Below, piece by piece: positions 1 through 54,769 of a stretch of DNA of 54,769 nucleotides. How positions within the stretch are numbered: position 1 is the first letter of the stretch; the number at the start of each line of letters is the position of its first letter. The position numbers were made by a program, and so were the translations under genes. The notes under the pieces are model-generated. The model worked only from the letters and a program-made list of their open reading frames with translations, was not told the origin of the DNA and did not search any database. Source of the DNA: a virus; the IMG/VR virus record IMGVR_UViG_3300021131_000008, positions 1 to 54,769 of that record; one strand, given 5' to 3'.

Positions 1-88
1 GATAGTTTTTCTTCTCTATTGCTTCGTAAATACGATCAACAACTTCTACTTCTTGAACTGGTATTGGTATTGTTAATTTTTTAGTCAT
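1..88 (-). CDS. 5' fragment of the Cas4-like nuclease gene (duplicate of 54671-54758)
   Basis: This is the first 29 codons of the nuclease gene that is complete at 53904-54758; the ATG is at 88. It is present a second time only because the contig ends overlap. On the circle, this gene directly follows the DUF669 gene (166-669), so the leftward operon runs through the contig joint. Confidence 0.9.
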   Translation of the reverse strand, partial: MTKKLTIPIPVQEVEVVDRIYEAIEKKNY

Positions 89-99
89 TAGGATCTACC
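1..99. repeat. Terminal direct repeat, copy 1 (circular-assembly overlap)
   Basis: Bases 1-99 are identical to bases 54671-54769. A perfect overlap of exactly 99 nt is typical of a circular contig closed by an assembler using a 99-mer, so it most likely marks a circularly permuted or concatemeric genome. A physical short direct terminal repeat is less likely but cannot be excluded. The joint lies inside the Cas4-like nuclease gene, so no gene is truly broken here. Confidence 0.95.
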
Positions 100-165
100 T
101 ATAATAAAGACGGGCTACTCGCTGCAGCATATCTACCTCCGCCATCCGCTTTCGCCCTAAACTGG

Positions 166-669
166 TTAATCCCAAGGATTCTTTTTCTTGGACGAGGGTT
201 TCACATCTTTATCGGTCGGGATGTCATTCGTAAGATCATCAATCCCAATGGACTTAGTTTCAGCTTTGGGCTCTGTTCCGCTTACAACGTAACCTACGAT
301 ACGGTTTTTATCAGAGTACCCATTGCTGCCTTTTTCAATATCAACAGAGGCTTTGAACTTACGATCTATCAAATCATCAAAACTGTTAGCATTAGGTTTT
401 CCGCAAGCTCGTGCCCATGAGGCCACTTGTTCACGACCGATACGCTGAGCGGCTTCGCTTTTGTTGTGAATATTGAAGTTGTTCCAGATCTTACGACCCG
501 TGTGTTGACCTGATAAAACTTCAAACGTAGCAGAGATCATTTCTCCACCTGACTTAGTGGCTTTAACCTCAGCGTCTACACAAGACAATACGTACTCGCC
601 TTTAGGTAACGGGGAGTGATCACGTACATCACCAGCATAGTCGGTTAAATCGAATCCAAATTTAGACAT
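166..669 (-). CDS. DUF669 family protein, probable single-strand DNA-binding protein
   Basis: A protein of 167 residues that resembles phage DUF669 proteins: an N-terminal MSKFGFDL segment, a central LPKGEYVLSCVDAEVK strand and a GRKIWNNFNI motif. The C-terminus is basic, then ends in NPWD; a short acidic or aromatic tip is common in single-strand binding proteins. Members of the family usually sit beside Sak4-like ATPases and RecB-like nucleases, as here, so a role in replication or recombination at ssDNA is inferred. The start is preceded by the phage's conserved leader AATAAAGGAAAT. Confidence 0.75.
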   Translation of the reverse strand: MSKFGFDLTDYAGDVRDHSPLPKGEYVLSCVDAEVKATKSGGEMISATFEVLSGQHTGRKIWNNFNIHNKSEAAQRIGREQVASWARACGKPNANSFDDLIDRKFKASVDIEKGSNGYSDKNRIVGYVVSGTEPKAETKSIGIDDLTNDIPTDKDVKPSSKKKNPWD

Positions 670-680
670 AATAATTTCCT

Positions 681-1421
681 TTATTTAGTTATAACGGGTA
701 TATGTTTTACAATCTCTTCCATGCTCATATCGAAAGAATCAGGGCAAGCGTAACGATTTTTTGCAATATATGCAGGGTTCTCGACTACATGAAGTAACCG
801 TTCACCCGTCGTTATACCACGATTTACAGTGTTGTTAAAACCTACGTCAGACTTCTTGACGATCACTTTGAAACCTGCATAAGCAATCACATCACACCAC
901 TCCTGCAACAGCGCGTTGCAACGGTTTGGCAGTTTTGGCGAAAATCGATCGTACGGCTCAGTCAACGGATTTTCATAACGAACCACATTGGCATGCGCTA
1001 ATAGAACGATATTCATACTTCTTTTACGACGTAGCGCGTCTAACCCTTGGAGGATCTCGCGGAATGACTCAGCTACAAATACTTGACCCTTACCGTAACC
1101 CAAGTCTTTGGCGTCGTGAGAGGATTCAACATCCTTCACAATCAGCGGCTCAACCAACCAATCCACTGAGTCGAGAACGAGCGTTTTGAAGTCATGCTCT
1201 TCTTTCAATAGAGTTTTGATAGATTCAACCACGTCATTTACTTCGGTAGCTTGAGGAAACGAAGTAACGTCCAAAGAGTCCAATCCGTTCTCGGTATTGA
1301 TAAAAATAGGATCAGGGAATTTTGCCGCTATCGTAGACTTACCGATACCGTGGTTACCGTAAATACAGATTCTTGGGGGAAGTTGTTGCTTGCCCTTTAT
1401 CAGAGCGTCAGTAAAACTCAT
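681..1421 (-). CDS. Sak4-like / AAA_24 RecA-fold ATPase
   Basis: 246 residues with a Walker A motif GNHGIGKST at residues 22-30, Walker B LVLDSVDW around 81-88, and a later NIVLLAHANV strand typical of RecA-fold cores. It fits the short phage ATPases called AAA_24 or Sak4, which assist single-strand annealing or recombination with a partner ssDNA-binding protein. The DUF669 gene lies 11 bp downstream and the Cas4-like nuclease follows it on the circle, making a compact recombination module. The start has the AATAAAGGAAATA leader. Confidence 0.8.
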   Translation of the reverse strand: MSFTDALIKGKQQLPPRICIYGNHGIGKSTIAAKFPDPIFINTENGLDSLDVTSFPQATEVNDVVESIKTLLKEEHDFKTLVLDSVDWLVEPLIVKDVESSHDAKDLGYGKGQVFVAESFREILQGLDALRRKRSMNIVLLAHANVVRYENPLTEPYDRFSPKLPNRCNALLQEWCDVIAYAGFKVIVKKSDVGFNNTVNRGITTGERLLHVVENPAYIAKNRYACPDSFDMSMEEIVKHIPVITK

Positions 1422-1434
1422 ATTATTTCCTTTA

Positions 1435-1794
1435 TTAAAAGTTTAAAACTATATTTTCATACTGAAAAGCCCGAGCGTCGAATTGTAGAACATTCAACTC
1501 GATACCAGGACTACTTTGCGCTATAACGCCAACGCAAATTGCTGACAGCTTAGGGTCTCCAATAATGCAGAGGTAGTCACCTTCGCGGAAATCTTTTAAA
1601 ACTTCTCTAGCATGTTCAACTAAATCGACCTTTTTGAGATCAATGTCAGTGAACACGTGTTCAATCGATCCGAATCGTGCCGCATCCTTGATAGTTTTAC
1701 GTGTAGAATTATCAACGATCCAGACTACGGTATATGCGTCTTCCATAGATGGTTCCTTTTCTAAATCGCCAAAGTCGAGATTAAGTTGTTTCAT
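1435..1794 (-). CDS. Conserved-looking protein of unknown function
   Basis: 119 residues, not recognised. The N-terminus is MKQLNLDFGDLEKEP. The rest alternates predicted strands and helices: VVWIVDNST, a helix at HAREVLKDFREG, and strands YLCIIGDP and AICVGVIAQ. It could be a small single-domain alpha/beta protein. It overlaps the 3' end of the polymerase gene by 14 nt and is preceded by the AAAGGAAATA Shine-Dalgarno leader, so expression is credible. The position between polymerase and ATPase suggests a replication accessory role, but nothing in the sequence proves it. Confidence 0.6.
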   Translation of the reverse strand: MKQLNLDFGDLEKEPSMEDAYTVVWIVDNSTRKTIKDAARFGSIEHVFTDIDLKKVDLVEHAREVLKDFREGDYLCIIGDPKLSAICVGVIAQSSPGIELNVLQFDARAFQYENIVLNF

Positions 1795-3565
1795 TATTTC
1801 CTTTATAAAACCGGCTTGCGCCGATATCCGTTATTGTTTTAATTATAGCCTGAAAATACCAGTTGAAGTCAAGATCTTTGGGAATATTTTTAGGTAGGGT
1901 CATGCAAGCCTTGGCCCCATCGGTTTTTGCAACTTTATTTCCATTGGTTGCATAAGTGATTGGAGGGAGTTTTTCAGTGGTTTGATACCACCGTACCACT
2001 CTGCCTAAATGCTCATCTCCCTGAACTCCACCTCCTGTGACGTTACGTACGCTGATAAAGTCATTGATGTCTTGGCTCTTCAGCGTCTCCTCAAACGGAA
2101 CGCCACTCGCTAACCAGTTGGCTACAGCTTTAGAAACAACTGGTGCAGTAGGATTCTTGCTCAACGTTGGTGGACTATAAATACCTTTGATTTTTACGCT
2201 TCTATCTCCTTTCACCGCGTAATAATTATTCACATCTTTGAGCGCCACACAGCGGTAAAATGTAGCTTCAAAGATAAAACCAGTTCGCTCAGAAAACTCT
2301 TTTATAATCTGCTCAACTATAGCCAACTCAGATTTACGATAACGTAACATAATGCCGTCAGTGTTAGCCGATATGACTGTAATGCTTTCACTTTCAAGAG
2401 CTTCAATCAAGTTGAGCAAGTTCAGCTGACCAGTCAAAACGATATTGATCATAACGTCTGGCGAATAGAGTGGAGAAAACTTGTTAGCAGTTTTTCCAAA
2501 CGTTCCGTTCAATGCAATCCGCAATGAGTCCGCTATGACCATATTTTTAATTCGTTTACCTTCTAAACGGCGATAAAATAAAGTCCGGTACTCTTCCAAA
2601 AACTTTTCGCCTGTGTTTACAGGTATCAAGTTGCAGTTCAACATAATAGCGGGGTAGTAGGATGCTACGTCGTAGTCAGTTACATAATACTCATCGTCGG
2701 CAACGTAACAAACTTTACGGTCGTGCTGAGAGTGCAAACCGCCTACTCCCATTTGATAAATACCCGCGTTTATATTAACTAGATCGTCTTTCAAGAAGCT
2801 CGGCAGTTCAACATGACCCGTTGTAGGGCGAACATAAAACTCGTGCGCTGTGATACGTTCGGCTATCGCTTTCAACGCGGGTGTTTTGAATTTTATGAAG
2901 TCAGGTAGTTTATATTGAACAGACGCAGGTATCGAAGGTGCTTTACGTTTTAAGTTCAAACGTTTTACGAACATCTGCTCAGCCACCTGAGAGTCTGATC
3001 GACTTCTAGCATCGAACTTATATTCTCTACTGATTTCAAGGCGTAACTGCAATTGCCCCTGAAGTCGATTATAAAGTTCAGCGGTGGTATCAAGATCATT
3101 GAAACAGTATTTCAATACGGTTTGTTTTTGGTCGTCTTCAATCATCGCGTCATAGTGAAAAGGCAGATCTTGAATGACCGGCATATTCATACGAGCACCA
3201 TAAGTTTTTAAACTCACGAAACTCGGCGCTACTTCAATCAAATCAATGTGATCGACTTTCGGCATAGTGAACCCGTACTTTCTCTCTGCTTCCCACGGCA
3301 TCAAATTATTTCTGATAATTTCATCGCCTAACTGTTTTGTTTCAAGAAACGTTTTTCCAGAAACAAAATAAGCTATTACTGGCATATCATATTTATTACC
3401 GTTGAAACTGATAAACGTATTGTTTGATTTGAAAAGATCTTTTATTTGCGCGCGAGCGTCATCTTCATCTCCCCAGATATGAAAGTACGTTTTTGTGTCA
3501 AGAATCAATCCGCAAAATAGGAATAGATTCTTGAACACTTCCGTATCGAATACTATCGTTTTCAT
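1781..3565 (-). CDS. Family B DNA polymerase with 3'-5' exonuclease
   Basis: 594 residues, compact for the family. The exonuclease domain has Exo I FDTEVF (D7, E9), Exo II NGNKYDMP (D60) and Exo III YCFNDLD (Y153, D157). The polymerase domain has motif A DYDVASYYP (D299), motif B RIALNGTFGK (N353, G357) and motif C ANTDG (D403), where the first Asp of the usual DTD is Asn. The motif GVGGLHSQ near 273-280 may correspond to the linker motif between the two activities. It should replicate phage DNA together with the primase-helicase at 13539. The ATG overlaps the upstream stop as ATGA, which indicates translational coupling. Confidence 0.92.
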   Translation of the reverse strand: MKTIVFDTEVFKNLFLFCGLILDTKTYFHIWGDEDDARAQIKDLFKSNNTFISFNGNKYDMPVIAYFVSGKTFLETKQLGDEIIRNNLMPWEAERKYGFTMPKVDHIDLIEVAPSFVSLKTYGARMNMPVIQDLPFHYDAMIEDDQKQTVLKYCFNDLDTTAELYNRLQGQLQLRLEISREYKFDARSRSDSQVAEQMFVKRLNLKRKAPSIPASVQYKLPDFIKFKTPALKAIAERITAHEFYVRPTTGHVELPSFLKDDLVNINAGIYQMGVGGLHSQHDRKVCYVADDEYYVTDYDVASYYPAIMLNCNLIPVNTGEKFLEEYRTLFYRRLEGKRIKNMVIADSLRIALNGTFGKTANKFSPLYSPDVMINIVLTGQLNLLNLIEALESESITVISANTDGIMLRYRKSELAIVEQIIKEFSERTGFIFEATFYRCVALKDVNNYYAVKGDRSVKIKGIYSPPTLSKNPTAPVVSKAVANWLASGVPFEETLKSQDINDFISVRNVTGGGVQGDEHLGRVVRWYQTTEKLPPITYATNGNKVAKTDGAKACMTLPKNIPKDLDFNWYFQAIIKTITDIGASRFYKGNNETT

Positions 3566-3816
3566 CTGTCCTGATTCACGTAAGCTGAAGTGGGTTCAGA
3601 ACCGTCATCGGGATTTTCATTAACCACTTCAATATACTTCTCTAAAAAATGCTGAGCTTTTTTCAAATCAACTGTTCCGTTCTTCTTTTTCCATCGCGTC
3701 ACATACTTCGTGATTTGAGCTTGAAAATAGTCAAGATCGTTAGCCACCACGTAGTCCCAGTGCTGTATCTCAGACTGGTAATGTTTACCGCCTACTTGCT
3801 TATCATTTGCTGACAT
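3562..3816 (-). CDS. DUF3310 family protein
   Basis: 84 residues from ATG 3816. The motif VGGKHYQSEIQHWDYV and the following ITKYVTRWKKKNGTVDLKKA are the signature of DUF3310, a small phage family often linked to nucleotide metabolism genes. Biochemical function is unknown. An upstream in-frame TTG (3831) is less likely because a strong GAAAGGAG site sits just before the ATG. It overlaps the ThyA-like gene by 14 nt and the polymerase start by 4 nt, so all three are probably one operon. Confidence 0.85.
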   Translation of the reverse strand: MSANDKQVGGKHYQSEIQHWDYVVANDLDYFQAQITKYVTRWKKKNGTVDLKKAQHFLEKYIEVVNENPDDGSEPTSAYVNQDR

Positions 3817-4783
3817 TTTCTCTCCTTTCAATCCATTCGAATACTGCCGCTTTCCAATCTTCCGCTTTTATCATTTCAGCATATTTATATCCGCTTCCTT
3901 TTTTATTTTTACGAACATGAGACACCATGGCCATTGGGTAGGCCACTTCTTTGAAAAACTTGTGTGTGTACTTTGTTTCATCATTGAACGGATCTTTACA
4001 AAACCGATCGCAATCATGCAAAAAGCTAGCCCAACCTTCTTCAAATAATGGATAAGGTTTCAACCCCAATATCGCGTAGTAGTCGTAAGTGCTACTCGAT
4101 GGCGGCTGCATCATATCTTTGCTCGCGTCATACAGATCTGCGTACAAATGAAGATTATTTGAGATCGTATAATAGGTTCCGATGGGGATTTTGAGTGCGA
4201 TGGCGACAAATTCTTGTAGAATTGTAAAGTGTACCGCATTTGCACCTGCATAACCCCACCAGAAGTCGTTTGAACGATTGTTCACCATTAGATCTAAACA
4301 ACCGTTTTTAATTGAGAAAATCAACTGTGTATTACAAGCACGATCTTTTGTATCGATAACCAAATCATTTGCATCCCAGAGCTGTATAACCGCTTGACGA
4401 GAGTCAGGATTATTAGTCAAATGCGCGATCAACATTACCAATTGATCTACACCAAACTGTTGGCGCATGCGGTAACCATAGGCCGCGTTGAAAACACGCC
4501 CATCATCGCTGTACGCTCCTATCCGAGAGTTGAACTGACTAACAAAAGCTAAATCGTTTCTTCCGGCTAGTATCCACAAACTTTCCATTAAATGAAAAAT
4601 AGGATTAGCATCGCGCTGTGCATAAAAAAGAACTCTTTCTGTAGGATTAAATACTTTAGTTAATACTGGCTCTGGCATAACCCAAGCCTCGCCATTGCGG
4701 GTACTTGTTTTCTTAGCCGATACTTTGAATCTCCAAAGTGCATCTTCGAAAAGCGTATTTATATTTCTAGCTGAAATTTCCAT
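3803..4783 (-). CDS. Thymidylate synthase-fold enzyme, possible dUMP hydroxymethylase
   Basis: 326 residues of the ThyA/dCMP hydroxymethylase family: ESLWILAGRND (67-77), SRQAVIQLWD (128-137), a probable catalytic Cys150 in DRACNTQ, and NRSNDFWWGYAGANAVHF (169-186). N182 aligns with the Asn that selects uracil over cytosine in ThyA, but with one extra residue before it, so dUMP is the likelier substrate. Family members make either dTMP or 5-hydroxymethyl-dUMP, and residues alone do not settle which. The next genes are the helical partner (start/stop overlap) and the hmdU DNA kinase, which favours a hydroxymethylase feeding thymine hypermodification. A plain phage ThyA is the alternative. Confidence 0.85.
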   Translation of the reverse strand: MEISARNINTLFEDALWRFKVSAKKTSTRNGEAWVMPEPVLTKVFNPTERVLFYAQRDANPIFHLMESLWILAGRNDLAFVSQFNSRIGAYSDDGRVFNAAYGYRMRQQFGVDQLVMLIAHLTNNPDSRQAVIQLWDANDLVIDTKDRACNTQLIFSIKNGCLDLMVNNRSNDFWWGYAGANAVHFTILQEFVAIALKIPIGTYYTISNNLHLYADLYDASKDMMQPPSSSTYDYYAILGLKPYPLFEEGWASFLHDCDRFCKDPFNDETKYTHKFFKEVAYPMAMVSHVRKNKKGSGYKYAEMIKAEDWKAAVFEWIERRENVSK

Positions 4784-5643
4784 TAAAATGCCTTTTCTGA
4801 TTTATAAAGTTGTCTAGGAGCACCTTGCGTCAAATACGCACGCATATATTTATCATATTCGCACATAACATTTTGAACGTCATGAAGTGTTATATCTTTT
4901 AAATCTGCATTTGACCCTATTAACGCATTGCGTATGTCTAATAACTCGCTATTGAATTTCTCTTGTGTAATTTTATCCTTCAAATATCGATAGTGCAACC
5001 GATTGAGCCCTCTTATACTTCCTGGCCCTATCGGCGCCCAAGTAAATAAATCAGTAGCCTCATCAAGTTGATCTTTTATATACGACAAGTCAGCAGCCAC
5101 TTGGCCAGCTATAAATGTTTGTATACCAAATGACGTAGCTAGCGCGGTTGTAACATTTTCAATTGACTTGCTTTCAACTTGCTTTCTTATCTCGTCTTTT
5201 ATCTCGATGGTCGGCATTATTATATAATTACACAAGTTATACGCTTTTGTGTTACCTTTCATTCGAGTCGGATAAACTATATATGCACTTGAATACGTTT
5301 TTTGTTTCAATTGTTCAAGATCTTTCATCGCATTAAGAAACAGCTTCGCATCAAACTCTTCTACTGTATGCGGTATTGCGTTATATTCCATTAATTTTAT
5401 AAGCGTTGGCGGCCAGTTTATCAAACGAGCTATTAGCGCTCTGAACCAAACATCGCCGGTTGTACATTTGTAATAATTATCAAGTAACCACTTTGATACT
5501 CGATCATGCTTTCTACGTACATTACAAAATCGATACTTCGCAAATATGGGGTCGTTAGTCAACGACAACGCACCACGTTCTTTTCTCAATCTTATTGATT
5601 CACGTTCATTGACTATACTAATTAGCACCTCATAAAATATCAT
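4783..5643 (-). CDS. 5-hmdU DNA kinase helical-domain / aGPT-PPlase-like protein
   Basis: 286 residues from ATG 5643, which has AAGGGGTG upstream. Residues 10-53 carry the signature INERESIRLRK, TNDPIFAKYRF and NVRRKHDRVSKW, which I recognise from the helical proteins linked to 5-hydroxymethyluracil DNA kinases and alpha-glutamyl/putrescinyl thymine pyrophosphorylases in phages with hypermodified thymine. The rest is mostly alpha-helical. It overlaps the kinase gene by 14 nt and the ThyA-like start by one base (TAATG). It probably acts on DNA containing hydroxymethyluracil, either as kinase partner or as the group-transfer enzyme; which of these cannot be told here. Confidence 0.75.
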   Translation of the reverse strand: MIFYEVLISIVNERESIRLRKERGALSLTNDPIFAKYRFCNVRRKHDRVSKWLLDNYYKCTTGDVWFRALIARLINWPPTLIKLMEYNAIPHTVEEFDAKLFLNAMKDLEQLKQKTYSSAYIVYPTRMKGNTKAYNLCNYIIMPTIEIKDEIRKQVESKSIENVTTALATSFGIQTFIAGQVAADLSYIKDQLDEATDLFTWAPIGPGSIRGLNRLHYRYLKDKITQEKFNSELLDIRNALIGSNADLKDITLHDVQNVMCEYDKYMRAYLTQGAPRQLYKSEKAF

Positions 5644-6220
5644 TTTCACCCCTTTTAAAAATATCAAGCGTTTCATTGAATGCGTCCATATAATCAACAG
5701 TTAGTACTTTTACGCCTCCCATTGCATGAAGATTTTTGCAAGCAGCAAAAGTCGACTTATGCGCGCTAATTGTATTCTGAGGATTAAATGGACGATCATC
5801 TCCACGCTCTTTTCTACGTGCTAGGACGCGCTCTAAGCAAAGATCCAAAGGTGTGTCAAGGTACGCAGCAACATACGCACCAGTAGGTTTCAACATCTGA
5901 GTGGTTATGGCGTTTGGCCCGACCTTTGAAATCAATAATCCTTCAAGAAGAACATGGCCTTTAGGATGCGCGGCTAGCGCACGATCAGCTATCTCTTCTT
6001 GCGTACTGATACCATCTGTTCCTCCGCAAGTGTTGGCGTAAGACCCTATCACATAGAGCTTTTTCGCTAACCCTTCGGATGATAAATCAACTTCATACCC
6101 CCAATGTTTTTTACCATTCGGATCGGGCAGAGTTACAGTTGGATAATCAGTAAGAAACTTACGTGCTACTGTAGTCTTGCCACTTCCACTAGTTCCTCTG
6201 AGCGACAATATTATATTCAT
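5630..6220 (-). CDS. P-loop 5-hydroxymethyluracil DNA kinase-like protein
   Basis: 196 residues from ATG 6220. This start overlaps the upstream stop as ATGA and has GGGAG eight bases before it; the earlier in-frame ATG at 6235 is less favoured. Residues 5-13 hold the Walker A RGTSGSGKT. A glycine- and Cys-containing segment (SYANTCGGTDG) and an arginine-rich lid-like segment (ERVLARRKERGDDRPF) follow. The pattern matches phage P-loop kinases proposed or shown to phosphorylate 5-hmdU in DNA so that the activated base can accept an amine or amino acid. The helical partner and ThyA-like genes directly downstream support this. A generic nucleotide kinase is the alternative. Confidence 0.75.
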   Translation of the reverse strand: MNIILSLRGTSGSGKTTVARKFLTDYPTVTLPDPNGKKHWGYEVDLSSEGLAKKLYVIGSYANTCGGTDGISTQEEIADRALAAHPKGHVLLEGLLISKVGPNAITTQMLKPTGAYVAAYLDTPLDLCLERVLARRKERGDDRPFNPQNTISAHKSTFAACKNLHAMGGVKVLTVDYMDAFNETLDIFKRGENDIL

Positions 6221-6429
6221 GAAGTTTTCTCCCATAAGATAACTTTCTCTAATGCTTGATAACGAAGTACTTGTAATTTCACTTTATCCATCGCTTTTTC
6301 AAGTTTGATTTTTGATGGCACTAACCAATCAGGAAAAAACGAGCTAACCATGAGCTCTCCTGCAGTAATCAATTTACCATTGTTATCCCGCTTTGCAGGT
6401 GGCGGTTTCTTGCCTATTATTAATCTCAT
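6217..6429 (-). CDS. Small basic protein of unknown function
   Basis: 70 residues from ATG 6429 (an in-frame TTG five codons earlier is less likely). It begins with MRLIIGKKPPPAKRDNNG and is lysine-rich and soluble-looking. Both ends overlap neighbouring genes by 4 nt (ATGA), so it is translated as part of the modification-gene operon. No family is recognised. Confidence 0.6.
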   Translation of the reverse strand: MRLIIGKKPPPAKRDNNGKLITAGELMVSSFFPDWLVPSKIKLEKAMDKVKLQVLRYQALEKVILWEKTS

Positions 6430-6521
6430 TCTTCTCTCATCCAATTAATAAAATCAAACATCATATAAAACGCCATCCCACATGCGATTCCCTGCACGAA
6501 AATCCTAGCACCGTCCGTCAT
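6426..6521 (-). CDS. 31-residue single-span membrane peptide
   Basis: A very short gene with a strong ribosome site (AAAGGAGG, 6 nt before the ATG at 6521). Its product is 31 residues with one hydrophobic stretch, FVQGIACGMAFYMMFDFINW, enough for one membrane span. Its TGA overlaps the next ATG. It overlaps the upstream gene by 17 nt. The function is unknown; such micro-proteins in early phage operons can be host-takeover or exclusion factors, but that is only a general possibility. Confidence 0.55.
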   Translation of the reverse strand: MTDGARIFVQGIACGMAFYMMFDFINWMREE

Positions 6522-6702
6522 TGTCATCCTCCTTTAACTGTGGCGGTATGGAAAAACGCTCTGGAAACGTCTTAATATACTCACCAACAGCGTCAGCCAT
6601 TGAACCAGCTTCACTTGATGCGCCAACTTTCATCACACCTTCACGCGTTGTTAGCCACCCCGCAAAATCATAGATGTCAGTTTCGGCAAGTCGATACGTC
6701 AT
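6505..6702 (-). CDS. Small conserved phage protein
   Basis: 65 residues. The segment FAGWLTTREGVMKVGASSE followed by EYIKTFPERF resembles small accessory proteins seen in many phages, with no assigned activity. The start overlaps the upstream stop by 4 nt. It lies in the run of very short genes between the kinase and the transferase-like gene. Confidence 0.6.
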   Translation of the reverse strand: MTYRLAETDIYDFAGWLTTREGVMKVGASSEAGSMADAVGEYIKTFPERFSIPPQLKEDDNDGRC

Positions 6703-7064
6703 TTGTTTTTCTCCCGTAATTTTTCTTGAATTGCAAAGTAAACATCAGTAACTGTAAAACTGCTCCAAGTTTTCATGCTGTCGCAAATCATTGTCAATTC
6801 ATCTTGCGTCAGCCCAACCCATGTGCGTTGTGGTGGGTCTTTGTACAGCGGGATTCCAGCAGACCCATCCGTTACTTCTCGCCAAATGTTGTCAGTAAAC
6901 TTGGCAAATTTACCTACAGGCTCTTGCTCTGACTGCTTTAAGGATTCTTTAATCGCGGTAATGGCGGCATACATTTCTGGTTCAAAGTCAGCCAAAATCC
7001 AACCATCTTTATTGACGCGTTCAATAAAATTAAGCGCAATCTTCAATGCTTTATCTTTACTCAT
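6699..7064 (-). CDS. Small accessory protein with WVGLT module
   Basis: 121 residues. The N-terminal part is helical (ALKIALNFIERVNKDGW and AAITAIKESLKQSEQEPVGK), a layout common in small phage proteins. The C-terminal part carries RTWVGLTQDEL, a module shared with the genes at 7061-7285 and 7804-8118. The function is unknown. ATGA overlaps at both ends place it in the operon. Confidence 0.6.
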   Translation of the reverse strand: MSKDKALKIALNFIERVNKDGWILADFEPEMYAAITAIKESLKQSEQEPVGKFAKFTDNIWREVTDGSAGIPLYKDPPQRTWVGLTQDELTMICDSMKTWSSFTVTDVYFAIQEKLREKNK

Positions 7065-7285
7065 TTGTTTTTCTCCCGCAATGCCGATTCAATGGCATCG
7101 ACAAAGTTACGCGCATATTGAGGCACACGCCCATATTGCCCATAGTTAAGCATCTCCATGATTTCCTCATCCGTCAGCCCTACCCATGTGCGCTGTGGCA
7201 GTTCTGTAACTAAAGATTCAATCCCGCCATTGAGTTCAACGGCAACCCTTATGGTTTTGTCTGAAAATGAAACTCTGATGGTCAT
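7061..7285 (-). CDS. Small accessory protein with WVGLT module
   Basis: 74 residues. The N-terminal strand-rich part (MTIRVSFSDKTIRVAVEL) is followed by PQRTWVGLTDEEIMEML, nearly the same module as in its neighbours. The C-terminus EKNK is also shared with the upstream paralogue, which suggests module shuffling by recombination. The function is unknown. Confidence 0.6.
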   Translation of the reverse strand: MTIRVSFSDKTIRVAVELNGGIESLVTELPQRTWVGLTDEEIMEMLNYGQYGRVPQYARNFVDAIESALREKNK

Positions 7286-7551
7286 GCTTGTCCCCTTGCT
7301 CGGATAGAAACGCCAATCTGATATGCCGCACTTGATTGAATGGGCGCAGTCAAAAGTGCATTTGTATTGAATAATTGACTATCCGCAATCCTTGCACACG
7401 CCTCACGCTCGGCTTCTACTGCTTTGCGTATCTCTGCTTCTAACCCTGCCTTTGACCACAGCGACATTGGGCCAATTGCGGCTGTTACTTTTTGTATTGT
7501 GCATCGCCCACCTGCAAGTTCGCGCAATAAAATTTCTTCATCTTTAGTCAC
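7282..7551 (-). CDS. Small accessory protein with EREACA...IRARGQ module
   Basis: 89 residues. Contains KAVEAEREACARIAD and ends in SIRARGQA. The next gene carries the same two motifs (EREACAKVCEE and TIRARGQS), so the pair are partial paralogues or share a mobile module. The module is frequent in small phage proteins of unknown function. Confidence 0.6.
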   Translation of the reverse strand: MTKDEEILLRELAGGRCTIQKVTAAIGPMSLWSKAGLEAEIRKAVEAEREACARIADSQLFNTNALLTAPIQSSAAYQIGVSIRARGQA

Positions 7552-7814
7552 GATTGTCCCCTTGCTCGGATGGTTGCGGCAAATTCAGTTCGTGTTCCGT
7601 ATCCAACGTATTCCTCACACACTTTTGCACACGCCTCACGCTCATCAGCACGAGCGGCAAGACAGCAGGGTTTGTTGGGTTGTATCTCTCGTGCATCCAT
7701 CAGATTTTGCAATCTTGCAAATTTTTGTTTCCATGCGTCTTCTATTGTTTTTTGCATAGATTCTTCTAGTGATTTTGCGTAACGTTTGCCTATTTTTTCA
7801 TATTCATCTTCCAT
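7548..7814 (-). CDS. Small accessory protein with EREACA...IRARGQ module
   Basis: 88 residues. A charged helical N-terminus (EKIGKRYAKSLEESMQ) precedes the module EREACAKVCEE...TIRARGQS shared with the downstream neighbour. The last 18 bases of both genes are nearly the same (TTGCTCGGAT region on the plus strand at about 7291 and 7562). The function is unknown. Confidence 0.6.
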   Translation of the reverse strand: MEDEYEKIGKRYAKSLEESMQKTIEDAWKQKFARLQNLMDAREIQPNKPCCLAARADEREACAKVCEEYVGYGTRTEFAATIRARGQS

Positions 7815-8118
7815 TGTTTTTTTCCTTTAACTTAGCTTCAAGAGCTACCATCAAATCTTCATCGTCGTGAGATGGGTCACCCCAACCCACCACATCCCGC
7901 CAAAGTTTATTGCGCTCCTCATCTGTCAGCCCTACCCATTCGCATGGTGGGTGTGTGTAAAGGGGTTCCCAATTACCTTCGGTTGGTCTGCCAGCAATTT
8001 TGATCGAAAGCCTACCGTCCGGTAGTTTAGAGAACCACGCCACAGGGTCTTTACTCATATCTCTTCTCCTATTTTTACACGTGCATCTTCTTCCTTGGCC
8101 GCAGTCTTGTGTACACAT
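7804..8118 (-). CDS. Small accessory protein: Cys-rich head plus WVGLT module
   Basis: 104 residues if started at ATG 8118. That start has a good GCGGAGG site and gives the Cys-rich N-terminus CTQDCGQGRRCTCK, which resembles a recurring motif at the start of small phage proteins. An alternative ATG at 8058 (MSKDPVAWFSK), overlapping the previous stop as ATGA, would drop this head. The C-terminal part has CEWVGLTDEE. The four closely spaced Cys could bind a metal. The function is unknown. Confidence 0.6.
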   Translation of the reverse strand: MCTQDCGQGRRCTCKNRRRDMSKDPVAWFSKLPDGRLSIKIAGRPTEGNWEPLYTHPPCEWVGLTDEERNKLWRDVVGWGDPSHDDEDLMVALEAKLKEKNNGR

Positions 8119-8300
8119 AAATCCTCCGCTTTATGTCTAGCTATAATATTGCGTTGCATAAGATTTTTATTAAATATTGTTTTTATGCAATGCTTGCATT
8201 TCCACCTTTTTATCTTTCCCGACCAGTAAAATTTCCCCTTGATCTTTATTTGATGTGTTTGGCAGTTTGTGCAAAACTTCGTCTCTAGATCGCCATCCAT
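8055..8300 (-). CDS. Small zinc-finger-like protein
   Basis: 81 residues from ATG 8300, which has TGGAGAAAG upstream. Two Cys pairs, KFCTNCQ and WKCKHC, are about 26 residues apart with basic residues between them, as in a small treble-clef or zinc-ribbon-like domain. The last 64 nt overlap the start of the next gene in another frame. The first 131 nt overlap the 3' part of 8170-8376, so one of the two reading frames may be a degraded tail. Regulatory or nucleic-acid-binding function is possible but unproven. Confidence 0.5.
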   Translation of the reverse strand: MDGDLETKFCTNCQTHQIKIKGKFYWSGKIKRWKCKHCIKTIFNKNLMQRNIIARHKAEDLCVHKTAAKEEDARVKIGEEI

Positions 8301-8376
8301 ACTTTCTCCATATTTTAGTAACGTCTGTTTGCGCCGCATTGACGTAAACGAAATTTTTATTAAGTATTGAAATCAT
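8170..8376 (-). CDS. Small protein, possibly with an out-of-frame tail
   Basis: 68 residues. The start at 8376 overlaps the transferase-like stop as ATGA, so initiation is credible. The first part, FVYVNAAQTDVTKIWRKYGW, resembles small phage proteins that end soon after this motif. The remaining 40 residues overlap the zinc-finger-like gene and may not be conserved. Either this is a normal gene with a long overlap, or an indel has extended the frame. Confidence 0.4.
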   Translation of the reverse strand: MISILNKNFVYVNAAQTDVTKIWRKYGWRSRDEVLHKLPNTSNKDQGEILLVGKDKKVEMQALHKNNI

Positions 8377-9383
8377 ATTTCCCCCAGTATATATTTAGCA
8401 CGAAACGGTACTCCGGTTTCGGCAAATAAGCTCGCTTTGATTTTTCTCGGCGTTACTGTTTTTTCACATTCTTCGCGTAACCAGTCAGGCAACCAGCTAG
8501 CACGAATATCTTTAAATACGTTGGTCAGTTCATTCATGCCGCGGTTGTCGTACCATTTTATGCGGTCCCATCCCATATCGGCGTAAACGCCAGGATACCG
8601 CCGTGAGAAAAATCCATTCTTGAATTGACACAAACAAGACTCTAACGTAAACTTGTTCAAATGTTGGTGCCCGTTATAATCTAATTTGAATTCATTCAAA
8701 AATACTTCCGCTTTCTCTTCCAGTTGATTTGTTAATATGCTGAAGTCAATGTAATTCCCATCGTGAGAGTTAGGCTGTCGTTTGTCCCAGACATGATCGT
8801 CAAGACCCAACAAGAAAAACATGCCATTACGATGTGACCGTGATCCGTTCAAGTCATTAAAAACAAGAGTCTCACAATCCGCTCCATAACCGTTTAAATA
8901 TACGTATTCAAGATACGAGAAACAGGACAGCCGTCCAAAACTGTAAATATTCTCAGCGACTTCCCAAAGATCTTTATAACTTTTATCTATTGAAAGCAAC
9001 TTGGTTTGTGAGCCAGCTGCTTTAACTAATTCAGCATAAGAGTAAAGACCTTTGATAGTGTGTTTTTTCTGTTTATTTCGATCAGTATCAAAACTAAGAA
9101 GCGGCCACTCTTTGTCAAACCATGCTTGAAAACTAACCCACTCTTTTATGCTCTGTGGAATAGCAGGCATAAACTTAAAAATACGCAAACTAGTGATGGG
9201 GTTTTGAGTATGTCCATTGATCGCTGCAAACCAGAGCATCTCCTCATCAGTCCAGTTGAAATGCGATTTAAGTTTGGGCATATAAAGATAAACTAGCCCA
9301 GGATGAACTTTTAAAGCTAAATTCAACTTGTATAACTGAGAAAAATAGCTACGGCGGTTCTCTTTCAATCGATAGTCAGTCAT
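8373..9383 (-). CDS. Amino acid:DNA transferase-like protein (aGPT-PPlase clade 2 / ADDT type)
   Basis: 336 residues from ATG 9383 (AGG six bases upstream). Diagnostic segments are WFAAINGHTQNPITSL (51-66), the basic DTDRNKQKK (99-107), GRLSCFSYLEYV (150-161) and SRSHRNG (181-187). I recognise these from the proposed alpha-glutamyl/putrescinyl thymine pyrophosphorylases, also called amino acid:DNA transferases, which attach an amino acid or polyamine to phosphorylated hydroxymethyluracil in phage DNA. The hmdU kinase, helical partner and ThyA-like enzyme lie downstream on the same strand. The transferred group cannot be read from the sequence. Confidence 0.75.
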   Translation of the reverse strand: MTDYRLKENRRSYFSQLYKLNLALKVHPGLVYLYMPKLKSHFNWTDEEMLWFAAINGHTQNPITSLRIFKFMPAIPQSIKEWVSFQAWFDKEWPLLSFDTDRNKQKKHTIKGLYSYAELVKAAGSQTKLLSIDKSYKDLWEVAENIYSFGRLSCFSYLEYVYLNGYGADCETLVFNDLNGSRSHRNGMFFLLGLDDHVWDKRQPNSHDGNYIDFSILTNQLEEKAEVFLNEFKLDYNGHQHLNKFTLESCLCQFKNGFFSRRYPGVYADMGWDRIKWYDNRGMNELTNVFKDIRASWLPDWLREECEKTVTPRKIKASLFAETGVPFRAKYILGEI

Positions 9384-9472
9384 ACGTACCTCGCAAATAA
9401 AGGTAATCCAAAAACAACTAGCCAAAAGACCATTAACCACGTCACTGCCCACAATGTAATTTCACGTATCAT
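9380..9472 (-). CDS. 30-residue single-span membrane peptide
   Basis: A micro-gene fitted exactly between two larger genes: its ATG (9472) overlaps the methyltransferase-like stop and its TGA overlaps the transferase-like ATG. The product has one long hydrophobic run, LWAVTWLMVFWLVVFGLPLF, bounded by charged residues (MIRE and ARYV). A membrane location is clear; the role is unknown. It is too short for most gene finders. Confidence 0.55.
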   Translation of the reverse strand: MIREITLWAVTWLMVFWLVVFGLPLFARYV

Positions 9473-10206
9473 TTGTCAACTCTCCTCAATCCATTTTTAG
9501 CTGAACCAGCAGGCAAGCGCAGAAACTCGGCTTGATCAGGCGCGGTTGGCTCTAATCGATAATAAAAACTGTTAGCATGATATGCGCACCCCGTAATTGA
9601 ATACTTGTAACGCTCCCAAAACCTTCGACTCATTGAGTAAATATAACTCTTTCGGTCTGAGTCAATACGAGAGTCGATCTTATTGTAGTTTTTCCAACCC
9701 ACATGATATCGACAAGAAGACCCATCAGTCATTACAATGTACTTGGGCTGCTTGGCGGTCATGCGACGCAGTTCTTGTTCCCAACGGCCTTTTAAGTAAC
9801 GCCCCAGAGAGAAGAGCGGGAAGTCGCAAAGATACAAATCAGCGTACTCTGTGCCCAATACCTTTGTTGCGTCAGCATTTTGAATCTTTACGGGGTACTT
9901 GTTTAGCGAGTGTTCAAGTTGCTGTAAACAAGTCTCATCGATCTCGCTTATCACATGCACCTTCGGTTTGATCAACTCTTGCGTAGCGGTAGCAAATATG
10001 CCCACACCGCCAAAAGGTTCACAAACCAACATATTTAACGGCATGTTGCGCATAAGCCATGCTACGCACTGCACGTTTTTACCAGTTTCGGTAGGGCGTT
10101 TATTGAGATAGTCGTAATACGACACGCCACCTCCTTCCATTGCGCGGCCCTCTCCAGGAGTTAATTCAAACGGAAACTTATTTAGTATCAGCCACTGACT
10201 TGACAT
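9469..10206 (-). CDS. SAM-dependent methyltransferase-like protein
   Basis: 245 residues with a Rossmann methyltransferase layout: motif I CEPFGGVGIFA (62-72), an acidic pair at the end of the second strand (SEID, 87-90), an NADATKV segment and a motif IV-like YLCDFPLF (125-132) where DNA N-methylases have DPPY/F. The Pro-Pro is altered, so the target is uncertain; DNA methylation or a base-modification step is possible. The start at 10206 has AAAGG seven bases upstream and overlaps the previous gene by 29 nt. It sits just upstream of the transferase-like gene, so a link to DNA modification is plausible. Confidence 0.55.
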   Translation of the reverse strand: MSSQWLILNKFPFELTPGEGRAMEGGGVSYYDYLNKRPTETGKNVQCVAWLMRNMPLNMLVCEPFGGVGIFATATQELIKPKVHVISEIDETCLQQLEHSLNKYPVKIQNADATKVLGTEYADLYLCDFPLFSLGRYLKGRWEQELRRMTAKQPKYIVMTDGSSCRYHVGWKNYNKIDSRIDSDRKSYIYSMSRRFWERYKYSITGCAYHANSFYYRLEPTAPDQAEFLRLPAGSAKNGLRRVDK

Positions 10207-10720
10207 ATAAACCTTTCTTCGCTAAATATTCGTTACGGTAGTCGATAAACCACCAAGGAGTAGCACCTTCATCTTTGAACCAAATCATCTTCATAGTATC
10301 CGCTTTACTCGCGTAGTACTTCTTATACGCTTCAACAAAATCAGACCCACGGAACTCTTCGGGCATGGCCTGCGGTGGTTGTACCCATTTACAGTTTGTT
10401 AACGCAGGTGGTGCATGACGCAGCTCTTTCTCAAACACCGCTTCACAAGCGTGCGTCTTTCCAAATCGCTTGCGAAACTCGCAGGCTAAATGAATCGCCA
10501 AATCAGACACAAACTTGTAATGCAGTTTTGACTCACGAACCCAGACCGCGCAGGGATGATTTTTATGAGTAGGCTTGTAAGTAACCGCGTCACCATTACC
10601 CAGCACATGATGAGCCGTAGCTAATAACTGGCAAGACTCAAGCAGCATTTTGCCAACGTGAATGTCAGCGTGATAGCGTGCTGAAGCAATTGCGGTATGA
10701 TGGAGAAAGAAGATGTTCAT
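10178..10720 (-). CDS. Conserved phage protein of unknown function (His-rich helical)
   Basis: 180 residues. The N-terminus MNIFFLHHTAIASARYHAD, then HVGKMLLESCQLLATAH, NHPCAVWVRESKLHYKF and SDFVEAYKKYYASKAD belong to a widespread phage family that I know only by pattern. Several invariant-looking His, Trp and Arg residues suggest an enzyme. It is the first gene behind the promoter at 10762-10790 and leads the operon that contains the methyltransferase-like, transferase-like and kinase genes. Confidence 0.65.
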   Translation of the reverse strand: MNIFFLHHTAIASARYHADIHVGKMLLESCQLLATAHHVLGNGDAVTYKPTHKNHPCAVWVRESKLHYKFVSDLAIHLACEFRKRFGKTHACEAVFEKELRHAPPALTNCKWVQPPQAMPEEFRGSDFVEAYKKYYASKADTMKMIWFKDEGATPWWFIDYRNEYLAKKGLYVKSVADTK

Positions 10721-10761
10721 ACATTATTACCTTTATTGAGTTATTGAATTATCGAGATTAA

Positions 10762-10790
10762 ATTATAGGGGAGGCCCAAACATAAAACAA
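10762..10790 (-). promoter_or_regulatory. Sigma-70-like early promoter P1
   Basis: On the minus strand: TTGTTT, a 17-nt spacer, then a perfect TATAAT. The sequence AAGTCCTTGT across the -35 box is shared with three other early promoters. It would start transcription near 10755, 35 bases before the ATG at 10720, and drive the whole modification-polymerase-recombination operon. Confidence 0.75.
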
Positions 10791-10809
10791 GGACTTCCCC
10801 TAGAAAATA

Positions 10810-11556
10810 TTACAAGTAATTCTCGGCTAACTCCCAGAGCTTCAAGTTGGTTTTAACAGTGCTGCCCATCGCCTTGATACCTAGCGTGCGGATGTTGCGC
10901 CCATTCGGTGACAACCCTCTAACCCCACCACGTATCAAATTCTCCTGCACCCGATTAAAGACGTTCCAGAGCGTCAAATCTTTGTCTTCATCGCGACGCA
11001 CACTCAACAACTCGTCTTCAGTGACGTTTACCGAACGAATCTCTTTGGCTTGAGTCGCAAAGCTACGAGCGTCAAGTGGGGTCAGCACTTTGGACATGAA
11101 CAGTTCTATTCTACGAGCCGACTCTCTGGCTGCTTCAATGACTTTGGTAGCTTCACCTACGACCCGTGTCTCCGTGACGTCTACGTGACGTGTACGGGAA
11201 GAATAACTAGAAGCTGACTTGACAATCAAACCGTTCGAGCAGACCATACGGAACAGCGCAGCTTCCATGCGTAACGAAGTTGATCCATCGTGCGAGTTGA
11301 TGACTAATATCTCAGGGATGGTGCCATTGATTGCGGACATGTGGCTCTCGTGACGCATACGCAAAAAGTGTTTAACAACACGAGGATCACGTATGCGCGG
11401 TTTCAATGTGCTAGCCGACGTGACTAAAAATCCTTGCTCGCGCATGATCTCAATGACATCTGAAGTTTTGATGATTTGATATTTCTCAGAGAGTTTCTCG
11501 TATTTGATTGCGTCAGTAGCGCAAGCGGGAAGTTGTATTTTGTTTAGTTCGACCAT
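10810..11556 (-). CDS. DUF932 family protein
   Basis: 248 residues. The segments HDGSTSLRMEAALFRMVCSN and GLIV, followed by a conserved Arg-His stretch (RTRHVDV), match DUF932, a phage and plasmid family of unknown biochemistry often expressed early. It lies 11 nt after the 100-residue gene driven by P2 and ends just before P1. RBS TAAGGAG is present before the ATG. Confidence 0.8.
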   Translation of the reverse strand: MVELNKIQLPACATDAIKYEKLSEKYQIIKTSDVIEIMREQGFLVTSASTLKPRIRDPRVVKHFLRMRHESHMSAINGTIPEILVINSHDGSTSLRMEAALFRMVCSNGLIVKSASSYSSRTRHVDVTETRVVGEATKVIEAARESARRIELFMSKVLTPLDARSFATQAKEIRSVNVTEDELLSVRRDEDKDLTLWNVFNRVQENLIRGGVRGLSPNGRNIRTLGIKAMGSTVKTNLKLWELAENYL

Positions 11557-11567
11557 TTTAATTCTCC

Positions 11568-11870
11568 TTAGATTTTAGCTGCGAAGTGTTGTTCAAAAAC
11601 ATCGGTAACATTCATATATGCATTGAAGCTATGGCCGCCCACGTGCCAACTGTACTCGCCCATCGGGGTTTCGCCTTCTTTCCAGTCATAAATACTGGCA
11701 ACGCTGTCGTCTTCAAACTTAAACGTCCACTCACAAGTGACTTTGCCGTCGATGTCAGCGTTAGGGCCAATCTCAGGCTGGCCAAATACTTCTACGAGCT
11801 GAGCGTAAGTGGCTCTGAATTCGCCCTTGAGAGAAGTTCTATTAGTGTCTGCGGTTTTAGTGAAGTTCAT
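11568..11870 (-). CDS. Small conserved phage protein
   Basis: 100 residues. TSLKGEFRATYAQLVEVFGQP, VTCEWTFKFEDDSVASIYDW and YSWHVGG form a compact alpha/beta pattern seen in several unrelated phages, with no assigned function. It is the first gene after promoter P2 and has the leader AATAAAGGAAATAAC. Confidence 0.7.
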   Translation of the reverse strand: MNFTKTADTNRTSLKGEFRATYAQLVEVFGQPEIGPNADIDGKVTCEWTFKFEDDSVASIYDWKEGETPMGEYSWHVGGHSFNAYMNVTDVFEQHFAAKI

Positions 11871-11915
11871 GTTATTTCCTTTATTCGGTTATTGAAGTAA
11901 TTTGCTACAGTTCAA

Positions 11916-11944
11916 ACTATAAGCCAGTTGATTGTATTTGACAA
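11916..11944 (-). promoter_or_regulatory. Sigma-70-like early promoter P2
   Basis: On the minus strand: TTGTCA, a 17-nt spacer, TATAGT. The 14-mer AAGTCCTTGTCAAA spanning the -35 box is identical in P2, P3 and P4. An A/T-rich tract just upstream could act as an UP element. It drives the genes at 11568 and 10810. Confidence 0.8.
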
Positions 11945-11963
11945 GGACTTTTTAAAATAAATC

Positions 11964-12128
11964 TTAAGATTTATAATTTTTAATGTACTCTTGAGCTTCT
12001 TTACGAGTTTTGCATATCTCGCACAAGAAACTACGACCATCGTCTAAAATGGTCCAGACTTGCCATCGTGGTGCGTCATATGAATTTTGAAATCCAGATA
12101 AAACGTCTATTATTTTAAAAGTTTGCAT
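11964..12128 (-). CDS. Small hypothetical protein (54 residues)
   Basis: A short gene read from ATG 12128 to TAA at 11964. The product starts MQTFKIIDVLSGFQNSYD and contains WQVWTILDDGRSFLCEICKT and a C-terminal helix EAQEYIKNYKS. Single Cys pair CEIC. GAGATAAAA before the start is a modest ribosome site. It lies between P2 and the next gene, so it is likely co-transcribed from P3. The function is unknown. Confidence 0.5.
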   Translation of the reverse strand: MQTFKIIDVLSGFQNSYDAPRWQVWTILDDGRSFLCEICKTRKEAQEYIKNYKS

Positions 12129-12137
12129 TTTTATCTC

Positions 12138-12347
12138 TTATAGTAATTTTAAAGAAGTGTTAAGATTTGACCATTCGGCAAGAGAGACGATACGCACAGT
12201 GCCTTTGCTTACTGACTGTGTCCAGTGCTTTGCGATCACAAAGCGAACAGCTTGCAGTAAGGTTAAGGGTCTTGTTTTGTCCATCCATGTGTTGTTATAG
12301 TCATCGTGCATCACAACGATCCAGTTTTTTTGCCATTTGCTTTTCAT
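12138..12347 (-). CDS. Small hypothetical protein
   Basis: 69 residues from ATG 12347, which has TTGGAGATAAAA upstream; the longer frame up to 12491 runs into the preceding gene and is not needed. Contains NWIVVMHDDYNNTWMDK and a helix LLQAVRFVIAKHW. No family is recognised. Confidence 0.5.
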   Translation of the reverse strand: MKSKWQKNWIVVMHDDYNNTWMDKTRPLTLLQAVRFVIAKHWTQSVSKGTVRIVSLAEWSNLNTSLKLL

Positions 12348-12362
12348 TTTTATCTCCAAGTG

Positions 12363-12378
12363 AGGGGCCGAAGCCCCT
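12363..12378 (-). promoter_or_regulatory. Intergenic stem-loop with TTCG tetraloop
   Basis: Minus-strand RNA would form AGGGGC-TTCG-GCCCCT, a very stable six-pair hairpin, just after the stop of 12383-12598 and just before the ribosome site of 12138-12347. No U-run follows, so it is more likely an RNA-stability or translation element than a full terminator. The same core recurs at 30788-30803 as part of a terminator. Confidence 0.55.
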
Positions 12379-12382
12379 GTGT

Positions 12383-12598
12383 TTATTGTTTGACAAGCAT
12401 CCGCTTGCAACCATCGCAATCGCAAGGTACAACCGAGTGCTTGATGTCCGAACGCAACTCGCTCATTGAGTCGTATGCGTAGGTGTGACACAAGGACATC
12501 GGGTCATGCGTGAACTTCCAGCCACTGGGCAAATTTAAGATGAAAACATCTGGTTCGTCAGTGTCTACATCACGGGCCACATTGAGTTTGTATTTCAT
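12383..12598 (-). CDS. Small hypothetical protein with C-terminal Cys cluster
   Basis: 71 residues from ATG 12598, preceded by AGGGGACCACC. It contains LPSGWKFTHDPMSLCHTYAY and ends in VPCDCDGCKRMLVKQ, three Cys that could bind a metal. The function is unknown. It follows the 96-residue gene by 13 nt in the operon started at P3. Confidence 0.5.
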   Translation of the reverse strand: MKYKLNVARDVDTDEPDVFILNLPSGWKFTHDPMSLCHTYAYDSMSELRSDIKHSVVPCDCDGCKRMLVKQ

Positions 12599-12611
12599 GG
12601 TGGTCCCCTGA

Positions 12612-12902
12612 TTAGCGTGCGAACAAACGGATAGAAGCTGACACCTTGCAGATCTTTTTGTAAGGCTTGAGGTCATTTTCGGATAATGCGAGGTCTTCAA
12701 CGATCTGTTTGTAATCGATGGACACACGCTCGGTAGGTGCAGAGACGGTCGCTTTGAAGAGCGAGCCCTCGTAAGAGCCTTTGCCTGCGCTTTTGAAAAC
12801 GTTCTTGATAACTTCTGCTTGAGCTTCTAAGTCGGCGATCTGAGCAAGCAAGTGGCCTAAGCGGTCGAGTTCGGTAATTTGAAATTCTAGGGAGTTTTGC
12901 AT
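12612..12902 (-). CDS. Small conserved phage protein
   Basis: 96 residues. The layout LDRLGHLLAQIADLEAQAEV, EGSLFKATVSAPTERVSIDY and a C-terminal SASIRLFAR matches a common early phage protein type with a helical N-terminus and a small beta part. The biochemical role is unknown. It is the first gene behind P3, with the leader AATAAAGGAAATAA. Confidence 0.65.
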   Translation of the reverse strand: MQNSLEFQITELDRLGHLLAQIADLEAQAEVIKNVFKSAGKGSYEGSLFKATVSAPTERVSIDYKQIVEDLALSENDLKPYKKICKVSASIRLFAR

Positions 12903-12950
12903 TTTATTTCCTTTATTCAGTTATTTAGGTTATTTGGTAGAACAGGTACA

Positions 12951-12979
12951 ACTATAAGCCAGTCCTCATCGTTTGACAA
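12951..12979 (-). promoter_or_regulatory. Sigma-70-like early promoter P3
   Basis: On the minus strand: TTGTCA, 17-nt spacer, TATAGT, with the same AAGTCCTTGTCAAA element and the same GGCTTATAGTT around the -10 box as P2. It drives the small genes 12902 down to 11964. Confidence 0.8.
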
Positions 12980-12999
12980 GGACTTTCTTAAAATATATT

Positions 13000-13257
13000 T
13001 TAGAAACCGTTTGCAGCTTCGTAACCGCTCTTTTTATCTAAGTAGACACCGCATTCGTCTTGAATGTCCACCCACTGAGAATAGTTCAATGAGTCATAAT
13101 CGATCTCGCCATCTTCACCGATCACTTTGCACTGTACAGCCCACTGGGGTTGATCACTGGTGAAGGTCTCAACTTCGTAATCCGTGATCTCGATCGATAC
13201 TTCTCTACCGTCGTCGAGTACCATGTTGAATTCATCATATTTGTAAGGGTTTGCCAT
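13000..13257 (-). CDS. Small acidic hypothetical protein
   Basis: 85 residues, strongly acidic (MANPYKYDEFNMVLDDGREV, then CKVIGEDGEIDYDSL). It is the promoter-proximal gene of the left arm, directly behind P4, so it should be among the first products of infection. Small acidic early proteins can be DNA mimics or host inhibitors, but nothing here proves that. Confidence 0.6.
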   Translation of the reverse strand: MANPYKYDEFNMVLDDGREVSIEITDYEVETFTSDQPQWAVQCKVIGEDGEIDYDSLNYSQWVDIQDECGVYLDKKSGYEAANGF

Positions 13258-13304
13258 TTCGTTATTTCCTTTATTTAAGTTATCAAACTGGAACTTCTGA
13301 GTGA

Positions 13305-13333
13305 ATTATGGCTCATGTGTTTCAGTTTGACAA
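13305..13333 (-). promoter_or_regulatory. Sigma-70-like early promoter P4
   Basis: On the minus strand: TTGTCA, 17-nt spacer, CATAAT, with the shared AAGTCCTTGTCAAA element and an A/T-rich upstream tract. It points left from the divergent control region and drives 13000-13257. Confidence 0.75.
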
Positions 13334-13397
13334 GGACTTTTTTATAAATATTTTAAAAAAGATTGTTTTCCGCTCTTTTATAAGCCAAAATTAGAGG

Positions 13398-13505
13398 GTC
13401 GTCGCTCTAGCCCCATTCGTTCTACCCACTCATCCTCCCAAGGAGCCGACGACATCTGCGCGATTGCTAGTCAATTGCTTGAGTGGGTAGACCTAATGGG
13501 GTTAG
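13398..13505. repeat. Large inverted repeat in the divergent control region
   Basis: Arm 13407-13431 (CTAGCCCCATTCGTTCTACC then CACTC) pairs with 13481-13505 (GAGTGGGTAGACCTAATGGG then GTTAG): 22 of 25 positions match, 49 nt apart. A second pair, GTCGTCG (13398-13404) with CGACGAC (13447-13453), overlaps the first, so two alternative structures can form. It lies between leftward promoter P4 and the primase-helicase gene, in its 5' leader. It may be an operator, a recombination or origin element, or an RNA switch; no protein gene is seen in 13258-13538. Confidence 0.75.
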
Positions 13506-13538
13506 CTTTTTATAAACTTTGGGCAGGATCACATAATA

Positions 13539-15590
13539 ATGGCAAAAAAGATAGATTGGGAGGCTTCGATCGCGGTCGACCCTCCAAAACGCACAAAACA
13601 AGAGGTTTCGCAAGCGCAGTTCATTCAGGCGTTGTTCGGTGAAGACGTCACTAGAGGGTGTTGTCACCACATAAGTCGTCGACCGAACTGGACACGATAT
13701 ACGATCTCAGCTAAAGACATTGATTTCAATCCTGAGCTGGACTGCTACTATTCGGTAGGGGCATTCATAGGGGAGGGGAACGAGAAGCAAGACTCTCCGT
13801 TTATGCGGGTACTCGTAGCTGATGACTACCCTCTCGAACGCCTAGACACACAACAACTAGCCCCGACTTACATACTTCAGACTTCTGACCGCAAGGTTCA
13901 AGCGGATGGTTCAATCAAACCGAGCTACCAAGTGGGGTTCAAGATATCAGATGGCAATAATCTTGAGCTCGCTGACGTAGTCATGCAATCGCTCTACAAA
14001 AGTGGATTCGCGGATAAGTCAGGTAACAATCGCATACGGCTAGCGCGGTTGCCCGAATCCACCAACAATAAACGGTCTGAGGACCCCTTCAGGGTAAAGT
14101 TGATAGTGTGGAACCCCACGGTGTCCTTTACTTTGAATAAAGTCGCTGAGGCGCTTGAATTAGACGTTCAAAAGCGGTCTTCGGCTCAGGACTTCGGCTT
14201 TGATCCCGCTACGTACGATAAGCTCAACATTAGTCAAGCGGTAACGGATATATTGTCGGGCACGTCGTTGCATGACAACATAAATCGTATCGCTATGAGC
14301 CAACTGGCCAAGGGCATGCGAGAAGCAGACACTGTTGACATGATAAAAGGCATCATGCTCAGTGCGAAAGCGGCATTTCAGCAACGCGGAGACGAAGAGC
14401 GCTGGGAGGAGCGGTTCTCAGACATCGAGCGGTCGGTACGCACGGCTTCTTCAAAACTGAAGGACAGGTCAGACCCTGAGAAACCATTACTGATACCCAT
14501 ACGGCAGTGGACTGACAAGATGGTGTCGCCCGACTGGGTGATCGACAACTTTATTGGCGAGGGGGTGCGCACTATCTCAGGTGCGGCAGGTAAAGGGAAA
14601 ACTTCAATCATCTCACCGCTTTGTGCTAACATAGCGCATTTGATTGAGCCGAACTTTCTAACTCCTCGCCATCGTAGGGTGGTATTTTATTTCACTGAAG
14701 ACACCAATCAACTGAACCGCATGATCTGCGGCATGAAGATACATCAGAGCCGTCCATTTGCTAATCTACACGATGAGTGGGCTAAGTATTTCAAAATACA
14801 CTTGACGCAACGGTATAAGGCGGGTGACATTGAGGATATCGCTAAACACATAAAAAACTTCAACACAGAGCAAGATGGCAAGTCGGTGCCTCCGCTCGTG
14901 GTGTTTGACACTCAAGCGGCCTCTTTCGATATCGACGATGAAAACAACAATGCCGAGCTCTCTAAACTTCTATCTCAGCTGAAAATACAGTTCTGGGAGA
15001 CGCATCGTATACCGGTCTGGGTGGTGACCCACATCACTAAAGACACGATGAGCTCTGGCGACTACGAAAAGCTCACTGCGAGGGGGGCAGGCTCAATAGT
15101 AGGGGATTCAAACGGTACATTGGCTATTGTAGAAGCGGAAGGCGTCCAAGGCCGTATTCTGGGCAATGTGAAAGATCGTGATAATGCGGTCAGAAAAGAG
15201 GTGAGAGCAGAAATAACGCACCACGTGGCCGATGGCCTGACTCCATACAACGAACCCGACAAGATAGACTACTACACAACGGAATACTTTGAAAGCTCCA
15301 AAGAACTGAGGATCGAAAACCGAGAGGAACGAGCTGATACTGTAAACCATCAGAAGATTTACGATGCCATGCGCACATTAAGTAAAAACAACCTTCCGGC
15401 TACTGCACGGCAATTAAGAGAGGTTACGAGCATCAATCATGGCACCATTGGACGACTTCTTCTTGATATGATCTCTCTAGGAAAGATTGAGCACGTAGTG
15501 TTAACCAACGACGAACTTAAGCAAAAAGGCTGGCATGCTAAACAGAACGAAGTGTATCGATTCACGGGAGATTGGGGGTGGAAGCTATGA
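13539..15590 (+). CDS. Primase-helicase (RepB-like primase plus RepA-like hexameric helicase)
   Basis: 683 residues. The N-terminal third resembles the primase-like domain of plasmid/phage replication proteins, including VLVADDYP (91-98) and NRIRLARLPESTNNK (164-178). The central RecA-fold helicase has Walker A SGAAGKGKTS (347-356), Walker B LVVFDTQA (453-460; D457) and VWVVTHITK (493-501). The C-terminus has a helix-turn-helix-like part (ATARQLREVTSINHGTIGRL). No other helicase or primase is present, so this should be the replicative one. It is read rightward, opposite to the polymerase, and is flanked by an inverted repeat upstream and an iteron-like array downstream. Confidence 0.82.
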   Translation: MAKKIDWEASIAVDPPKRTKQEVSQAQFIQALFGEDVTRGCCHHISRRPNWTRYTISAKDIDFNPELDCYYSVGAFIGEGNEKQDSPFMRVLVADDYPLERLDTQQLAPTYILQTSDRKVQADGSIKPSYQVGFKISDGNNLELADVVMQSLYKSGFADKSGNNRIRLARLPESTNNKRSEDPFRVKLIVWNPTVSFTLNKVAEALELDVQKRSSAQDFGFDPATYDKLNISQAVTDILSGTSLHDNINRIAMSQLAKGMREADTVDMIKGIMLSAKAAFQQRGDEERWEERFSDIERSVRTASSKLKDRSDPEKPLLIPIRQWTDKMVSPDWVIDNFIGEGVRTISGAAGKGKTSIISPLCANIAHLIEPNFLTPRHRRVVFYFTEDTNQLNRMICGMKIHQSRPFANLHDEWAKYFKIHLTQRYKAGDIEDIAKHIKNFNTEQDGKSVPPLVVFDTQAASFDIDDENNNAELSKLLSQLKIQFWETHRIPVWVVTHITKDTMSSGDYEKLTARGAGSIVGDSNGTLAIVEAEGVQGRILGNVKDRDNAVRKEVRAEITHHVADGLTPYNEPDKIDYYTTEYFESSKELRIENREERADTVNHQKIYDAMRTLSKNNLPATARQLREVTSINHGTIGRLLLDMISLGKIEHVVLTNDELKQKGWHAKQNEVYRFTGDWGWKL

Positions 15591-15949
15591 TTTTGATAAA
15601 AACCGATAGAAGAACCGAAGAGACCATTTATAATCAATGGGTTACGTTCTATCGGTTCTATCGGTTCTTTTATCGGAACTTTTGGAACCGAGAGAAACCA
15701 AGTTCAACCTTTACCTCTTCATTTGGGGGGGTTTTTGACCCCCCAAAAGAGGTCAAGTTGGGGGTGTTTCGGTTCTATCGGTTCTTCGGTTTTTTGCTTA
15801 AGGGAAAACCGAAGAAAGAACCGATAGAAGTTCCGATAGAAATGAGGTGTTTGGGAAGCGTGATTTTGAAGCGGTTTTTCATGCGGTTTGCGAAAACAGG
15901 AAAAATCAGGCATAATGCGGCAAAAGATGAAAATCTTTCAACACTTTAG
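15587..15949 (+). CDS. Doubtful reading frame across the iteron-like array
   Basis: 120 codons from ATG 15587, which overlaps the helicase stop (ATGA) and has GGGGGTGGAAG upstream, so translation is possible. Much of the product is an echo of the DNA repeats (TFYRFYRFFYRNF and VFRFYRFFGF), giving an odd Phe/Tyr/Arg-rich composition. The C-terminal part is basic (RFFMRFAKTGKIRH). It may be a real small basic protein or only a frame left open by the repeats. Confidence 0.3.
   Translation: MILIKTDRRTEETIYNQWVTFYRFYRFFYRNFWNREKPSSTFTSSFGGVFDPPKEVKLGVFRFYRFFGFLLKGKPKKEPIEVPIEMRCLGSVILKRFFMRFAKTGKIRHNAAKDENLSTL
15602..15842. repeat. Iteron-like repeat array with long hairpins, candidate replication origin
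   Basis: Copies of TTCTATCGG / TTCGGTTC in both orientations lie at 15602-15621 (reverse), 15647-15679 (forward, TTCTATCGG twice in tandem), 15767-15793 (forward) and 15805-15842 (reverse). The last two form a hairpin: 15773-15784 pairs with 15818-15829 (12 bp) and 15785-15793 with 15805-15813 (9 bp), all perfect, with a GAAA bulge and an 11-nt loop. A second hairpin has TTTGGGGGG (15722-15730) paired with CCCCCCAAA (15739-15747). Position right after the primase-helicase gene fits a plasmid-like origin. Confidence 0.7.
15888..15916 (+). promoter_or_regulatory. Possible rightward promoter before the terminase genes
   Basis: TTGCGA, a 17-nt spacer and CATAAT lie 46 bp before the small terminase ATG. 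The boxes match the sigma-70 consensus at 4 and 5 of 6 positions. It lacks the AAGTCCTTGTCA element of the early promoters, as expected if the late genes are controlled differently. Weak evidence. Confidence 0.35.
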
Positions 15950-15961
15950 GATCTTATAAAG

Positions 15962-16306
15962 ATGCCACCAAGCAAGTTTTCCGACGAAACGAGAAAAAGT
16001 ATTTCCGATAAGATGAAAGGAAACACGAACTCGACGAAGCACAAACCGTTCATTGAGATGTTGAACAGGAAAATCATACAGGATCCGAAGAAACTCGAGC
16101 GCATCGTCAATAGACTTCTGAAACAAGCGGAAGATGGAGAAGGTTGGGCCATTAAAGAAGTGGTCGATCGTTTGGATGGTAAGGCGGTTCAAATACAAGA
16201 GATCAGTGGCCCAGACGGAAACCCGATCGAAATTGAAAACGCAGGAAAGTTTGCCAACGAGCTTCTAACTGAACTGTTACGCAGTAGACAAAAAGAGGCT
16301 AAATGA
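15962..16306 (+). CDS. Putative small terminase subunit
   Basis: 114 residues. The basic N-terminus (MPPSKFSDETRKSISDKMKG) is followed by a helical part and WAIKEVVDRLDGKAVQIQEI, a pattern common in proteins encoded just before large terminases (DUF5681-like or small terminase-like). Such proteins bind the packaging site on DNA and load the large subunit. Position two genes upstream of the large subunit supports the call; a general DNA-binding protein is the alternative. Confidence 0.6.
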   Translation: MPPSKFSDETRKSISDKMKGNTNSTKHKPFIEMLNRKIIQDPKKLERIVNRLLKQAEDGEGWAIKEVVDRLDGKAVQIQEISGPDGNPIEIENAGKFANELLTELLRSRQKEAK

Positions 16307-16473
16307 TGGAAGACTTTAAACCAATGAATCGACAGACCGTACCCAATCCGATGACTTTAGAGCAAATGGCAGAGTTATTCGGCATCGACATGAAAGACGA
16401 CAAATCGGTCGTTCAAATGATGGAGATTGTAGACCGCGTAAGAATGATAGAACGATTTCATGGCATAGTTTAA
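16303..16473 (+). CDS. Small hypothetical protein between terminase genes
   Basis: 56 residues, beginning MMEDFKPMNRQTVPNPMTLE and continuing with a helical part EQMAELFGIDMKDDKSV and VDRVRMIERFHGIV. Its ATG overlaps the small terminase stop and its TAA overlaps the large terminase ATG, with AAAAGAGG upstream, so it is neatly fitted into the operon. Unusually rich in Met (9 of 56). The function is unknown. Confidence 0.6.
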   Translation: MMEDFKPMNRQTVPNPMTLEQMAELFGIDMKDDKSVVQMMEIVDRVRMIERFHGIV

Positions 16474-17903
16474 TGGATGACGCAGTAATAGAGCGAATTG
16501 CTCAGCGCATAGAAGAGAAGAAAGACGAGCTCGCTTTGTTACCCGCACCGATGCGTGCTGCGGTAAAAGCTCGCATCAAGTGGTTGAATCTTGCTAAGTC
16601 TCACCAAATACCTCCGGCGGGAGATTGGTGGGACATCTGGCTGTTACTTGCTGGTCGAGGTGCAGGCAAGACCCGTACTGCTGCCGAGGATATCTGGTGG
16701 CTGGCTTGGTCTACTCCTGGAACGCGGTCTCTGGTCTCAGCACCGACCTCAGCGGACGTACGGGACGTTTGTTTTGAAGGTGAATCAGGCTTGATGAGTA
16801 TAGTGCCTCCAGAAATCGTCAGAAACTATCGTAGCAGCTACCACGAGCTCGAGCTGACGAATGGCTCACTTATCAAAGGAATTCCTGCCAGCGAGCCTGG
16901 AAGGTTCCGTGGACCTCAGTTCCATCGCGGTTGGCTAGACGAGCTTGCAGCGTGGGACTACCTAGACGAAGCTTGGGACATGATCGCCTTCGGCATGCGG
17001 CTCGGCCAGCATCCCATCACGATCGTCACTACGACGCCAAAACCTAAACCCAAAATCGTAGAGCTGATAGATCGCGATGGTGACGACGTTGTGTACGTCT
17101 CGGCTAGCACCTACTCGAATATTGACAACCTTGCGCCATCGTTCAAGAAGCAGATACTTCAATACGAGGGAACCACGATGGGTCGGCAGGAGATCTACGC
17201 CGAGATCATCGATCCCGAAGAGTCCGGTGTCGTCAAACGCAACTGGTTTAAACTTTGGGATGCTGAGAAACCTCTACCTCAATTCGAGTACGTCGTACAG
17301 AGTTACGACTGTGCCACATCCGACAAGACTGTTAACGATCCGACTGCTTGTACGGTTTGGGGGATCTTCAAGCCTAACCCCGACAAACCGGTCAGCGTCA
17401 TGTTGATCGACTGTTGGACTGAGTACCTGAAGTACCCAGACCTCCGACCGAGGGTGATAGAAGAGTACAAGTCAGTCTACGGCGATATGAACGAGTTCGG
17501 CAACGGGAAAAAGGTCGACATGATATTGATCGAAGACAAGTCGGCAGGCATCTCGTTGATACAGGATCTTCAACGAGCTGGCCTACCGATACGCTCTTAC
17601 AATCCAGGAAACGCCGACAAGATGATGAGGCTAAACATTATTTCCCCCCTTATCGAGAAAGGTCGGGTATACTTGCCTGAATCTTCTAAAAATGAGGGGC
17701 ACGCTCGAGATTGGTGTGAGCCGTTGATCAACCAGCTTTGTTCGTTTCCTGATGTGCGGCATGACGATCTGGTTGACAGCACAACGCAAGCACTACGGAT
17801 TCTTCGAGACTTGGGTTTTTTGGTGATTGATTATATCCCAGACGATACGGATATGTACATAGACGACACTAGACCTAGAAGGGTTAACCCATATGCCGTA
17901 TGA
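16473..17903 (+). CDS. Terminase large subunit
   Basis: 476 residues. The ATPase domain has Walker A LAGRGAGKTR (59-68), Walker B GWLDELAAW (153-161) and a coupling motif VTTTP (185-189). The nuclease domain has SYDCATS (D279), ILIEDKSAG (E354, D355) and RHDDLVDS (D431, D432, D435), the expected RNase H-like acidic residues. It packages phage DNA into proheads and cuts the concatemer. Overlaps of one and eleven bases with its neighbours show tight coupling. Confidence 0.95.
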   Translation: MDDAVIERIAQRIEEKKDELALLPAPMRAAVKARIKWLNLAKSHQIPPAGDWWDIWLLLAGRGAGKTRTAAEDIWWLAWSTPGTRSLVSAPTSADVRDVCFEGESGLMSIVPPEIVRNYRSSYHELELTNGSLIKGIPASEPGRFRGPQFHRGWLDELAAWDYLDEAWDMIAFGMRLGQHPITIVTTTPKPKPKIVELIDRDGDDVVYVSASTYSNIDNLAPSFKKQILQYEGTTMGRQEIYAEIIDPEESGVVKRNWFKLWDAEKPLPQFEYVVQSYDCATSDKTVNDPTACTVWGIFKPNPDKPVSVMLIDCWTEYLKYPDLRPRVIEEYKSVYGDMNEFGNGKKVDMILIEDKSAGISLIQDLQRAGLPIRSYNPGNADKMMRLNIISPLIEKGRVYLPESSKNEGHARDWCEPLINQLCSFPDVRHDDLVDSTTQALRILRDLGFLVIDYIPDDTDMYIDDTRPRRVNPYAV

Positions 17904-20900
17904 CGCATTAGGCAACTATGTTCCAGGAGATGATACTCCTACATCCGATGACATGAGCTACGCTACATCGGTACCCACAGCGCAATCTTATCAGCAGCAA
18001 CGCATGGCTCGTGTGCCACAGAATCTACAAGGCATGGGCGCACCAGCACGTGGCCTGACTGATCTATTGACCGGCGCAGCCAAAGGCACATTAGCCGCAA
18101 CAGTAGGTGCTCCAGGAGATATAAGCCAGATGCTGCGGGACATGTCGCCTGAAGTCAGGGCGGTCATGGAACGTAAGTTTGGGTCACGAAGCTTCCCTAC
18201 GACGCAAGAGACATTGCCCTACATCCCGTCAACAAACCTCTCGGGTACGAATGTCGGAGAGACGGGCACAACGTTAGGTTCAAACATCGTAGCGCCATTG
18301 GCCGGTCCGCAGCTCTTAGGTGCAGCTGCCCGTGGCACAGCAAAAGCAGCCAAGGCTGCCGCCCCAAGCGTAGCGCAAATGGCAGCTGAGCTAATGGAGA
18401 AGCAAGGCCTCGGCCCAATGTATGTGGTCAAGCCTAATAAGGGTGGCAACTGGCTAAAGGACGAGGTTGAGCATGCGGTGAAGCCGCTGAAGTCTCGTAC
18501 CCCTGCTATGGGGCCATTTGGAGACCCTGTACCATACCATTTGCAAGACATTGCTAGTGATAACCCCGTTAACGCCTGGATCGACAAGAAACTTGTGCCG
18601 TATATCAAAAATGAGATGGGCACACCGGAAGATCCAGTTCGGCTAGGCATTGAGAAACGTGTTGCGGACGCTGAAGCTAGAAAAGCGCAAGGTGAAAAGC
18701 GTATAGCTAAACTTCAGACGGCAGTAGCTGAAGGCGAACGACTTGGTGCACCGTCGCAACTAACACGTGATCGGTTAGCAACTGAAATTGATAACGTTGC
18801 AAATCAGTACAACACTGACATGGCATCCGTCATGCACTCCGACGATTTAAACTATAATAATAACTATACTCCTCGTAACCAAATGTCGACGACAGCGCAG
18901 TCTAAGCACTGGGAAGGCGCAAGTGACATACAAATCGGTGAAAACAAGGCAGGAGAACTGATAGAGGAAAAACCGTTCCTTGTAACTGGCCCATTTAACG
19001 CTCGCTTAAAAACACGAGAAGAAGCACAGGCATATCTTGACAGGCTAAATAAGCTGGGTGAATTTGCGCCTGAGCTAGCTAAAAAATTGCGTTTATATCC
19101 ACCAAAGATTGTAGAAACAGGCGCACACATTGAAAATCCATGGCTCAAAAAAGTTGCATCTGATACGCCTGTGTACAGGATGTCAACGGGCGTAGATGAC
19201 GATTTGCAGTTTAAGCATCTTACCGACGAGCTGAAGAACGCACTGAATCCGCAGTCAGGTCTTCCACCTGAGCTATTGCTTTCACCGAATAAGATGCCTA
19301 AGACCGTTGATGATGCCATAGCGCATGTTGGCAAGATCAATGCGTGGCGAGCTCGTAATATGGCGAACGCGCAAATTAAAATTACTGAGGGGATGCCAGT
19401 TCACAAACAGTACCCCGAAGGTTACAAATGGCTTGAGTTAACAAAACCCAAACTGCCAGACGTATTGCCAGACGCATTGCCAGAGGGCTACACAGTCAAA
19501 CCTACTGAAAAGGAGGGCTGGTTTTCGGTTCACGAACCACCTTCCGAAAATTATCCCAATGGACGAAGCACTGGTGCAGTGGGTCGATCGCCCGAAGAGG
19601 CTATTGCTAATCATGATTTTAGTAGAGACGCTCTTGATAAAGCCCTCAAGTATGAAGGCGCGACCATGGGCCACTGCGTTGGAAGCTATTGCGAAGATGT
19701 TGAAAGTGGAAGATCTCGCATTTATAGTTTACGTGACGCAAAAGGTGAGCCTCATGTGACTGTTGAAGTCATGCCTAAAAGTATTAACAATTGGAAAGAT
19801 GTTAAGGCATTAGTTGGCCCAGAGAAAGGCGAGGAATTGCTTGGGGAATTCAGCCAGTTGCCCGATGTTTCTGAGGGAGATACTTACAGAAAGTTTATTG
19901 ATTTTATTGAAAGCAAAGGAATTAAAGCGCCTGAGATTATCAACCAAATCAAAGGCAAAGGCGACGGTGCGGTTAAGGAAAAATATTGGCCATATGTGCA
20001 TGATTTTGTTAAATCACAACCATGGAGTAAAGTTCGTGAGTTAGAAAACGCTGGACTAATGCCTTTTAAAGGCGGCTATATTACTGAGCCTGAATTTAAA
20101 GCATACACAAAATCAGTTATAGACCCTGCAAAAGAGTGGTACTACAATTCGCCTTATCATCAGACGTATAAGCAGGACTTTGATCGTAAGTCTGATTTGT
20201 ACAAAGACTTAAATCAATGGTCTGAAAGAACTAACATACCTGTAGGTCGACAAAAATTTAGTATTTCTGATATTAACGGTGTGCTTTCTGATACAGGTGG
20301 CCATGATATATCGACGCTGGAAAACGTACGTGATGCCGTTGACTGGTTAAAAGCAAATCAACCAGAGATACCAAAGCATCTATTGCCTGAGACGCCGCCC
20401 ACAAAAGGCATGAAAGACGGCGGTATCGTGCACATGAAAGAAGGTGGTAGAGCCATACCAAACGGCTTTGATCTTAACCAGTATATGCCTTCTGCACCGG
20501 CTAATGCGCAGCCTATTGCTACGGAGCCTACGCCACAAGCCACTATTGAGCAGATGCGAGCAGAGTTGCAACGAGCCAAAGAAGGCACACAAGCGTTATC
20601 AGCGCAGTTTCCGTCAGTTAAACCGGCGTTTCCTGACTTAGGTAAAGCGTATGGCGCAACTGAAGCTGCAGGCAATATGCTTTACAATACTGCAATAGCG
20701 GTTCCAGGCGCATTTGGTGCTGTAGGCAAGAGCATTAACGACTACGCAGCAGGTCGTACGCCCTATCCTGCAACGTCGCTAGACACGCATATGGGCGACT
20801 TTATGCAACAATATGGCTCAGCGCCTAGTACGCCAACGGGCCAAGAGTACTATAACAAAGCATCCGAAGTTTTAAGCAACATACCGCCTGTAATGCCTGA

Positions 20901-22299
20901 GTTACATGCTGCGCCATCGATAGCGCAGATGAAAGCTGAGTTGCAGTATGGCGCAGCTAAAGCTGCACCGCATGCAGGAAAAGCTGTACATAATATACTT
21001 GAAGCGCAAGGTTTAGGGCCTAGCTATGTTGTACCGCCTGAAAGTGTGCATCCAATTCTTGATCGTTTACAGACTACAGTGTCGCCCAAAATCGCGCATG
21101 CTGCGTCAACGTCAAAAGAAACAGGTAAACCGCTTGTTCAGCATCTTACTGATAAAGAGCGCGATACGATTATGAATGCATCTCTAATTCTTAGACGGTC
21201 GCAACTAGGCGATATTTTTGGGCCTAATGGTCGATTATTGAATGTGCATGAAAGTGGCAAAACAACCGCAGCAGCAGGTGCTAAAAACTCTATTAAAATT
21301 CGTTCGGAATGGGAACCTCAGTTTCTTGGTGGAACAGACATTAATTACGGCTATTTAACGTCTAACCCGCTAAGTACGACTAAATTACCTGTTGAGCTTC
21401 AATACAATAAAAAAGGTGACCCGTATCTTATGCCTGCTGATGATGTTATTCATTACGGGTCATACGGGCTTGAATTAGGTCCTGAAGCAAGAAGTAGATC
21501 GACGTTTACGTTAGGAGACTCTCTTGACGGAGGCCGAGGAAACTATGCAACGGCTGAAAGCATTATCAACCCTCCTGGCCCGCGCCACGACATTGCACAG
21601 CCAGGATCGATATTGCATGATCTTGCTAAAAACTACTGGGATACGTATTTGCCGATTATTGATAAAATGCGCAGTAAAACCGGTGTTATTGATCACTATG
21701 CTGCTGCAGAAATGATGAAAGAGCTTGGATTTGCAGGTCATTTCAGAGACTATTTGGCACAAGAAGGGTTTGGGCAAATGGGCGCCAATTTTCCTAGATT
21801 ATCGCCTAGGCCAATTAACGACCCGCGGTCTACGCCACTAATGAATACTGAGAGATTTAACTTAGGGGTTCTTGATCGACAAATTGATCGATCGTTGCCT
21901 TCAATGGGCGCGGATTACATAGAAGGTCAGGTTCACGGAGGCGTACAGCCGCAGGACGTTACGCGACTATACGACTTTAACTATGAGCCTAGTCTTGCCG
22001 TTGAAAAGAGAGCTAAGAAGTTTGGCATTGAGTATGTGCCTATGCCAAACGATACAATCTACAGTCTTGTGCAAAAAGAGCAACCTAAAACAAAACGTGA
22101 ACTTGCTGAGCTGCTAGGCCCAGAACGGTTTCGAGGCGCTAAAAATTATCTGCCTTCGAACAAATCACAAGCATCATGGGCTGATGCGCCTGCTCCTAAA
22201 TTCGGCAAAAGTTTCAAAAACGGCGGCGTGGTTCATATGCAAGAAGGCGGTAATGTTAACATTGACGAAATGCGCTTAGCGCTAACAAGGGGTAGATAA
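17893..22299 (+). CDS. Very large protein with PcfJ-like and ART/DUF3626-like regions
   Basis: 1468 residues, between large terminase and portal. Residues about 570-640 contain MGHCVGSYCEDVESGRSRIY and SLRDAKGEPHVTVEV, which resembles PcfJ-like proteins. The second half has YGSYGLELGPEARSR, TFTLGDSL and DYIEGQVHGGV, which recall DUF3626/ADP-ribosyltransferase-type domains. The two halves share a layout: a PSxAQMxAEL helix, QGLGPxYVV, a domain, then a tail GGIVHMKEGG (about 840) or GGVVHMQEGG (about 1445). This suggests an old tandem duplication with different domains swapped in. It may be an ejected effector; no function is proven. Confidence 0.55.
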   Translation: MPYDALGNYVPGDDTPTSDDMSYATSVPTAQSYQQQRMARVPQNLQGMGAPARGLTDLLTGAAKGTLAATVGAPGDISQMLRDMSPEVRAVMERKFGSRSFPTTQETLPYIPSTNLSGTNVGETGTTLGSNIVAPLAGPQLLGAAARGTAKAAKAAAPSVAQMAAELMEKQGLGPMYVVKPNKGGNWLKDEVEHAVKPLKSRTPAMGPFGDPVPYHLQDIASDNPVNAWIDKKLVPYIKNEMGTPEDPVRLGIEKRVADAEARKAQGEKRIAKLQTAVAEGERLGAPSQLTRDRLATEIDNVANQYNTDMASVMHSDDLNYNNNYTPRNQMSTTAQSKHWEGASDIQIGENKAGELIEEKPFLVTGPFNARLKTREEAQAYLDRLNKLGEFAPELAKKLRLYPPKIVETGAHIENPWLKKVASDTPVYRMSTGVDDDLQFKHLTDELKNALNPQSGLPPELLLSPNKMPKTVDDAIAHVGKINAWRARNMANAQIKITEGMPVHKQYPEGYKWLELTKPKLPDVLPDALPEGYTVKPTEKEGWFSVHEPPSENYPNGRSTGAVGRSPEEAIANHDFSRDALDKALKYEGATMGHCVGSYCEDVESGRSRIYSLRDAKGEPHVTVEVMPKSINNWKDVKALVGPEKGEELLGEFSQLPDVSEGDTYRKFIDFIESKGIKAPEIINQIKGKGDGAVKEKYWPYVHDFVKSQPWSKVRELENAGLMPFKGGYITEPEFKAYTKSVIDPAKEWYYNSPYHQTYKQDFDRKSDLYKDLNQWSERTNIPVGRQKFSISDINGVLSDTGGHDISTLENVRDAVDWLKANQPEIPKHLLPETPPTKGMKDGGIVHMKEGGRAIPNGFDLNQYMPSAPANAQPIATEPTPQATIEQMRAELQRAKEGTQALSAQFPSVKPAFPDLGKAYGATEAAGNMLYNTAIAVPGAFGAVGKSINDYAAGRTPYPATSLDTHMGDFMQQYGSAPSTPTGQEYYNKASEVLSNIPPVMPELHAAPSIAQMKAELQYGAAKAAPHAGKAVHNILEAQGLGPSYVVPPESVHPILDRLQTTVSPKIAHAASTSKETGKPLVQHLTDKERDTIMNASLILRRSQLGDIFGPNGRLLNVHESGKTTAAAGAKNSIKIRSEWEPQFLGGTDINYGYLTSNPLSTTKLPVELQYNKKGDPYLMPADDVIHYGSYGLELGPEARSRSTFTLGDSLDGGRGNYATAESIINPPGPRHDIAQPGSILHDLAKNYWDTYLPIIDKMRSKTGVIDHYAAAEMMKELGFAGHFRDYLAQEGFGQMGANFPRLSPRPINDPRSTPLMNTERFNLGVLDRQIDRSLPSMGADYIEGQVHGGVQPQDVTRLYDFNYEPSLAVEKRAKKFGIEYVPMPNDTIYSLVQKEQPKTKRELAELLGPERFRGAKNYLPSNKSQASWADAPAPKFGKSFKNGGVVHMQEGGNVNIDEMRLALTRGR

Positions 22300-24857
22300 T
22301 GGCTTTAGAAATGCCCATTCCACAAGATTACGATCGTCATATTGACGGTATCGCCAATTCACCTGAAGCACACGACTCTGTCTATGAGCTATTTGAGCAG
22401 GAGGCACCTGAGGTTGAAGAGTTGCCCGATGGCTCAGCTATAGTCAGAATGAAAGACTTGAAAGGCCCAGACGACAATCCAAACTTCTATGAAAACTTAG
22501 CCGACAAGTTTGACTCATGGGACCTTTCAAGCCTCGCATTAAAGTACCTCGAGCTTATTGAGAAAGACAAACAAGCTCGAGAAGACAGGGATAAACAATA
22601 CGAAGACGGGATACGCCGGACTGGGTTAGGTCAAGACGCTCCTGGAGGCGCGCAGTTTCAAGGTGCCTCAAAGGTGGTTCATCCAGTCATGGCGGAAGCC
22701 TGCGTTGACTTTGCAGCCCGTGCTATTAAAGAGCTCTTTCCGCCTGATGGCCCAGTGCGGTCTAAAATTATTGGCGACGTTACGGAAGAAAAAACTAATA
22801 AAGCAGATCGCAAACGCGACTACATGAACTGGCAAATCACGGAACAGATTGAAGAGTATCGTGACGAACAAGAGCAGATGTTTACGCAATTGCCACTAGG
22901 TGGTAGCCAGTATTTTAAAATCTGGTATGACCACCAAAAACGTAGACCTTGCGCTGAGTTCGTGCCCATTGACAATATTTATTTACCGTTTGCCGCGGGT
23001 AACTTTTATACCGCTGCGCGTATGACGGAAGTTCAAGACATAACGCAAGAACAATATGACATACGAGTTCAAGACGGGTTGTATGCCGATCTTGACGTTT
23101 ATCGCGCTCCAATGGAGCCCAATGAAAGCAAAGCGCAGAAAGCTAACGACAAGATTGAAGGCCGCAATCGTAAGCATGACAACGTAGACGGCGTGCGGCG
23201 TGTATTTCATATTCAAACATGGCTTGAGCGAGATGATGACAAGATTACTGGCGGCCAACGTGCGCCTTATATCTTAATGCTTGACGAGAATGAGCGCGGT
23301 GTTATTGGGCTATACCGGAATTGGGAGGATGGGGATGAACGGTTTACGAGACTGGATCACATTATCGAGTTTAAGTTCATTCCTTGGCGCGGTGCTTACG
23401 CAATTGGTTTGCCTCATCTTATTGGTGGGTTATCTGCTGCTCTTACTGGCGCTTTGCGTGCTTTGCTGGATTCTGCTCACATAAACACCGCGCCAACGAT
23501 GTTGAAGTTGAAAGGCGGCAAAATATCAGGGCAATCAACTAGCATTGAGCCTACGCAGGTATCTGAGATTGAAGGCGCTCCAGGTGTTGATGATATACGC
23601 AAGATTGCAATGCCTGTGCCTTTTAACCCGCCTTCGCCAGTACTATTCGAGCTTTTAGGCTGGTTGACTGCTGCTGCCAAAGGCGTGGTTACTACGTCAG
23701 AAGAGAAGATTGCAGATGTAAGTAGTCAGGCTCCAGTAGGCACAACGCAAGCATTGATTGAGCAAGGCGCAGCGGTGTTTAGTTCTATTCATGCTCGTAT
23801 GCACGCCTCCCAGCATCGAGTGTTTAAAGTCCTAGCACGTTTGAACCGTTGGTATTTAGACGAGCAATACAAGAACGACATCATTGAGGACTTGAATGTC
23901 ACGGCGGCAGACTTTGAGTCTAACTCTGATGTCATCCCCGTTAGTGACCCGCACATTTTTGCTGAGTCACAGCGCTACGCGCAGATTCAAACGCTAGCAG
24001 CTCGTGCGCAAGCTAACCCTGATTTATACAACCGCCTTGAGGTTGAGAAACGTATTCTTAAGCAGATCAAGTTGCCTGATATTAATTCATTGCTACCTGA
24101 TCCGCAAGAAACTCAAGACATGAATCCTGCGCTTGAGAACGTAGCTATGACCATGGGTGACCCTATCAGCGCGTACCCTGCGCAAGACCATATGTCACAT
24201 TTTATGACGCATATGCTTTATGCTAAAGACCCGTTATTTGGTGCTAACCCTGCCATTATGCCTAAGTTTGTACCGGCTTGCATTGAGCATTTGAAACAGC
24301 ATTTAACGCTTTGGTACTTATCAATGGCCGATGGGTACACCAGTGCGGCGCTGGGTAAACCGTATGACGTGTTAAAGGTGCAACCTACAATAATAGAAGC
24401 GCAAAAGTTATTAGCCGCTGCAGTGCAGCATGTGCATCAAGACGGCAAAGAGCAATTAAGCGCCATAGGGCAAACAATGGGGCAAATGCATCAAATGCTT
24501 CAGCAATTGCAACAGCAACAACAGCAAGGGCAAATACCTGTTGATCCTAACATTACTGCTCAAGTTCAGGCTCTTATGCAAACTTCCATGGCTGAAACTC
24601 AGCGCAAAGCTCAAAAAGATCAAGCTGATCTACAGTTAAATGCACAAAAGCTACAACAAGCGCAAACAGATGCGTCACAAAAATTGCAGACTGATGTTAT
24701 CCTTAACTCGCAAAACAATCTTACCACTGAGCGCATCAAGTCAGCTGAGCTTAGTAAAGACGCAGCACAGTTACAGCATGAGCAACTGAAAACTGTTATG
24801 GAAGCTCACGGTCGTATTCAAACAAATTTAGGAGATAAAAATGTCAGAAGCCATTAG
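22299..24857 (+). CDS. Portal protein
   Basis: 852 residues, directly after the terminase block and before the scaffold and capsid genes. Features consistent with large podovirus portals are FQGASKVVHPVMAEACVDFA near 125-145, PLGGSQYFKIWYD, FVPIDNIYLPFAAGNFYTA, and a C-terminal helical, Gln-rich barrel-like region with a poly-Gln run. It would form the dodecameric DNA channel at the capsid vertex. The start overlaps the preceding stop (TAATG). Confidence 0.85.
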   Translation: MALEMPIPQDYDRHIDGIANSPEAHDSVYELFEQEAPEVEELPDGSAIVRMKDLKGPDDNPNFYENLADKFDSWDLSSLALKYLELIEKDKQAREDRDKQYEDGIRRTGLGQDAPGGAQFQGASKVVHPVMAEACVDFAARAIKELFPPDGPVRSKIIGDVTEEKTNKADRKRDYMNWQITEQIEEYRDEQEQMFTQLPLGGSQYFKIWYDHQKRRPCAEFVPIDNIYLPFAAGNFYTAARMTEVQDITQEQYDIRVQDGLYADLDVYRAPMEPNESKAQKANDKIEGRNRKHDNVDGVRRVFHIQTWLERDDDKITGGQRAPYILMLDENERGVIGLYRNWEDGDERFTRLDHIIEFKFIPWRGAYAIGLPHLIGGLSAALTGALRALLDSAHINTAPTMLKLKGGKISGQSTSIEPTQVSEIEGAPGVDDIRKIAMPVPFNPPSPVLFELLGWLTAAAKGVVTTSEEKIADVSSQAPVGTTQALIEQGAAVFSSIHARMHASQHRVFKVLARLNRWYLDEQYKNDIIEDLNVTAADFESNSDVIPVSDPHIFAESQRYAQIQTLAARAQANPDLYNRLEVEKRILKQIKLPDINSLLPDPQETQDMNPALENVAMTMGDPISAYPAQDHMSHFMTHMLYAKDPLFGANPAIMPKFVPACIEHLKQHLTLWYLSMADGYTSAALGKPYDVLKVQPTIIEAQKLLAAAVQHVHQDGKEQLSAIGQTMGQMHQMLQQLQQQQQQGQIPVDPNITAQVQALMQTSMAETQRKAQKDQADLQLNAQKLQQAQTDASQKLQTDVILNSQNNLTTERIKSAELSKDAAQLQHEQLKTVMEAHGRIQTNLGDKNVRSH

Positions 24858-25134
24858 TATGCATAAACGCATGGCGATGTATGGCCAAGATGAAGCAACG
24901 CATCTTAAGAAAGGAGGCAAGGTAGCAAAGTTTGCAAAGGGTGGCGCGGTAGGTGCTTATCCTGAGCGTGGTGTAACTAATCTTCCGGCTAAAGGTGTTA
25001 AGCCTAAGATTGAAAAACCTGTACCCCATGCTATTGCAACAATGAAAAAGGGTGGTGGCGCTAAAAAACACGGTGTAGGTCTAACCGTTATTATGGCGAT
25101 GCCAGTCAAAAGAGGTGCTGGGCGAGGACGTTAA
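24841..25134 (+). CDS. Small basic late protein with KxGG motifs
   Basis: 97 residues, highly basic. It contains LKKGGKVAKFAKGGAV and MKKGGGAKKHG, and ends in KRGAGRGR. The same Lys-x-Gly-Gly motif recurs in four other late proteins. It overlaps the portal 3' end by 17 nt and has GGAGATAAAA before the ATG. A DNA-associated or structural role is possible; the function is unknown. Confidence 0.6.
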   Translation: MSEAISMHKRMAMYGQDEATHLKKGGKVAKFAKGGAVGAYPERGVTNLPAKGVKPKIEKPVPHAIATMKKGGGAKKHGVGLTVIMAMPVKRGAGRGR

Positions 25135-25316
25135 TGGAAATTAGCGCCCTCATTACGCTGATCAAACACCGGCAACAAGAAATTGTTACTGGGATGGCAA
25201 ACGGGAATTGTATAAATTTCGAGAGTTATCAACGTTTGGTTGGCCAGCATGTGGGATTGCAAGAATGTTTGCAATTTATTGATAACTTACTAAACGAGGA
25301 AAGAAATGTCGAATGA
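25134..25316 (+). CDS. Small helical late protein
   Basis: 60 residues: MEISALITLIKHRQQEIVTG, then INFESYQRLVGQHVGLQECL and FIDNLLNEERNVE. This short helical type is common next to portal or chaperonin genes in phages of this kind. The function is unknown. It overlaps both neighbours (TAATG at the start, 11 nt at the end). Confidence 0.6.
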   Translation: MEISALITLIKHRQQEIVTGMANGNCINFESYQRLVGQHVGLQECLQFIDNLLNEERNVE

Positions 25317-25731
25317 CGTTACAGAACAGACGCTTGATGAAGCGTTTCCTGCAGTAGACCCAATGATGGCGCCTTATGGTGGTAGAGTTTTAGTGCAAGT
25401 GCGCGCTGTAAAAGAGCGTGTAACTTCTGCTGGGATTCATCTGCCTTCAGAAACAAAAGAAACCGAGAAGTGGAATACCATGATCGGTAAAGTAATTGCC
25501 ATTGGGCCGCTTGCATTTAAAAAGCGTGATACGATGGAACCGTGGCCAGAAGGTTCCTGGGCTCAAGTTGGTGATTTTGTACGCTTTCCTAAATGGGGCG
25601 GTGATCGTTGGGAAGTAGAATTTACAGACGCAAGTGGCATTAAAGGCCAAGCGTTATTTACTTTCTTCAATGACCACGAACTGATTGGAAAAGTAACCGG
25701 TGATCCGCGCGGCATTCGCGCATTTATCTAA
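25306..25731 (+). CDS. GroES-like co-chaperonin
   Basis: 141 residues. YGGRVLVQVRAVKERVTSAG is followed by IHLP, where the GroES mobile loop carries the GroEL-binding IVL-type tripeptide. KVIAIGPLAFKKRDTMEPWP and GDFVRFPKWGGDRWEV complete a Cpn10 beta-barrel. By analogy with T4 gp31, it would replace or assist host GroES so that host GroEL folds the capsid protein. Its place between portal and scaffold genes supports that. RBS GAGGAAAGAA precedes the ATG. Confidence 0.85.
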   Translation: MSNDVTEQTLDEAFPAVDPMMAPYGGRVLVQVRAVKERVTSAGIHLPSETKETEKWNTMIGKVIAIGPLAFKKRDTMEPWPEGSWAQVGDFVRFPKWGGDRWEVEFTDASGIKGQALFTFFNDHELIGKVTGDPRGIRAFI

Positions 25732-25750
25732 GTTTTGAAAGGAAACTGAT

Positions 25751-26731
25751 ATGACACCTACCGATAAGGTTGAGATGCAAGTTGCAGAAGCGCAAGACGG
25801 GGGCGCTACTGTTGTTTTACCACCCGATGTGCCGACTCCTGATACAGTTTCACAGGACGAAGGTTCTGACTCGCATCATGATAATGATTCATCGAGTCAA
25901 AACGAATCTAATGATGGTTTAGACAGCGATCCCGATCGAGAAGCTATACGTGCTGCTCGTCGAGAAGAACGAAAGCTCAAAAAACAGATTCATCGTGAAA
26001 AAGCACGTGAGTCTAATCATCTTATAAGTGCTTTAAAGAAACAAAATCAAGACTTAGCTGAACGATTGGCTAAAGTTGAGCAAAAGACTTCAGGTGCCGA
26101 GCTGGCACGGGTCGATAAAGCTATTGATGACGCTGGCGTACAGTTAGAATACGCCAAAATGAAGATGCGAGAAGCGGTTGCATCACAAGATGGAGAAGGT
26201 GTAACTCGATCTGAGGAGATGTTATATGAGGCTCGACGTAAGGTTGAAGCGTTAAAAAACCTAAAACAACAAGCCACTAAACAGATGTCTCAGCCACAGC
26301 AGAATATTCAGGTGCCTGCACCCGAAGTTCAGCGATTGGCGTCAGAGTGGATGGAGCAAAACCCTTGGTATGACCCTCATGGAAAAAACGAGGAGTCTCA
26401 AATAGCTCAAATCGTTGATAAAAAGCTAACTGAGGAAGGTTTTGACCCCTCTAACATCGATTATTGGGACGAATTATCAGATCGTCTTAAAAAATACATG
26501 CCTTCTTCGCAAAACAAGGGTTATAATGACCAGAATAATAGGAGACCTAGGTCTGTTATGACAAGTTCGGGAAGAGAATCTATAGCGTCAACCAGAGGGA
26601 ATGAGTTTAGACTCACTCCTGATCGTGTCGCCGCTATGCGAGAAGCCGGACTATGGGATAACCCCAAAAAGCGTGAAGATGCAATTCGCAAATACGCTGA
26701 ATGGGACCGTCAACACAAATCTAGGAGTTAA
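25751..26731 (+). CDS. Putative scaffolding protein
   Basis: 326 residues. The N-terminal 60 are acidic and low complexity (DEGSDSHHDNDSSSQNES). A long charged coiled coil follows (REERKLKKQIHREKARESNH to about residue 170), then a folded-looking C-terminus with WMEQNPWYDPHGKNEES and DRVAAMREAGLWDNPKKRED. Composition, coiled coil and position between portal and capsid genes fit an internal scaffold that guides prohead assembly. No sequence motif proves it. Confidence 0.65.
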   Translation: MTPTDKVEMQVAEAQDGGATVVLPPDVPTPDTVSQDEGSDSHHDNDSSSQNESNDGLDSDPDREAIRAARREERKLKKQIHREKARESNHLISALKKQNQDLAERLAKVEQKTSGAELARVDKAIDDAGVQLEYAKMKMREAVASQDGEGVTRSEEMLYEARRKVEALKNLKQQATKQMSQPQQNIQVPAPEVQRLASEWMEQNPWYDPHGKNEESQIAQIVDKKLTEEGFDPSNIDYWDELSDRLKKYMPSSQNKGYNDQNNRRPRSVMTSSGRESIASTRGNEFRLTPDRVAAMREAGLWDNPKKREDAIRKYAEWDRQHKSRS

Positions 26732-26733
26732 TT

Positions 26734-27270
26734 ATGGACGATCGTTTAAAAAAGAATGTTACTTCAGGGCGTGAAAGTCGTGCAGTTGATGACCAAAAAC
26801 GTCGCGCTCCCGAAGAAAGTTTTGTTTCATCTGAGGAACGTCGTAGGATGTTCCGTTCGGAGTGGATGCAAGAAGCACTTCCGACCCCGCCTGAGATTCC
26901 GGGCTTTCACTTATGCTGGCTGTCTTCTACTAATCAGTATGACCCGATACATAAACGCTTGCGCATGGGATATACTCAAGTAAAAGCCGAAGAAATTCCT
27001 GGCTTTGAACATTTGAGAATTAAATCCGGTGAGCATGAAGGCTTTGTTGCATGCAATGAAATGCTGCTCTATAAGCTTCCGATGGACGTTTATCAGGATG
27101 TAATGGCAGAAATGCATCATTACGCCCCGTTAGACGAACAAGAGAAGATTAAAGTTCAGCAAGAACAGTTGCTAAACAGTGCGCGTGATAGTCAAGGGAA
27201 TTCACTTATTAAATTAGAAGGTAACGGCATGAACTTTGACCAAACTAAAGAATCACCCACTTTTGCGTGA
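26734..27270 (+). CDS. Conserved structural-region protein of unknown function
   Basis: 178 residues. An Arg/Lys-rich N-terminus precedes LPTPPEIPGFHLCWLSS, RLRMGYTQVKAEEIPGFEH and CNEMLLYKLPMDVYQDVM. This type is often encoded between scaffold and capsid genes in large podoviruses. It may be a head-assembly or minor virion protein. It starts two bases after the scaffold stop. Confidence 0.6.
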   Translation: MDDRLKKNVTSGRESRAVDDQKRRAPEESFVSSEERRRMFRSEWMQEALPTPPEIPGFHLCWLSSTNQYDPIHKRLRMGYTQVKAEEIPGFEHLRIKSGEHEGFVACNEMLLYKLPMDVYQDVMAEMHHYAPLDEQEKIKVQQEQLLNSARDSQGNSLIKLEGNGMNFDQTKESPTFA

Positions 27271-27291
27271 TTTTAAATATAGGAGTTAAAC

Positions 27292-27879
27292 ATGTCTGCA
27301 GTTAATGCTCCGTTTGGTTTGCGCCCAGCTTTCTTCCCCACTGGGTTGGAACGTGCTCAAGCGCTAGCCAACGGTATTACTTCCGGTTATAGCGGCAACA
27401 TCCTTAAAGGACAAGCCGTGCAATATAGTCCTAATGCTGGCGTCATTTTGCCAGTCCTAGACACCACTACGAACTCAGGTCTTGTATCTGGCTCGTTTCA
27501 AGGCGTCGAATGGACTGACACTACAGGTCGGCGTCGCGTATCTAACTATTGGCCTGCAAACACCAGTTATATTGCTGGATCTTGTATTGCTTATTTCTAT
27601 AACGATCAGCAAATCGTTTATGAAATTCAGGCTGATGGCTCAATTGCGCAAACGGCAATCGGTAATGAAGCCAATCTTTCTAACTTTACGGCGGGATCAA
27701 CAACCACCGGTCTTTCCCAAATGACTTTATCTGCCTCTTTGGTAGGTTCAGCATCAGCTGGTCAGTTCCGTATTGTTGATATTGCGCCATATGCTGACAA
27801 TGCTTGGGGTGATGCGTACACGGTAGTTCGTGTGCAAATCAGCAAACCTCAGTTTGTAGCTACCGTTAACGCAATCTAA
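27292..27879 (+). CDS. Probable capsid decoration or stabilisation protein
   Basis: 195 residues, beta-rich (GYSGNILKGQAVQYSPNAGV, GSFQGVEWTDTTGRRRVSNY). FGLRPAF near the N-terminus is typical of small head proteins encoded just before the major capsid gene. It is expected to bind the outer capsid lattice. RBS AGGAG lies before the ATG, and the capsid gene begins 13 bp downstream. Confidence 0.65.
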   Translation: MSAVNAPFGLRPAFFPTGLERAQALANGITSGYSGNILKGQAVQYSPNAGVILPVLDTTTNSGLVSGSFQGVEWTDTTGRRRVSNYWPANTSYIAGSCIAYFYNDQQIVYEIQADGSIAQTAIGNEANLSNFTAGSTTTGLSQMTLSASLVGSASAGQFRIVDIAPYADNAWGDAYTVVRVQISKPQFVATVNAI

Positions 27880-27892
27880 AGGAGAATAGACT

Positions 27893-28807
27893 ATGGCAGC
27901 CCCGATGAGAAGTACGGACTTCCGGTCAATTGTTGAGCCTATTCTCAACGAAGCATTTGACGGAGTTTATGATCAACGTTCCAATGAGTGGGAAACGGTT
28001 TTCCGTGAGCAACAAGGTATTCCACGGAACTACCATGAAGAACCGGTTCTTTACGGTTTTGGCGCGGCACCTCAGTTACCTGACGGGTCTCCCGTTACGT
28101 ATCAACAAGGTGGCGTATTGTTCTTGCAACGCTATGTCTATAACGTGTATGGTTTAGCCTTTGCTTTGACCAAAGTTTTGGTTGAAGACGGTGATCATAT
28201 TCGTATTGGTCAAGTATACGCAAAACATCTGGCTCAGTCTTTGGTGGAAACCAAGGAACTGTTATGCGCTAACATCCTGAATCGTGCTTTTAATAGCTCG
28301 TATACCGGCGGTGATGGCGTGTCTTTGATTAATACTGCGCATCCGATTGTGAACGGTTCATTTAGCAACCAGTTAAGTACTTCTGCTAACTTGTCCCAGA
28401 CCTCTCTTGAGCAGATGTTAATTCAAGTTCGCCAAGCTGTGGACAACAACGGCAAGAAAATCCGTTTGCAACCTCTGAAATTGGTTGTTGCTCCCGGAAA
28501 CGTGTTTCAAGCCGAAGTGTTGTTGAAGTCAGTGTTGCGTACTGGTACCGCCAACAATGACATTAACCCGATCAAATCGATTGGTTTAATGCCCGAAGGC
28601 GCTTCAGTAATCAGCCGTTTGACTTCTGCCACTAACTGGTGGGTACAGACCGACGCACCTGAAGGCATGAAACTGATGATGCGTCGTGCATTAGAGAAAA
28701 CCATGGAAGGAGATTTTGAGACTGACTCGATGCGCTATAAAGCCACCGAGCGTTATATTCCTAACTGGACTGATCCTCGCGCGATGTACGGCACTCCAGG
28801 CGTTTAA
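27893..28807 (+). CDS. Major capsid protein (HK97 fold)
   Basis: 304 residues. RSTDFRSIVEPILNEAFDGV, YGLAFALTKVLVEDGDHIRI, LLCANILNRAFNSSYTGGDG, LINTAHPIVNG and a C-terminal QTDAPEGMKLMMRRALEKTM match the pattern of HK97-fold capsid proteins of the Mu gpT-like type. AAAGGAG upstream is a strong ribosome site. A stem-loop follows the gene. No protease gene is seen, so maturation may not need cleavage. Confidence 0.85.
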   Translation: MAAPMRSTDFRSIVEPILNEAFDGVYDQRSNEWETVFREQQGIPRNYHEEPVLYGFGAAPQLPDGSPVTYQQGGVLFLQRYVYNVYGLAFALTKVLVEDGDHIRIGQVYAKHLAQSLVETKELLCANILNRAFNSSYTGGDGVSLINTAHPIVNGSFSNQLSTSANLSQTSLEQMLIQVRQAVDNNGKKIRLQPLKLVVAPGNVFQAEVLLKSVLRTGTANNDINPIKSIGLMPEGASVISRLTSATNWWVQTDAPEGMKLMMRRALEKTMEGDFETDSMRYKATERYIPNWTDPRAMYGTPGV

Positions 28808-28821
28808 TCGCCGAAGGCTAA

Positions 28822-28844
28822 ACGGGGGAGCCTTAATCCCCCGT
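28822..28844 (+). terminator. Stem-loop after the capsid gene, weak terminator or RNA-stability element
   Basis: ACGGGGGA-GCCTTAA-TCCCCCGT forms a perfect eight-pair stem with a seven-base loop, 15 bp after the capsid stop. Only scattered Ts follow (ATAACTTTG), so full termination is doubtful. Partial termination, or protection of capsid mRNA from 3' decay, would raise capsid output relative to downstream genes. Confidence 0.55.
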
Positions 28845-28878
28845 ATAACTTTGTCTAAACTTTTCAAGGAGAAAGACA

Positions 28879-29853
28879 ATGCCCCAATTTAGCGATGACC
28901 TGTATCTGGGCACTTGCCAGACGTACATGGGAGTTGGTAACAACCCCGTTAGTGCAACTTTTACTGGCTCAATAGCCGCAACGACTCTTACTGTTACTGC
29001 TTTACTCTCAGGTGACCTAGTTCAAATCGGTCAATTTGTTACTGGCTCAAGCGTTACGGCAGGTTCATATATTACCGCTTTTGTTACTGGAACCGGCGGG
29101 ATAGGTACTTATACGGTAAGTGCTTCATCCACGGCGTCTAGTACTACCATGTATTTGTCTGGAAATGCAGCAATTAGCGACCCAACCAATATGGACTTAG
29201 GCGTTGGGCCACTGGGTCGAGTTTATGTATTTGACGTTATCCCTGAAACTAAATCAACAACCAACATTGCTACAGCAAGCGTTTACACAGCTACTGTCAC
29301 TTTGACTGCAGGTGCCGGAACTAAATCAATTGTACGTTCTGATGGTGTTACGGTTGTGCAACTTGATTGCCCTCGTGCTGTTTCAACAACTACTGGTGCA
29401 GGATCACCAACCACTCGCAACGTTACCATTTCTGGCTACGACTATTATGGTCAAGCTATGAGCGAAGTGATTGCAACTGGTGCTGTTGCTTCGACGACTG
29501 TTAACGGCAAGAAAGCATTTTTTCAAATTAGTGGTATCACAATTTCTGGCAGTCCGGTAGTTACGGTTGCAGTCGGCACGACTGATATCATTGGTCTTCC
29601 AGTTCGTGTGATTGATGCGGCTTACATTATATCTTCTGGATGGAATAATACTTTACCTAATGATGCAGGGACCTTTGTTGCCGCTGTAATGACTAACCCC
29701 GCAACAACAACGACTGGTGATGTACGTGGTACTTATGTGCCTTCTAGCGCAACTGATGGGCAAAAACGTTTGGTAATGGCACTTGCTGTTCCTGCATTAG
29801 CTGTTGGCCCAAACTCAACTCGCCTTGGCGCTCTTGGCGTAACGCAAGCCTAA
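28879..29853 (+). CDS. Beta-rich virion protein with inserted Ig-like module
   Basis: 324 residues. Residues about 26-97 ([20 protein letters not shown] to [11 protein letters not shown]) form a Thr/Ser/Gly-rich beta module found as an insert in many phage structural proteins; removing it would join the flanking conserved-looking parts (YMGVGNNP and [20 protein letters not shown]). The protein is probably a second decoration or head-surface protein, and the insert may bind glycans. RBS AAGGAG. Confidence 0.6.
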
Positions 29854-29866
29854 CTAGGAGACAGAC

Positions 29867-30781
29867 ATGGGTAAATTTAAACGTGAACCAAAAGAAGCAA
29901 CCACTGAACCTTCGGTTAATGAGCTTAGTCATGAAGGTATGAAGCGCGGTGGTAAAGCGCATAAGAAGCATATGGCTATGGGTGGTAACCCTATGATGCG
30001 TTCGCCTTTAGCTCGTCCAATGGTGCGCCCAGGAATGCGTGCAGGTGTTGCGCCTTCCGTTGCTATGCCTCCTGCAGCGTTAATGCGTAAAAAAGGCGGT
30101 GAAGTTGAAAGTGCCGCTACGCATAAAGCTGAAATGCATGAAATGCGTAAAATTGAAAAAGAGCTTAAACATCATGAAAGTGAAAAAGCCGGTAAAGCGC
30201 ATCATGGTTTGAAAAAAGGTGGAATGTATCGCCCAACTCCAGGTGGCTTGCTGTCTGAAGGTCGTGCGCACGGTAAAGGCACTACCGGTGGAATTGAAGG
30301 CGCAGGTTACAAACATGGTGGCATGAGTAAAGGAGGCACTATGCATCCTAAAATTGATGTGCAAGATAAAGTTGTTGGTGCTAAACAAGTCAAGTCTCTT
30401 AGTACTAAAACTGGTGGCATTGAGGGTGCTGGCTATAAGCATGGTGGGCGTAGCAAAAAACACCATTATGCAAAAGGCGGTACTGTATCTGATGGTGTAG
30501 CAAATCGTTATCTTGATGATATGAAAGATGGTAAAAAAATGCCTACTAAAAAATTAGGCACTAAAGGCATCAGCCAAGCACCTGCTGGTTATAAACATGG
30601 TGGCCATGTATCGCACCCTACAACGTATGGGCATAAAGACAATGGTCATACGCGCCAACATGAAATGCAAGATGGTCATGGTCATGAAAAAATGGCTGCC
30701 CACCCAATGAAAAATGGTGGAAAAGCACATACTACTAAAATTTCTACCTGTATGCAAAAAGGTGGTAAGTGTAACTACTAA
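29867..30781 (+). CDS. Basic Gly/His/Lys-rich late protein with KHGG repeats
   Basis: 304 residues, very basic and His-rich, low complexity. The unit GGIEGAGYKHGG occurs twice and GYKHGG a third time; many further K-x-GG motifs (MKRGGKAHKKHM, LKKGGMYRP, MKNGGKAHTT, MQKGGKCNY) are spread along the chain. It may bind DNA or other virion proteins. It is followed at once by a rho-independent terminator. The function is unknown. Confidence 0.6.
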   Translation: MGKFKREPKEATTEPSVNELSHEGMKRGGKAHKKHMAMGGNPMMRSPLARPMVRPGMRAGVAPSVAMPPAALMRKKGGEVESAATHKAEMHEMRKIEKELKHHESEKAGKAHHGLKKGGMYRPTPGGLLSEGRAHGKGTTGGIEGAGYKHGGMSKGGTMHPKIDVQDKVVGAKQVKSLSTKTGGIEGAGYKHGGRSKKHHYAKGGTVSDGVANRYLDDMKDGKKMPTKKLGTKGISQAPAGYKHGGHVSHPTTYGHKDNGHTRQHEMQDGHGHEKMAAHPMKNGGKAHTTKISTCMQKGGKCNY

Positions 30782-30809
30782 AAGCCTAGGGGCTTCGGCC
30801 CCTGCTTTT
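30781..30809 (+). terminator. Rho-independent terminator
   Basis: AGGGGC-TTCG-GCCCCT (30788-30803) with an outer AAAGC/GCTTT pair (30781-30785 with 30804-30808) forms a stable stem with a TTCG tetraloop, ending in TTTT. It lies directly on the stop codon of the KHGG-repeat gene and would end or attenuate head-gene transcription before the neck and tail genes. Confidence 0.75.
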
Positions 30810-30823
30810 AATTGGAGAAAAGT

Positions 30824-31243
30824 ATGACTATTACTGCTACATCACAAACATTATTCGATGGCGAAAGAATCGCCATTATGAAATTTAATGCGTCACTTAG
30901 CACGACTGAAAATGAGTCTGCTGTTGTTAAAGTTAACCCTTCTACTTTGTTGCCGTCAAACGCAGGTGGCGCTTGCGATGCCGTAAGCATTTTAAAAGTA
31001 ACTGCATTGACGCATGGTTTAGAAGTTCAAATGAACTGGGTTGCTACGGCCCCTGTAATGATTGAGGTCATCCCGCAAAACACGCAATACACGCAAGATT
31101 TTTCCAATTTTGGTGGGTTGACAAATAACTCAAGCACAGGAAAAACTGGTTCAATTTCTTTTACTACTCTAGACGGCGGCGCTGGAGATGCGTATACCGT
31201 GATTTTAGAAATGCAGAAACATTACGTTAACCCAACAAGCTAA
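30824..31243 (+). CDS. Small structural-region protein
   Basis: 139 residues from ATG 30824 with TTGGAGAAAAG upstream. Beta-rich: MTITATSQTLFDGERIAIMK and QMNWVATAPVMIEVIPQN. It resembles small head-associated proteins by position, after the head genes and before the adaptor genes. No confident family. Confidence 0.55.
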   Translation: MTITATSQTLFDGERIAIMKFNASLSTTENESAVVKVNPSTLLPSNAGGACDAVSILKVTALTHGLEVQMNWVATAPVMIEVIPQNTQYTQDFSNFGGLTNNSSTGKTGSISFTTLDGGAGDAYTVILEMQKHYVNPTS

Positions 31244-31245
31244 TC

Positions 31246-31806
31246 ATGCCAAGCAAATCACCTGCGCAGCATCGTTTAATGGAAGCCGCCGCGCATACCA
31301 AAGGTGGTTTTGGAGGCGTTTCTCAAAAAGTAGGCAAAGAGTTTGCAAACGCTGACAAAAATAAAAAGTTTAGCAAAGGCGGGTTGTATGATAATATACA
31401 TGCTAAGCAAGAAAGAATAGCGCATGGTTCTAAAGAGCGTATGCGTAAGCCAAATAGTAAAGGCGCACCCACATCTGCAGATTTTAAAGCTGCTGCAAAA
31501 ACAGCTAAAATGTCAAAAGGTGGCGGCCCAAGATTGTCTGTAAGTCGCGGTGAAAAGTTATCCACAAGTCGAGGCGCAGGTTTAACACAAAAAGGCCGCG
31601 ATAAGTTTAATAGAGCTACAGGTAGTCATCTTCAAGCACCACAAGCCCATGGATCAAGACATGATTCTTTTTGCGCTCGAATGAGTGGAATGGCTGGGCC
31701 TATGAAAGATGAAAAAGGAAGACCAACTCGAAAAGCAGCGTCACTGCGTCGATGGCACTGCGCCGACGGTGGAAAAGTCAAAAAACATGACATAAAAGGT
31801 TGGTAA
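31246..31806 (+). CDS. DUF6321-like basic protein with KGG motifs
   Basis: 186 residues, basic. The C-terminal half has GLTQKGRDKFNRATGSHLQ, DSFCARMSGMAGPMKDEKGR and PTRKAASLRRWHC, the signature of a phage family listed as DUF6321. The N-terminal half carries HTKGGFGG, FSKGGLYDN and MSKGGGPRL, plus IAHGSKERMRKPNSKGAPTS. The Cys and His near the end may bind metal. It is likely a virion or DNA-associated protein. Confidence 0.65.
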   Translation: MPSKSPAQHRLMEAAAHTKGGFGGVSQKVGKEFANADKNKKFSKGGLYDNIHAKQERIAHGSKERMRKPNSKGAPTSADFKAAAKTAKMSKGGGPRLSVSRGEKLSTSRGAGLTQKGRDKFNRATGSHLQAPQAHGSRHDSFCARMSGMAGPMKDEKGRPTRKAASLRRWHCADGGKVKKHDIKGW

Positions 31807-32865
31807 ATGAGCACTTCAGGCACCGTTGGCCAAACCGTTATTACCGTTCAACAACTGATTGATAGTGGCGCACGCCGAGCAGGCAAATTAGCTGAAGAAC
31901 TGACCGTAGAGCAAGTACAGGCTGCTAAACAAAGTCTTTACTACCTATTGTCCAATCTAGCTAATATGGGCATACAATACTGGTGCATTGTAAAAAATGT
32001 TGTCGGAATGCTGCCTGATAAATATATTTATACTCTACCGGTAGGCACAATTGATGTGCTTAACTCAAACTATCGCACCGTTACTTACATCAACACGGTA
32101 ATATCCAGTTCTTCAGGCGTTACGGCCAACGCTTTTGATGGTGTAGGGCAAAATATCTGTCAATTAACTACTAATACCGGCAACATTGGCGTTAGCAACG
32201 GCACTAGTGGGCCTGTTTATATTGCCACCATAGGTATATTACCTGCAATAACCGGCATAGTCACTGTTCAATTACAATATTCTTACGATGGCATAACTTG
32301 GGTTACAATTTATTCGCCTGGAGCGGTGAGCTGGGTAACAAATCAATGGATTTATTATGATTTAGACCCGTCAGCAACGGCTACTTACTGGCGTATTTTG
32401 CAAACCAGTGGCCCAAATATGGGTTTTTATCAAGTGGCGTTTGGTACTGCGCCGATGGAAATACCTTTGGCACGATTAAATCGTGACGATTACACCAACC
32501 TGCCTAACAAAAACTTTACTAATAATCGCCCGTTGCAGTACTGGTTTGATAGAACTATACCGCAACCGTCTATGTATCTGTGGCCTACGCCTAATACCAT
32601 ACAGCCTCAGATTGTGGCGTGGTGTCATCGGCAGATTCAGGATGTAGGAACCTTATCAGGCTCAATAGAAATACCGCAGCGATGGTATCTGGCCATTCAG
32701 AATATGTTATCGCACCAAATGGCCATGGAACTTCCAGGCGTCGACCCAAATCGAATTACGTATTGCGAACAGCAAGCCGATAAGTACTGGGCTATGGCAG
32801 AACAAGAAGAAAGAGACAAGTCTCCAATTTATTTTGCGCCTAATATTGCGCCATATACAGCATGA
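31807..32865 (+). CDS. Head-tail adaptor-like protein with inserted jelly-roll domain
   Basis: 352 residues. The N-terminal helical part (TVQQLIDSGARRAGKLAEEL to QYWCIVKNVV) and the C-terminal helical part (RWYLAIQNMLSHQMAMELPG onward) look like one neck/adaptor protein. Between them, residues about 100-215 form a beta domain with VQLQYSYDGITWVTIY and TYWRILQTSG, which resembles an F5/8-type carbohydrate-binding fold. The insert probably decorates the neck. It overlaps the next gene by 4 nt. Confidence 0.6.
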   Translation: MSTSGTVGQTVITVQQLIDSGARRAGKLAEELTVEQVQAAKQSLYYLLSNLANMGIQYWCIVKNVVGMLPDKYIYTLPVGTIDVLNSNYRTVTYINTVISSSSGVTANAFDGVGQNICQLTTNTGNIGVSNGTSGPVYIATIGILPAITGIVTVQLQYSYDGITWVTIYSPGAVSWVTNQWIYYDLDPSATATYWRILQTSGPNMGFYQVAFGTAPMEIPLARLNRDDYTNLPNKNFTNNRPLQYWFDRTIPQPSMYLWPTPNTIQPQIVAWCHRQIQDVGTLSGSIEIPQRWYLAIQNMLSHQMAMELPGVDPNRITYCEQQADKYWAMAEQEERDKSPIYFAPNIAPYTA

Positions 32866-33209
32866 GCGTTTGGCTAGACACTAGGGGCAATACAGTATTA
32901 AGCATCGTCATATGCGATAGATGTAAAATGAAGCGTGCGTATGACGATTGTCTTAATGATATTAACTTTCCAGGGCTTAGAGTTTGCAAATATGGTTGCG
33001 CTGATAAAAAAGACCCTTATCGATTACCTGCTCGACAGCCTGAAAAGATTGCTATTCGTTTTCCTCGCCCTGATGCTGATATTGCTGTTTATAATAATCA
33101 AATTATCACTAGCGGTAACGATGCATATGTTTTGGCTGCCGAACAGACTACTCAACCGGTTAACGGCAATCAAGAATTGATTACAAAGACTCCACAAAAC
33201 AATGTCTAA
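32862..33209 (+). CDS. Small zinc-ribbon-like phage protein
   Basis: 115 residues. Cys pairs CDRCKMKRAYDDC and CKYGCADKKDPYRLPARQ suggest a zinc-binding knuckle pair; a charged, flexible tail follows (RFPRPDADIAV). This type is frequently found beside adaptor and fibre genes in large podoviruses. The role is unknown. Overlaps of 4 and 8 nt link it to its neighbours. Confidence 0.65.
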   Translation: MSVWLDTRGNTVLSIVICDRCKMKRAYDDCLNDINFPGLRVCKYGCADKKDPYRLPARQPEKIAIRFPRPDADIAVYNNQIITSGNDAYVLAAEQTTQPVNGNQELITKTPQNNV

Positions 33210-35574
33210 CGTAACCATTAGCGAATTACCAACCGCACAGACCATAACTGGTACTGAGTTGGTGCCCGTACAGCAAAATGGACTGACAGTTCAGACCACT
33301 GTATCGGCTATTACCAACTCACCAGTGCAGACGCAAACATTTATAACTGTCAATACTGAGTCGACTTTGCCTAATAGTCGATATTTAGGTACAGGCACAG
33401 GTTTAACTACTACCGATGGGGGCATACAAGGCAAATTATCTGTTAATTTGACCGGTGCGCCACTATCGTTAGTTACTTCAGGCACTGGAATACAGGTTAA
33501 AACAAGTTCAACGGCGCTCTCAGCGCGTCTTTTAACTTTCTCAGGCACTGGCCTCACTATAACTAACCCTGACGGCATATTGGGTAATCCGACCTTTGCT
33601 TTTTCAGGCGTTATGGCTAATTTATCAACATTTTCAGGCACTGGATTACTAGGTATTAATGGCACTACCATTCAAAACCTTACCATTACTGGCACAACCA
33701 ATCAGACTGCAATTACTAATGGCAATGGCGCGTCAGGAAACCCTGTCATTGGGCTAGCTAATAACCCTGTTATCCCTGGAACTGCCAGTTTAACCATCCC
33801 AGTGGGCGCAACAGCGGCTCGACCGGTTGCTACAACTAGCGGGATGATACGTTATAACAGCGATCTTCAACAGTTTGAAGGTTATAACAATATTGGCTGG
33901 AGTCAGTTTTCATTATCAGGTGGCGTTACTTCATTTAGTGGCGGCTCAACTGGTTTTTCGCCTTCATTAGCTACTACAGGGGCTGTAACGCTTGGCGGGA
34001 CCTTACTACCGGCCAGCGGGGGCACCGGAGCGAATACTCTTACCGGTTATGTGTATGGTAATGGTACCAGCGTGATGACCGCCGCTACGACCATCCCTAC
34101 AACAGCTTTAAGTGGGACGATTAGTAACGCGCAGTTAGCCAATAGCGCAATTACAATAAACGGTAATTCCGTGTCTTTAGGTGGTTCTACAACGGTTACG
34201 GCTAGCACAACTAGCACTTTGACTATAGGAACTGGACTATCAGGCACTTCGTTTAATGGCTCTTCTCCAGTCACTATTGCCATAGACTCTACGGTAGCAA
34301 CGCTTACCGGATCCCAAGTCTTAACGAATAAGTCAATTAGCGGTGCTACTAATACCTTATCTAGTATAGCTAATGCATCTCTTACGAATAGCGCGATTAC
34401 CATCAACGGCACTTCTACGAGTCTTGGTGGGTCAATTAACGTAGGAACTGTGACTTCTGTAACGTCCTCGACTTTAACAGTTGCAGGCACTTCAGCAGTT
34501 CCGACGATTAACCTAACTTCTGGCATAGTAACCGCAGGAACTACGGGTTCTGCTACGTTAATTCCAGTAGTTACTGTAGATACCTACGGGCGGGTAACGT
34601 CTATAACGACTGCCGCTAATCCTCAAGGAACGGTAACTTCGGTATCTGCGCTTACTTTAGGCACTACAGGCACTGACTTATCAAGCACTGTTGCTAATGG
34701 CACTACAACGCCTGTTATTACTTTAAACGTGCCTACCGCTTCAGCAAGTAATCGCGGTGCTTTAAGTTCTACGGATTGGACTACTTTTAATAATAAAGGC
34801 AGTGGCTCAGTTACGTCGGTAGCGCAGTCATTCACTGGCGGTTTAATTGCCGTTACTGGCTCGCCAATTACAACTAGCGGTACGTTGGCTTTAACGGTAG
34901 CAGGAACTTCTGGTGGAATACCTTATTTTTCTAGCGCCTCAACATGGGCAACATCGGCGGCACTTGCGGCTAGCGCTTTAGTGGTTGGTGGAGGGGCGGG
35001 TTTATCGCCTGCCACTATAACTACAGGAACAGGTGTAGTCACGGCTTTAGGCGTAGCAGTAGGCTCAGCAGGATCATTTGTAGTTAACGGTGGGGCGTTA
35101 GGAACGCCGTCAAGCGGAACAGTTACTAACCTAACTGGAACGGCAGGTATCAATATTACGGGAACTGCTCCTGCGGGAACTTTGACAGGAACAACGCTTA
35201 ATTCTACTGTTGTAACATCGAGCTTAACGACTGTCGGAACGATAGGAACAGGTGTCTGGAACGGCACAGCGGTGACTGTACCTTACGGTGGAACGGGTGT
35301 AGCAACGTTATCTGGATTAGCTTACGGTAACGGAACGAGTGCTTTTACAGCCGCCACAGCCGCACAGGTGGTATCGGTGATCGGCTCAACTGCGGTAACA
35401 AACGCAACCAATGCAGTAAATACTGGCATTACCGCCGCATCAACAGGCGCTACTAACTACTTAACTTTTGTAACTTCTACTTCTGGAAACTTACCACAAT
35501 TGGTAAACTCATCAATAACGGCAAACGCTGTAAATGGCACCATTACGGGTGGCGTTTCTGGTGGAGCATTTTAA
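33202..35574 (+). CDS. Repeat-rich tail fibre protein
   Basis: 790 residues, almost entirely Gly/Thr/Ser/Val beta repeats (for example LPASGGTGANTLTGYVYGNG and VPYGGTGVATLSGLAYGNGT). The N-terminus MSNVTISELPTAQTITGTEL with VPVQQNG is typical of the virion-attachment end of phage fibres. The C-terminus ends GGVSGGAF, like the protein at 41422. Long open frames on the opposite strand are a by-product of the repeats. Confidence 0.75.
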   Translation: MSNVTISELPTAQTITGTELVPVQQNGLTVQTTVSAITNSPVQTQTFITVNTESTLPNSRYLGTGTGLTTTDGGIQGKLSVNLTGAPLSLVTSGTGIQVKTSSTALSARLLTFSGTGLTITNPDGILGNPTFAFSGVMANLSTFSGTGLLGINGTTIQNLTITGTTNQTAITNGNGASGNPVIGLANNPVIPGTASLTIPVGATAARPVATTSGMIRYNSDLQQFEGYNNIGWSQFSLSGGVTSFSGGSTGFSPSLATTGAVTLGGTLLPASGGTGANTLTGYVYGNGTSVMTAATTIPTTALSGTISNAQLANSAITINGNSVSLGGSTTVTASTTSTLTIGTGLSGTSFNGSSPVTIAIDSTVATLTGSQVLTNKSISGATNTLSSIANASLTNSAITINGTSTSLGGSINVGTVTSVTSSTLTVAGTSAVPTINLTSGIVTAGTTGSATLIPVVTVDTYGRVTSITTAANPQGTVTSVSALTLGTTGTDLSSTVANGTTTPVITLNVPTASASNRGALSSTDWTTFNNKGSGSVTSVAQSFTGGLIAVTGSPITTSGTLALTVAGTSGGIPYFSSASTWATSAALAASALVVGGGAGLSPATITTGTGVVTALGVAVGSAGSFVVNGGALGTPSSGTVTNLTGTAGINITGTAPAGTLTGTTLNSTVVTSSLTTVGTIGTGVWNGTAVTVPYGGTGVATLSGLAYGNGTSAFTAATAAQVVSVIGSTAVTNATNAVNTGITAASTGATNYLTFVTSTSGNLPQLVNSSITANAVNGTITGGVSGGAF

Positions 35575-35583
35575 GGAAAAATC

Positions 35584-38346
35584 ATGGCACAAAGCGGATA
35601 TACCCCAATCCTGATCTACGCAAGTGGAACAACTACAAACGTGCCTTTAGCGGCTAACTTAACAAGTAGCGCATCAGGCGCGGAGTTAGCACTTAACTAC
35701 GTTGATGGTAAGTTGTTCTACAAAGACAATGCAGGCGTAGTCCAGACTCTAGCTACAAAGTCTTCAACTTCAGGTGTATTTACGTCAGTCACCGACTCCG
35801 GCCTTACTTCTGGGCGTGTTACATACGCAACAACTGGTGGGCTTTTAACTGACTCTGCTAACTTGACGTTTAACGGCACTACGCTGACTGCCAACACACT
35901 GAATCTGACAAACGCACTGGGAACAACTTACGGCGGCACAGGATTGGGCTCGTACACCGCAGGCGACCTCACGTACTACTCCTCTGGCACGGCGTTTTCC
36001 AAGCTAGCAATCGGTACGTCAGGGCAGATACTTACCTCAACGGGCTCGGCTCCACAGTGGTCTACGCTGTCTGGCGTGGCGGTTACTACCTTCTCTGCGG
36101 GCACAACCGGCTTCACACCCTCAAGCGCAACATCAGGCGCAGTTACTTTGGCTGGAACGCTTGCCACAACCAACGGCGGCACAGGACTGACATCCTTTAC
36201 TGCTAACGGAGTTGTTTACGCCTCAAGTTCTAGTGCATTGGCTACTGGCTCTGCGCTTACTTTTAATGGAAGCAATTTCAAACTCACAGGTTCAGATAAC
36301 AACAACCTTGTTTACTCTGCAAACTCAAATGGCACTACAAGTATCAGGATGCAGTCAAATGCGGCAGGTAATTATTTAGTTGCCGCAGGTGCAGACCCTT
36401 TATATTTCCAAAATGCAAGTGCATCAGGTGTCATGGTGTTTGCGCCTGCATCATCTACAGAACAAATGCGCCTGACCAGCACAGGTCTGGGTATTGGTAC
36501 AAGTAGTCCTAGTAACCCTTTGCACGTTATAGGTTCAATTCTTACATCTAACACTTCAGGAAATGCTTATTTACAAGCATTATCAACAAATAATGGTTCT
36601 TCAGCCTATTTCAGAAGTACCGCTAACACCATTGGTGGAACTGCACAAACATGGTATGTTGGTCAAAATTTATCAGGAAATGCTGGTGCGTTTGAAATTT
36701 ATGATTCTGCTTTAGGTGGTGATTTATTGAATAGCCCAGCTGGTTCTGGTAACTTAGGATTAGGAGTTACTCCTATTGCTTGGGGAAGTTCGCACACGGC
36801 TTTTCAAGTTGGTGCTAGAGCCGCTTTATGGGCTGAAAAATCAGCAGGTAATACATATCTAAGCAACAACACATTTTATGACGGTACAAGTTATAAATAC
36901 ATTGGGACAGCGGCGGCTTCTCAATACACTCAAAACGCAGGTTCACATTTGTGGCTGACAGCCCCCTCCGGCACAGCAGGAAACGCCATTACCTTCACCC
37001 AAGCAATGACTCTTGATAGTAGCGGTCGGCTTGGTATAGGAACATCAAGCCCTACATCAACACTTACAGTTGCGGGAACAATAACCGCGATAAGTGGAAT
37101 AACTCCGGCTTATGTTGGTTACGTTCCTACAGGAGCGGGTGTTTTTGTTTCACCAACTGTTAATGCGGCAAGCAATTCTTCTGCTCCAAATGCCGCCGAA
37201 ACAGTGTTGACACTTACAAGAAGTGGAGTAACAGGTCAAGTTTATCCAAGTGTTGCTGAGTTTCAAATATCAAAAACCACAACCGACCTTTACGGTAGTA
37301 CAAAACTTGGTATTAAACTATTAAGTACAGATAATGTTTCTTTTATAACTCCGCTTACATTATCTGCATCGGCCGCAGGTAGCAGTGTTGCTGTCACGGG
37401 AACGCTGAGTGCGACGGGAACAAGCACTTTAGCGGCAGTAAATGCCAGTGCATCTTGTTCCATTATTAACGGTGGCGGTAATCAATCAAATTTAAGAATA
37501 GGCAACGCTGTCCCTGTGACGTTGGACGTTGGGGTATATAACCCGTACTTCACTATTGCGGCAGGCGTGTTGACAACTGCTACTAACCACCCTTTAATTT
37601 TTGGCACAAACAACACAGAAGTTGGTCGTTTTGATACTAGCGGCAACTTAGGTATTGGGACAAGTAGTCCTAGCGGAAAACTGACTGTTGCAAACACTTA
37701 CACAAATACTTCTGATGCAACCATTGTTGCTAGCTCAAGTATTCCCGGTATTAACTTGCGAACTACATCTACTGGAAGATTTTCAATTTTTAGTAGTTAT
37801 TCAGCCAATAACAGCACATCATTTGTGGTTGGTACAGGAACAAATAATCCGTCATCAGAGTCTATTTTTATAGACCACACTACTGCCAATGTTAGGTTCG
37901 CTAACGCTATTTCTGTTGGCGGTGTAACTCCCGCCGCTTCCGGCGCTGGCATCACCTTTCCCGCCACGCAGTCTGCATCGTCAGACGCGAATACGCTGGA
38001 TGATTACGAAGAAGGAACGTGGACACCAACAGATGCTAGTGGGGCGGGTTTAACCTTTACAGTATCGTTTGCAAAATATACAAAAGTGGGAAGGGCTGTA
38101 TCTATACAAGGCGCTATTACATATCCAACAACGGCAAGCACTGTTACAGCCCAATTTACTGGGTTTCCATTTAATGCGGTCGATTCAATACAAATGTCTC
38201 TTATCTATACAGATGCTTCTGTTGCAACTTTTACTTATTTATCTGGGAACACAACAAACGTATATCCACTTATACCGGGGGTTAATATAACTAACGCAAC
38301 ATTAAGTGGGAAACTTATTTCTTTTGCTGGAACATATTTTGTTTAA
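35584..38346 (+). CDS. Large tail fibre / receptor-binding protein
   Basis: 920 residues. The N-terminus (MAQSGYTPILIYASGTTTNV, then AELALNYVDGKLFYKDNAG) is a common fibre attachment domain. The shaft has GGTG repeats and three copies of LGIGTSSPxxxLxV (about 300, 480 and 690). The C-terminus from about residue 805 has LDDYEEGTWTPTDASGAG and YTKVGRAVSIQGAI, a receptor-binding module shared by many phages. Base composition changes along the gene, with more GC-rich blocks near 35900-36200 and 37930-38030, consistent with mosaic exchange. Confidence 0.8.
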   Translation: MAQSGYTPILIYASGTTTNVPLAANLTSSASGAELALNYVDGKLFYKDNAGVVQTLATKSSTSGVFTSVTDSGLTSGRVTYATTGGLLTDSANLTFNGTTLTANTLNLTNALGTTYGGTGLGSYTAGDLTYYSSGTAFSKLAIGTSGQILTSTGSAPQWSTLSGVAVTTFSAGTTGFTPSSATSGAVTLAGTLATTNGGTGLTSFTANGVVYASSSSALATGSALTFNGSNFKLTGSDNNNLVYSANSNGTTSIRMQSNAAGNYLVAAGADPLYFQNASASGVMVFAPASSTEQMRLTSTGLGIGTSSPSNPLHVIGSILTSNTSGNAYLQALSTNNGSSAYFRSTANTIGGTAQTWYVGQNLSGNAGAFEIYDSALGGDLLNSPAGSGNLGLGVTPIAWGSSHTAFQVGARAALWAEKSAGNTYLSNNTFYDGTSYKYIGTAAASQYTQNAGSHLWLTAPSGTAGNAITFTQAMTLDSSGRLGIGTSSPTSTLTVAGTITAISGITPAYVGYVPTGAGVFVSPTVNAASNSSAPNAAETVLTLTRSGVTGQVYPSVAEFQISKTTTDLYGSTKLGIKLLSTDNVSFITPLTLSASAAGSSVAVTGTLSATGTSTLAAVNASASCSIINGGGNQSNLRIGNAVPVTLDVGVYNPYFTIAAGVLTTATNHPLIFGTNNTEVGRFDTSGNLGIGTSSPSGKLTVANTYTNTSDATIVASSSIPGINLRTTSTGRFSIFSSYSANNSTSFVVGTGTNNPSSESIFIDHTTANVRFANAISVGGVTPAASGAGITFPATQSASSDANTLDDYEEGTWTPTDASGAGLTFTVSFAKYTKVGRAVSIQGAITYPTTASTVTAQFTGFPFNAVDSIQMSLIYTDASVATFTYLSGNTTNVYPLIPGVNITNATLSGKLISFAGTYFV

Positions 38347-38395
38347 TTAACTGCATTGGATTATGCAGTCGGACACTTAACTTAAAAGGAAAATC

Positions 38396-38653
38396 ATGTC
38401 AATCACCAAATCAACCACTGTTGACCAAATAACCATCACCGAAAACGGCATCATTCTTTACCGTGAAGCCACACGCATCATTGAGGACGGAACTGAACTG
38501 ACCAAAACCTACCACCGCAACAGCCTGACGCCAGCGCAAGACCTGACGGGCATCCCTGCCAATGTCGTTGCTCATTGCAATGTAGCTTGGACTGCTGAAG
38601 TCATTGCGGCTTATCAAGCCCAAGTAGCATCTCAACGTAACCAAGGAGTTTAA
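38396..38653 (+). CDS. Small fibre-associated protein
   Basis: 85 residues: VDQITITENGIILYREATRI, GTELTKTYHRNSLTPAQDL and an Ala/Gln-rich helix. This type is commonly encoded right after tail fibres and may be an assembly chaperone or a minor tail protein. RBS AAAAGGAAAATC precedes the ATG. Confidence 0.6.
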   Translation: MSITKSTTVDQITITENGIILYREATRIIEDGTELTKTYHRNSLTPAQDLTGIPANVVAHCNVAWTAEVIAAYQAQVASQRNQGV

Positions 38654-38655
38654 AA

Positions 38656-38976
38656 ATGAATACATATGTTTGGACAGTAACCGCAATGGACAGCTACCCA
38701 ACGTCCCCACAACCTGATTGCGTGTTCAATACGCACTGGACATGCTCAGGCACAGATGGCACATATAACGCATCCGTTTATACCACCACAGCGATACCGT
38801 ATAACTCGGCAGAACCGTATATCCCTTACGCGCAACTAACGCAAGCAGAAGTGTTGGCGTGGGTTTATGAAAACGGTGTGGATAAAGTGACGGTTGAGGC
38901 GGCGGTAGGACAGCAGTTAGCTAATTTACAAAATCCTCCGGTAGTGACATTACCACTGCCGTGGGTAGTAGGGTAA
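38656..38976 (+). CDS. Small conserved phage protein (DUF7936-like)
   Basis: 106 residues. MNTYVWTVTAMDSYPTSPQP, VFNTHWTCSGTDGTYNASVY and QLTQAEVLAWVYENGVDKVT form a pattern I associate with a small phage family (DUF7936-like), usually next to fibres. It may be a fibre tip or assembly factor. It starts two bases after the previous stop. Confidence 0.6.
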   Translation: MNTYVWTVTAMDSYPTSPQPDCVFNTHWTCSGTDGTYNASVYTTTAIPYNSAEPYIPYAQLTQAEVLAWVYENGVDKVTVEAAVGQQLANLQNPPVVTLPLPWVVG

Positions 38977-39013
38977 AGGACTGCCCTTTCAGTCCATAGT
39001 AAGGAGAATAGTG

Positions 39014-39241
39014 ATGAGTCAAGACACGAAAAAAACTCAGATAACTATAGATGGTGTAGATTTTTTGTACGAAGACATGACGCAAGAACAGCAGATGCTA
39101 GTACAGCATACCGAGGATTTAACCCGAAAGATTGGTTCAGCACAGTTTAATCTTGACCAACTTAATGTCGGAAAACAAGCCTTTGTTAATCTGCTCAAAG
39201 AATCTTTAACGAAACCTGTAGAAGAAAAGGTAGTTAACTAA
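39014..39241 (+). CDS. Small helical protein (DUF6447-like)
   Basis: 75 residues from ATG 39014 (AAGGAG upstream; the GTG just before it is less likely). ITIDGVDFLYEDMTQEQQML is followed by a helix that includes IGSAQFNLDQLNVGKQAFVN. It resembles a small phage family, usually just before the lysis genes. The function is unknown. Confidence 0.6.
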   Translation: MSQDTKKTQITIDGVDFLYEDMTQEQQMLVQHTEDLTRKIGSAQFNLDQLNVGKQAFVNLLKESLTKPVEEKVVN

Positions 39242-39475
39242 ATGGACTGGCAAATTTATCTTAACATTGCAGTAGCAATAGGGTCAGCGATTGTTGGGTG
39301 GTGGTGCAAACAAGTGTGGGATGCTACCCAAAGCCTTAAGACTTCGGTGCAAAAGATTGAGGTAGATTTGCCAACTTACTATGTACGTAAGACGGATATG
39401 GATACGCGGTTTGATAAATTAGAATCAATGTTAGATAAGATTTTTGATAAGCTAGACAAAAAGGTGGATAAATGA
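39242..39475 (+). CDS. Membrane-anchored coiled-coil protein of the lysis cassette
   Basis: 77 residues. One N-terminal membrane span (IYLNIAVAIGSAIVGWWC), then a hydrophilic coiled coil with VDLPTYYVRKTDMDTRFDKL and MLDKIFDKLDKK. It could be a spanin-like or holin-accessory protein. It begins on the base after the previous stop and overlaps the next gene by 4 nt. Confidence 0.6.
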   Translation: MDWQIYLNIAVAIGSAIVGWWCKQVWDATQSLKTSVQKIEVDLPTYYVRKTDMDTRFDKLESMLDKIFDKLDKKVDK

Positions 39476-39663
39476 ACACATTAAAGTCAGCGTTAAAATC
39501 AAGAACGGTATTATTTGCTCTTTTAATAGCAATTCTTTCTGTGCTTCAAGGGTTTGTTTATATCCTCCCCATCACGCCTGTAAATCAAATGTACATCGGC
39601 CTTCTTGTTTCTGTAGCTGTAGTCTTCTTGCGTTTTATTACAACGACTCCGGTGATTAAATGA
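39472..39663 (+). CDS. Putative holin (two membrane spans)
   Basis: 63 residues with two hydrophobic spans (about 13-32 and 40-57), a short loop and a basic N-terminus (MNTLKSALKSR). Size, topology and position in the lysis cassette fit a class II-like holin that would permeabilise the inner membrane. Two other membrane proteins follow, so it is unclear which is the timer. Confidence 0.55.
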   Translation: MNTLKSALKSRTVLFALLIAILSVLQGFVYILPITPVNQMYIGLLVSVAVVFLRFITTTPVIK

Positions 39664-40154
39664 ATTGGCTTGCACAGATTGCCCCCACAATTGCAACCGC
39701 AGTTGGTGGCCCTTTAGGAGGACTCGCATATGAAACAATTAGCAAAGTTATGGGCATTGGTCAAGATGACGCTAAAAAAATGTTGGACGAAGGTAAGCTC
39801 TCTGGTGACCAAATCGCATCTTTACAGCAAGCTGAAATAGCTCTTAAAGCAAAAGCCCAAGAACTAGGATTGGACTTTGAAAAGCTGTCGGTTGAAGACC
39901 GTAAATCAGCGCGGGATATGCAAGTAGCAACGAAGTCATGGTTACCGCCTACCTTAGCAATATTAGTGACTATAGGTTTTTTTAGTATATTGACAGGGCT
40001 AATGTTGGGGAGGGTGGAACATGGTGCTGAAATTGATATTATGCTTGGTTCTCTTGGTACCGCTTGGACTGGCATTATTGCTTTTTATTTTGGGTCTAGC
40101 TCTAGCTCTCAAAAGAAAGATGCGATGATTTATAACTCTACTCCTACAAAATGA
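39660..40154 (+). CDS. Holin of the 3TM / GTA-holin-like type
   Basis: 164 residues. It has an amphipathic N-terminus (PTIATAVGGPLGGLAYETIS), a soluble helical middle (LSVEDRKSARDMQVATKSW), then two membrane spans (about 94-117 and 128-147) and a Ser-rich tail. The DRKSARDMQ...W motif followed by spans is characteristic of the GTA-type 3TM holins. It lies in a run of overlapping lysis genes before the peptidase. Confidence 0.7.
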   Translation: MNWLAQIAPTIATAVGGPLGGLAYETISKVMGIGQDDAKKMLDEGKLSGDQIASLQQAEIALKAKAQELGLDFEKLSVEDRKSARDMQVATKSWLPPTLAILVTIGFFSILTGLMLGRVEHGAEIDIMLGSLGTAWTGIIAFYFGSSSSSQKKDAMIYNSTPTK

Positions 40155-40372
40155 CAATACAAGACAAAGTAATTTTGATTGCTACTGCATCATTATCGCT
40201 AATTGTATGCGCGATGCTAGCGATGTTCTGTTACGCGATAATAGACCCCAATACCGATGACGAAGAAGTTTTTACAATTATAGGCCCAAGTTTTCAAGTT
40301 ATTGTCGGTGGATTTATTGGGCTAGTAACTGGAATAAAAATAGGTAAAAAAAATAATGAAACTGACAGCTAA
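40151..40372 (+). CDS. Small membrane protein of the lysis cassette
   Basis: 73 residues with two predicted spans (about 7-31 and 43-62) separated by an acidic loop (DPNTDDEEVF). It overlaps the preceding holin-like gene and the following peptidase gene. A holin, antiholin or spanin component is possible. Confidence 0.55.
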   Translation: MTIQDKVILIATASLSLIVCAMLAMFCYAIIDPNTDDEEVFTIIGPSFQVIVGGFIGLVTGIKIGKKNNETDS

Positions 40373-40784
40373 CTTTAGTCTTGAAGAACTAAGTTTCACC
40401 GAGCATCGGGAGTTTGACAACACGCCTCCTCCTGAAGTTATACCTAATCTTAAAAGGCTAGCGATAGTGCTTGAGCAGGTTAGGTCTTTGGTAAATAACA
40501 ATCCGGTAGTCGTTAACTCTGCCTTTCGCTGTTTAAACGTCAATCGGGCAGTAGGAAGCGGAGATGGGAGTCAACATAGATTGGGCTGTGCGGCAGACAT
40601 AAGGGTTCCGGGAATGGAGCCAGAAATGGTTTTGCAAGCTATAAAAGCCTCCAACATCCAGTATGACCAACTTATAAGAGAATTTGATGCTTGGGTGCAT
40701 ATCTCTGTGCCGAGTATTGAAGGAAATGCACCGCGTAAAATGGTGCTTATTATCGATAAACAAGGCACTAGAGCTTACGGATAA
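40356..40784 (+). CDS. Endolysin, M15-family peptidase
   Basis: 142 residues. FSLEELSFTEHREFDNTPP, the zinc-binding SQHRLGCAADIRVPG (H74, D81) and WVHISV (H115) are the M15_3 D-Ala-D-Ala carboxypeptidase/endopeptidase signature. It would cleave peptidoglycan cross-bridges at lysis. No signal peptide is seen, so release through a holin is expected, in line with the three membrane proteins just upstream. Confidence 0.85.
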   Translation: MKLTANFSLEELSFTEHREFDNTPPPEVIPNLKRLAIVLEQVRSLVNNNPVVVNSAFRCLNVNRAVGSGDGSQHRLGCAADIRVPGMEPEMVLQAIKASNIQYDQLIREFDAWVHISVPSIEGNAPRKMVLIIDKQGTRAYG

Positions 40785-40790
40785 CCTACT

Positions 40791-41420
40791 ATGACCGCGT
40801 CTTTTGCTTTAACTTATGACTCTTTAATCACCGCGGTAGAGCAGTATCTTGAACGAAATGATGACGCGGTTGTTAATCAGATCCCTACGTTCATAACATT
40901 ATGCGAATTTGAAATAGCGCAACAAATGAAGACGTTAGGGCAACAGCAGGTTGTAGAGAGCACCATGAGCATAGGTAACCCTATTATACCAAAGCCTGCA
41001 AGATGGCGTAAGACTGTCTCTTTTAACGTAACCGGTTCTGCTGGGCCTGCGCCTGTGTTTATACGTAAATATGAGTATCTTTTAAATTATAATACCGGTG
41101 CAAGCAATGGTCTTCCGTTATACTATGCTGATTATGACTACGCGCATTGGCTGGTGTCACCCGCACCAGATCAAGCCTACCCGTTTGAAGTATTATACTA
41201 TGAACGTTTACAACCGCTGGACTCGACTAATCAAACCAACTGGATAACCCAAAACGCACCCAACGCCATGCTTTTTGGAACATTATTGCAAGCCATGCCA
41301 TTTTTAAAAAATGATCAAAGGCAAATATTTCAACAGAAGTATAGTGAAGCCATGGCAGCGCTGACAACAGAAAATACACTCAGAATTGGCGATCGTCAAG
41401 CCGTAGCACAGGACTCATAA
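40791..41420 (+). CDS. Phage adaptor protein (SU10-like)
   Basis: 209 residues. LITAVEQYLERNDDAVVNQI, PTFITLCEFEIAQQMKTLGQ and a long C-terminal helix (LKNDQRQIFQQKYSEAMAAL) match adaptor proteins of short-tailed phages such as SU10. It would ring the portal and connect it to the nozzle. That the adaptor, fibre and nozzle genes follow one another supports a podovirus tail. Confidence 0.7.
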   Translation: MTASFALTYDSLITAVEQYLERNDDAVVNQIPTFITLCEFEIAQQMKTLGQQQVVESTMSIGNPIIPKPARWRKTVSFNVTGSAGPAPVFIRKYEYLLNYNTGASNGLPLYYADYDYAHWLVSPAPDQAYPFEVLYYERLQPLDSTNQTNWITQNAPNAMLFGTLLQAMPFLKNDQRQIFQQKYSEAMAALTTENTLRIGDRQAVAQDS

Positions 41421-41421
41421 C

Positions 41422-42660
41422 ATGACCACATATACTAATCCGTTTACTGGGCAAACTGTATCGCCTTCGCAAGTCGCGTATGAATCGTTAACTATCTCAG
41501 CTGATACGGTATTGCAATGGCCAGTTAATGGTAACACCGGCGTTGTTGCATCTAATATCATTGAAGTAACCGCGACAACGACTAGTTTGAATTTGATAAT
41601 GCCTTCGGCACTGCAAGTCTCTGTCGGTCAAGCGGTTATCATACGTAATATTGGTACGAATACATTCACGGTTACTGATAATCCAACTCTACCGGCGCTT
41701 GTAGGCTCTACGCTTGTATCTATACCCTCAGGCATAACAATATATCTTTACCTTACCGCCAATACAACTAACGCAGGCACTTGGCAATCGGTTACATTTG
41801 GCGCAGGTACTTCTTCTGCTAATGCGGCCACGTTAGCAGGTTATGGTTTAACTGCATTAGGTACTACCTTAAATCAATCTTATCTTGTAACCAATTATTA
41901 CTCAAACAGCACATTAACTGCAACCAATCGTGCTAACTTTGTAGTCTGGGGTAGCGGTGTAGGCACTTTAACATTGACGTCTGCAGCTACGCTAGGCAAT
42001 AACTGGTTTTGCATGATTGCAAATAATGGCACAGGCATTGTAACCATTACCCCATCAGGTACGGATACTATCAATGGTAATGCTAATCAACAATTACAAC
42101 TCACCGAGTCGCTGGTTATTGTTTCCAATGGCGCAGGTGGGTTTAATACGTTTGGGTATGGGCGGTCAAACGCTTTTGCATATACGCAGTTTTCGCAATC
42201 TGTTACTGGCGGCACATTTACATTAACATCCGCGCAAGCTTCAAATACAATTCAAACGTATATTGGGGCTTTGACAAGCAATCAGATTGTAATCGTACCC
42301 TCAACCGTGCAGTTATATACCTTTACCAATAACACGACAGGTGCGTACTCATTCACGGTAAAAACTGTGGCTTCCGGTGGCGCAACAGTGCTTGTACCGC
42401 AATCATCTTCACTGGTTATTATCTGTGATGGCACTAATTGTTATAATGCAGCATCAGGGTCATCGAGTTCTTTAACCACTTTAACGTTAGGCAATGGTTC
42501 TTTATCAGTACCATCTTTGAAGTTTTCAGGCGATATTAATTCAGGGATTTTCTTACCATCGTCTAGTCAAGTCGGGTTCGTTGTCGCAAATACTTTAGCC
42601 GGTTATTTTAATGCTTCGGGTTTCACGGCTATTAATGGCATTGGTGGAGGGGCGTTTTGA
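41422..42660 (+). CDS. Tail fibre / tail-tip protein
   Basis: 412 residues, beta-rich. MTTYTNPFTGQTVSPSQVAY begins a virion-attachment domain. Repeated triple-beta-like segments follow (NFVVWGSGVGTLTLTSAATL; NGTGIVTITPSGTDTINGNA). The C-terminus ends NGIGGGAF, resembling the GGVSGGAF end of the 33202 fibre. It overlaps the nozzle gene by 4 nt. Confidence 0.65.
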   Translation: MTTYTNPFTGQTVSPSQVAYESLTISADTVLQWPVNGNTGVVASNIIEVTATTTSLNLIMPSALQVSVGQAVIIRNIGTNTFTVTDNPTLPALVGSTLVSIPSGITIYLYLTANTTNAGTWQSVTFGAGTSSANAATLAGYGLTALGTTLNQSYLVTNYYSNSTLTATNRANFVVWGSGVGTLTLTSAATLGNNWFCMIANNGTGIVTITPSGTDTINGNANQQLQLTESLVIVSNGAGGFNTFGYGRSNAFAYTQFSQSVTGGTFTLTSAQASNTIQTYIGALTSNQIVIVPSTVQLYTFTNNTTGAYSFTVKTVASGGATVLVPQSSSLVIICDGTNCYNAASGSSSSLTTLTLGNGSLSVPSLKFSGDINSGIFLPSSSQVGFVVANTLAGYFNASGFTAINGIGGGAF

Positions 42661-44426
42661 CAGCACAAGTTCAGTCACTTAATATACAAGCAGGAATTCA
42701 ACGAGACGGGACGTTATTTGACTCGCCTTGTTTTGTTGATGGCCAGTGGGTGCGGTTTCAACGCGGTCGGCCTCGTAAAATAGGTGGCTATAGAGGCGCG
42801 TTTTTAAATGCGCCTCAGATTAGCCGCGGTATGGTCATGCAGTCTCAGCAAGGCATAAACTACGTATATTCCGGCAGTCAAACTTATTTAAAGTATTGGC
42901 AAACAGGCACTAATGATGGTGTAGGCTCTGGGCCGTATGATGTAACGCCTTCCACGGGGTTTACCGCTAACGCCAACAATCTTTGGCAGTTTGACATTGG
43001 GTACAACTCATCGGCTACAGCATTGCAGATTGTAGCCCATCCAGGACAAAATTTAACTAACATTGACAGTACGGTAACTACTCGTGTTTTGTCAGGCACG
43101 TTTCCTGGCGGCACACTAACGCCGGTAGGCGTATTTAGTGACAGCGCAACTATTAATAGTACGTCAACAACTATGACGGTTAATATTGCTGATTTCAGGA
43201 TTGCCGCGGGGCAAACAATTACAGCTGCATCGGGTATACCGGCTAATACAACAGTGGTATCCGCTTTAGTCTCAGGTAGTACAACAATAGTAGTTATGTC
43301 AGCTGCGGCCACTGCAAGTACTACGCAGTCCACCACGTTTGATAATAATATTTCCGTTTCTGGCGGAACTTGTATGATCTACCCATATTTGTTTGTGTAC
43401 GGTAGTAATGGGCAGATACAAAATAGTTCAGCCGGTGACTTTACCAACTGGGTTGGCGCCGATGCAAACTACGCTAACGTATCATCTACAAAGGTCGTTA
43501 AGGGTATGCCCCTACGTGGGGGTACAACGTCTCCTGCAGCGTTATTCTGGTCATTGGATCAGCTGACTCGAGTGAGTTATGCCCCACAAACGATAGGCTC
43601 GGCTACTATTTACTGGCGTTATGACATTATTTCAACGCAAACGTCAATTCTGTCAAGCCAATGCGTCATAGAGTATGATGGTATATACTATTGGGTAGGC
43701 GTAGATAGATTTCTACAATACAATGGCGTTGTGCAAGAGATTAAAAACAACAATAATATCAATTTTTTCTTTGATAATTTGAATTATAATCAACGACAAA
43801 AGGTATGGGCAGCAAAAATCCCTAGATGGGGCGAGATTTGGTGGTTTTACCCTTCCGGCACATCAACCGAATGCGACAACGCAATAATTTATAATGTGAG
43901 AGACAATATCTGGTATGATGCTGGTTTTGCGCCAGGAGCCCATCGGTCTGCCGGTGTATTTTCTGAAGTATTTAAGTTCCCTATCTGGGCAGATACAACG
44001 CCTAATGTAACTGGCACGTACACACTTTGGCAACATGAGACCGGCACCGATAGCGTGTACTTAAATAACGTAGATGCTATAGAATCTTATTTTGAGACCA
44101 ACAGCATAGGTTGGGTAACCGGTGGTCCAGGAGTAAAATCGCCTTCTGGCAATAATAGATGGATTAGAATTGAGCGTATAGAGCCTGACTTTGTGCAGTC
44201 TGGGCAAATGAGTGTAGTTATAACCGGAAAAAGCTACGCTGATGACGCTGATGTGCCGTCCGACCCATATAATTTTACATCTGGCACGCTTAAAATTGAC
44301 ATGCGAGAGCAACGCCGTGAGATGCGATTGCGATTTATCAGTAACGATTTTAACGGTAATTATGAGACAGGTAATATATTGTTGAGCGCTGATATTGGCG
44401 ATGAACGTGGCACAGGGAACCCGTAA
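42657..44426 (+). CDS. Nozzle / DNA-stabilisation protein (P22 gp10-like) with inserted module
   Basis: 589 residues. DSPCFVDGQWVRFQRGRPRK with GGYRG, PYLFVYGSNGQIQNSSAGDF and a WWFYPS...YNVRDNIWYD region fit the beta-propeller nozzle proteins of short-tailed phages, which plug the packaged DNA. Residues about 160-230 (SATINSTSTTMTVNIADFRI to TASTTQSTTF) are an Ig-like insert similar to that in the 28879 protein. The conserved-looking flanks make the insertion point clear. It starts with GTG or ATG-like coupling to the upstream stop at 42657. Confidence 0.7.
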   Translation: MTAQVQSLNIQAGIQRDGTLFDSPCFVDGQWVRFQRGRPRKIGGYRGAFLNAPQISRGMVMQSQQGINYVYSGSQTYLKYWQTGTNDGVGSGPYDVTPSTGFTANANNLWQFDIGYNSSATALQIVAHPGQNLTNIDSTVTTRVLSGTFPGGTLTPVGVFSDSATINSTSTTMTVNIADFRIAAGQTITAASGIPANTTVVSALVSGSTTIVVMSAAATASTTQSTTFDNNISVSGGTCMIYPYLFVYGSNGQIQNSSAGDFTNWVGADANYANVSSTKVVKGMPLRGGTTSPAALFWSLDQLTRVSYAPQTIGSATIYWRYDIISTQTSILSSQCVIEYDGIYYWVGVDRFLQYNGVVQEIKNNNNINFFFDNLNYNQRQKVWAAKIPRWGEIWWFYPSGTSTECDNAIIYNVRDNIWYDAGFAPGAHRSAGVFSEVFKFPIWADTTPNVTGTYTLWQHETGTDSVYLNNVDAIESYFETNSIGWVTGGPGVKSPSGNNRWIRIERIEPDFVQSGQMSVVITGKSYADDADVPSDPYNFTSGTLKIDMREQRREMRLRFISNDFNGNYETGNILLSADIGDERGTGNP

Positions 44427-44662
44427 TGGTTACTTATGATCCTAGAGGGCATACGTGGGACTCTTGGTGCAGACGTATGGCTGAATTGTTTGCCTCCAAC
44501 CAGCTTGGCACTGTGCTTGAAGAAGACTGGCGTGACTGGGCTTCAGGAATGCAAGGTATAGGTTATTTTGTGCAATCAGGCGTGCCTGATGCAAGAAACT
44601 TTGATACTTGGCAAGACTGGGCGTCTACATTGGTTGGCATCATGTCCATAGACAGGAATTAG
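44426..44662 (+). CDS. Small conserved tail-region protein
   Basis: 78 residues, Trp-rich (WDSWCRRMAELFASNQLG; WRDWASGMQGIGYFVQSGVP; WQDWASTLVGIM). The repeated W-x-x-WAS pattern is notable. Similar small proteins are usually encoded after nozzle genes. The function is unknown. Start/stop overlap with the nozzle gene (TAATG). Confidence 0.6.
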   Translation: MVTYDPRGHTWDSWCRRMAELFASNQLGTVLEEDWRDWASGMQGIGYFVQSGVPDARNFDTWQDWASTLVGIMSIDRN

Positions 44663-44663
44663 A

Positions 44664-47600
44664 ATGGCTAGTTACGTCCCAACAGAACTACAAGCTTACG
44701 GTGATTTATTAAAACCACCAAGTAAATCTTCCACGCCTACGGGTGAGTTAGTTGGATATTTTAATAGTTTCCCTATTTATTCCACTAAACCTATAGACCC
44801 AGTCTATGTAGGCAGTGACCAAGACGGCAATGTTTCTTACGTTGATAAAAACACTGGCGCAGGTATACATGGAAATGATGATGGCTCATATAGTTTTAAT
44901 GGTGGTGGTGAAGATAGCCCTGCCAATTTAAATGGTATGGATCCGTCTAAATTATTTGCTAGTACAACATTAGGAAAAACTGATTGGAATTACACGGACG
45001 TATACCGTGGCAACCAAACCACAGGCACAAATAACGGTGAAACAGTAAGTGCTTTATGGGGTGGAACATCTTATCCCATGGGAAGGGTTACTAATTGGTC
45101 AGATATAGACCCAACGCAACAAGAAGCACAATTTACCGCAGGACAGACGCGTGATGCTCTTTGGAATGTTTACGACAACTTAGTAGCAAAAGGAACCACA
45201 CCTGCATTAAATCCTGACCAAATTGCATTAAAATTAGCAAGTGATAATGGAACGGGCAATATTGGTAGTAATGGAAGCGTACAGGGTTATGGTGCAGGAG
45301 CTAATTCGTTAGCAATAGCGCAAACTATTTCTTCTATATTTATGAATCAACCGCAAGTTGTTGCGGTGACGCAACAGCCTTACACAGTCTCTCCTGACTC
45401 GGTAAAGCAAATTGGAGACTTTGGCACAGCGCATAATAGCCCTCAAGTTTTAAATACTCTTTCCACTTTTGTTCGCCAAGGCGTTAATAGTGACTGGGGA
45501 TTTACTGCTGTTGGAATAGGTTTAGCCATAATGGGTGGTATGGCCGCCTCCGAAGCAATAACAAGTGGATTAGGCGGTGCTACAGCAGTAGACGCGGCAG
45601 GAACAGTAGTTCCAGCCACTACCGCAGGTGTTGCCAATACATCTATAGCCACCGTAGGAGCAGGAGCGGTTTCGGGTGGAATAAATGCGGGTGTCCAAGG
45701 CGGTGATATTTTAAAAGGCTCTTTAACTGGTGCGTTTACTTCCGCTCTAGGATTAAATATTTCGCCTGTAGCAAAAAGTTTAGTAGAGGCTAGCAATGGA
45801 ACTATTAATCTACAAGTAGCTCAAGCGGCAGTGCAAGCCGCCGCAGTAGCCGCAAAAGCAGGTCTTACTGGTGGAGATGTAACTAAAGCAATTACAAATA
45901 GTCTTGAAGGTTCTGCAATCTCCGCAGGATTAAAAGGGATGAATGTCCCATCCGATATAGCAACCATTGTTACTCCAATTGCTTTAACCGGTTTAAATAA
46001 CGGAGATGTTAACGCCGCAATACAAAACTCATTAATTAATTACGCTAGTGGCTTTGCTAAATCTGCCATGAGCCCTCCTGCTACTCCTCTTGCGGAACAA
46101 CCTAGCGCACCGGTATATCCAGAATACCCTAAATCTGGGCCTACAGTAGAGCCTCCACCTGCGTTGCCTGCGTATAATACTGACGTTACACCAACATCAA
46201 CAGACTTACCTTCTAATTTATCTACTATTGCGCCATCAACTTCGCCTATTGTTTCTACGCCTATTGACGTAGCAAATGCCAATACGCCTCCAGAAGCTAT
46301 AACAACACCGGCTAATTTACCTACCGCGCCAGACGAGTTTAATTTAGCCCCTGGTACAACAATTAACGAACAAGGCAAGGTTGTAGCCACAGGTATACCT
46401 ACTGCAATAGATGTGCCTTCTACTTTAGATGCTATTATAAGTAATAACCCCACTAAAAATACTTTAGATACTATAGACGTAAATGCGCCAGATGGCATAG
46501 TACCTGCAACTGACCCATCAACTGGTGCATTGCCAGTAGCAACTTCGCCTATTACTGAGCCTACAACGCCTGCAGAAACACCTACTACACCAGTTGATAT
46601 GTCAGCGGCATCTTTTTTAGCAACAGACCCAACCACAGGTAATGGGATTTACACACTTGATGGCAAATTAGTTAATGCGGATGGGTCAGAATATACTGGT
46701 GATTCTAATACTAATATGTTTGTTAATGGGTCGCCTACTGATACTACGCCTGCTGCCGTTACGCCTACTGATACTATCCCTGCTGATACTACACCTGCTA
46801 TTGATATGTCAAACGCAGTTTTTATTGCTACTGATCCAGTCACAGGGGCAGGCGTTTATACACTTGATGGTAAGTTAGTTAATGCTGATGGGTCTGCGTA
46901 TACTGGTGATTATAGTACTACTGCACCGGCTACAACGCCTACAGTTGAAACCCCTAAACCTGAAGATCACGTTTACGTAGGCGGTAATGCTGAGCCTACA
47001 ACACTAACTGAAACTGCTTCAGCAGTTGAAGCTCCAGCAGTTGAAGCTCCAGCAGTTGAAGCTAACGTTTACGTAGGTGGCAATGCTGAGCCTGCAACGC
47101 CTGCAACGCCTGCAACGCCTGCAACGCCTGCAACGCCTTCAGCTACAGGTAGTGGCGGTGCGTTGCCAACAGCAACTACAACCGCAGCAACGCCTACTCA
47201 ACAAACATCAACTACGCAGTCTACTGCTGCACCGGCAGCCACGCCTGCTGTTGCGCCTTTAAGTTATCTAACTCCAACAATGTTAGCAGGTGCCCCTGTG
47301 ACTCCACAAATGACTGCGCAAATCGCGCAATTAAAACAACTTTATCCCCAGTTGCAAGGGGTAAGTGATAAAATACTATCATCTTTAATTGCCAGTGAGC
47401 CTAAAACTGCAGCCGATAATAGCTCGCAACTAATGAGCAGCGGATTAAGTTCAATGTCTAATGCGTCGCCATCTACTGCCTCACGTGGTTCACTGGCTGG
47501 ACAAGATGCAAATAGTAATTTAATGCAAGCCGGACTGTCTATGCTAAATCCAGGAAGCTCGTTAGCTACTCCGCATTTTGCTAAAGGCGGCCATGTGGAG

Positions 47601-47873
47601 GATCATGTACCAGAATTTATTACAGGGGCAACAGGGCATTATGTTAAAGGTCGTGGCGATGGGCAATCGGATGATATACCGGCAATGCTTGCTGATGGCG
47701 AGTACGTTTTTGACGCTGATACTGTGGCTGCTTTGGGCAATGGTTCATCTGATGCCGGTGCTAAAGCTCTAGATAAAATGCGGGAGGCCATTCGTAAGCA
47801 CAAGCGCGCAGCCCCCGTTAACAAGATACCTCCTAAGGCTAAGTCGCCTTTAGAATACTTTAAAGGTAGATAA
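44664..47873 (+). CDS. Large low-complexity virion-associated protein
   Basis: 1069 residues. The N-terminal part looks folded (YTDVYRGNQTTGTNNGETVS). Residues about 270-460 are Ala/Gly-rich and hydrophobic, possibly membrane-active. A Pro/Thr-rich linker (470-870) has two ATDPxTGxGxYTLDGKLVNA units about 70 residues apart. The C-terminus has FAKGGHVEDHV and GRGDGQSDDIPAMLADGEYV, a motif widespread at the ends of phage virion proteins. Likely an ejected internal protein or a tail-tip protein. Confidence 0.5.
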   Translation: MASYVPTELQAYGDLLKPPSKSSTPTGELVGYFNSFPIYSTKPIDPVYVGSDQDGNVSYVDKNTGAGIHGNDDGSYSFNGGGEDSPANLNGMDPSKLFASTTLGKTDWNYTDVYRGNQTTGTNNGETVSALWGGTSYPMGRVTNWSDIDPTQQEAQFTAGQTRDALWNVYDNLVAKGTTPALNPDQIALKLASDNGTGNIGSNGSVQGYGAGANSLAIAQTISSIFMNQPQVVAVTQQPYTVSPDSVKQIGDFGTAHNSPQVLNTLSTFVRQGVNSDWGFTAVGIGLAIMGGMAASEAITSGLGGATAVDAAGTVVPATTAGVANTSIATVGAGAVSGGINAGVQGGDILKGSLTGAFTSALGLNISPVAKSLVEASNGTINLQVAQAAVQAAAVAAKAGLTGGDVTKAITNSLEGSAISAGLKGMNVPSDIATIVTPIALTGLNNGDVNAAIQNSLINYASGFAKSAMSPPATPLAEQPSAPVYPEYPKSGPTVEPPPALPAYNTDVTPTSTDLPSNLSTIAPSTSPIVSTPIDVANANTPPEAITTPANLPTAPDEFNLAPGTTINEQGKVVATGIPTAIDVPSTLDAIISNNPTKNTLDTIDVNAPDGIVPATDPSTGALPVATSPITEPTTPAETPTTPVDMSAASFLATDPTTGNGIYTLDGKLVNADGSEYTGDSNTNMFVNGSPTDTTPAAVTPTDTIPADTTPAIDMSNAVFIATDPVTGAGVYTLDGKLVNADGSAYTGDYSTTAPATTPTVETPKPEDHVYVGGNAEPTTLTETASAVEAPAVEAPAVEANVYVGGNAEPATPATPATPATPATPSATGSGGALPTATTTAATPTQQTSTTQSTAAPAATPAVAPLSYLTPTMLAGAPVTPQMTAQIAQLKQLYPQLQGVSDKILSSLIASEPKTAADNSSQLMSSGLSSMSNASPSTASRGSLAGQDANSNLMQAGLSMLNPGSSLATPHFAKGGHVEDHVPEFITGATGHYVKGRGDGQSDDIPAMLADGEYVFDADTVAALGNGSSDAGAKALDKMREAIRKHKRAAPVNKIPPKAKSPLEYFKGR
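47022..47135 (+). repeat. Two in-frame minisatellites
   Basis: Three copies of the 15-mer GCAGTTGAAGCTCCA (47022-47066, the last diverged at its end) are followed at 47091-47135 by five perfect copies of the 9-mer CCTGCAACG. They encode Val-Glu-Ala-Pro-Ala and Ala-Thr-Pro repeats in the linker of the 1069-residue protein. Such perfect repeats suggest recent slippage and variable linker length. Confidence 0.9.
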
Positions 47874-47875
47874 TC

Positions 47876-50089
47876 ATGGCTATTACCGCTGCATCGACAA
47901 GTGCTTCCATCAACCCGAATCAGGTTGCTGCACCACCTACCCCAGCAAGTGGCTCTGGTGCACTACCATCTTTTGATCCTAGTATTCCTCCACCCCCCGC
48001 CCCCACAACAATAACACAAGGACAAGGTTTACCATCTAACTTTACCACTGCCGATGATTATAATAATTGGTATAGTAATTTAACTCCAGATCAATTACAA
48101 AATTACCAAACTTGGGAAGGAACTTCTAATAACCCTGTCTCATTGGACAGGGCGTATCCAGCCTATATGACGCAAGGAATGCAAGACTCCGGTTATGATC
48201 CACAAATGGATGATAATCTTGCTCGTGCAAATGCATATCAACGATATTTATATCCTACGCCATCTCTTCAAGCGCACCCACCCATTGTTTCTAATGATCC
48301 AAATGATACTGCATCACCCGGACTTACCGACCCGTTTGCAAATCTTCCTGCCCTCGACAATACCCCCCCAGTCACAACTACCGCCGCATCAGCAAATGCT
48401 TCTGTTAATCCGAATCAACTCTCGCCATCTTTACAAGGAACCAATATGGCCGGTGGAACTCCAACCTCATCTCCAGCATTACCTACAGCAACTACAGGTA
48501 ATCCTACCTCAGTGGCACCGCCTAACCTTGGCGTGACTCCTGGAGGCGCTGGGTCAGGTAGTTTAACGCAAGGCGCACCTCTGCCCAATATTACTACATT
48601 GCAGCAACAAGCAACTGCAGCGCCACAGTACTATACTGACTATTTGAACCAACTGTCATCGCAAGGTGCTGCAGCAGCGCAAGGCGCACAATATGTTGGC
48701 GCACAACCACTTCAAACGCAAGCATTTAATCAAGTCGCACAGAATGTGGGTAATTACCAACCGGCATTAAATACTGCCACCGGTGCGTTGAATCAAGCAT
48801 TGGGGCAAAACGCAGTTGGCGCAGCAATGCCAGGAATTACTGCCGGTATGAATTTATCACCTGTAAATGCGGCAGCTCAAAACATTAACGCTTCTACCAA
48901 TCTATCACCGCTTCAAGCAGCATCACAAAACTTAACTCAAGCTTCTGGTTTAAGCGGTGCATCGGCCGCGCAGCCTTATTTAAATCAAGGTGCTAATGCG
49001 CAAATTTTAAATGCCGCACAGCCTTATTTAAATGCTGCTGCAGTGCCTACGTCGCAAACAGTTCAGAATTACATGAGCCCGTACACGCAAAACGTTGTTG
49101 ACCAAATTGGTATTTTAGGACAGCAAAACATTGCGCAAAACGTAGCCCCGCAAGCTGCGGCAGGGTTAATTGGCGCGGGTCAGTTTGGGTCACGTCAGGG
49201 TGCTAGCGCATTAGCCCAGTCTTTAGCTAACGCAGGGCAAAACATAACCGCGCAACAAGCTCAAGCATTGCAAACCGGCTATGGTCAAGCACTAACTGCT
49301 GCGAATCAACAAGCACAGTTGTATGGGCAGTTAGGGCAAACGGCAGGTAATTTAGCGCAAAATCAAGCGGCCAATCAGTTAGCGGCAGGACAAACTACTG
49401 GTACTTTAACTGGTCAGCAACAAGCTAATTTAGCTAATATTGGGCAAACGCAAGGTACTTTAACTAATCAACAAGCTCAAAACTTACTAGCTGCGGGTCA
49501 AGCGCAAGGCACTTTAACGCAGAATCAAGCGCAAAACCTGATTACAGGTGGACAAAATCTAGGTTCATTGACCGCGCAACAAATGCAAAACTTGATGCAA
49601 GGCGCAACGCAAGGTCAAAATTTAGCTTCTTCGACACAGAATTTAGGCCTTGCCGACGTAAACGCATTAGGCACTTTAGGTGGGCAGCAGCAAACTATTG
49701 CGCAGAACGCCCAATTATTCCCAATGCAACAACTTACATCTGAGTCTGGATTGTTACGGGGTTATAATGTACCCACTAGTGTTTCAAGCTCTACAACTGG
49801 GCCTGGACAAGCTGGGCAGTACCAAGCGTCGCCATTGGCGCAGATTGCTGGGCTGGGGACGTTAGCGGCAGGCATTAGTAATACTAACTTAGGGCAACAG
49901 TTATTTGGCACACTAGGCAGTGCAACCAATCCTACTGGAACTACAGGGTTGATTGGGCAAGGTTTAAGTGGTTTAAGTAGCCTGTTTAATAGTAATCCTA
50001 CGTATACACCGCTTACTCCAGACAGCCCAAATGTGACAACTAATACGAATGGTTACTTTAATCAAGGACCTGATATCCCTTATGGTTAA
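47876..50089 (+). CDS. Gln/Ala-rich virion-associated protein
   Basis: 737 residues. The N-terminal 230 are Pro/Thr-rich. The middle has YMSPYTQNVVDQIGILGQQN and GQFGSRQGASALAQSLANAG, a motif seen in many phage internal or tail proteins. About residues 480-600 hold short repeats of the type NQAQNLLAAGQAQGTLTQ. C-terminal part includes GLLRGYNVPTSVSSS. Helical and low complexity, it may be an internal ejection or tail-needle protein. No enzyme motif is seen. Confidence 0.55.
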   Translation: MAITAASTSASINPNQVAAPPTPASGSGALPSFDPSIPPPPAPTTITQGQGLPSNFTTADDYNNWYSNLTPDQLQNYQTWEGTSNNPVSLDRAYPAYMTQGMQDSGYDPQMDDNLARANAYQRYLYPTPSLQAHPPIVSNDPNDTASPGLTDPFANLPALDNTPPVTTTAASANASVNPNQLSPSLQGTNMAGGTPTSSPALPTATTGNPTSVAPPNLGVTPGGAGSGSLTQGAPLPNITTLQQQATAAPQYYTDYLNQLSSQGAAAAQGAQYVGAQPLQTQAFNQVAQNVGNYQPALNTATGALNQALGQNAVGAAMPGITAGMNLSPVNAAAQNINASTNLSPLQAASQNLTQASGLSGASAAQPYLNQGANAQILNAAQPYLNAAAVPTSQTVQNYMSPYTQNVVDQIGILGQQNIAQNVAPQAAAGLIGAGQFGSRQGASALAQSLANAGQNITAQQAQALQTGYGQALTAANQQAQLYGQLGQTAGNLAQNQAANQLAAGQTTGTLTGQQQANLANIGQTQGTLTNQQAQNLLAAGQAQGTLTQNQAQNLITGGQNLGSLTAQQMQNLMQGATQGQNLASSTQNLGLADVNALGTLGGQQQTIAQNAQLFPMQQLTSESGLLRGYNVPTSVSSSTTGPGQAGQYQASPLAQIAGLGTLAAGISNTNLGQQLFGTLGSATNPTGTTGLIGQGLSGLSSLFNSNPTYTPLTPDSPNVTTNTNGYFNQGPDIPYG

Positions 50090-50136
50090 CTCTATTGCCC
50101 CTAAACATTAATCTCTATGATTTATAAGGAATAATT

Positions 50137-51927
50137 ATGGCAGCTCTTCCAGCTTTAGGTAGTTTACCCGCGCCTCCAACGGGCATAGGCGCTGATCTTG
50201 ACGCGTCAAAAGAATATTTTGATGCATTGCAGAGAGTAGAGCAATCATTAACACAACGTAATGAGCCTAATTATTTCAAGATGGCGGGTGAGTTCTTTAA
50301 TCCTGGAAAAACCGGTAACTTTGGTGAAGCTCTAGGCCGCGCATCTTCATCATTAGGCGAAGACCAGCAACGTCAATTAGAGCAAGCACCAAATATTGCT
50401 ATGATGCGCGCACAGATTGCTGGGCAAAAATACACCGTGGCAAATACCGCTAAAGCATGGGGCATATTAGCTGATGCAACCGGTATGTCACCCACAACGC
50501 TTAAGAAAGAAATAAATAGTGATACCCCGTCAGCTACTGTAACTAATAAACTAAATAGCCTTACGCCGCAAACATTTTTGGTATTAAGTCGTTTATCACC
50601 TGACGTCGCAGCCGCGGCAAAAACTGCAGCAGCTATGGCAATTGACGAAAGAAAAACGGCCGTGTCAGAAGGGACACTTGCTGAGCAACAAAAGCAAAAT
50701 ACATTCACGCAACATGTTGAAGATCAAAAACTTCTAAATGCGCAATTTGCATTACAACTTGACTTATTAAAAGCAGGAAATGATCAAGCTGCTAAAAACC
50801 TTGCCATTGCCGCATTTATTGATAAGGTAGGATCTGCGAACGCTGCAACACTCGGTATTGGCGCACCTCCACCTTCAGTGATGCCAAAAGTGCCACCTAT
50901 GCCAACATTAAGCGCACCTCCTACGCTTGCAGCGCCACCTATGACGCCACCTGCAGCACCGCCTGTACCTATGGCACCGCCTGCAGCGACGTCTTTACAG
51001 CCTGTGCCAACACCTTCTGGGCCAATGCCAGCTGCGGAAGGGCCAGTTTCAACATTAAACACCGCGCCAGTTCCTGCGCAACCTTTAGGGTTAGGAATGC
51101 AACCCCCACCTATAGCAAAACCTTTAGTACCTCCGCCTATAGCAAAACCTTTAGTACCTCCGCAATTAAACGCGCCACCTGCGCCAGTAGCGCAAAAACC
51201 AACACTGCTTGCCGCTGCACCAGTGCCGTCTGGAGGCGGCGGGAGTGGGGAATCGCAAAGAGCAATTGACGTAAAAGCAGCTGAAGCTGAAATTGCAAAA
51301 GGCAAACAATACGAACTAGATCGCGAAGCTGCGTATAAACCTAAGTTAGAAATGATTAGTGGGTATGACCGGATGACCGTAAACAGCAACAACTCTAAAT
51401 ATGATGAGTTAATGTCATTAACGCGAAAACGGCCCGATCTTGTAGGTTTATTGGCACAAAGAAGTGGCCCAGTTGCAGGTCTTTTAACTGCCATGGAAGA
51501 AGGCGTAAAAGCCGGTAATTACAATATTAGCTTGCCAGTTGAAAAAGCACTTGCTGCAGGAACATTTAAACCTGAAGATAAAGGCGTGGCAAGAAATATT
51601 TTGCAATTGATTGCAGATTTAAACATGGACGTCATGCGCAAAGGCAAATCGATCTTTGGGCCTTCTATTAGTACGTATGATGCACAGAAAATGGCTGAAC
51701 CTGGATTTAAAGTTACAGACCCCGCGTCGTTCATTACTTACCTTGCTGCAAAAAATAAAGTTGTTAACGATTATATGGGACAACTTTCAACGGCTGCAAC
51801 TCGTTACTACGCAACACACCGCAATTCACCACATTCGGCATTTTTTGCGTCCGACGAGTACCATAAAATAATAGATCATTTTTATGGCACGTACAATATG
51901 CTAGTCAAAAACTCACCTTATAAATAG
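50137..51927 (+). CDS. Probable internal virion protein
   Basis: 596 residues. The N-terminal helical part has KMAGEFFNPGKTGNFGEALG and RASSSLGEDQQRQ, recurrent in phages of this kind. A Pro-rich linker (about 245-370) includes an exact duplication PPIAKPLVPPPIAKPLVP. The C-terminal part is a folded helical domain (MTVNSNNSKYDELMSLTRKR; DPASFITYLAAKNKVVNDYM). Position among large late proteins suggests ejection into the cell. The function is unknown. Confidence 0.5.
   Translation: MAALPALGSLPAPPTGIGADLDASKEYFDALQRVEQSLTQRNEPNYFKMAGEFFNPGKTGNFGEALGRASSSLGEDQQRQLEQAPNIAMMRAQIAGQKYTVANTAKAWGILADATGMSPTTLKKEINSDTPSATVTNKLNSLTPQTFLVLSRLSPDVAAAAKTAAAMAIDERKTAVSEGTLAEQQKQNTFTQHVEDQKLLNAQFALQLDLLKAGNDQAAKNLAIAAFIDKVGSANAATLGIGAPPPSVMPKVPPMPTLSAPPTLAAPPMTPPAAPPVPMAPPAATSLQPVPTPSGPMPAAEGPVSTLNTAPVPAQPLGLGMQPPPIAKPLVPPPIAKPLVPPQLNAPPAPVAQKPTLLAAAPVPSGGGGSGESQRAIDVKAAEAEIAKGKQYELDREAAYKPKLEMISGYDRMTVNSNNSKYDELMSLTRKRPDLVGLLAQRSGPVAGLLTAMEEGVKAGNYNISLPVEKALAAGTFKPEDKGVARNILQLIADLNMDVMRKGKSIFGPSISTYDAQKMAEPGFKVTDPASFITYLAAKNKVVNDYMGQLSTAATRYYATHRNSPHSAFFASDEYHKIIDHFYGTYNMLVKNSPYK
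51109..51162 (+). repeat. 27-bp tandem duplication
   Basis: Two perfect copies of a 27-mer (CCTATAGCAAAACCTTTAGT then ACCTCCG) at 51109-51135 and 51136-51162. It adds nine residues to the Pro-rich linker of the 596-residue protein and keeps the frame; probably a recent slippage event. Confidence 0.9.
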
Positions 51928-51935
51928 AGAACACT

Positions 51936-53066
51936 ATGGCCACACCCACTCAAGTGCCAGTCGTAGACGAGCAAGCAGAAGCTGATGCGCGTGCTAAAGC
52001 AGATTTACAACGTTTGTTTCCTGAGCACCATGATCCAAGCGGCAATTTTAATTTATTTACGCCTGCGCCTCCATCAAAGAACAGTACAACAAATTCGGTT
52101 GTAATAAAACCAGACGAATCAAACTCTCCTGCACTAGTTGATTTAAGTTTAGGCGCTATAGCAGGTGGCGTGCTGGGCGGTAGAGCGCCGCAATATATTA
52201 ACCCTAATTTAACTTCAGCAAGGGCAAATGTTGCAGGCGCAAATGCAGGACTGCAAGCAGCGATGGAGAATATGATTAGAGAAAGTGAAATACATCGTGG
52301 CGCATTAGACGCTGCTATACAAGAGCATGAAGCTGCAAAAATTGGGTTATCAGACGCAGCACGTGCAGCGCAAGAAGCTGAAATGCATGCTATTAAACAT
52401 GGCATTGACATTACCCCAGTGGATGAATTATCCGGAGATAAATGGAATCGTAAGGTGGTAGGTGATTTAGGTCCAGGTGGAAAAAGCTCAACTGAGGCGG
52501 CTAAAAACTATCGTCTACAGGAGTCGCTTACGCCGACTGAAAAAAATAGATTTAAAGCATCACGTTCAGGTTTAGTAGTGCCTAATGAGCCTGATATTGG
52601 TACAGGACCATTTTTATCAGACGAACAAAAGATAGCAAAAGAACGACTTGAGCAATCTCGAATTGCGCATGCTACGGCACAAGCTCGTGTTGCTGAAACA
52701 ACAGCAAATTTAGAATCTGCAAGTAGAACGCCTAGAACAGTTTCTAGTGCGCAAAACGCAGCTAATGCAGCTAGAACTACACAAGCTACAGCGCAAGGCA
52801 CACTTGCTGAACTAGAAAAAGCACGATCATTTCTTTCTAAAATACCTTACTTTAATACTTTGCTGGGCGCATTATCAGGCGCTGAAGCAGTACATGCGTA
52901 TCACTTAATCAAGCAAGGCCATACCGCAGAAGGTGTTGTTAACGCAATAGGCGCGGCAGGCGGCTTAATAGGGTTAGTACCTCATCCTGCAACCAAAATT
53001 ATTGGCGCAGGTATGAGTGCGATTCCTTTAGCGTATGAAGGTTATAAACATCTAACTGCACCGTAA
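51936..53066 (+). CDS. Last late gene, helical protein with hydrophobic C-terminus
   Basis: 376 residues. A flexible N-terminus, a hydrophobic glycine-rich stretch (LVDLSLGAIAGGVLGG, about 67-82), a long Ala-rich charged helical middle, and a C-terminal hydrophobic part (VVNAIGAAGGLIGLVPHPAT). The layout could suit a membrane-penetrating internal protein. Not recognised. The transcript ends at the terminator 53096-53124. Confidence 0.5.
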   Translation: MATPTQVPVVDEQAEADARAKADLQRLFPEHHDPSGNFNLFTPAPPSKNSTTNSVVIKPDESNSPALVDLSLGAIAGGVLGGRAPQYINPNLTSARANVAGANAGLQAAMENMIRESEIHRGALDAAIQEHEAAKIGLSDAARAAQEAEMHAIKHGIDITPVDELSGDKWNRKVVGDLGPGGKSSTEAAKNYRLQESLTPTEKNRFKASRSGLVVPNEPDIGTGPFLSDEQKIAKERLEQSRIAHATAQARVAETTANLESASRTPRTVSSAQNAANAARTTQATAQGTLAELEKARSFLSKIPYFNTLLGALSGAEAVHAYHLIKQGHTAEGVVNAIGAAGGLIGLVPHPATKIIGAGMSAIPLAYEGYKHLTAP

Positions 53067-53195
53067 TTTTGATTTTTCAATAGCTAAAGACCAAGCCTCT
53101 ACCCAGATGTTGTAGGGGTTTTTTAACATATCTTCGTTATCGGTACGTTTCAACAGCGCTAGCCAGTCCTCATACTCTTTCTTGATTTCATCCAT
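53052..53195 (-). CDS. Small hypothetical protein over the late terminator
   Basis: 47 residues from ATG 53195 (AAAGGTAAC about ten bases upstream), helical: MDEIKKEYEDWLALLKRTDN then LKNPYNIWVEAWSLAIEKSK. It overlaps the upstream gene by 8 nt and the 3' end of the convergent late gene by 15 nt. The opposite-strand terminator lies inside it, which constrains both sequences. The role is unknown. Confidence 0.5.
   Translation of the reverse strand: MDEIKKEYEDWLALLKRTDNEDMLKNPYNIWVEAWSLAIEKSKLRCS
53096..53124 (+). terminator. Rho-independent terminator of the late operon
   Basis: On the plus strand, CCTCTAC (53096-53102) pairs with GTAGGGG (53112-53118) as seven base pairs with one G-U, around a nine-base loop, and is followed by TTTTTT (53119-53124). 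It sits 30 bp after the last late stop codon, where the two transcription units converge, so it should end rightward transcription. Confidence 0.8.
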
Positions 53196-53400
53196 TTTTA
53201 GTTACCTTTTTGAATTTTTTACTCAATTGCTTAAGTATAGTGGGTGTCAAAGGAAAGTAACAAAGCGGAGTGACTGGTAAACCCGTTGGCCCATTTAAAA
53301 CCTTGACCAAAATTGTTTCTTCAACAAATTGATTTGCATAGTCGTAAGCTTCGCCACTGTTTAAATAACCTCCAAATACCTCGACAGTTTGATTGATCAT
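53188..53400 (-). CDS. Small hypothetical protein
   Basis: 70 residues: MINQTVEVFGGYLNSGEAYD, then LVKVLNGPTGLPVTPLCYFP and a basic C-terminus (LSKKFKKVTKNG). Beta-rich start and basic tail; no family recognised. It follows the resolvase gene by 9 bp. Confidence 0.5.
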   Translation of the reverse strand: MINQTVEVFGGYLNSGEAYDYANQFVEETILVKVLNGPTGLPVTPLCYFPLTPTILKQLSKKFKKVTKNG

Positions 53401-53409
53401 AACCGCCTC

Positions 53410-53907
53410 TTAAAGTGAATTCAAAGTGTTTCTATTTTTAAATAAATATAATGCTAACAGCGCAGCTTCGGCACGACCGTCGTCTTTTTTACGCGCAAAC
53501 AACGTCGAATGAGCAGGCCAAGTACGCATGGCTAGCTCCCTAGACCCGTCTTTACTAGCATTGATTTGCATTTTACGTTTCCAAACCACGGGTGAAACAT
53601 AAACATACGGTATAAGACAACCCGCTAAAACACCCTCTATAACGCCTAGAGAGCGTCCGAATGAGAACATGCTAGTGACGCCCTGATTAGGCATTGCGTT
53701 CACTTGCTCTACGATCCCCATGATGGGTTTATCTTTAAATAACCGCAGTTCAGCCACGATACTCTGAGGGTTAACTCGTTTTTTCTTTGATTTACCAGTT
53801 ATCACCTCTAATGTGGGCGTGTCATAAATGTCAACTATTTTCGCGCCATCATCTAACACTGCCAGTGCACCGCTAATTCCTGGATCGATTCCTAAATAGA
53901 ACATCAT
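53410..53907 (-). CDS. RuvC-like Holliday junction resolvase
   Basis: 165 residues. An RNase H-like fold with LGIDPGISGALAV (D8), IMGIVEQVNAMP (E67) and KKDDGRAEAALLA (D142, D143, E147) as the acidic catalytic residues. SMFSFGRSLGVIEG is a further family segment. It should cut branched DNA before packaging. It overlaps the Cas4-like nuclease gene by 4 nt (ATGA), and AAGGGG is its ribosome site. Related to bacterial RuvC, but phage-type. Confidence 0.85.
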   Translation of the reverse strand: MMFYLGIDPGISGALAVLDDGAKIVDIYDTPTLEVITGKSKKKRVNPQSIVAELRLFKDKPIMGIVEQVNAMPNQGVTSMFSFGRSLGVIEGVLAGCLIPYVYVSPVVWKRKMQINASKDGSRELAMRTWPAHSTLFARKKDDGRAEAALLALYLFKNRNTLNSL

Positions 53908-54758
53908 TTCCCCTTTTGATCATATTGCTCACAGGCCGCGAGCTGATCTTTTAATGTAAGCGTACTATTTTTGAGCGTGCACAGCCATGTTCCATTTTCA
54001 AATGGTTTTGAGTGTTCACAAGAACGACAGGTTTTCAACGGCGGTTTTTTACCATAACAAACTTCTTTGTAATCACACCAAGAACAAGGATAACCCTCAA
54101 TATTTTCACCGATACGAGCTGGTGCTATTTCAGCTTCAGTCAGCGTTTTTATACGTTTAAGTATATCGTTCTGAACTTCAGGGTCAGGTTTTATGCGCCG
54201 AACGTAGTACTGTTCATTGTCTTTATTTAACGCTACGTAGAACCCCCTGTCTACATTAGAGAACATCATACCGCTTTGAACTTGATAGTAATGCGACGGT
54301 TTTGAACCCGCTACACCTTTCTTTTCTAAATCAGCGAAAGATTTTGTATTGTGGGTTTTGATTTCAAGTATATGGGCTTTTACTTCTGCCCCAGGAATTC
54401 CTTTGATAATGCCGTCAACTTTTGCAACAAAATGTCCGGTTTTGTCTCCATATGTAAATTGGGTTTCATTATCCGTCATGTTCCAAACTGAGTAACCCGC
54501 GTTTCTAAGATCGTTTATTATCCTAGTTTCCTGAAGATTACCGGTCTCGAATAATCGTAAAATTCTACCTTTTGGCTGTACGTTATCGTAACCGCGCCAA
54601 GCCAACCAAATTTTACGTATACACTCTTCTCCTATTCCAGACGCGCCTAACCTAGAAAGTCTGAGCGGACGATAGTTTTTCTTCTCTATTGCTTCGTAAA
54701 TACGATCAACAACTTCTACTTCTTGAACTGGTATTGGTATTGTTAATTTTTTAGTCAT
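53904..54758 (-). CDS. Cas4/RecB-like PD-(D/E)XK nuclease
   Basis: 284 residues. Core motifs are GHFVAKVDGII (D115), HILEIKTHN (E132, K134) and YYQVQSGMM (Q159). Cys46 in GEECIRKIW, together with CSWCDYKEVC (225, 228, 234), fits the four Cys of a Cas4/AddB-type 4Fe-4S cluster. A further CRSCEHS...C zinc-like group sits at the C-terminus. A recombination exonuclease acting with the Sak4-like ATPase and DUF669 protein is likely. The first 88 bases are repeated at the contig start. No CRISPR array is present. Confidence 0.82.
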   Translation of the reverse strand: MTKKLTIPIPVQEVEVVDRIYEAIEKKNYRPLRLSRLGASGIGEECIRKIWLAWRGYDNVQPKGRILRLFETGNLQETRIINDLRNAGYSVWNMTDNETQFTYGDKTGHFVAKVDGIIKGIPGAEVKAHILEIKTHNTKSFADLEKKGVAGSKPSHYYQVQSGMMFSNVDRGFYVALNKDNEQYYVRRIKPDPEVQNDILKRIKTLTEAEIAPARIGENIEGYPCSWCDYKEVCYGKKPPLKTCRSCEHSKPFENGTWLCTLKNSTLTLKDQLAACEQYDQKGK

Positions 54759-54769
54759 TAGGATCTACC
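54671..54769. repeat. Terminal direct repeat, copy 2 (circular-assembly overlap)
   Basis: Identical to 1-99. It covers the first 29 codons of the Cas4-like nuclease gene and 11 bases of its leader. Joining the two copies gives a 54,670-bp circle. Confidence 0.95.

Follow-up and report, generated by a model that had tools for sequence, protein, structure and literature searches.

How far does the thymine-hypermodification pathway of a freshwater bacterial virus extend: does it end when an amino acid has been joined to the DNA, or is the adduct tailored further? Hypermodified thymines help phages to withstand restriction enzymes, and the enzymes that build them are useful as DNA tools. Our study examined the gene set of one such virus in a stretch of 54,769 nucleotides, referred to here as the window, where the genes for a thymidylate synthase (TS)-fold enzyme, a helical protein (HMUDK_hel), a P-loop kinase and an amino acid:DNA transferase (ADDT) form a single close-packed run on the minus strand between positions 3803 and 9383. 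The reading that we favor, with a probability of roughly 0.7, is that this locus is a phage thymine-hypermodification operon with one extra, undescribed tailoring enzyme.

Genes of the core pathway

The initial annotation had assigned four genes on one strand to consecutive steps of thymine hypermodification. Pfam and the YuA/M6 locus support them as real genes matching hmdU-modification families, and for the assignment of consecutive steps the backing comes from family profiles and active-site residues as well as from synteny and comparisons of structure. The TS-fold protein (3803..4783, minus strand, 326 aa) matches PF00303 (8e-19) and phrog_5131 (5e-101), and it possesses the catalytic Cys and the uracil-reading Asn177, as SPO1 gp29 does. 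Both proteins lack the W80 of the E. coli enzyme, carry Y/F instead of W83, N instead of H147 and N instead of Q165, and retain N177; this hydroxymethylase signature is present in 74 of 74 relatives. From these residues, we predict a dUMP 5-hydroxymethylase of the SPO1 gp29 type that would be the source of hmdU. An ordinary thymidylate synthase, in an operon that does not serve thymine hypermodification, would agree with the match to PF00303 and to PHROG families labelled thymidylate synthase, but we consider it very improbable: the signature is complete among the relatives, the top PDB matches are the MilA CMP 5-hydroxymethylases (1e-27), the scores against the NCBIfam TS equivalogs fall far under their cut-offs, and the gene is in fixed linkage with those of the kinase, HMUDK_hel and ADDT.

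The P-loop 5-hmdU DNA kinase-like protein (5630..6235, minus strand, 201 aa) matches AAA_33 (2e-6). Taken alone, it scores 1e-3 against HMUDK_HMUD1, under the Pfam cut-off, but this weak score is offset by the profile of its family, which matches Pam3 gp49 (2e-28) and YuA gp13 (3e-22), the latter being itself a match of HMUDK_HMUD1 (8e-18). Its helical partner, the aGPT-Pplase1-type HMUDK_hel (4783..5643, minus strand), matches PF18723 (1e-37) and has homologues in YuA gp14 (4e-54) and Pam3 gp50 (4e-60); its open reading frame spans 4783-5697, with a likely ATG start at 5643. The two genes overlap by 14 nt, and a frameshift fusion between them was considered and rejected: the second gene has its own ATG within the overlap and YuA keeps two separate genes, so no frameshift is required. 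The window thus appears to encode both parts of a 5-hmdU DNA kinase, and the pathway survives the possibility, raised at the outset, that the kinase and the helical protein might belong outside the hmdU-modification families, since their profiles fall inside them.

The ADDT gene (8373..9383, minus strand) encodes 336 aa from an ATG at 9383, the start placed initially, and matches PF18724 (1e-13) and phrog_3271 (5e-55). The top match of its predicted structure is 8z2m, the 5-PmdU glycinyltransferase gp46 of phage PaMx11 (PUGT; PDB 8z2m, 8z2n), with which it has a common fold (Z 15.8 over 254 residues; next match, Z 9.8), and together with PF18724 this identifies it as the ADDT of a hypermodification pathway. 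The kinship is visible by structure alone: the ADDT profile obtains only spurious matches among PDB sequences. Identity to PUGT is about 8%, at which residues are not comparable by sequence, and the glycine specificity of PUGT is consequently not transferable to the window protein. In bacterial and archaeal genomes, ADDT was found in one actinobacterial MAG contig, together with ParB, a TET-position protein, a PLP enzyme and a kinase.

The order ADDT-kinase-HMUDK_hel-TS is shared by dozens of freshwater contigs. It is identical in 72 of the 82 loci in which ADDT is followed by 4.5 kb or more of sequence, a count far above chance into which some contigs entered twice, and the 10 loci without the conserved order are other phage types; the locus set as a whole includes many partial contigs and certain contigs counted more than once. 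At the DNA level, the only near match to the window in phages is one stretch of 39 bases. The description of the virus as podovirus-like is not established: portal, terminase and tail-fibre-like proteins are present, few structural genes could be assigned, the majority having no assignment, and neither a sheath nor a tape measure protein was recognised among the window proteins.

Neighbouring genes and known systems

Eight overlapping small open reading frames (6217..8339, minus strand) are inserted between ADDT and the kinase, outside the conserved pathway; in relatives, the kinase usually follows ADDT directly, without intervening micro-genes. The seven tested match no PHROG family, matches to the small frames occur in just one to three loci, the home locus included, and u121, u74 and u104 are paralogs of one another (1e-9 to 1e-6). 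The gene at 10178..10720 (minus strand) matches phrog_624, labelled DNA binding protein (2e-47), in 22 loci. The initial annotation had proposed the micro-genes and the genes at 10178 and 9469 as tailoring or accessory candidates. We discarded the micro-genes, which are small paralogs with almost no counterparts in relatives, and gene 10178, which is not specific to the pathway, occurring in some relatives only and often without the gene at 9469; the latter, with its methyltransferase fold and its tie to ADDT, was retained. On the other side of the run, a DUF3310 protein (3562..3819, minus strand; PF11753, 7e-7; 109 loci), possibly involved in nucleotide metabolism, is in most relatives the product of the first gene after TS.

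The closest comparison is with the Pseudomonas phages YuA and M6, whose DNA contains 5-NedU and which have a dUMP hydroxymethylase-like TS, a P-loop kinase and a separate HMUDK_hel, ordered as in the window. In both cases the modification genes are near a DNA polymerase and include a member of the ADDT family (that of YuA is missed by the ADDT profile built here). In contrast to the window, YuA encodes Nmad5 together with a PLP enzyme resembling threonine dehydratase and a photolyase-like protein of the radical-SAM type, and it lacks a detectable counterpart of the gene at 9469. YuA gp11, gp12 and gp15, as well as the profile f0, match nothing in the window, which does not belong to the M6/YuA-type subtype on these grounds. 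The mycobacteriophage Zemanar type (ParB, a TET/JBP-position protein, ADDT and Ploopntkinase3) has the ADDT most similar to ours among phage records (33% identity), but its kinase comes from a different family, and the TS-fold hydroxymethylase, HMUDK_hel and a counterpart of gene 9469 are absent from this stretch of the mycobacteriophage DNA. The ADDT-like protein of Kuttervirus (ViI-like) is 28% identical to the window ADDT (5e-20), and no kinase or TS is annotated within 5 kb of its gene; in this genus, which includes phages with 5-NeOmdU in their DNA, genes of the ADDT-like family are scattered (PMC11721090).

The methyltransferase-fold gene upstream of ADDT

Immediately upstream of ADDT lies a gene (9469..10206, minus strand, 29 nt of overlap with gene 10178) for a protein of 245 aa that we call MTlike, the predicted tailoring enzyme. 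It matches no family of Pfam, PHROG or NCBIfam, their methyltransferase families included, and its sequence has no meaningful match in the PDB. Its AlphaFold model (pLDDT 92.9) has a confident class-I SAM-methyltransferase fold, with VIA Z 15.6 to PH1948 and a Foldseek value of 4e-7 to Trm1. G67xG69, D90 and F129-P130 are invariant and D112 and D128 nearly so, and these residues sit after predicted strands 1-4, the canonical positions of the SAM and catalytic motifs: a glycine-rich motif I, acidic residues after strands 2 and 3, and a motif IV that reads DFP, not DPP, after strand 4. The textbook motif of amino methyltransferases is DPPY/NPPY. By modelled fold and motifs, MTlike is predicted to be a class-I SAM methyltransferase.

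Copies of MTlike were gathered by scanning viral contigs with MTlike alone, not through ADDT. Among the 45 copies with room to judge, 43 have ADDT within 1.5 kb, usually overlapping or less than 20 nt away; the gene stands apart from ADDT in two loci (L135 and L138). A pattern scan of 84,980 bacterial and archaeal genomes returned no MTlike, and among 50,697 phage records the sole homolog (26%) is in cyanophage Pam3 (ON014755). Pam3 shares with the window the P-loop kinase, HMUDK_hel, TS and ADDT; some 5 kb separate its MTlike from an ADDT of the M6 type, and it has PLP, radical-SAM-like and Nmad5 genes too. MTlike accompanies ADDT whether a dUMP hydroxymethylase or TET/JBP supplies the hmU, the latter in loci with ParB_N, Tet_JBP, MTlike, ADDT and a P-loop kinase; the kinase aside, its constant partner is therefore ADDT. 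The pairing is also reshuffled between lineages, as judged from sequence comparison: in one locus (L042) ADDT is 60% identical to that of the window, while MTlike is 23% identical to the window copy and 42% to the marine type, and a second locus (L128) presents the reverse. Along the ADDT tree, the presence of MTlike switches at least six times. Since the core pathway occurs without MTlike in many relatives, some of them close, MTlike is an option and not a requirement.

The proposed pathway and its alternatives

We infer every reaction of the operon from what was observed: the identities of the genes, their order and linkage to ADDT, the fold and the residues of the active sites. The TS-fold enzyme would produce 5-hydroxymethyl-dUMP; host kinases would convert this to its triphosphate, which the phage polymerase would incorporate into DNA; the P-loop kinase and its helical partner would phosphorylate the 5-hydroxymethyl group of certain hmU residues once the DNA is complete; and through ADDT an amino acid would replace the phosphate, giving an amino-acid-modified thymine. 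These three steps, taken together, are very likely to be the pathway. That MTlike then alters the adduct is rather probable, the likeliest change being a methyl group on the amino or the carboxyl function, and the operon would serve to escape host nucleases. Among the window proteins scanned, none is of the PLP, radical-SAM, Nmad5 or acetyltransferase kind, nor was a decarboxylase or isomerase recognised in the virus genome. This upholds, for the window, the initial remark that PLP, radical-SAM and acetyltransferase genes are lacking, but the simple amino acid or amine adduct proposed with it overlooks gene 9469: its product, of class-I SAM-methyltransferase fold, keeps company with ADDT in many viruses, which makes a tailored base probable.

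It is important to consider that adjacency alone would look no different if MTlike were not a tailoring enzyme but an ordinary DNA methyltransferase riding in a modification island. The pathway could stop at ADDT with a plain amino-acid adduct while MTlike methylates adenine or cytosine as a separate protection; the base methyltransferases METTL5, RsmD and Trm1 are among its nearest folds, and close relatives have an identical core with MTlike missing. We find this unlikely, as an ordinary DNA methyltransferase would have no reason to adjoin ADDT in nearly all carriers or to pair with it again across unrelated lineages, and MTlike fits none of the methyltransferase families of Pfam, PHROG or NCBIfam. 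Less likely still is that MTlike carries out another SAM-dependent transfer, such as that of 3-amino-3-carboxypropyl by TYW2, which is near it in structure (Z 14.7), or that it is a non-catalytic DNA-binding guide of ADDT, a partner role that its position would suit. The Z of TYW2 equals that of true methyltransferases, many ADDT loci have no MTlike, and the SAM motif residues and the D-x-P motif are conserved as in an active enzyme. The tailoring reading is the one that we prefer; in its most specific form, to which we give an even chance, MTlike is the first known member of a family confined to viruses whose enzymes, with SAM as donor, methylate or otherwise alkylate the amino acid that a thymine in DNA already bears.

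The core pathway is a further example of a known system, and the ADDT-linked methyltransferase-like family appears to be undescribed; the full-text literature that we searched nowhere mentions it, and the main chemistry papers of the pathway lie outside that coverage, so an earlier description is possible. Known tailoring classes are radical-SAM isomerases, PLP decarboxylases, flavin lyases and acetyltransferases; to our knowledge, SAM-methyltransferase chemistry is not among them, and a family of this fold tied to amino-acid transfer hints at chemistry beyond these classes. If MTlike does alkylate the thymine-bound amino acid, phages would carry bases such as N-methyl-aminoacyl-thymine, and MTlike would have been recruited repeatedly to ADDT and be combinable with a fold-II PLP enzyme in mix-and-match thymine decorations. 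The presence of MTlike, a PLP enzyme, both or neither beside the common core would then predict which virus bears which base.

The predicted hypermodification operon and its putative hydroxymethylase

The window, 54,769 bases long, is a virus record from IMG/VR. The four open reading frames that the initial annotation had read as a thymine hypermodification pathway were confirmed on the minus strand with unchanged positions: the ThyA-fold enzyme (TS, 3803-4783), the helical partner of 5-hmdU DNA kinase (HMUDK_hel, 4783-5643), a P-loop kinase (5630-6235), and the amino acid:DNA transferase (ADDT, 8373-9383). Pfam assigned Thymidylat_synt (8e-19), HMUDK_hel (1e-37), and ADDT (1e-13), and the kinase matched P-loop families, with HMUDK_HMUD1 sub-threshold at 1e-3; PHROGs agreed wherever they named these proteins. 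Kinase and HMUDK_hel share 14 nt, and HMUDK_hel and TS share 1 nt; the ADDT start, an ATG at 9383, is in line with those of relatives.

The top PDB matches of the TS-fold protein are to the CMP 5-hydroxymethylase MilA (1e-27), with every thymidylate synthase ranking lower, and it scores well short of the thymidylate synthase cut-offs of NCBIfam. Compared with E. coli ThyA, it keeps Cys146, Arg166, Asp169, Asn177, His207, and Tyr209; Trp80 is missing, and Trp83, His147, and Gln165 are replaced by Tyr, Asn, and Asn, respectively. SPO1 gp29, annotated as a dUMP hydroxymethylase, has the same pattern with Phe at 83, and the pattern at 80, 147, 165, and 177 is kept in 74 of 74 relatives. Asn177, the residue that reads uracil, is an Asp in T4 dCMP hydroxymethylase. 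The SPO1 gp29 residue pattern together with Asn177 leads us to predict, from sequence, that the TS-fold protein is a dUMP 5-hydroxymethylase.

The relatives' P-loop kinase family profile matches YuA gp13 (3e-22) and cyanophage Pam3 gp49 (2e-28), and HMUDK_hel matches YuA gp14 (4e-54) and Pam3 gp50 (4e-60). Since YuA gp13 and gp14 themselves match HMUDK_HMUD1 (8e-18) and HMUDK_hel (8e-59), the window shares the two-gene layout of YuA, a Pseudomonas phage with a 5-NedU locus. The AlphaFold model of ADDT (pLDDT 92.8) best matches the PaMx11 5-phosphomethyl-dU glycinyltransferase (8z2m/8z2n, Z 15.8 over about 254 residues), a similar fold at 8% identity that does not reveal which amino acid is used here; a queuine salvage enzyme and DNA glycosylases follow (Z ≤9.8). 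Sequence search alone did not recover 8z2m, and by sequence YuA ADDT is more distant from the window's ADDT than mycobacteriophage and kuttervirus proteins are.

Gene order in relatives

With ADDT and TS as separate queries, scans of viral contigs collected more than 100 loci, many on partial contigs, in which the conserved order is ADDT, kinase, HMUDK_hel, TS, DUF3310, PolB, gp32-like, Sak4, SSB, Cas4-like exonuclease, and RuvC. Of 82 ADDT genes with 4.5 kb or more of downstream sequence, 72 are followed by kinase, HMUDK_hel, and TS (some contigs form several loci, and counts are not independent), the remaining 10 being of TET/JBP type or from other phages. The micro-genes between the window's ADDT and kinase, three of them paralogs of one another, are missing in nearly all relatives; at 6699-8118, small paralogous ORFs with a WVGLTxDE motif form an array with overlaps of 4-11 nt.

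Optional genes beside ADDT in relatives, where MTlike (described below) also lies, encode a fold-II PLP enzyme, DXD glycosyltransferase-like proteins, and a dCTP deaminase-like protein. The PLP enzyme (PALP, 1e-4; phrog_3650 in a relative), whose closest PDB entry is D-cysteine desulfhydrase (9e-6), lies near ADDT at L104:4948-5910 and 40 other loci and is missing from the window; the annotation of Glutamicibacter phage Montesquieu names it ACC deaminase, with ADDT next to it. A glycosyltransferase-like gene (f27) lies just 5' of ADDT in four loci (L035, L036, L037, L039), and L039 and L067 have an additional DXD glycosyltransferase there (Gly_transf_sug, 4e-9); sugar tailoring of the modified thymine is possible. 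At L124:1787-5208, two ADDT-type proteins, one M6-type and one window-type, flank the PLP enzyme and MTlike. On L165, an actinobacterial MAG contig, genes for a ParB-like protein, a TET-position protein, ADDT, the PLP enzyme, and the kinase adjoin terminase; we read it as a prophage or phage contig bearing a TET-type pathway.

A methyltransferase-fold protein beside ADDT

Directly upstream of ADDT, MTlike (9469-10206, minus strand, 245 aa) is without a match among Pfam, PHROGs, and NCBIfam families, and its sole similar protein among 50,697 phage records is gp39 of Pam3, itself a hypermodification-locus phage. Its model, built from 31 homologs (pLDDT 92.9, pTM 0.91), has a class-I SAM-methyltransferase fold, with PH1948 as top match (Z 15.6) and Trm1, RsmD, Trm5, TYW2, TrmM, and METTL5 nearby. 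The conserved G67xG69, D90, D112, and DFP128-130 follow predicted strands 1 to 4, the SAM-binding and catalytic motif sites of this fold, and MTlike is predicted to be an active enzyme.

Scans with MTlike alone as query contributed about 42 loci. Of 45 MTlike copies with enough surrounding sequence (1 kb or more), 43 have a same-strand ADDT within 1.5 kb (partial contigs, counts not independent), mostly overlapping or spaced by less than 20 nt. A frequent freshwater layout is PLP enzyme, MTlike, ADDT, kinase, HMUDK_hel, TS, and HD nucleotidase; a second, ParB_N, Tet_JBP, MTlike, ADDT, and P-loop kinase, belongs to a group that looks largely marine. The hmU-making and helical parts vary between systems, so ADDT stands out as the partner that MTlike retains, alongside a P-loop kinase whose family varies. 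A quick ADDT tree of moderate support shows six or more switches between presence and absence of MTlike. For L042, identity to the window is 60% in ADDT and 23% in MTlike, the latter reaching 42% to the TET-group type (loci with Tet_JBP). L128 ADDT shares 69% identity with the TET-group type, whereas its MTlike is nearer to window-like clades (41-45%) than to the TET-group type (30%). Inheritance of gene neighbourhood by itself does not readily account for such re-pairing. At L058:775-2321, a tandem MTlike pair (39% and 47% identity to window MTlike) lies directly upstream of ADDT.

Elsewhere in the window, a phrog_624 protein (10178-10720) resembles T4 endonuclease V by eye only (HADxH, PEEFRGSD), a GroES-like co-chaperonin (25306-25731; Cpn10, 9e-9) is situated among head genes, and a 1468-aa protein with a PcfJ-like patch (17893-22299; 3e-6) is flanked by terminase and portal.

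Proposed route to the modified base

The absence of PLP and radical-SAM genes noted in the initial annotation holds: the YuA PLP and radical-SAM proteins and the relatives' PLP profile had no match in the window, nor did Nmad5 of YuA. As no decarboxylase or isomerase was recognised in Pfam scans covering most other window proteins, the attached amino acid probably retains its carboxyl group. In our best reading, dUMP would be converted to hmdUMP, hmdU would be built into DNA, hmU in DNA would be phosphorylated, an amino acid would displace the phosphate, and the adduct would be altered in a SAM-dependent reaction; the most economical guess is that the adduct's amine or carboxylate would be methylated.
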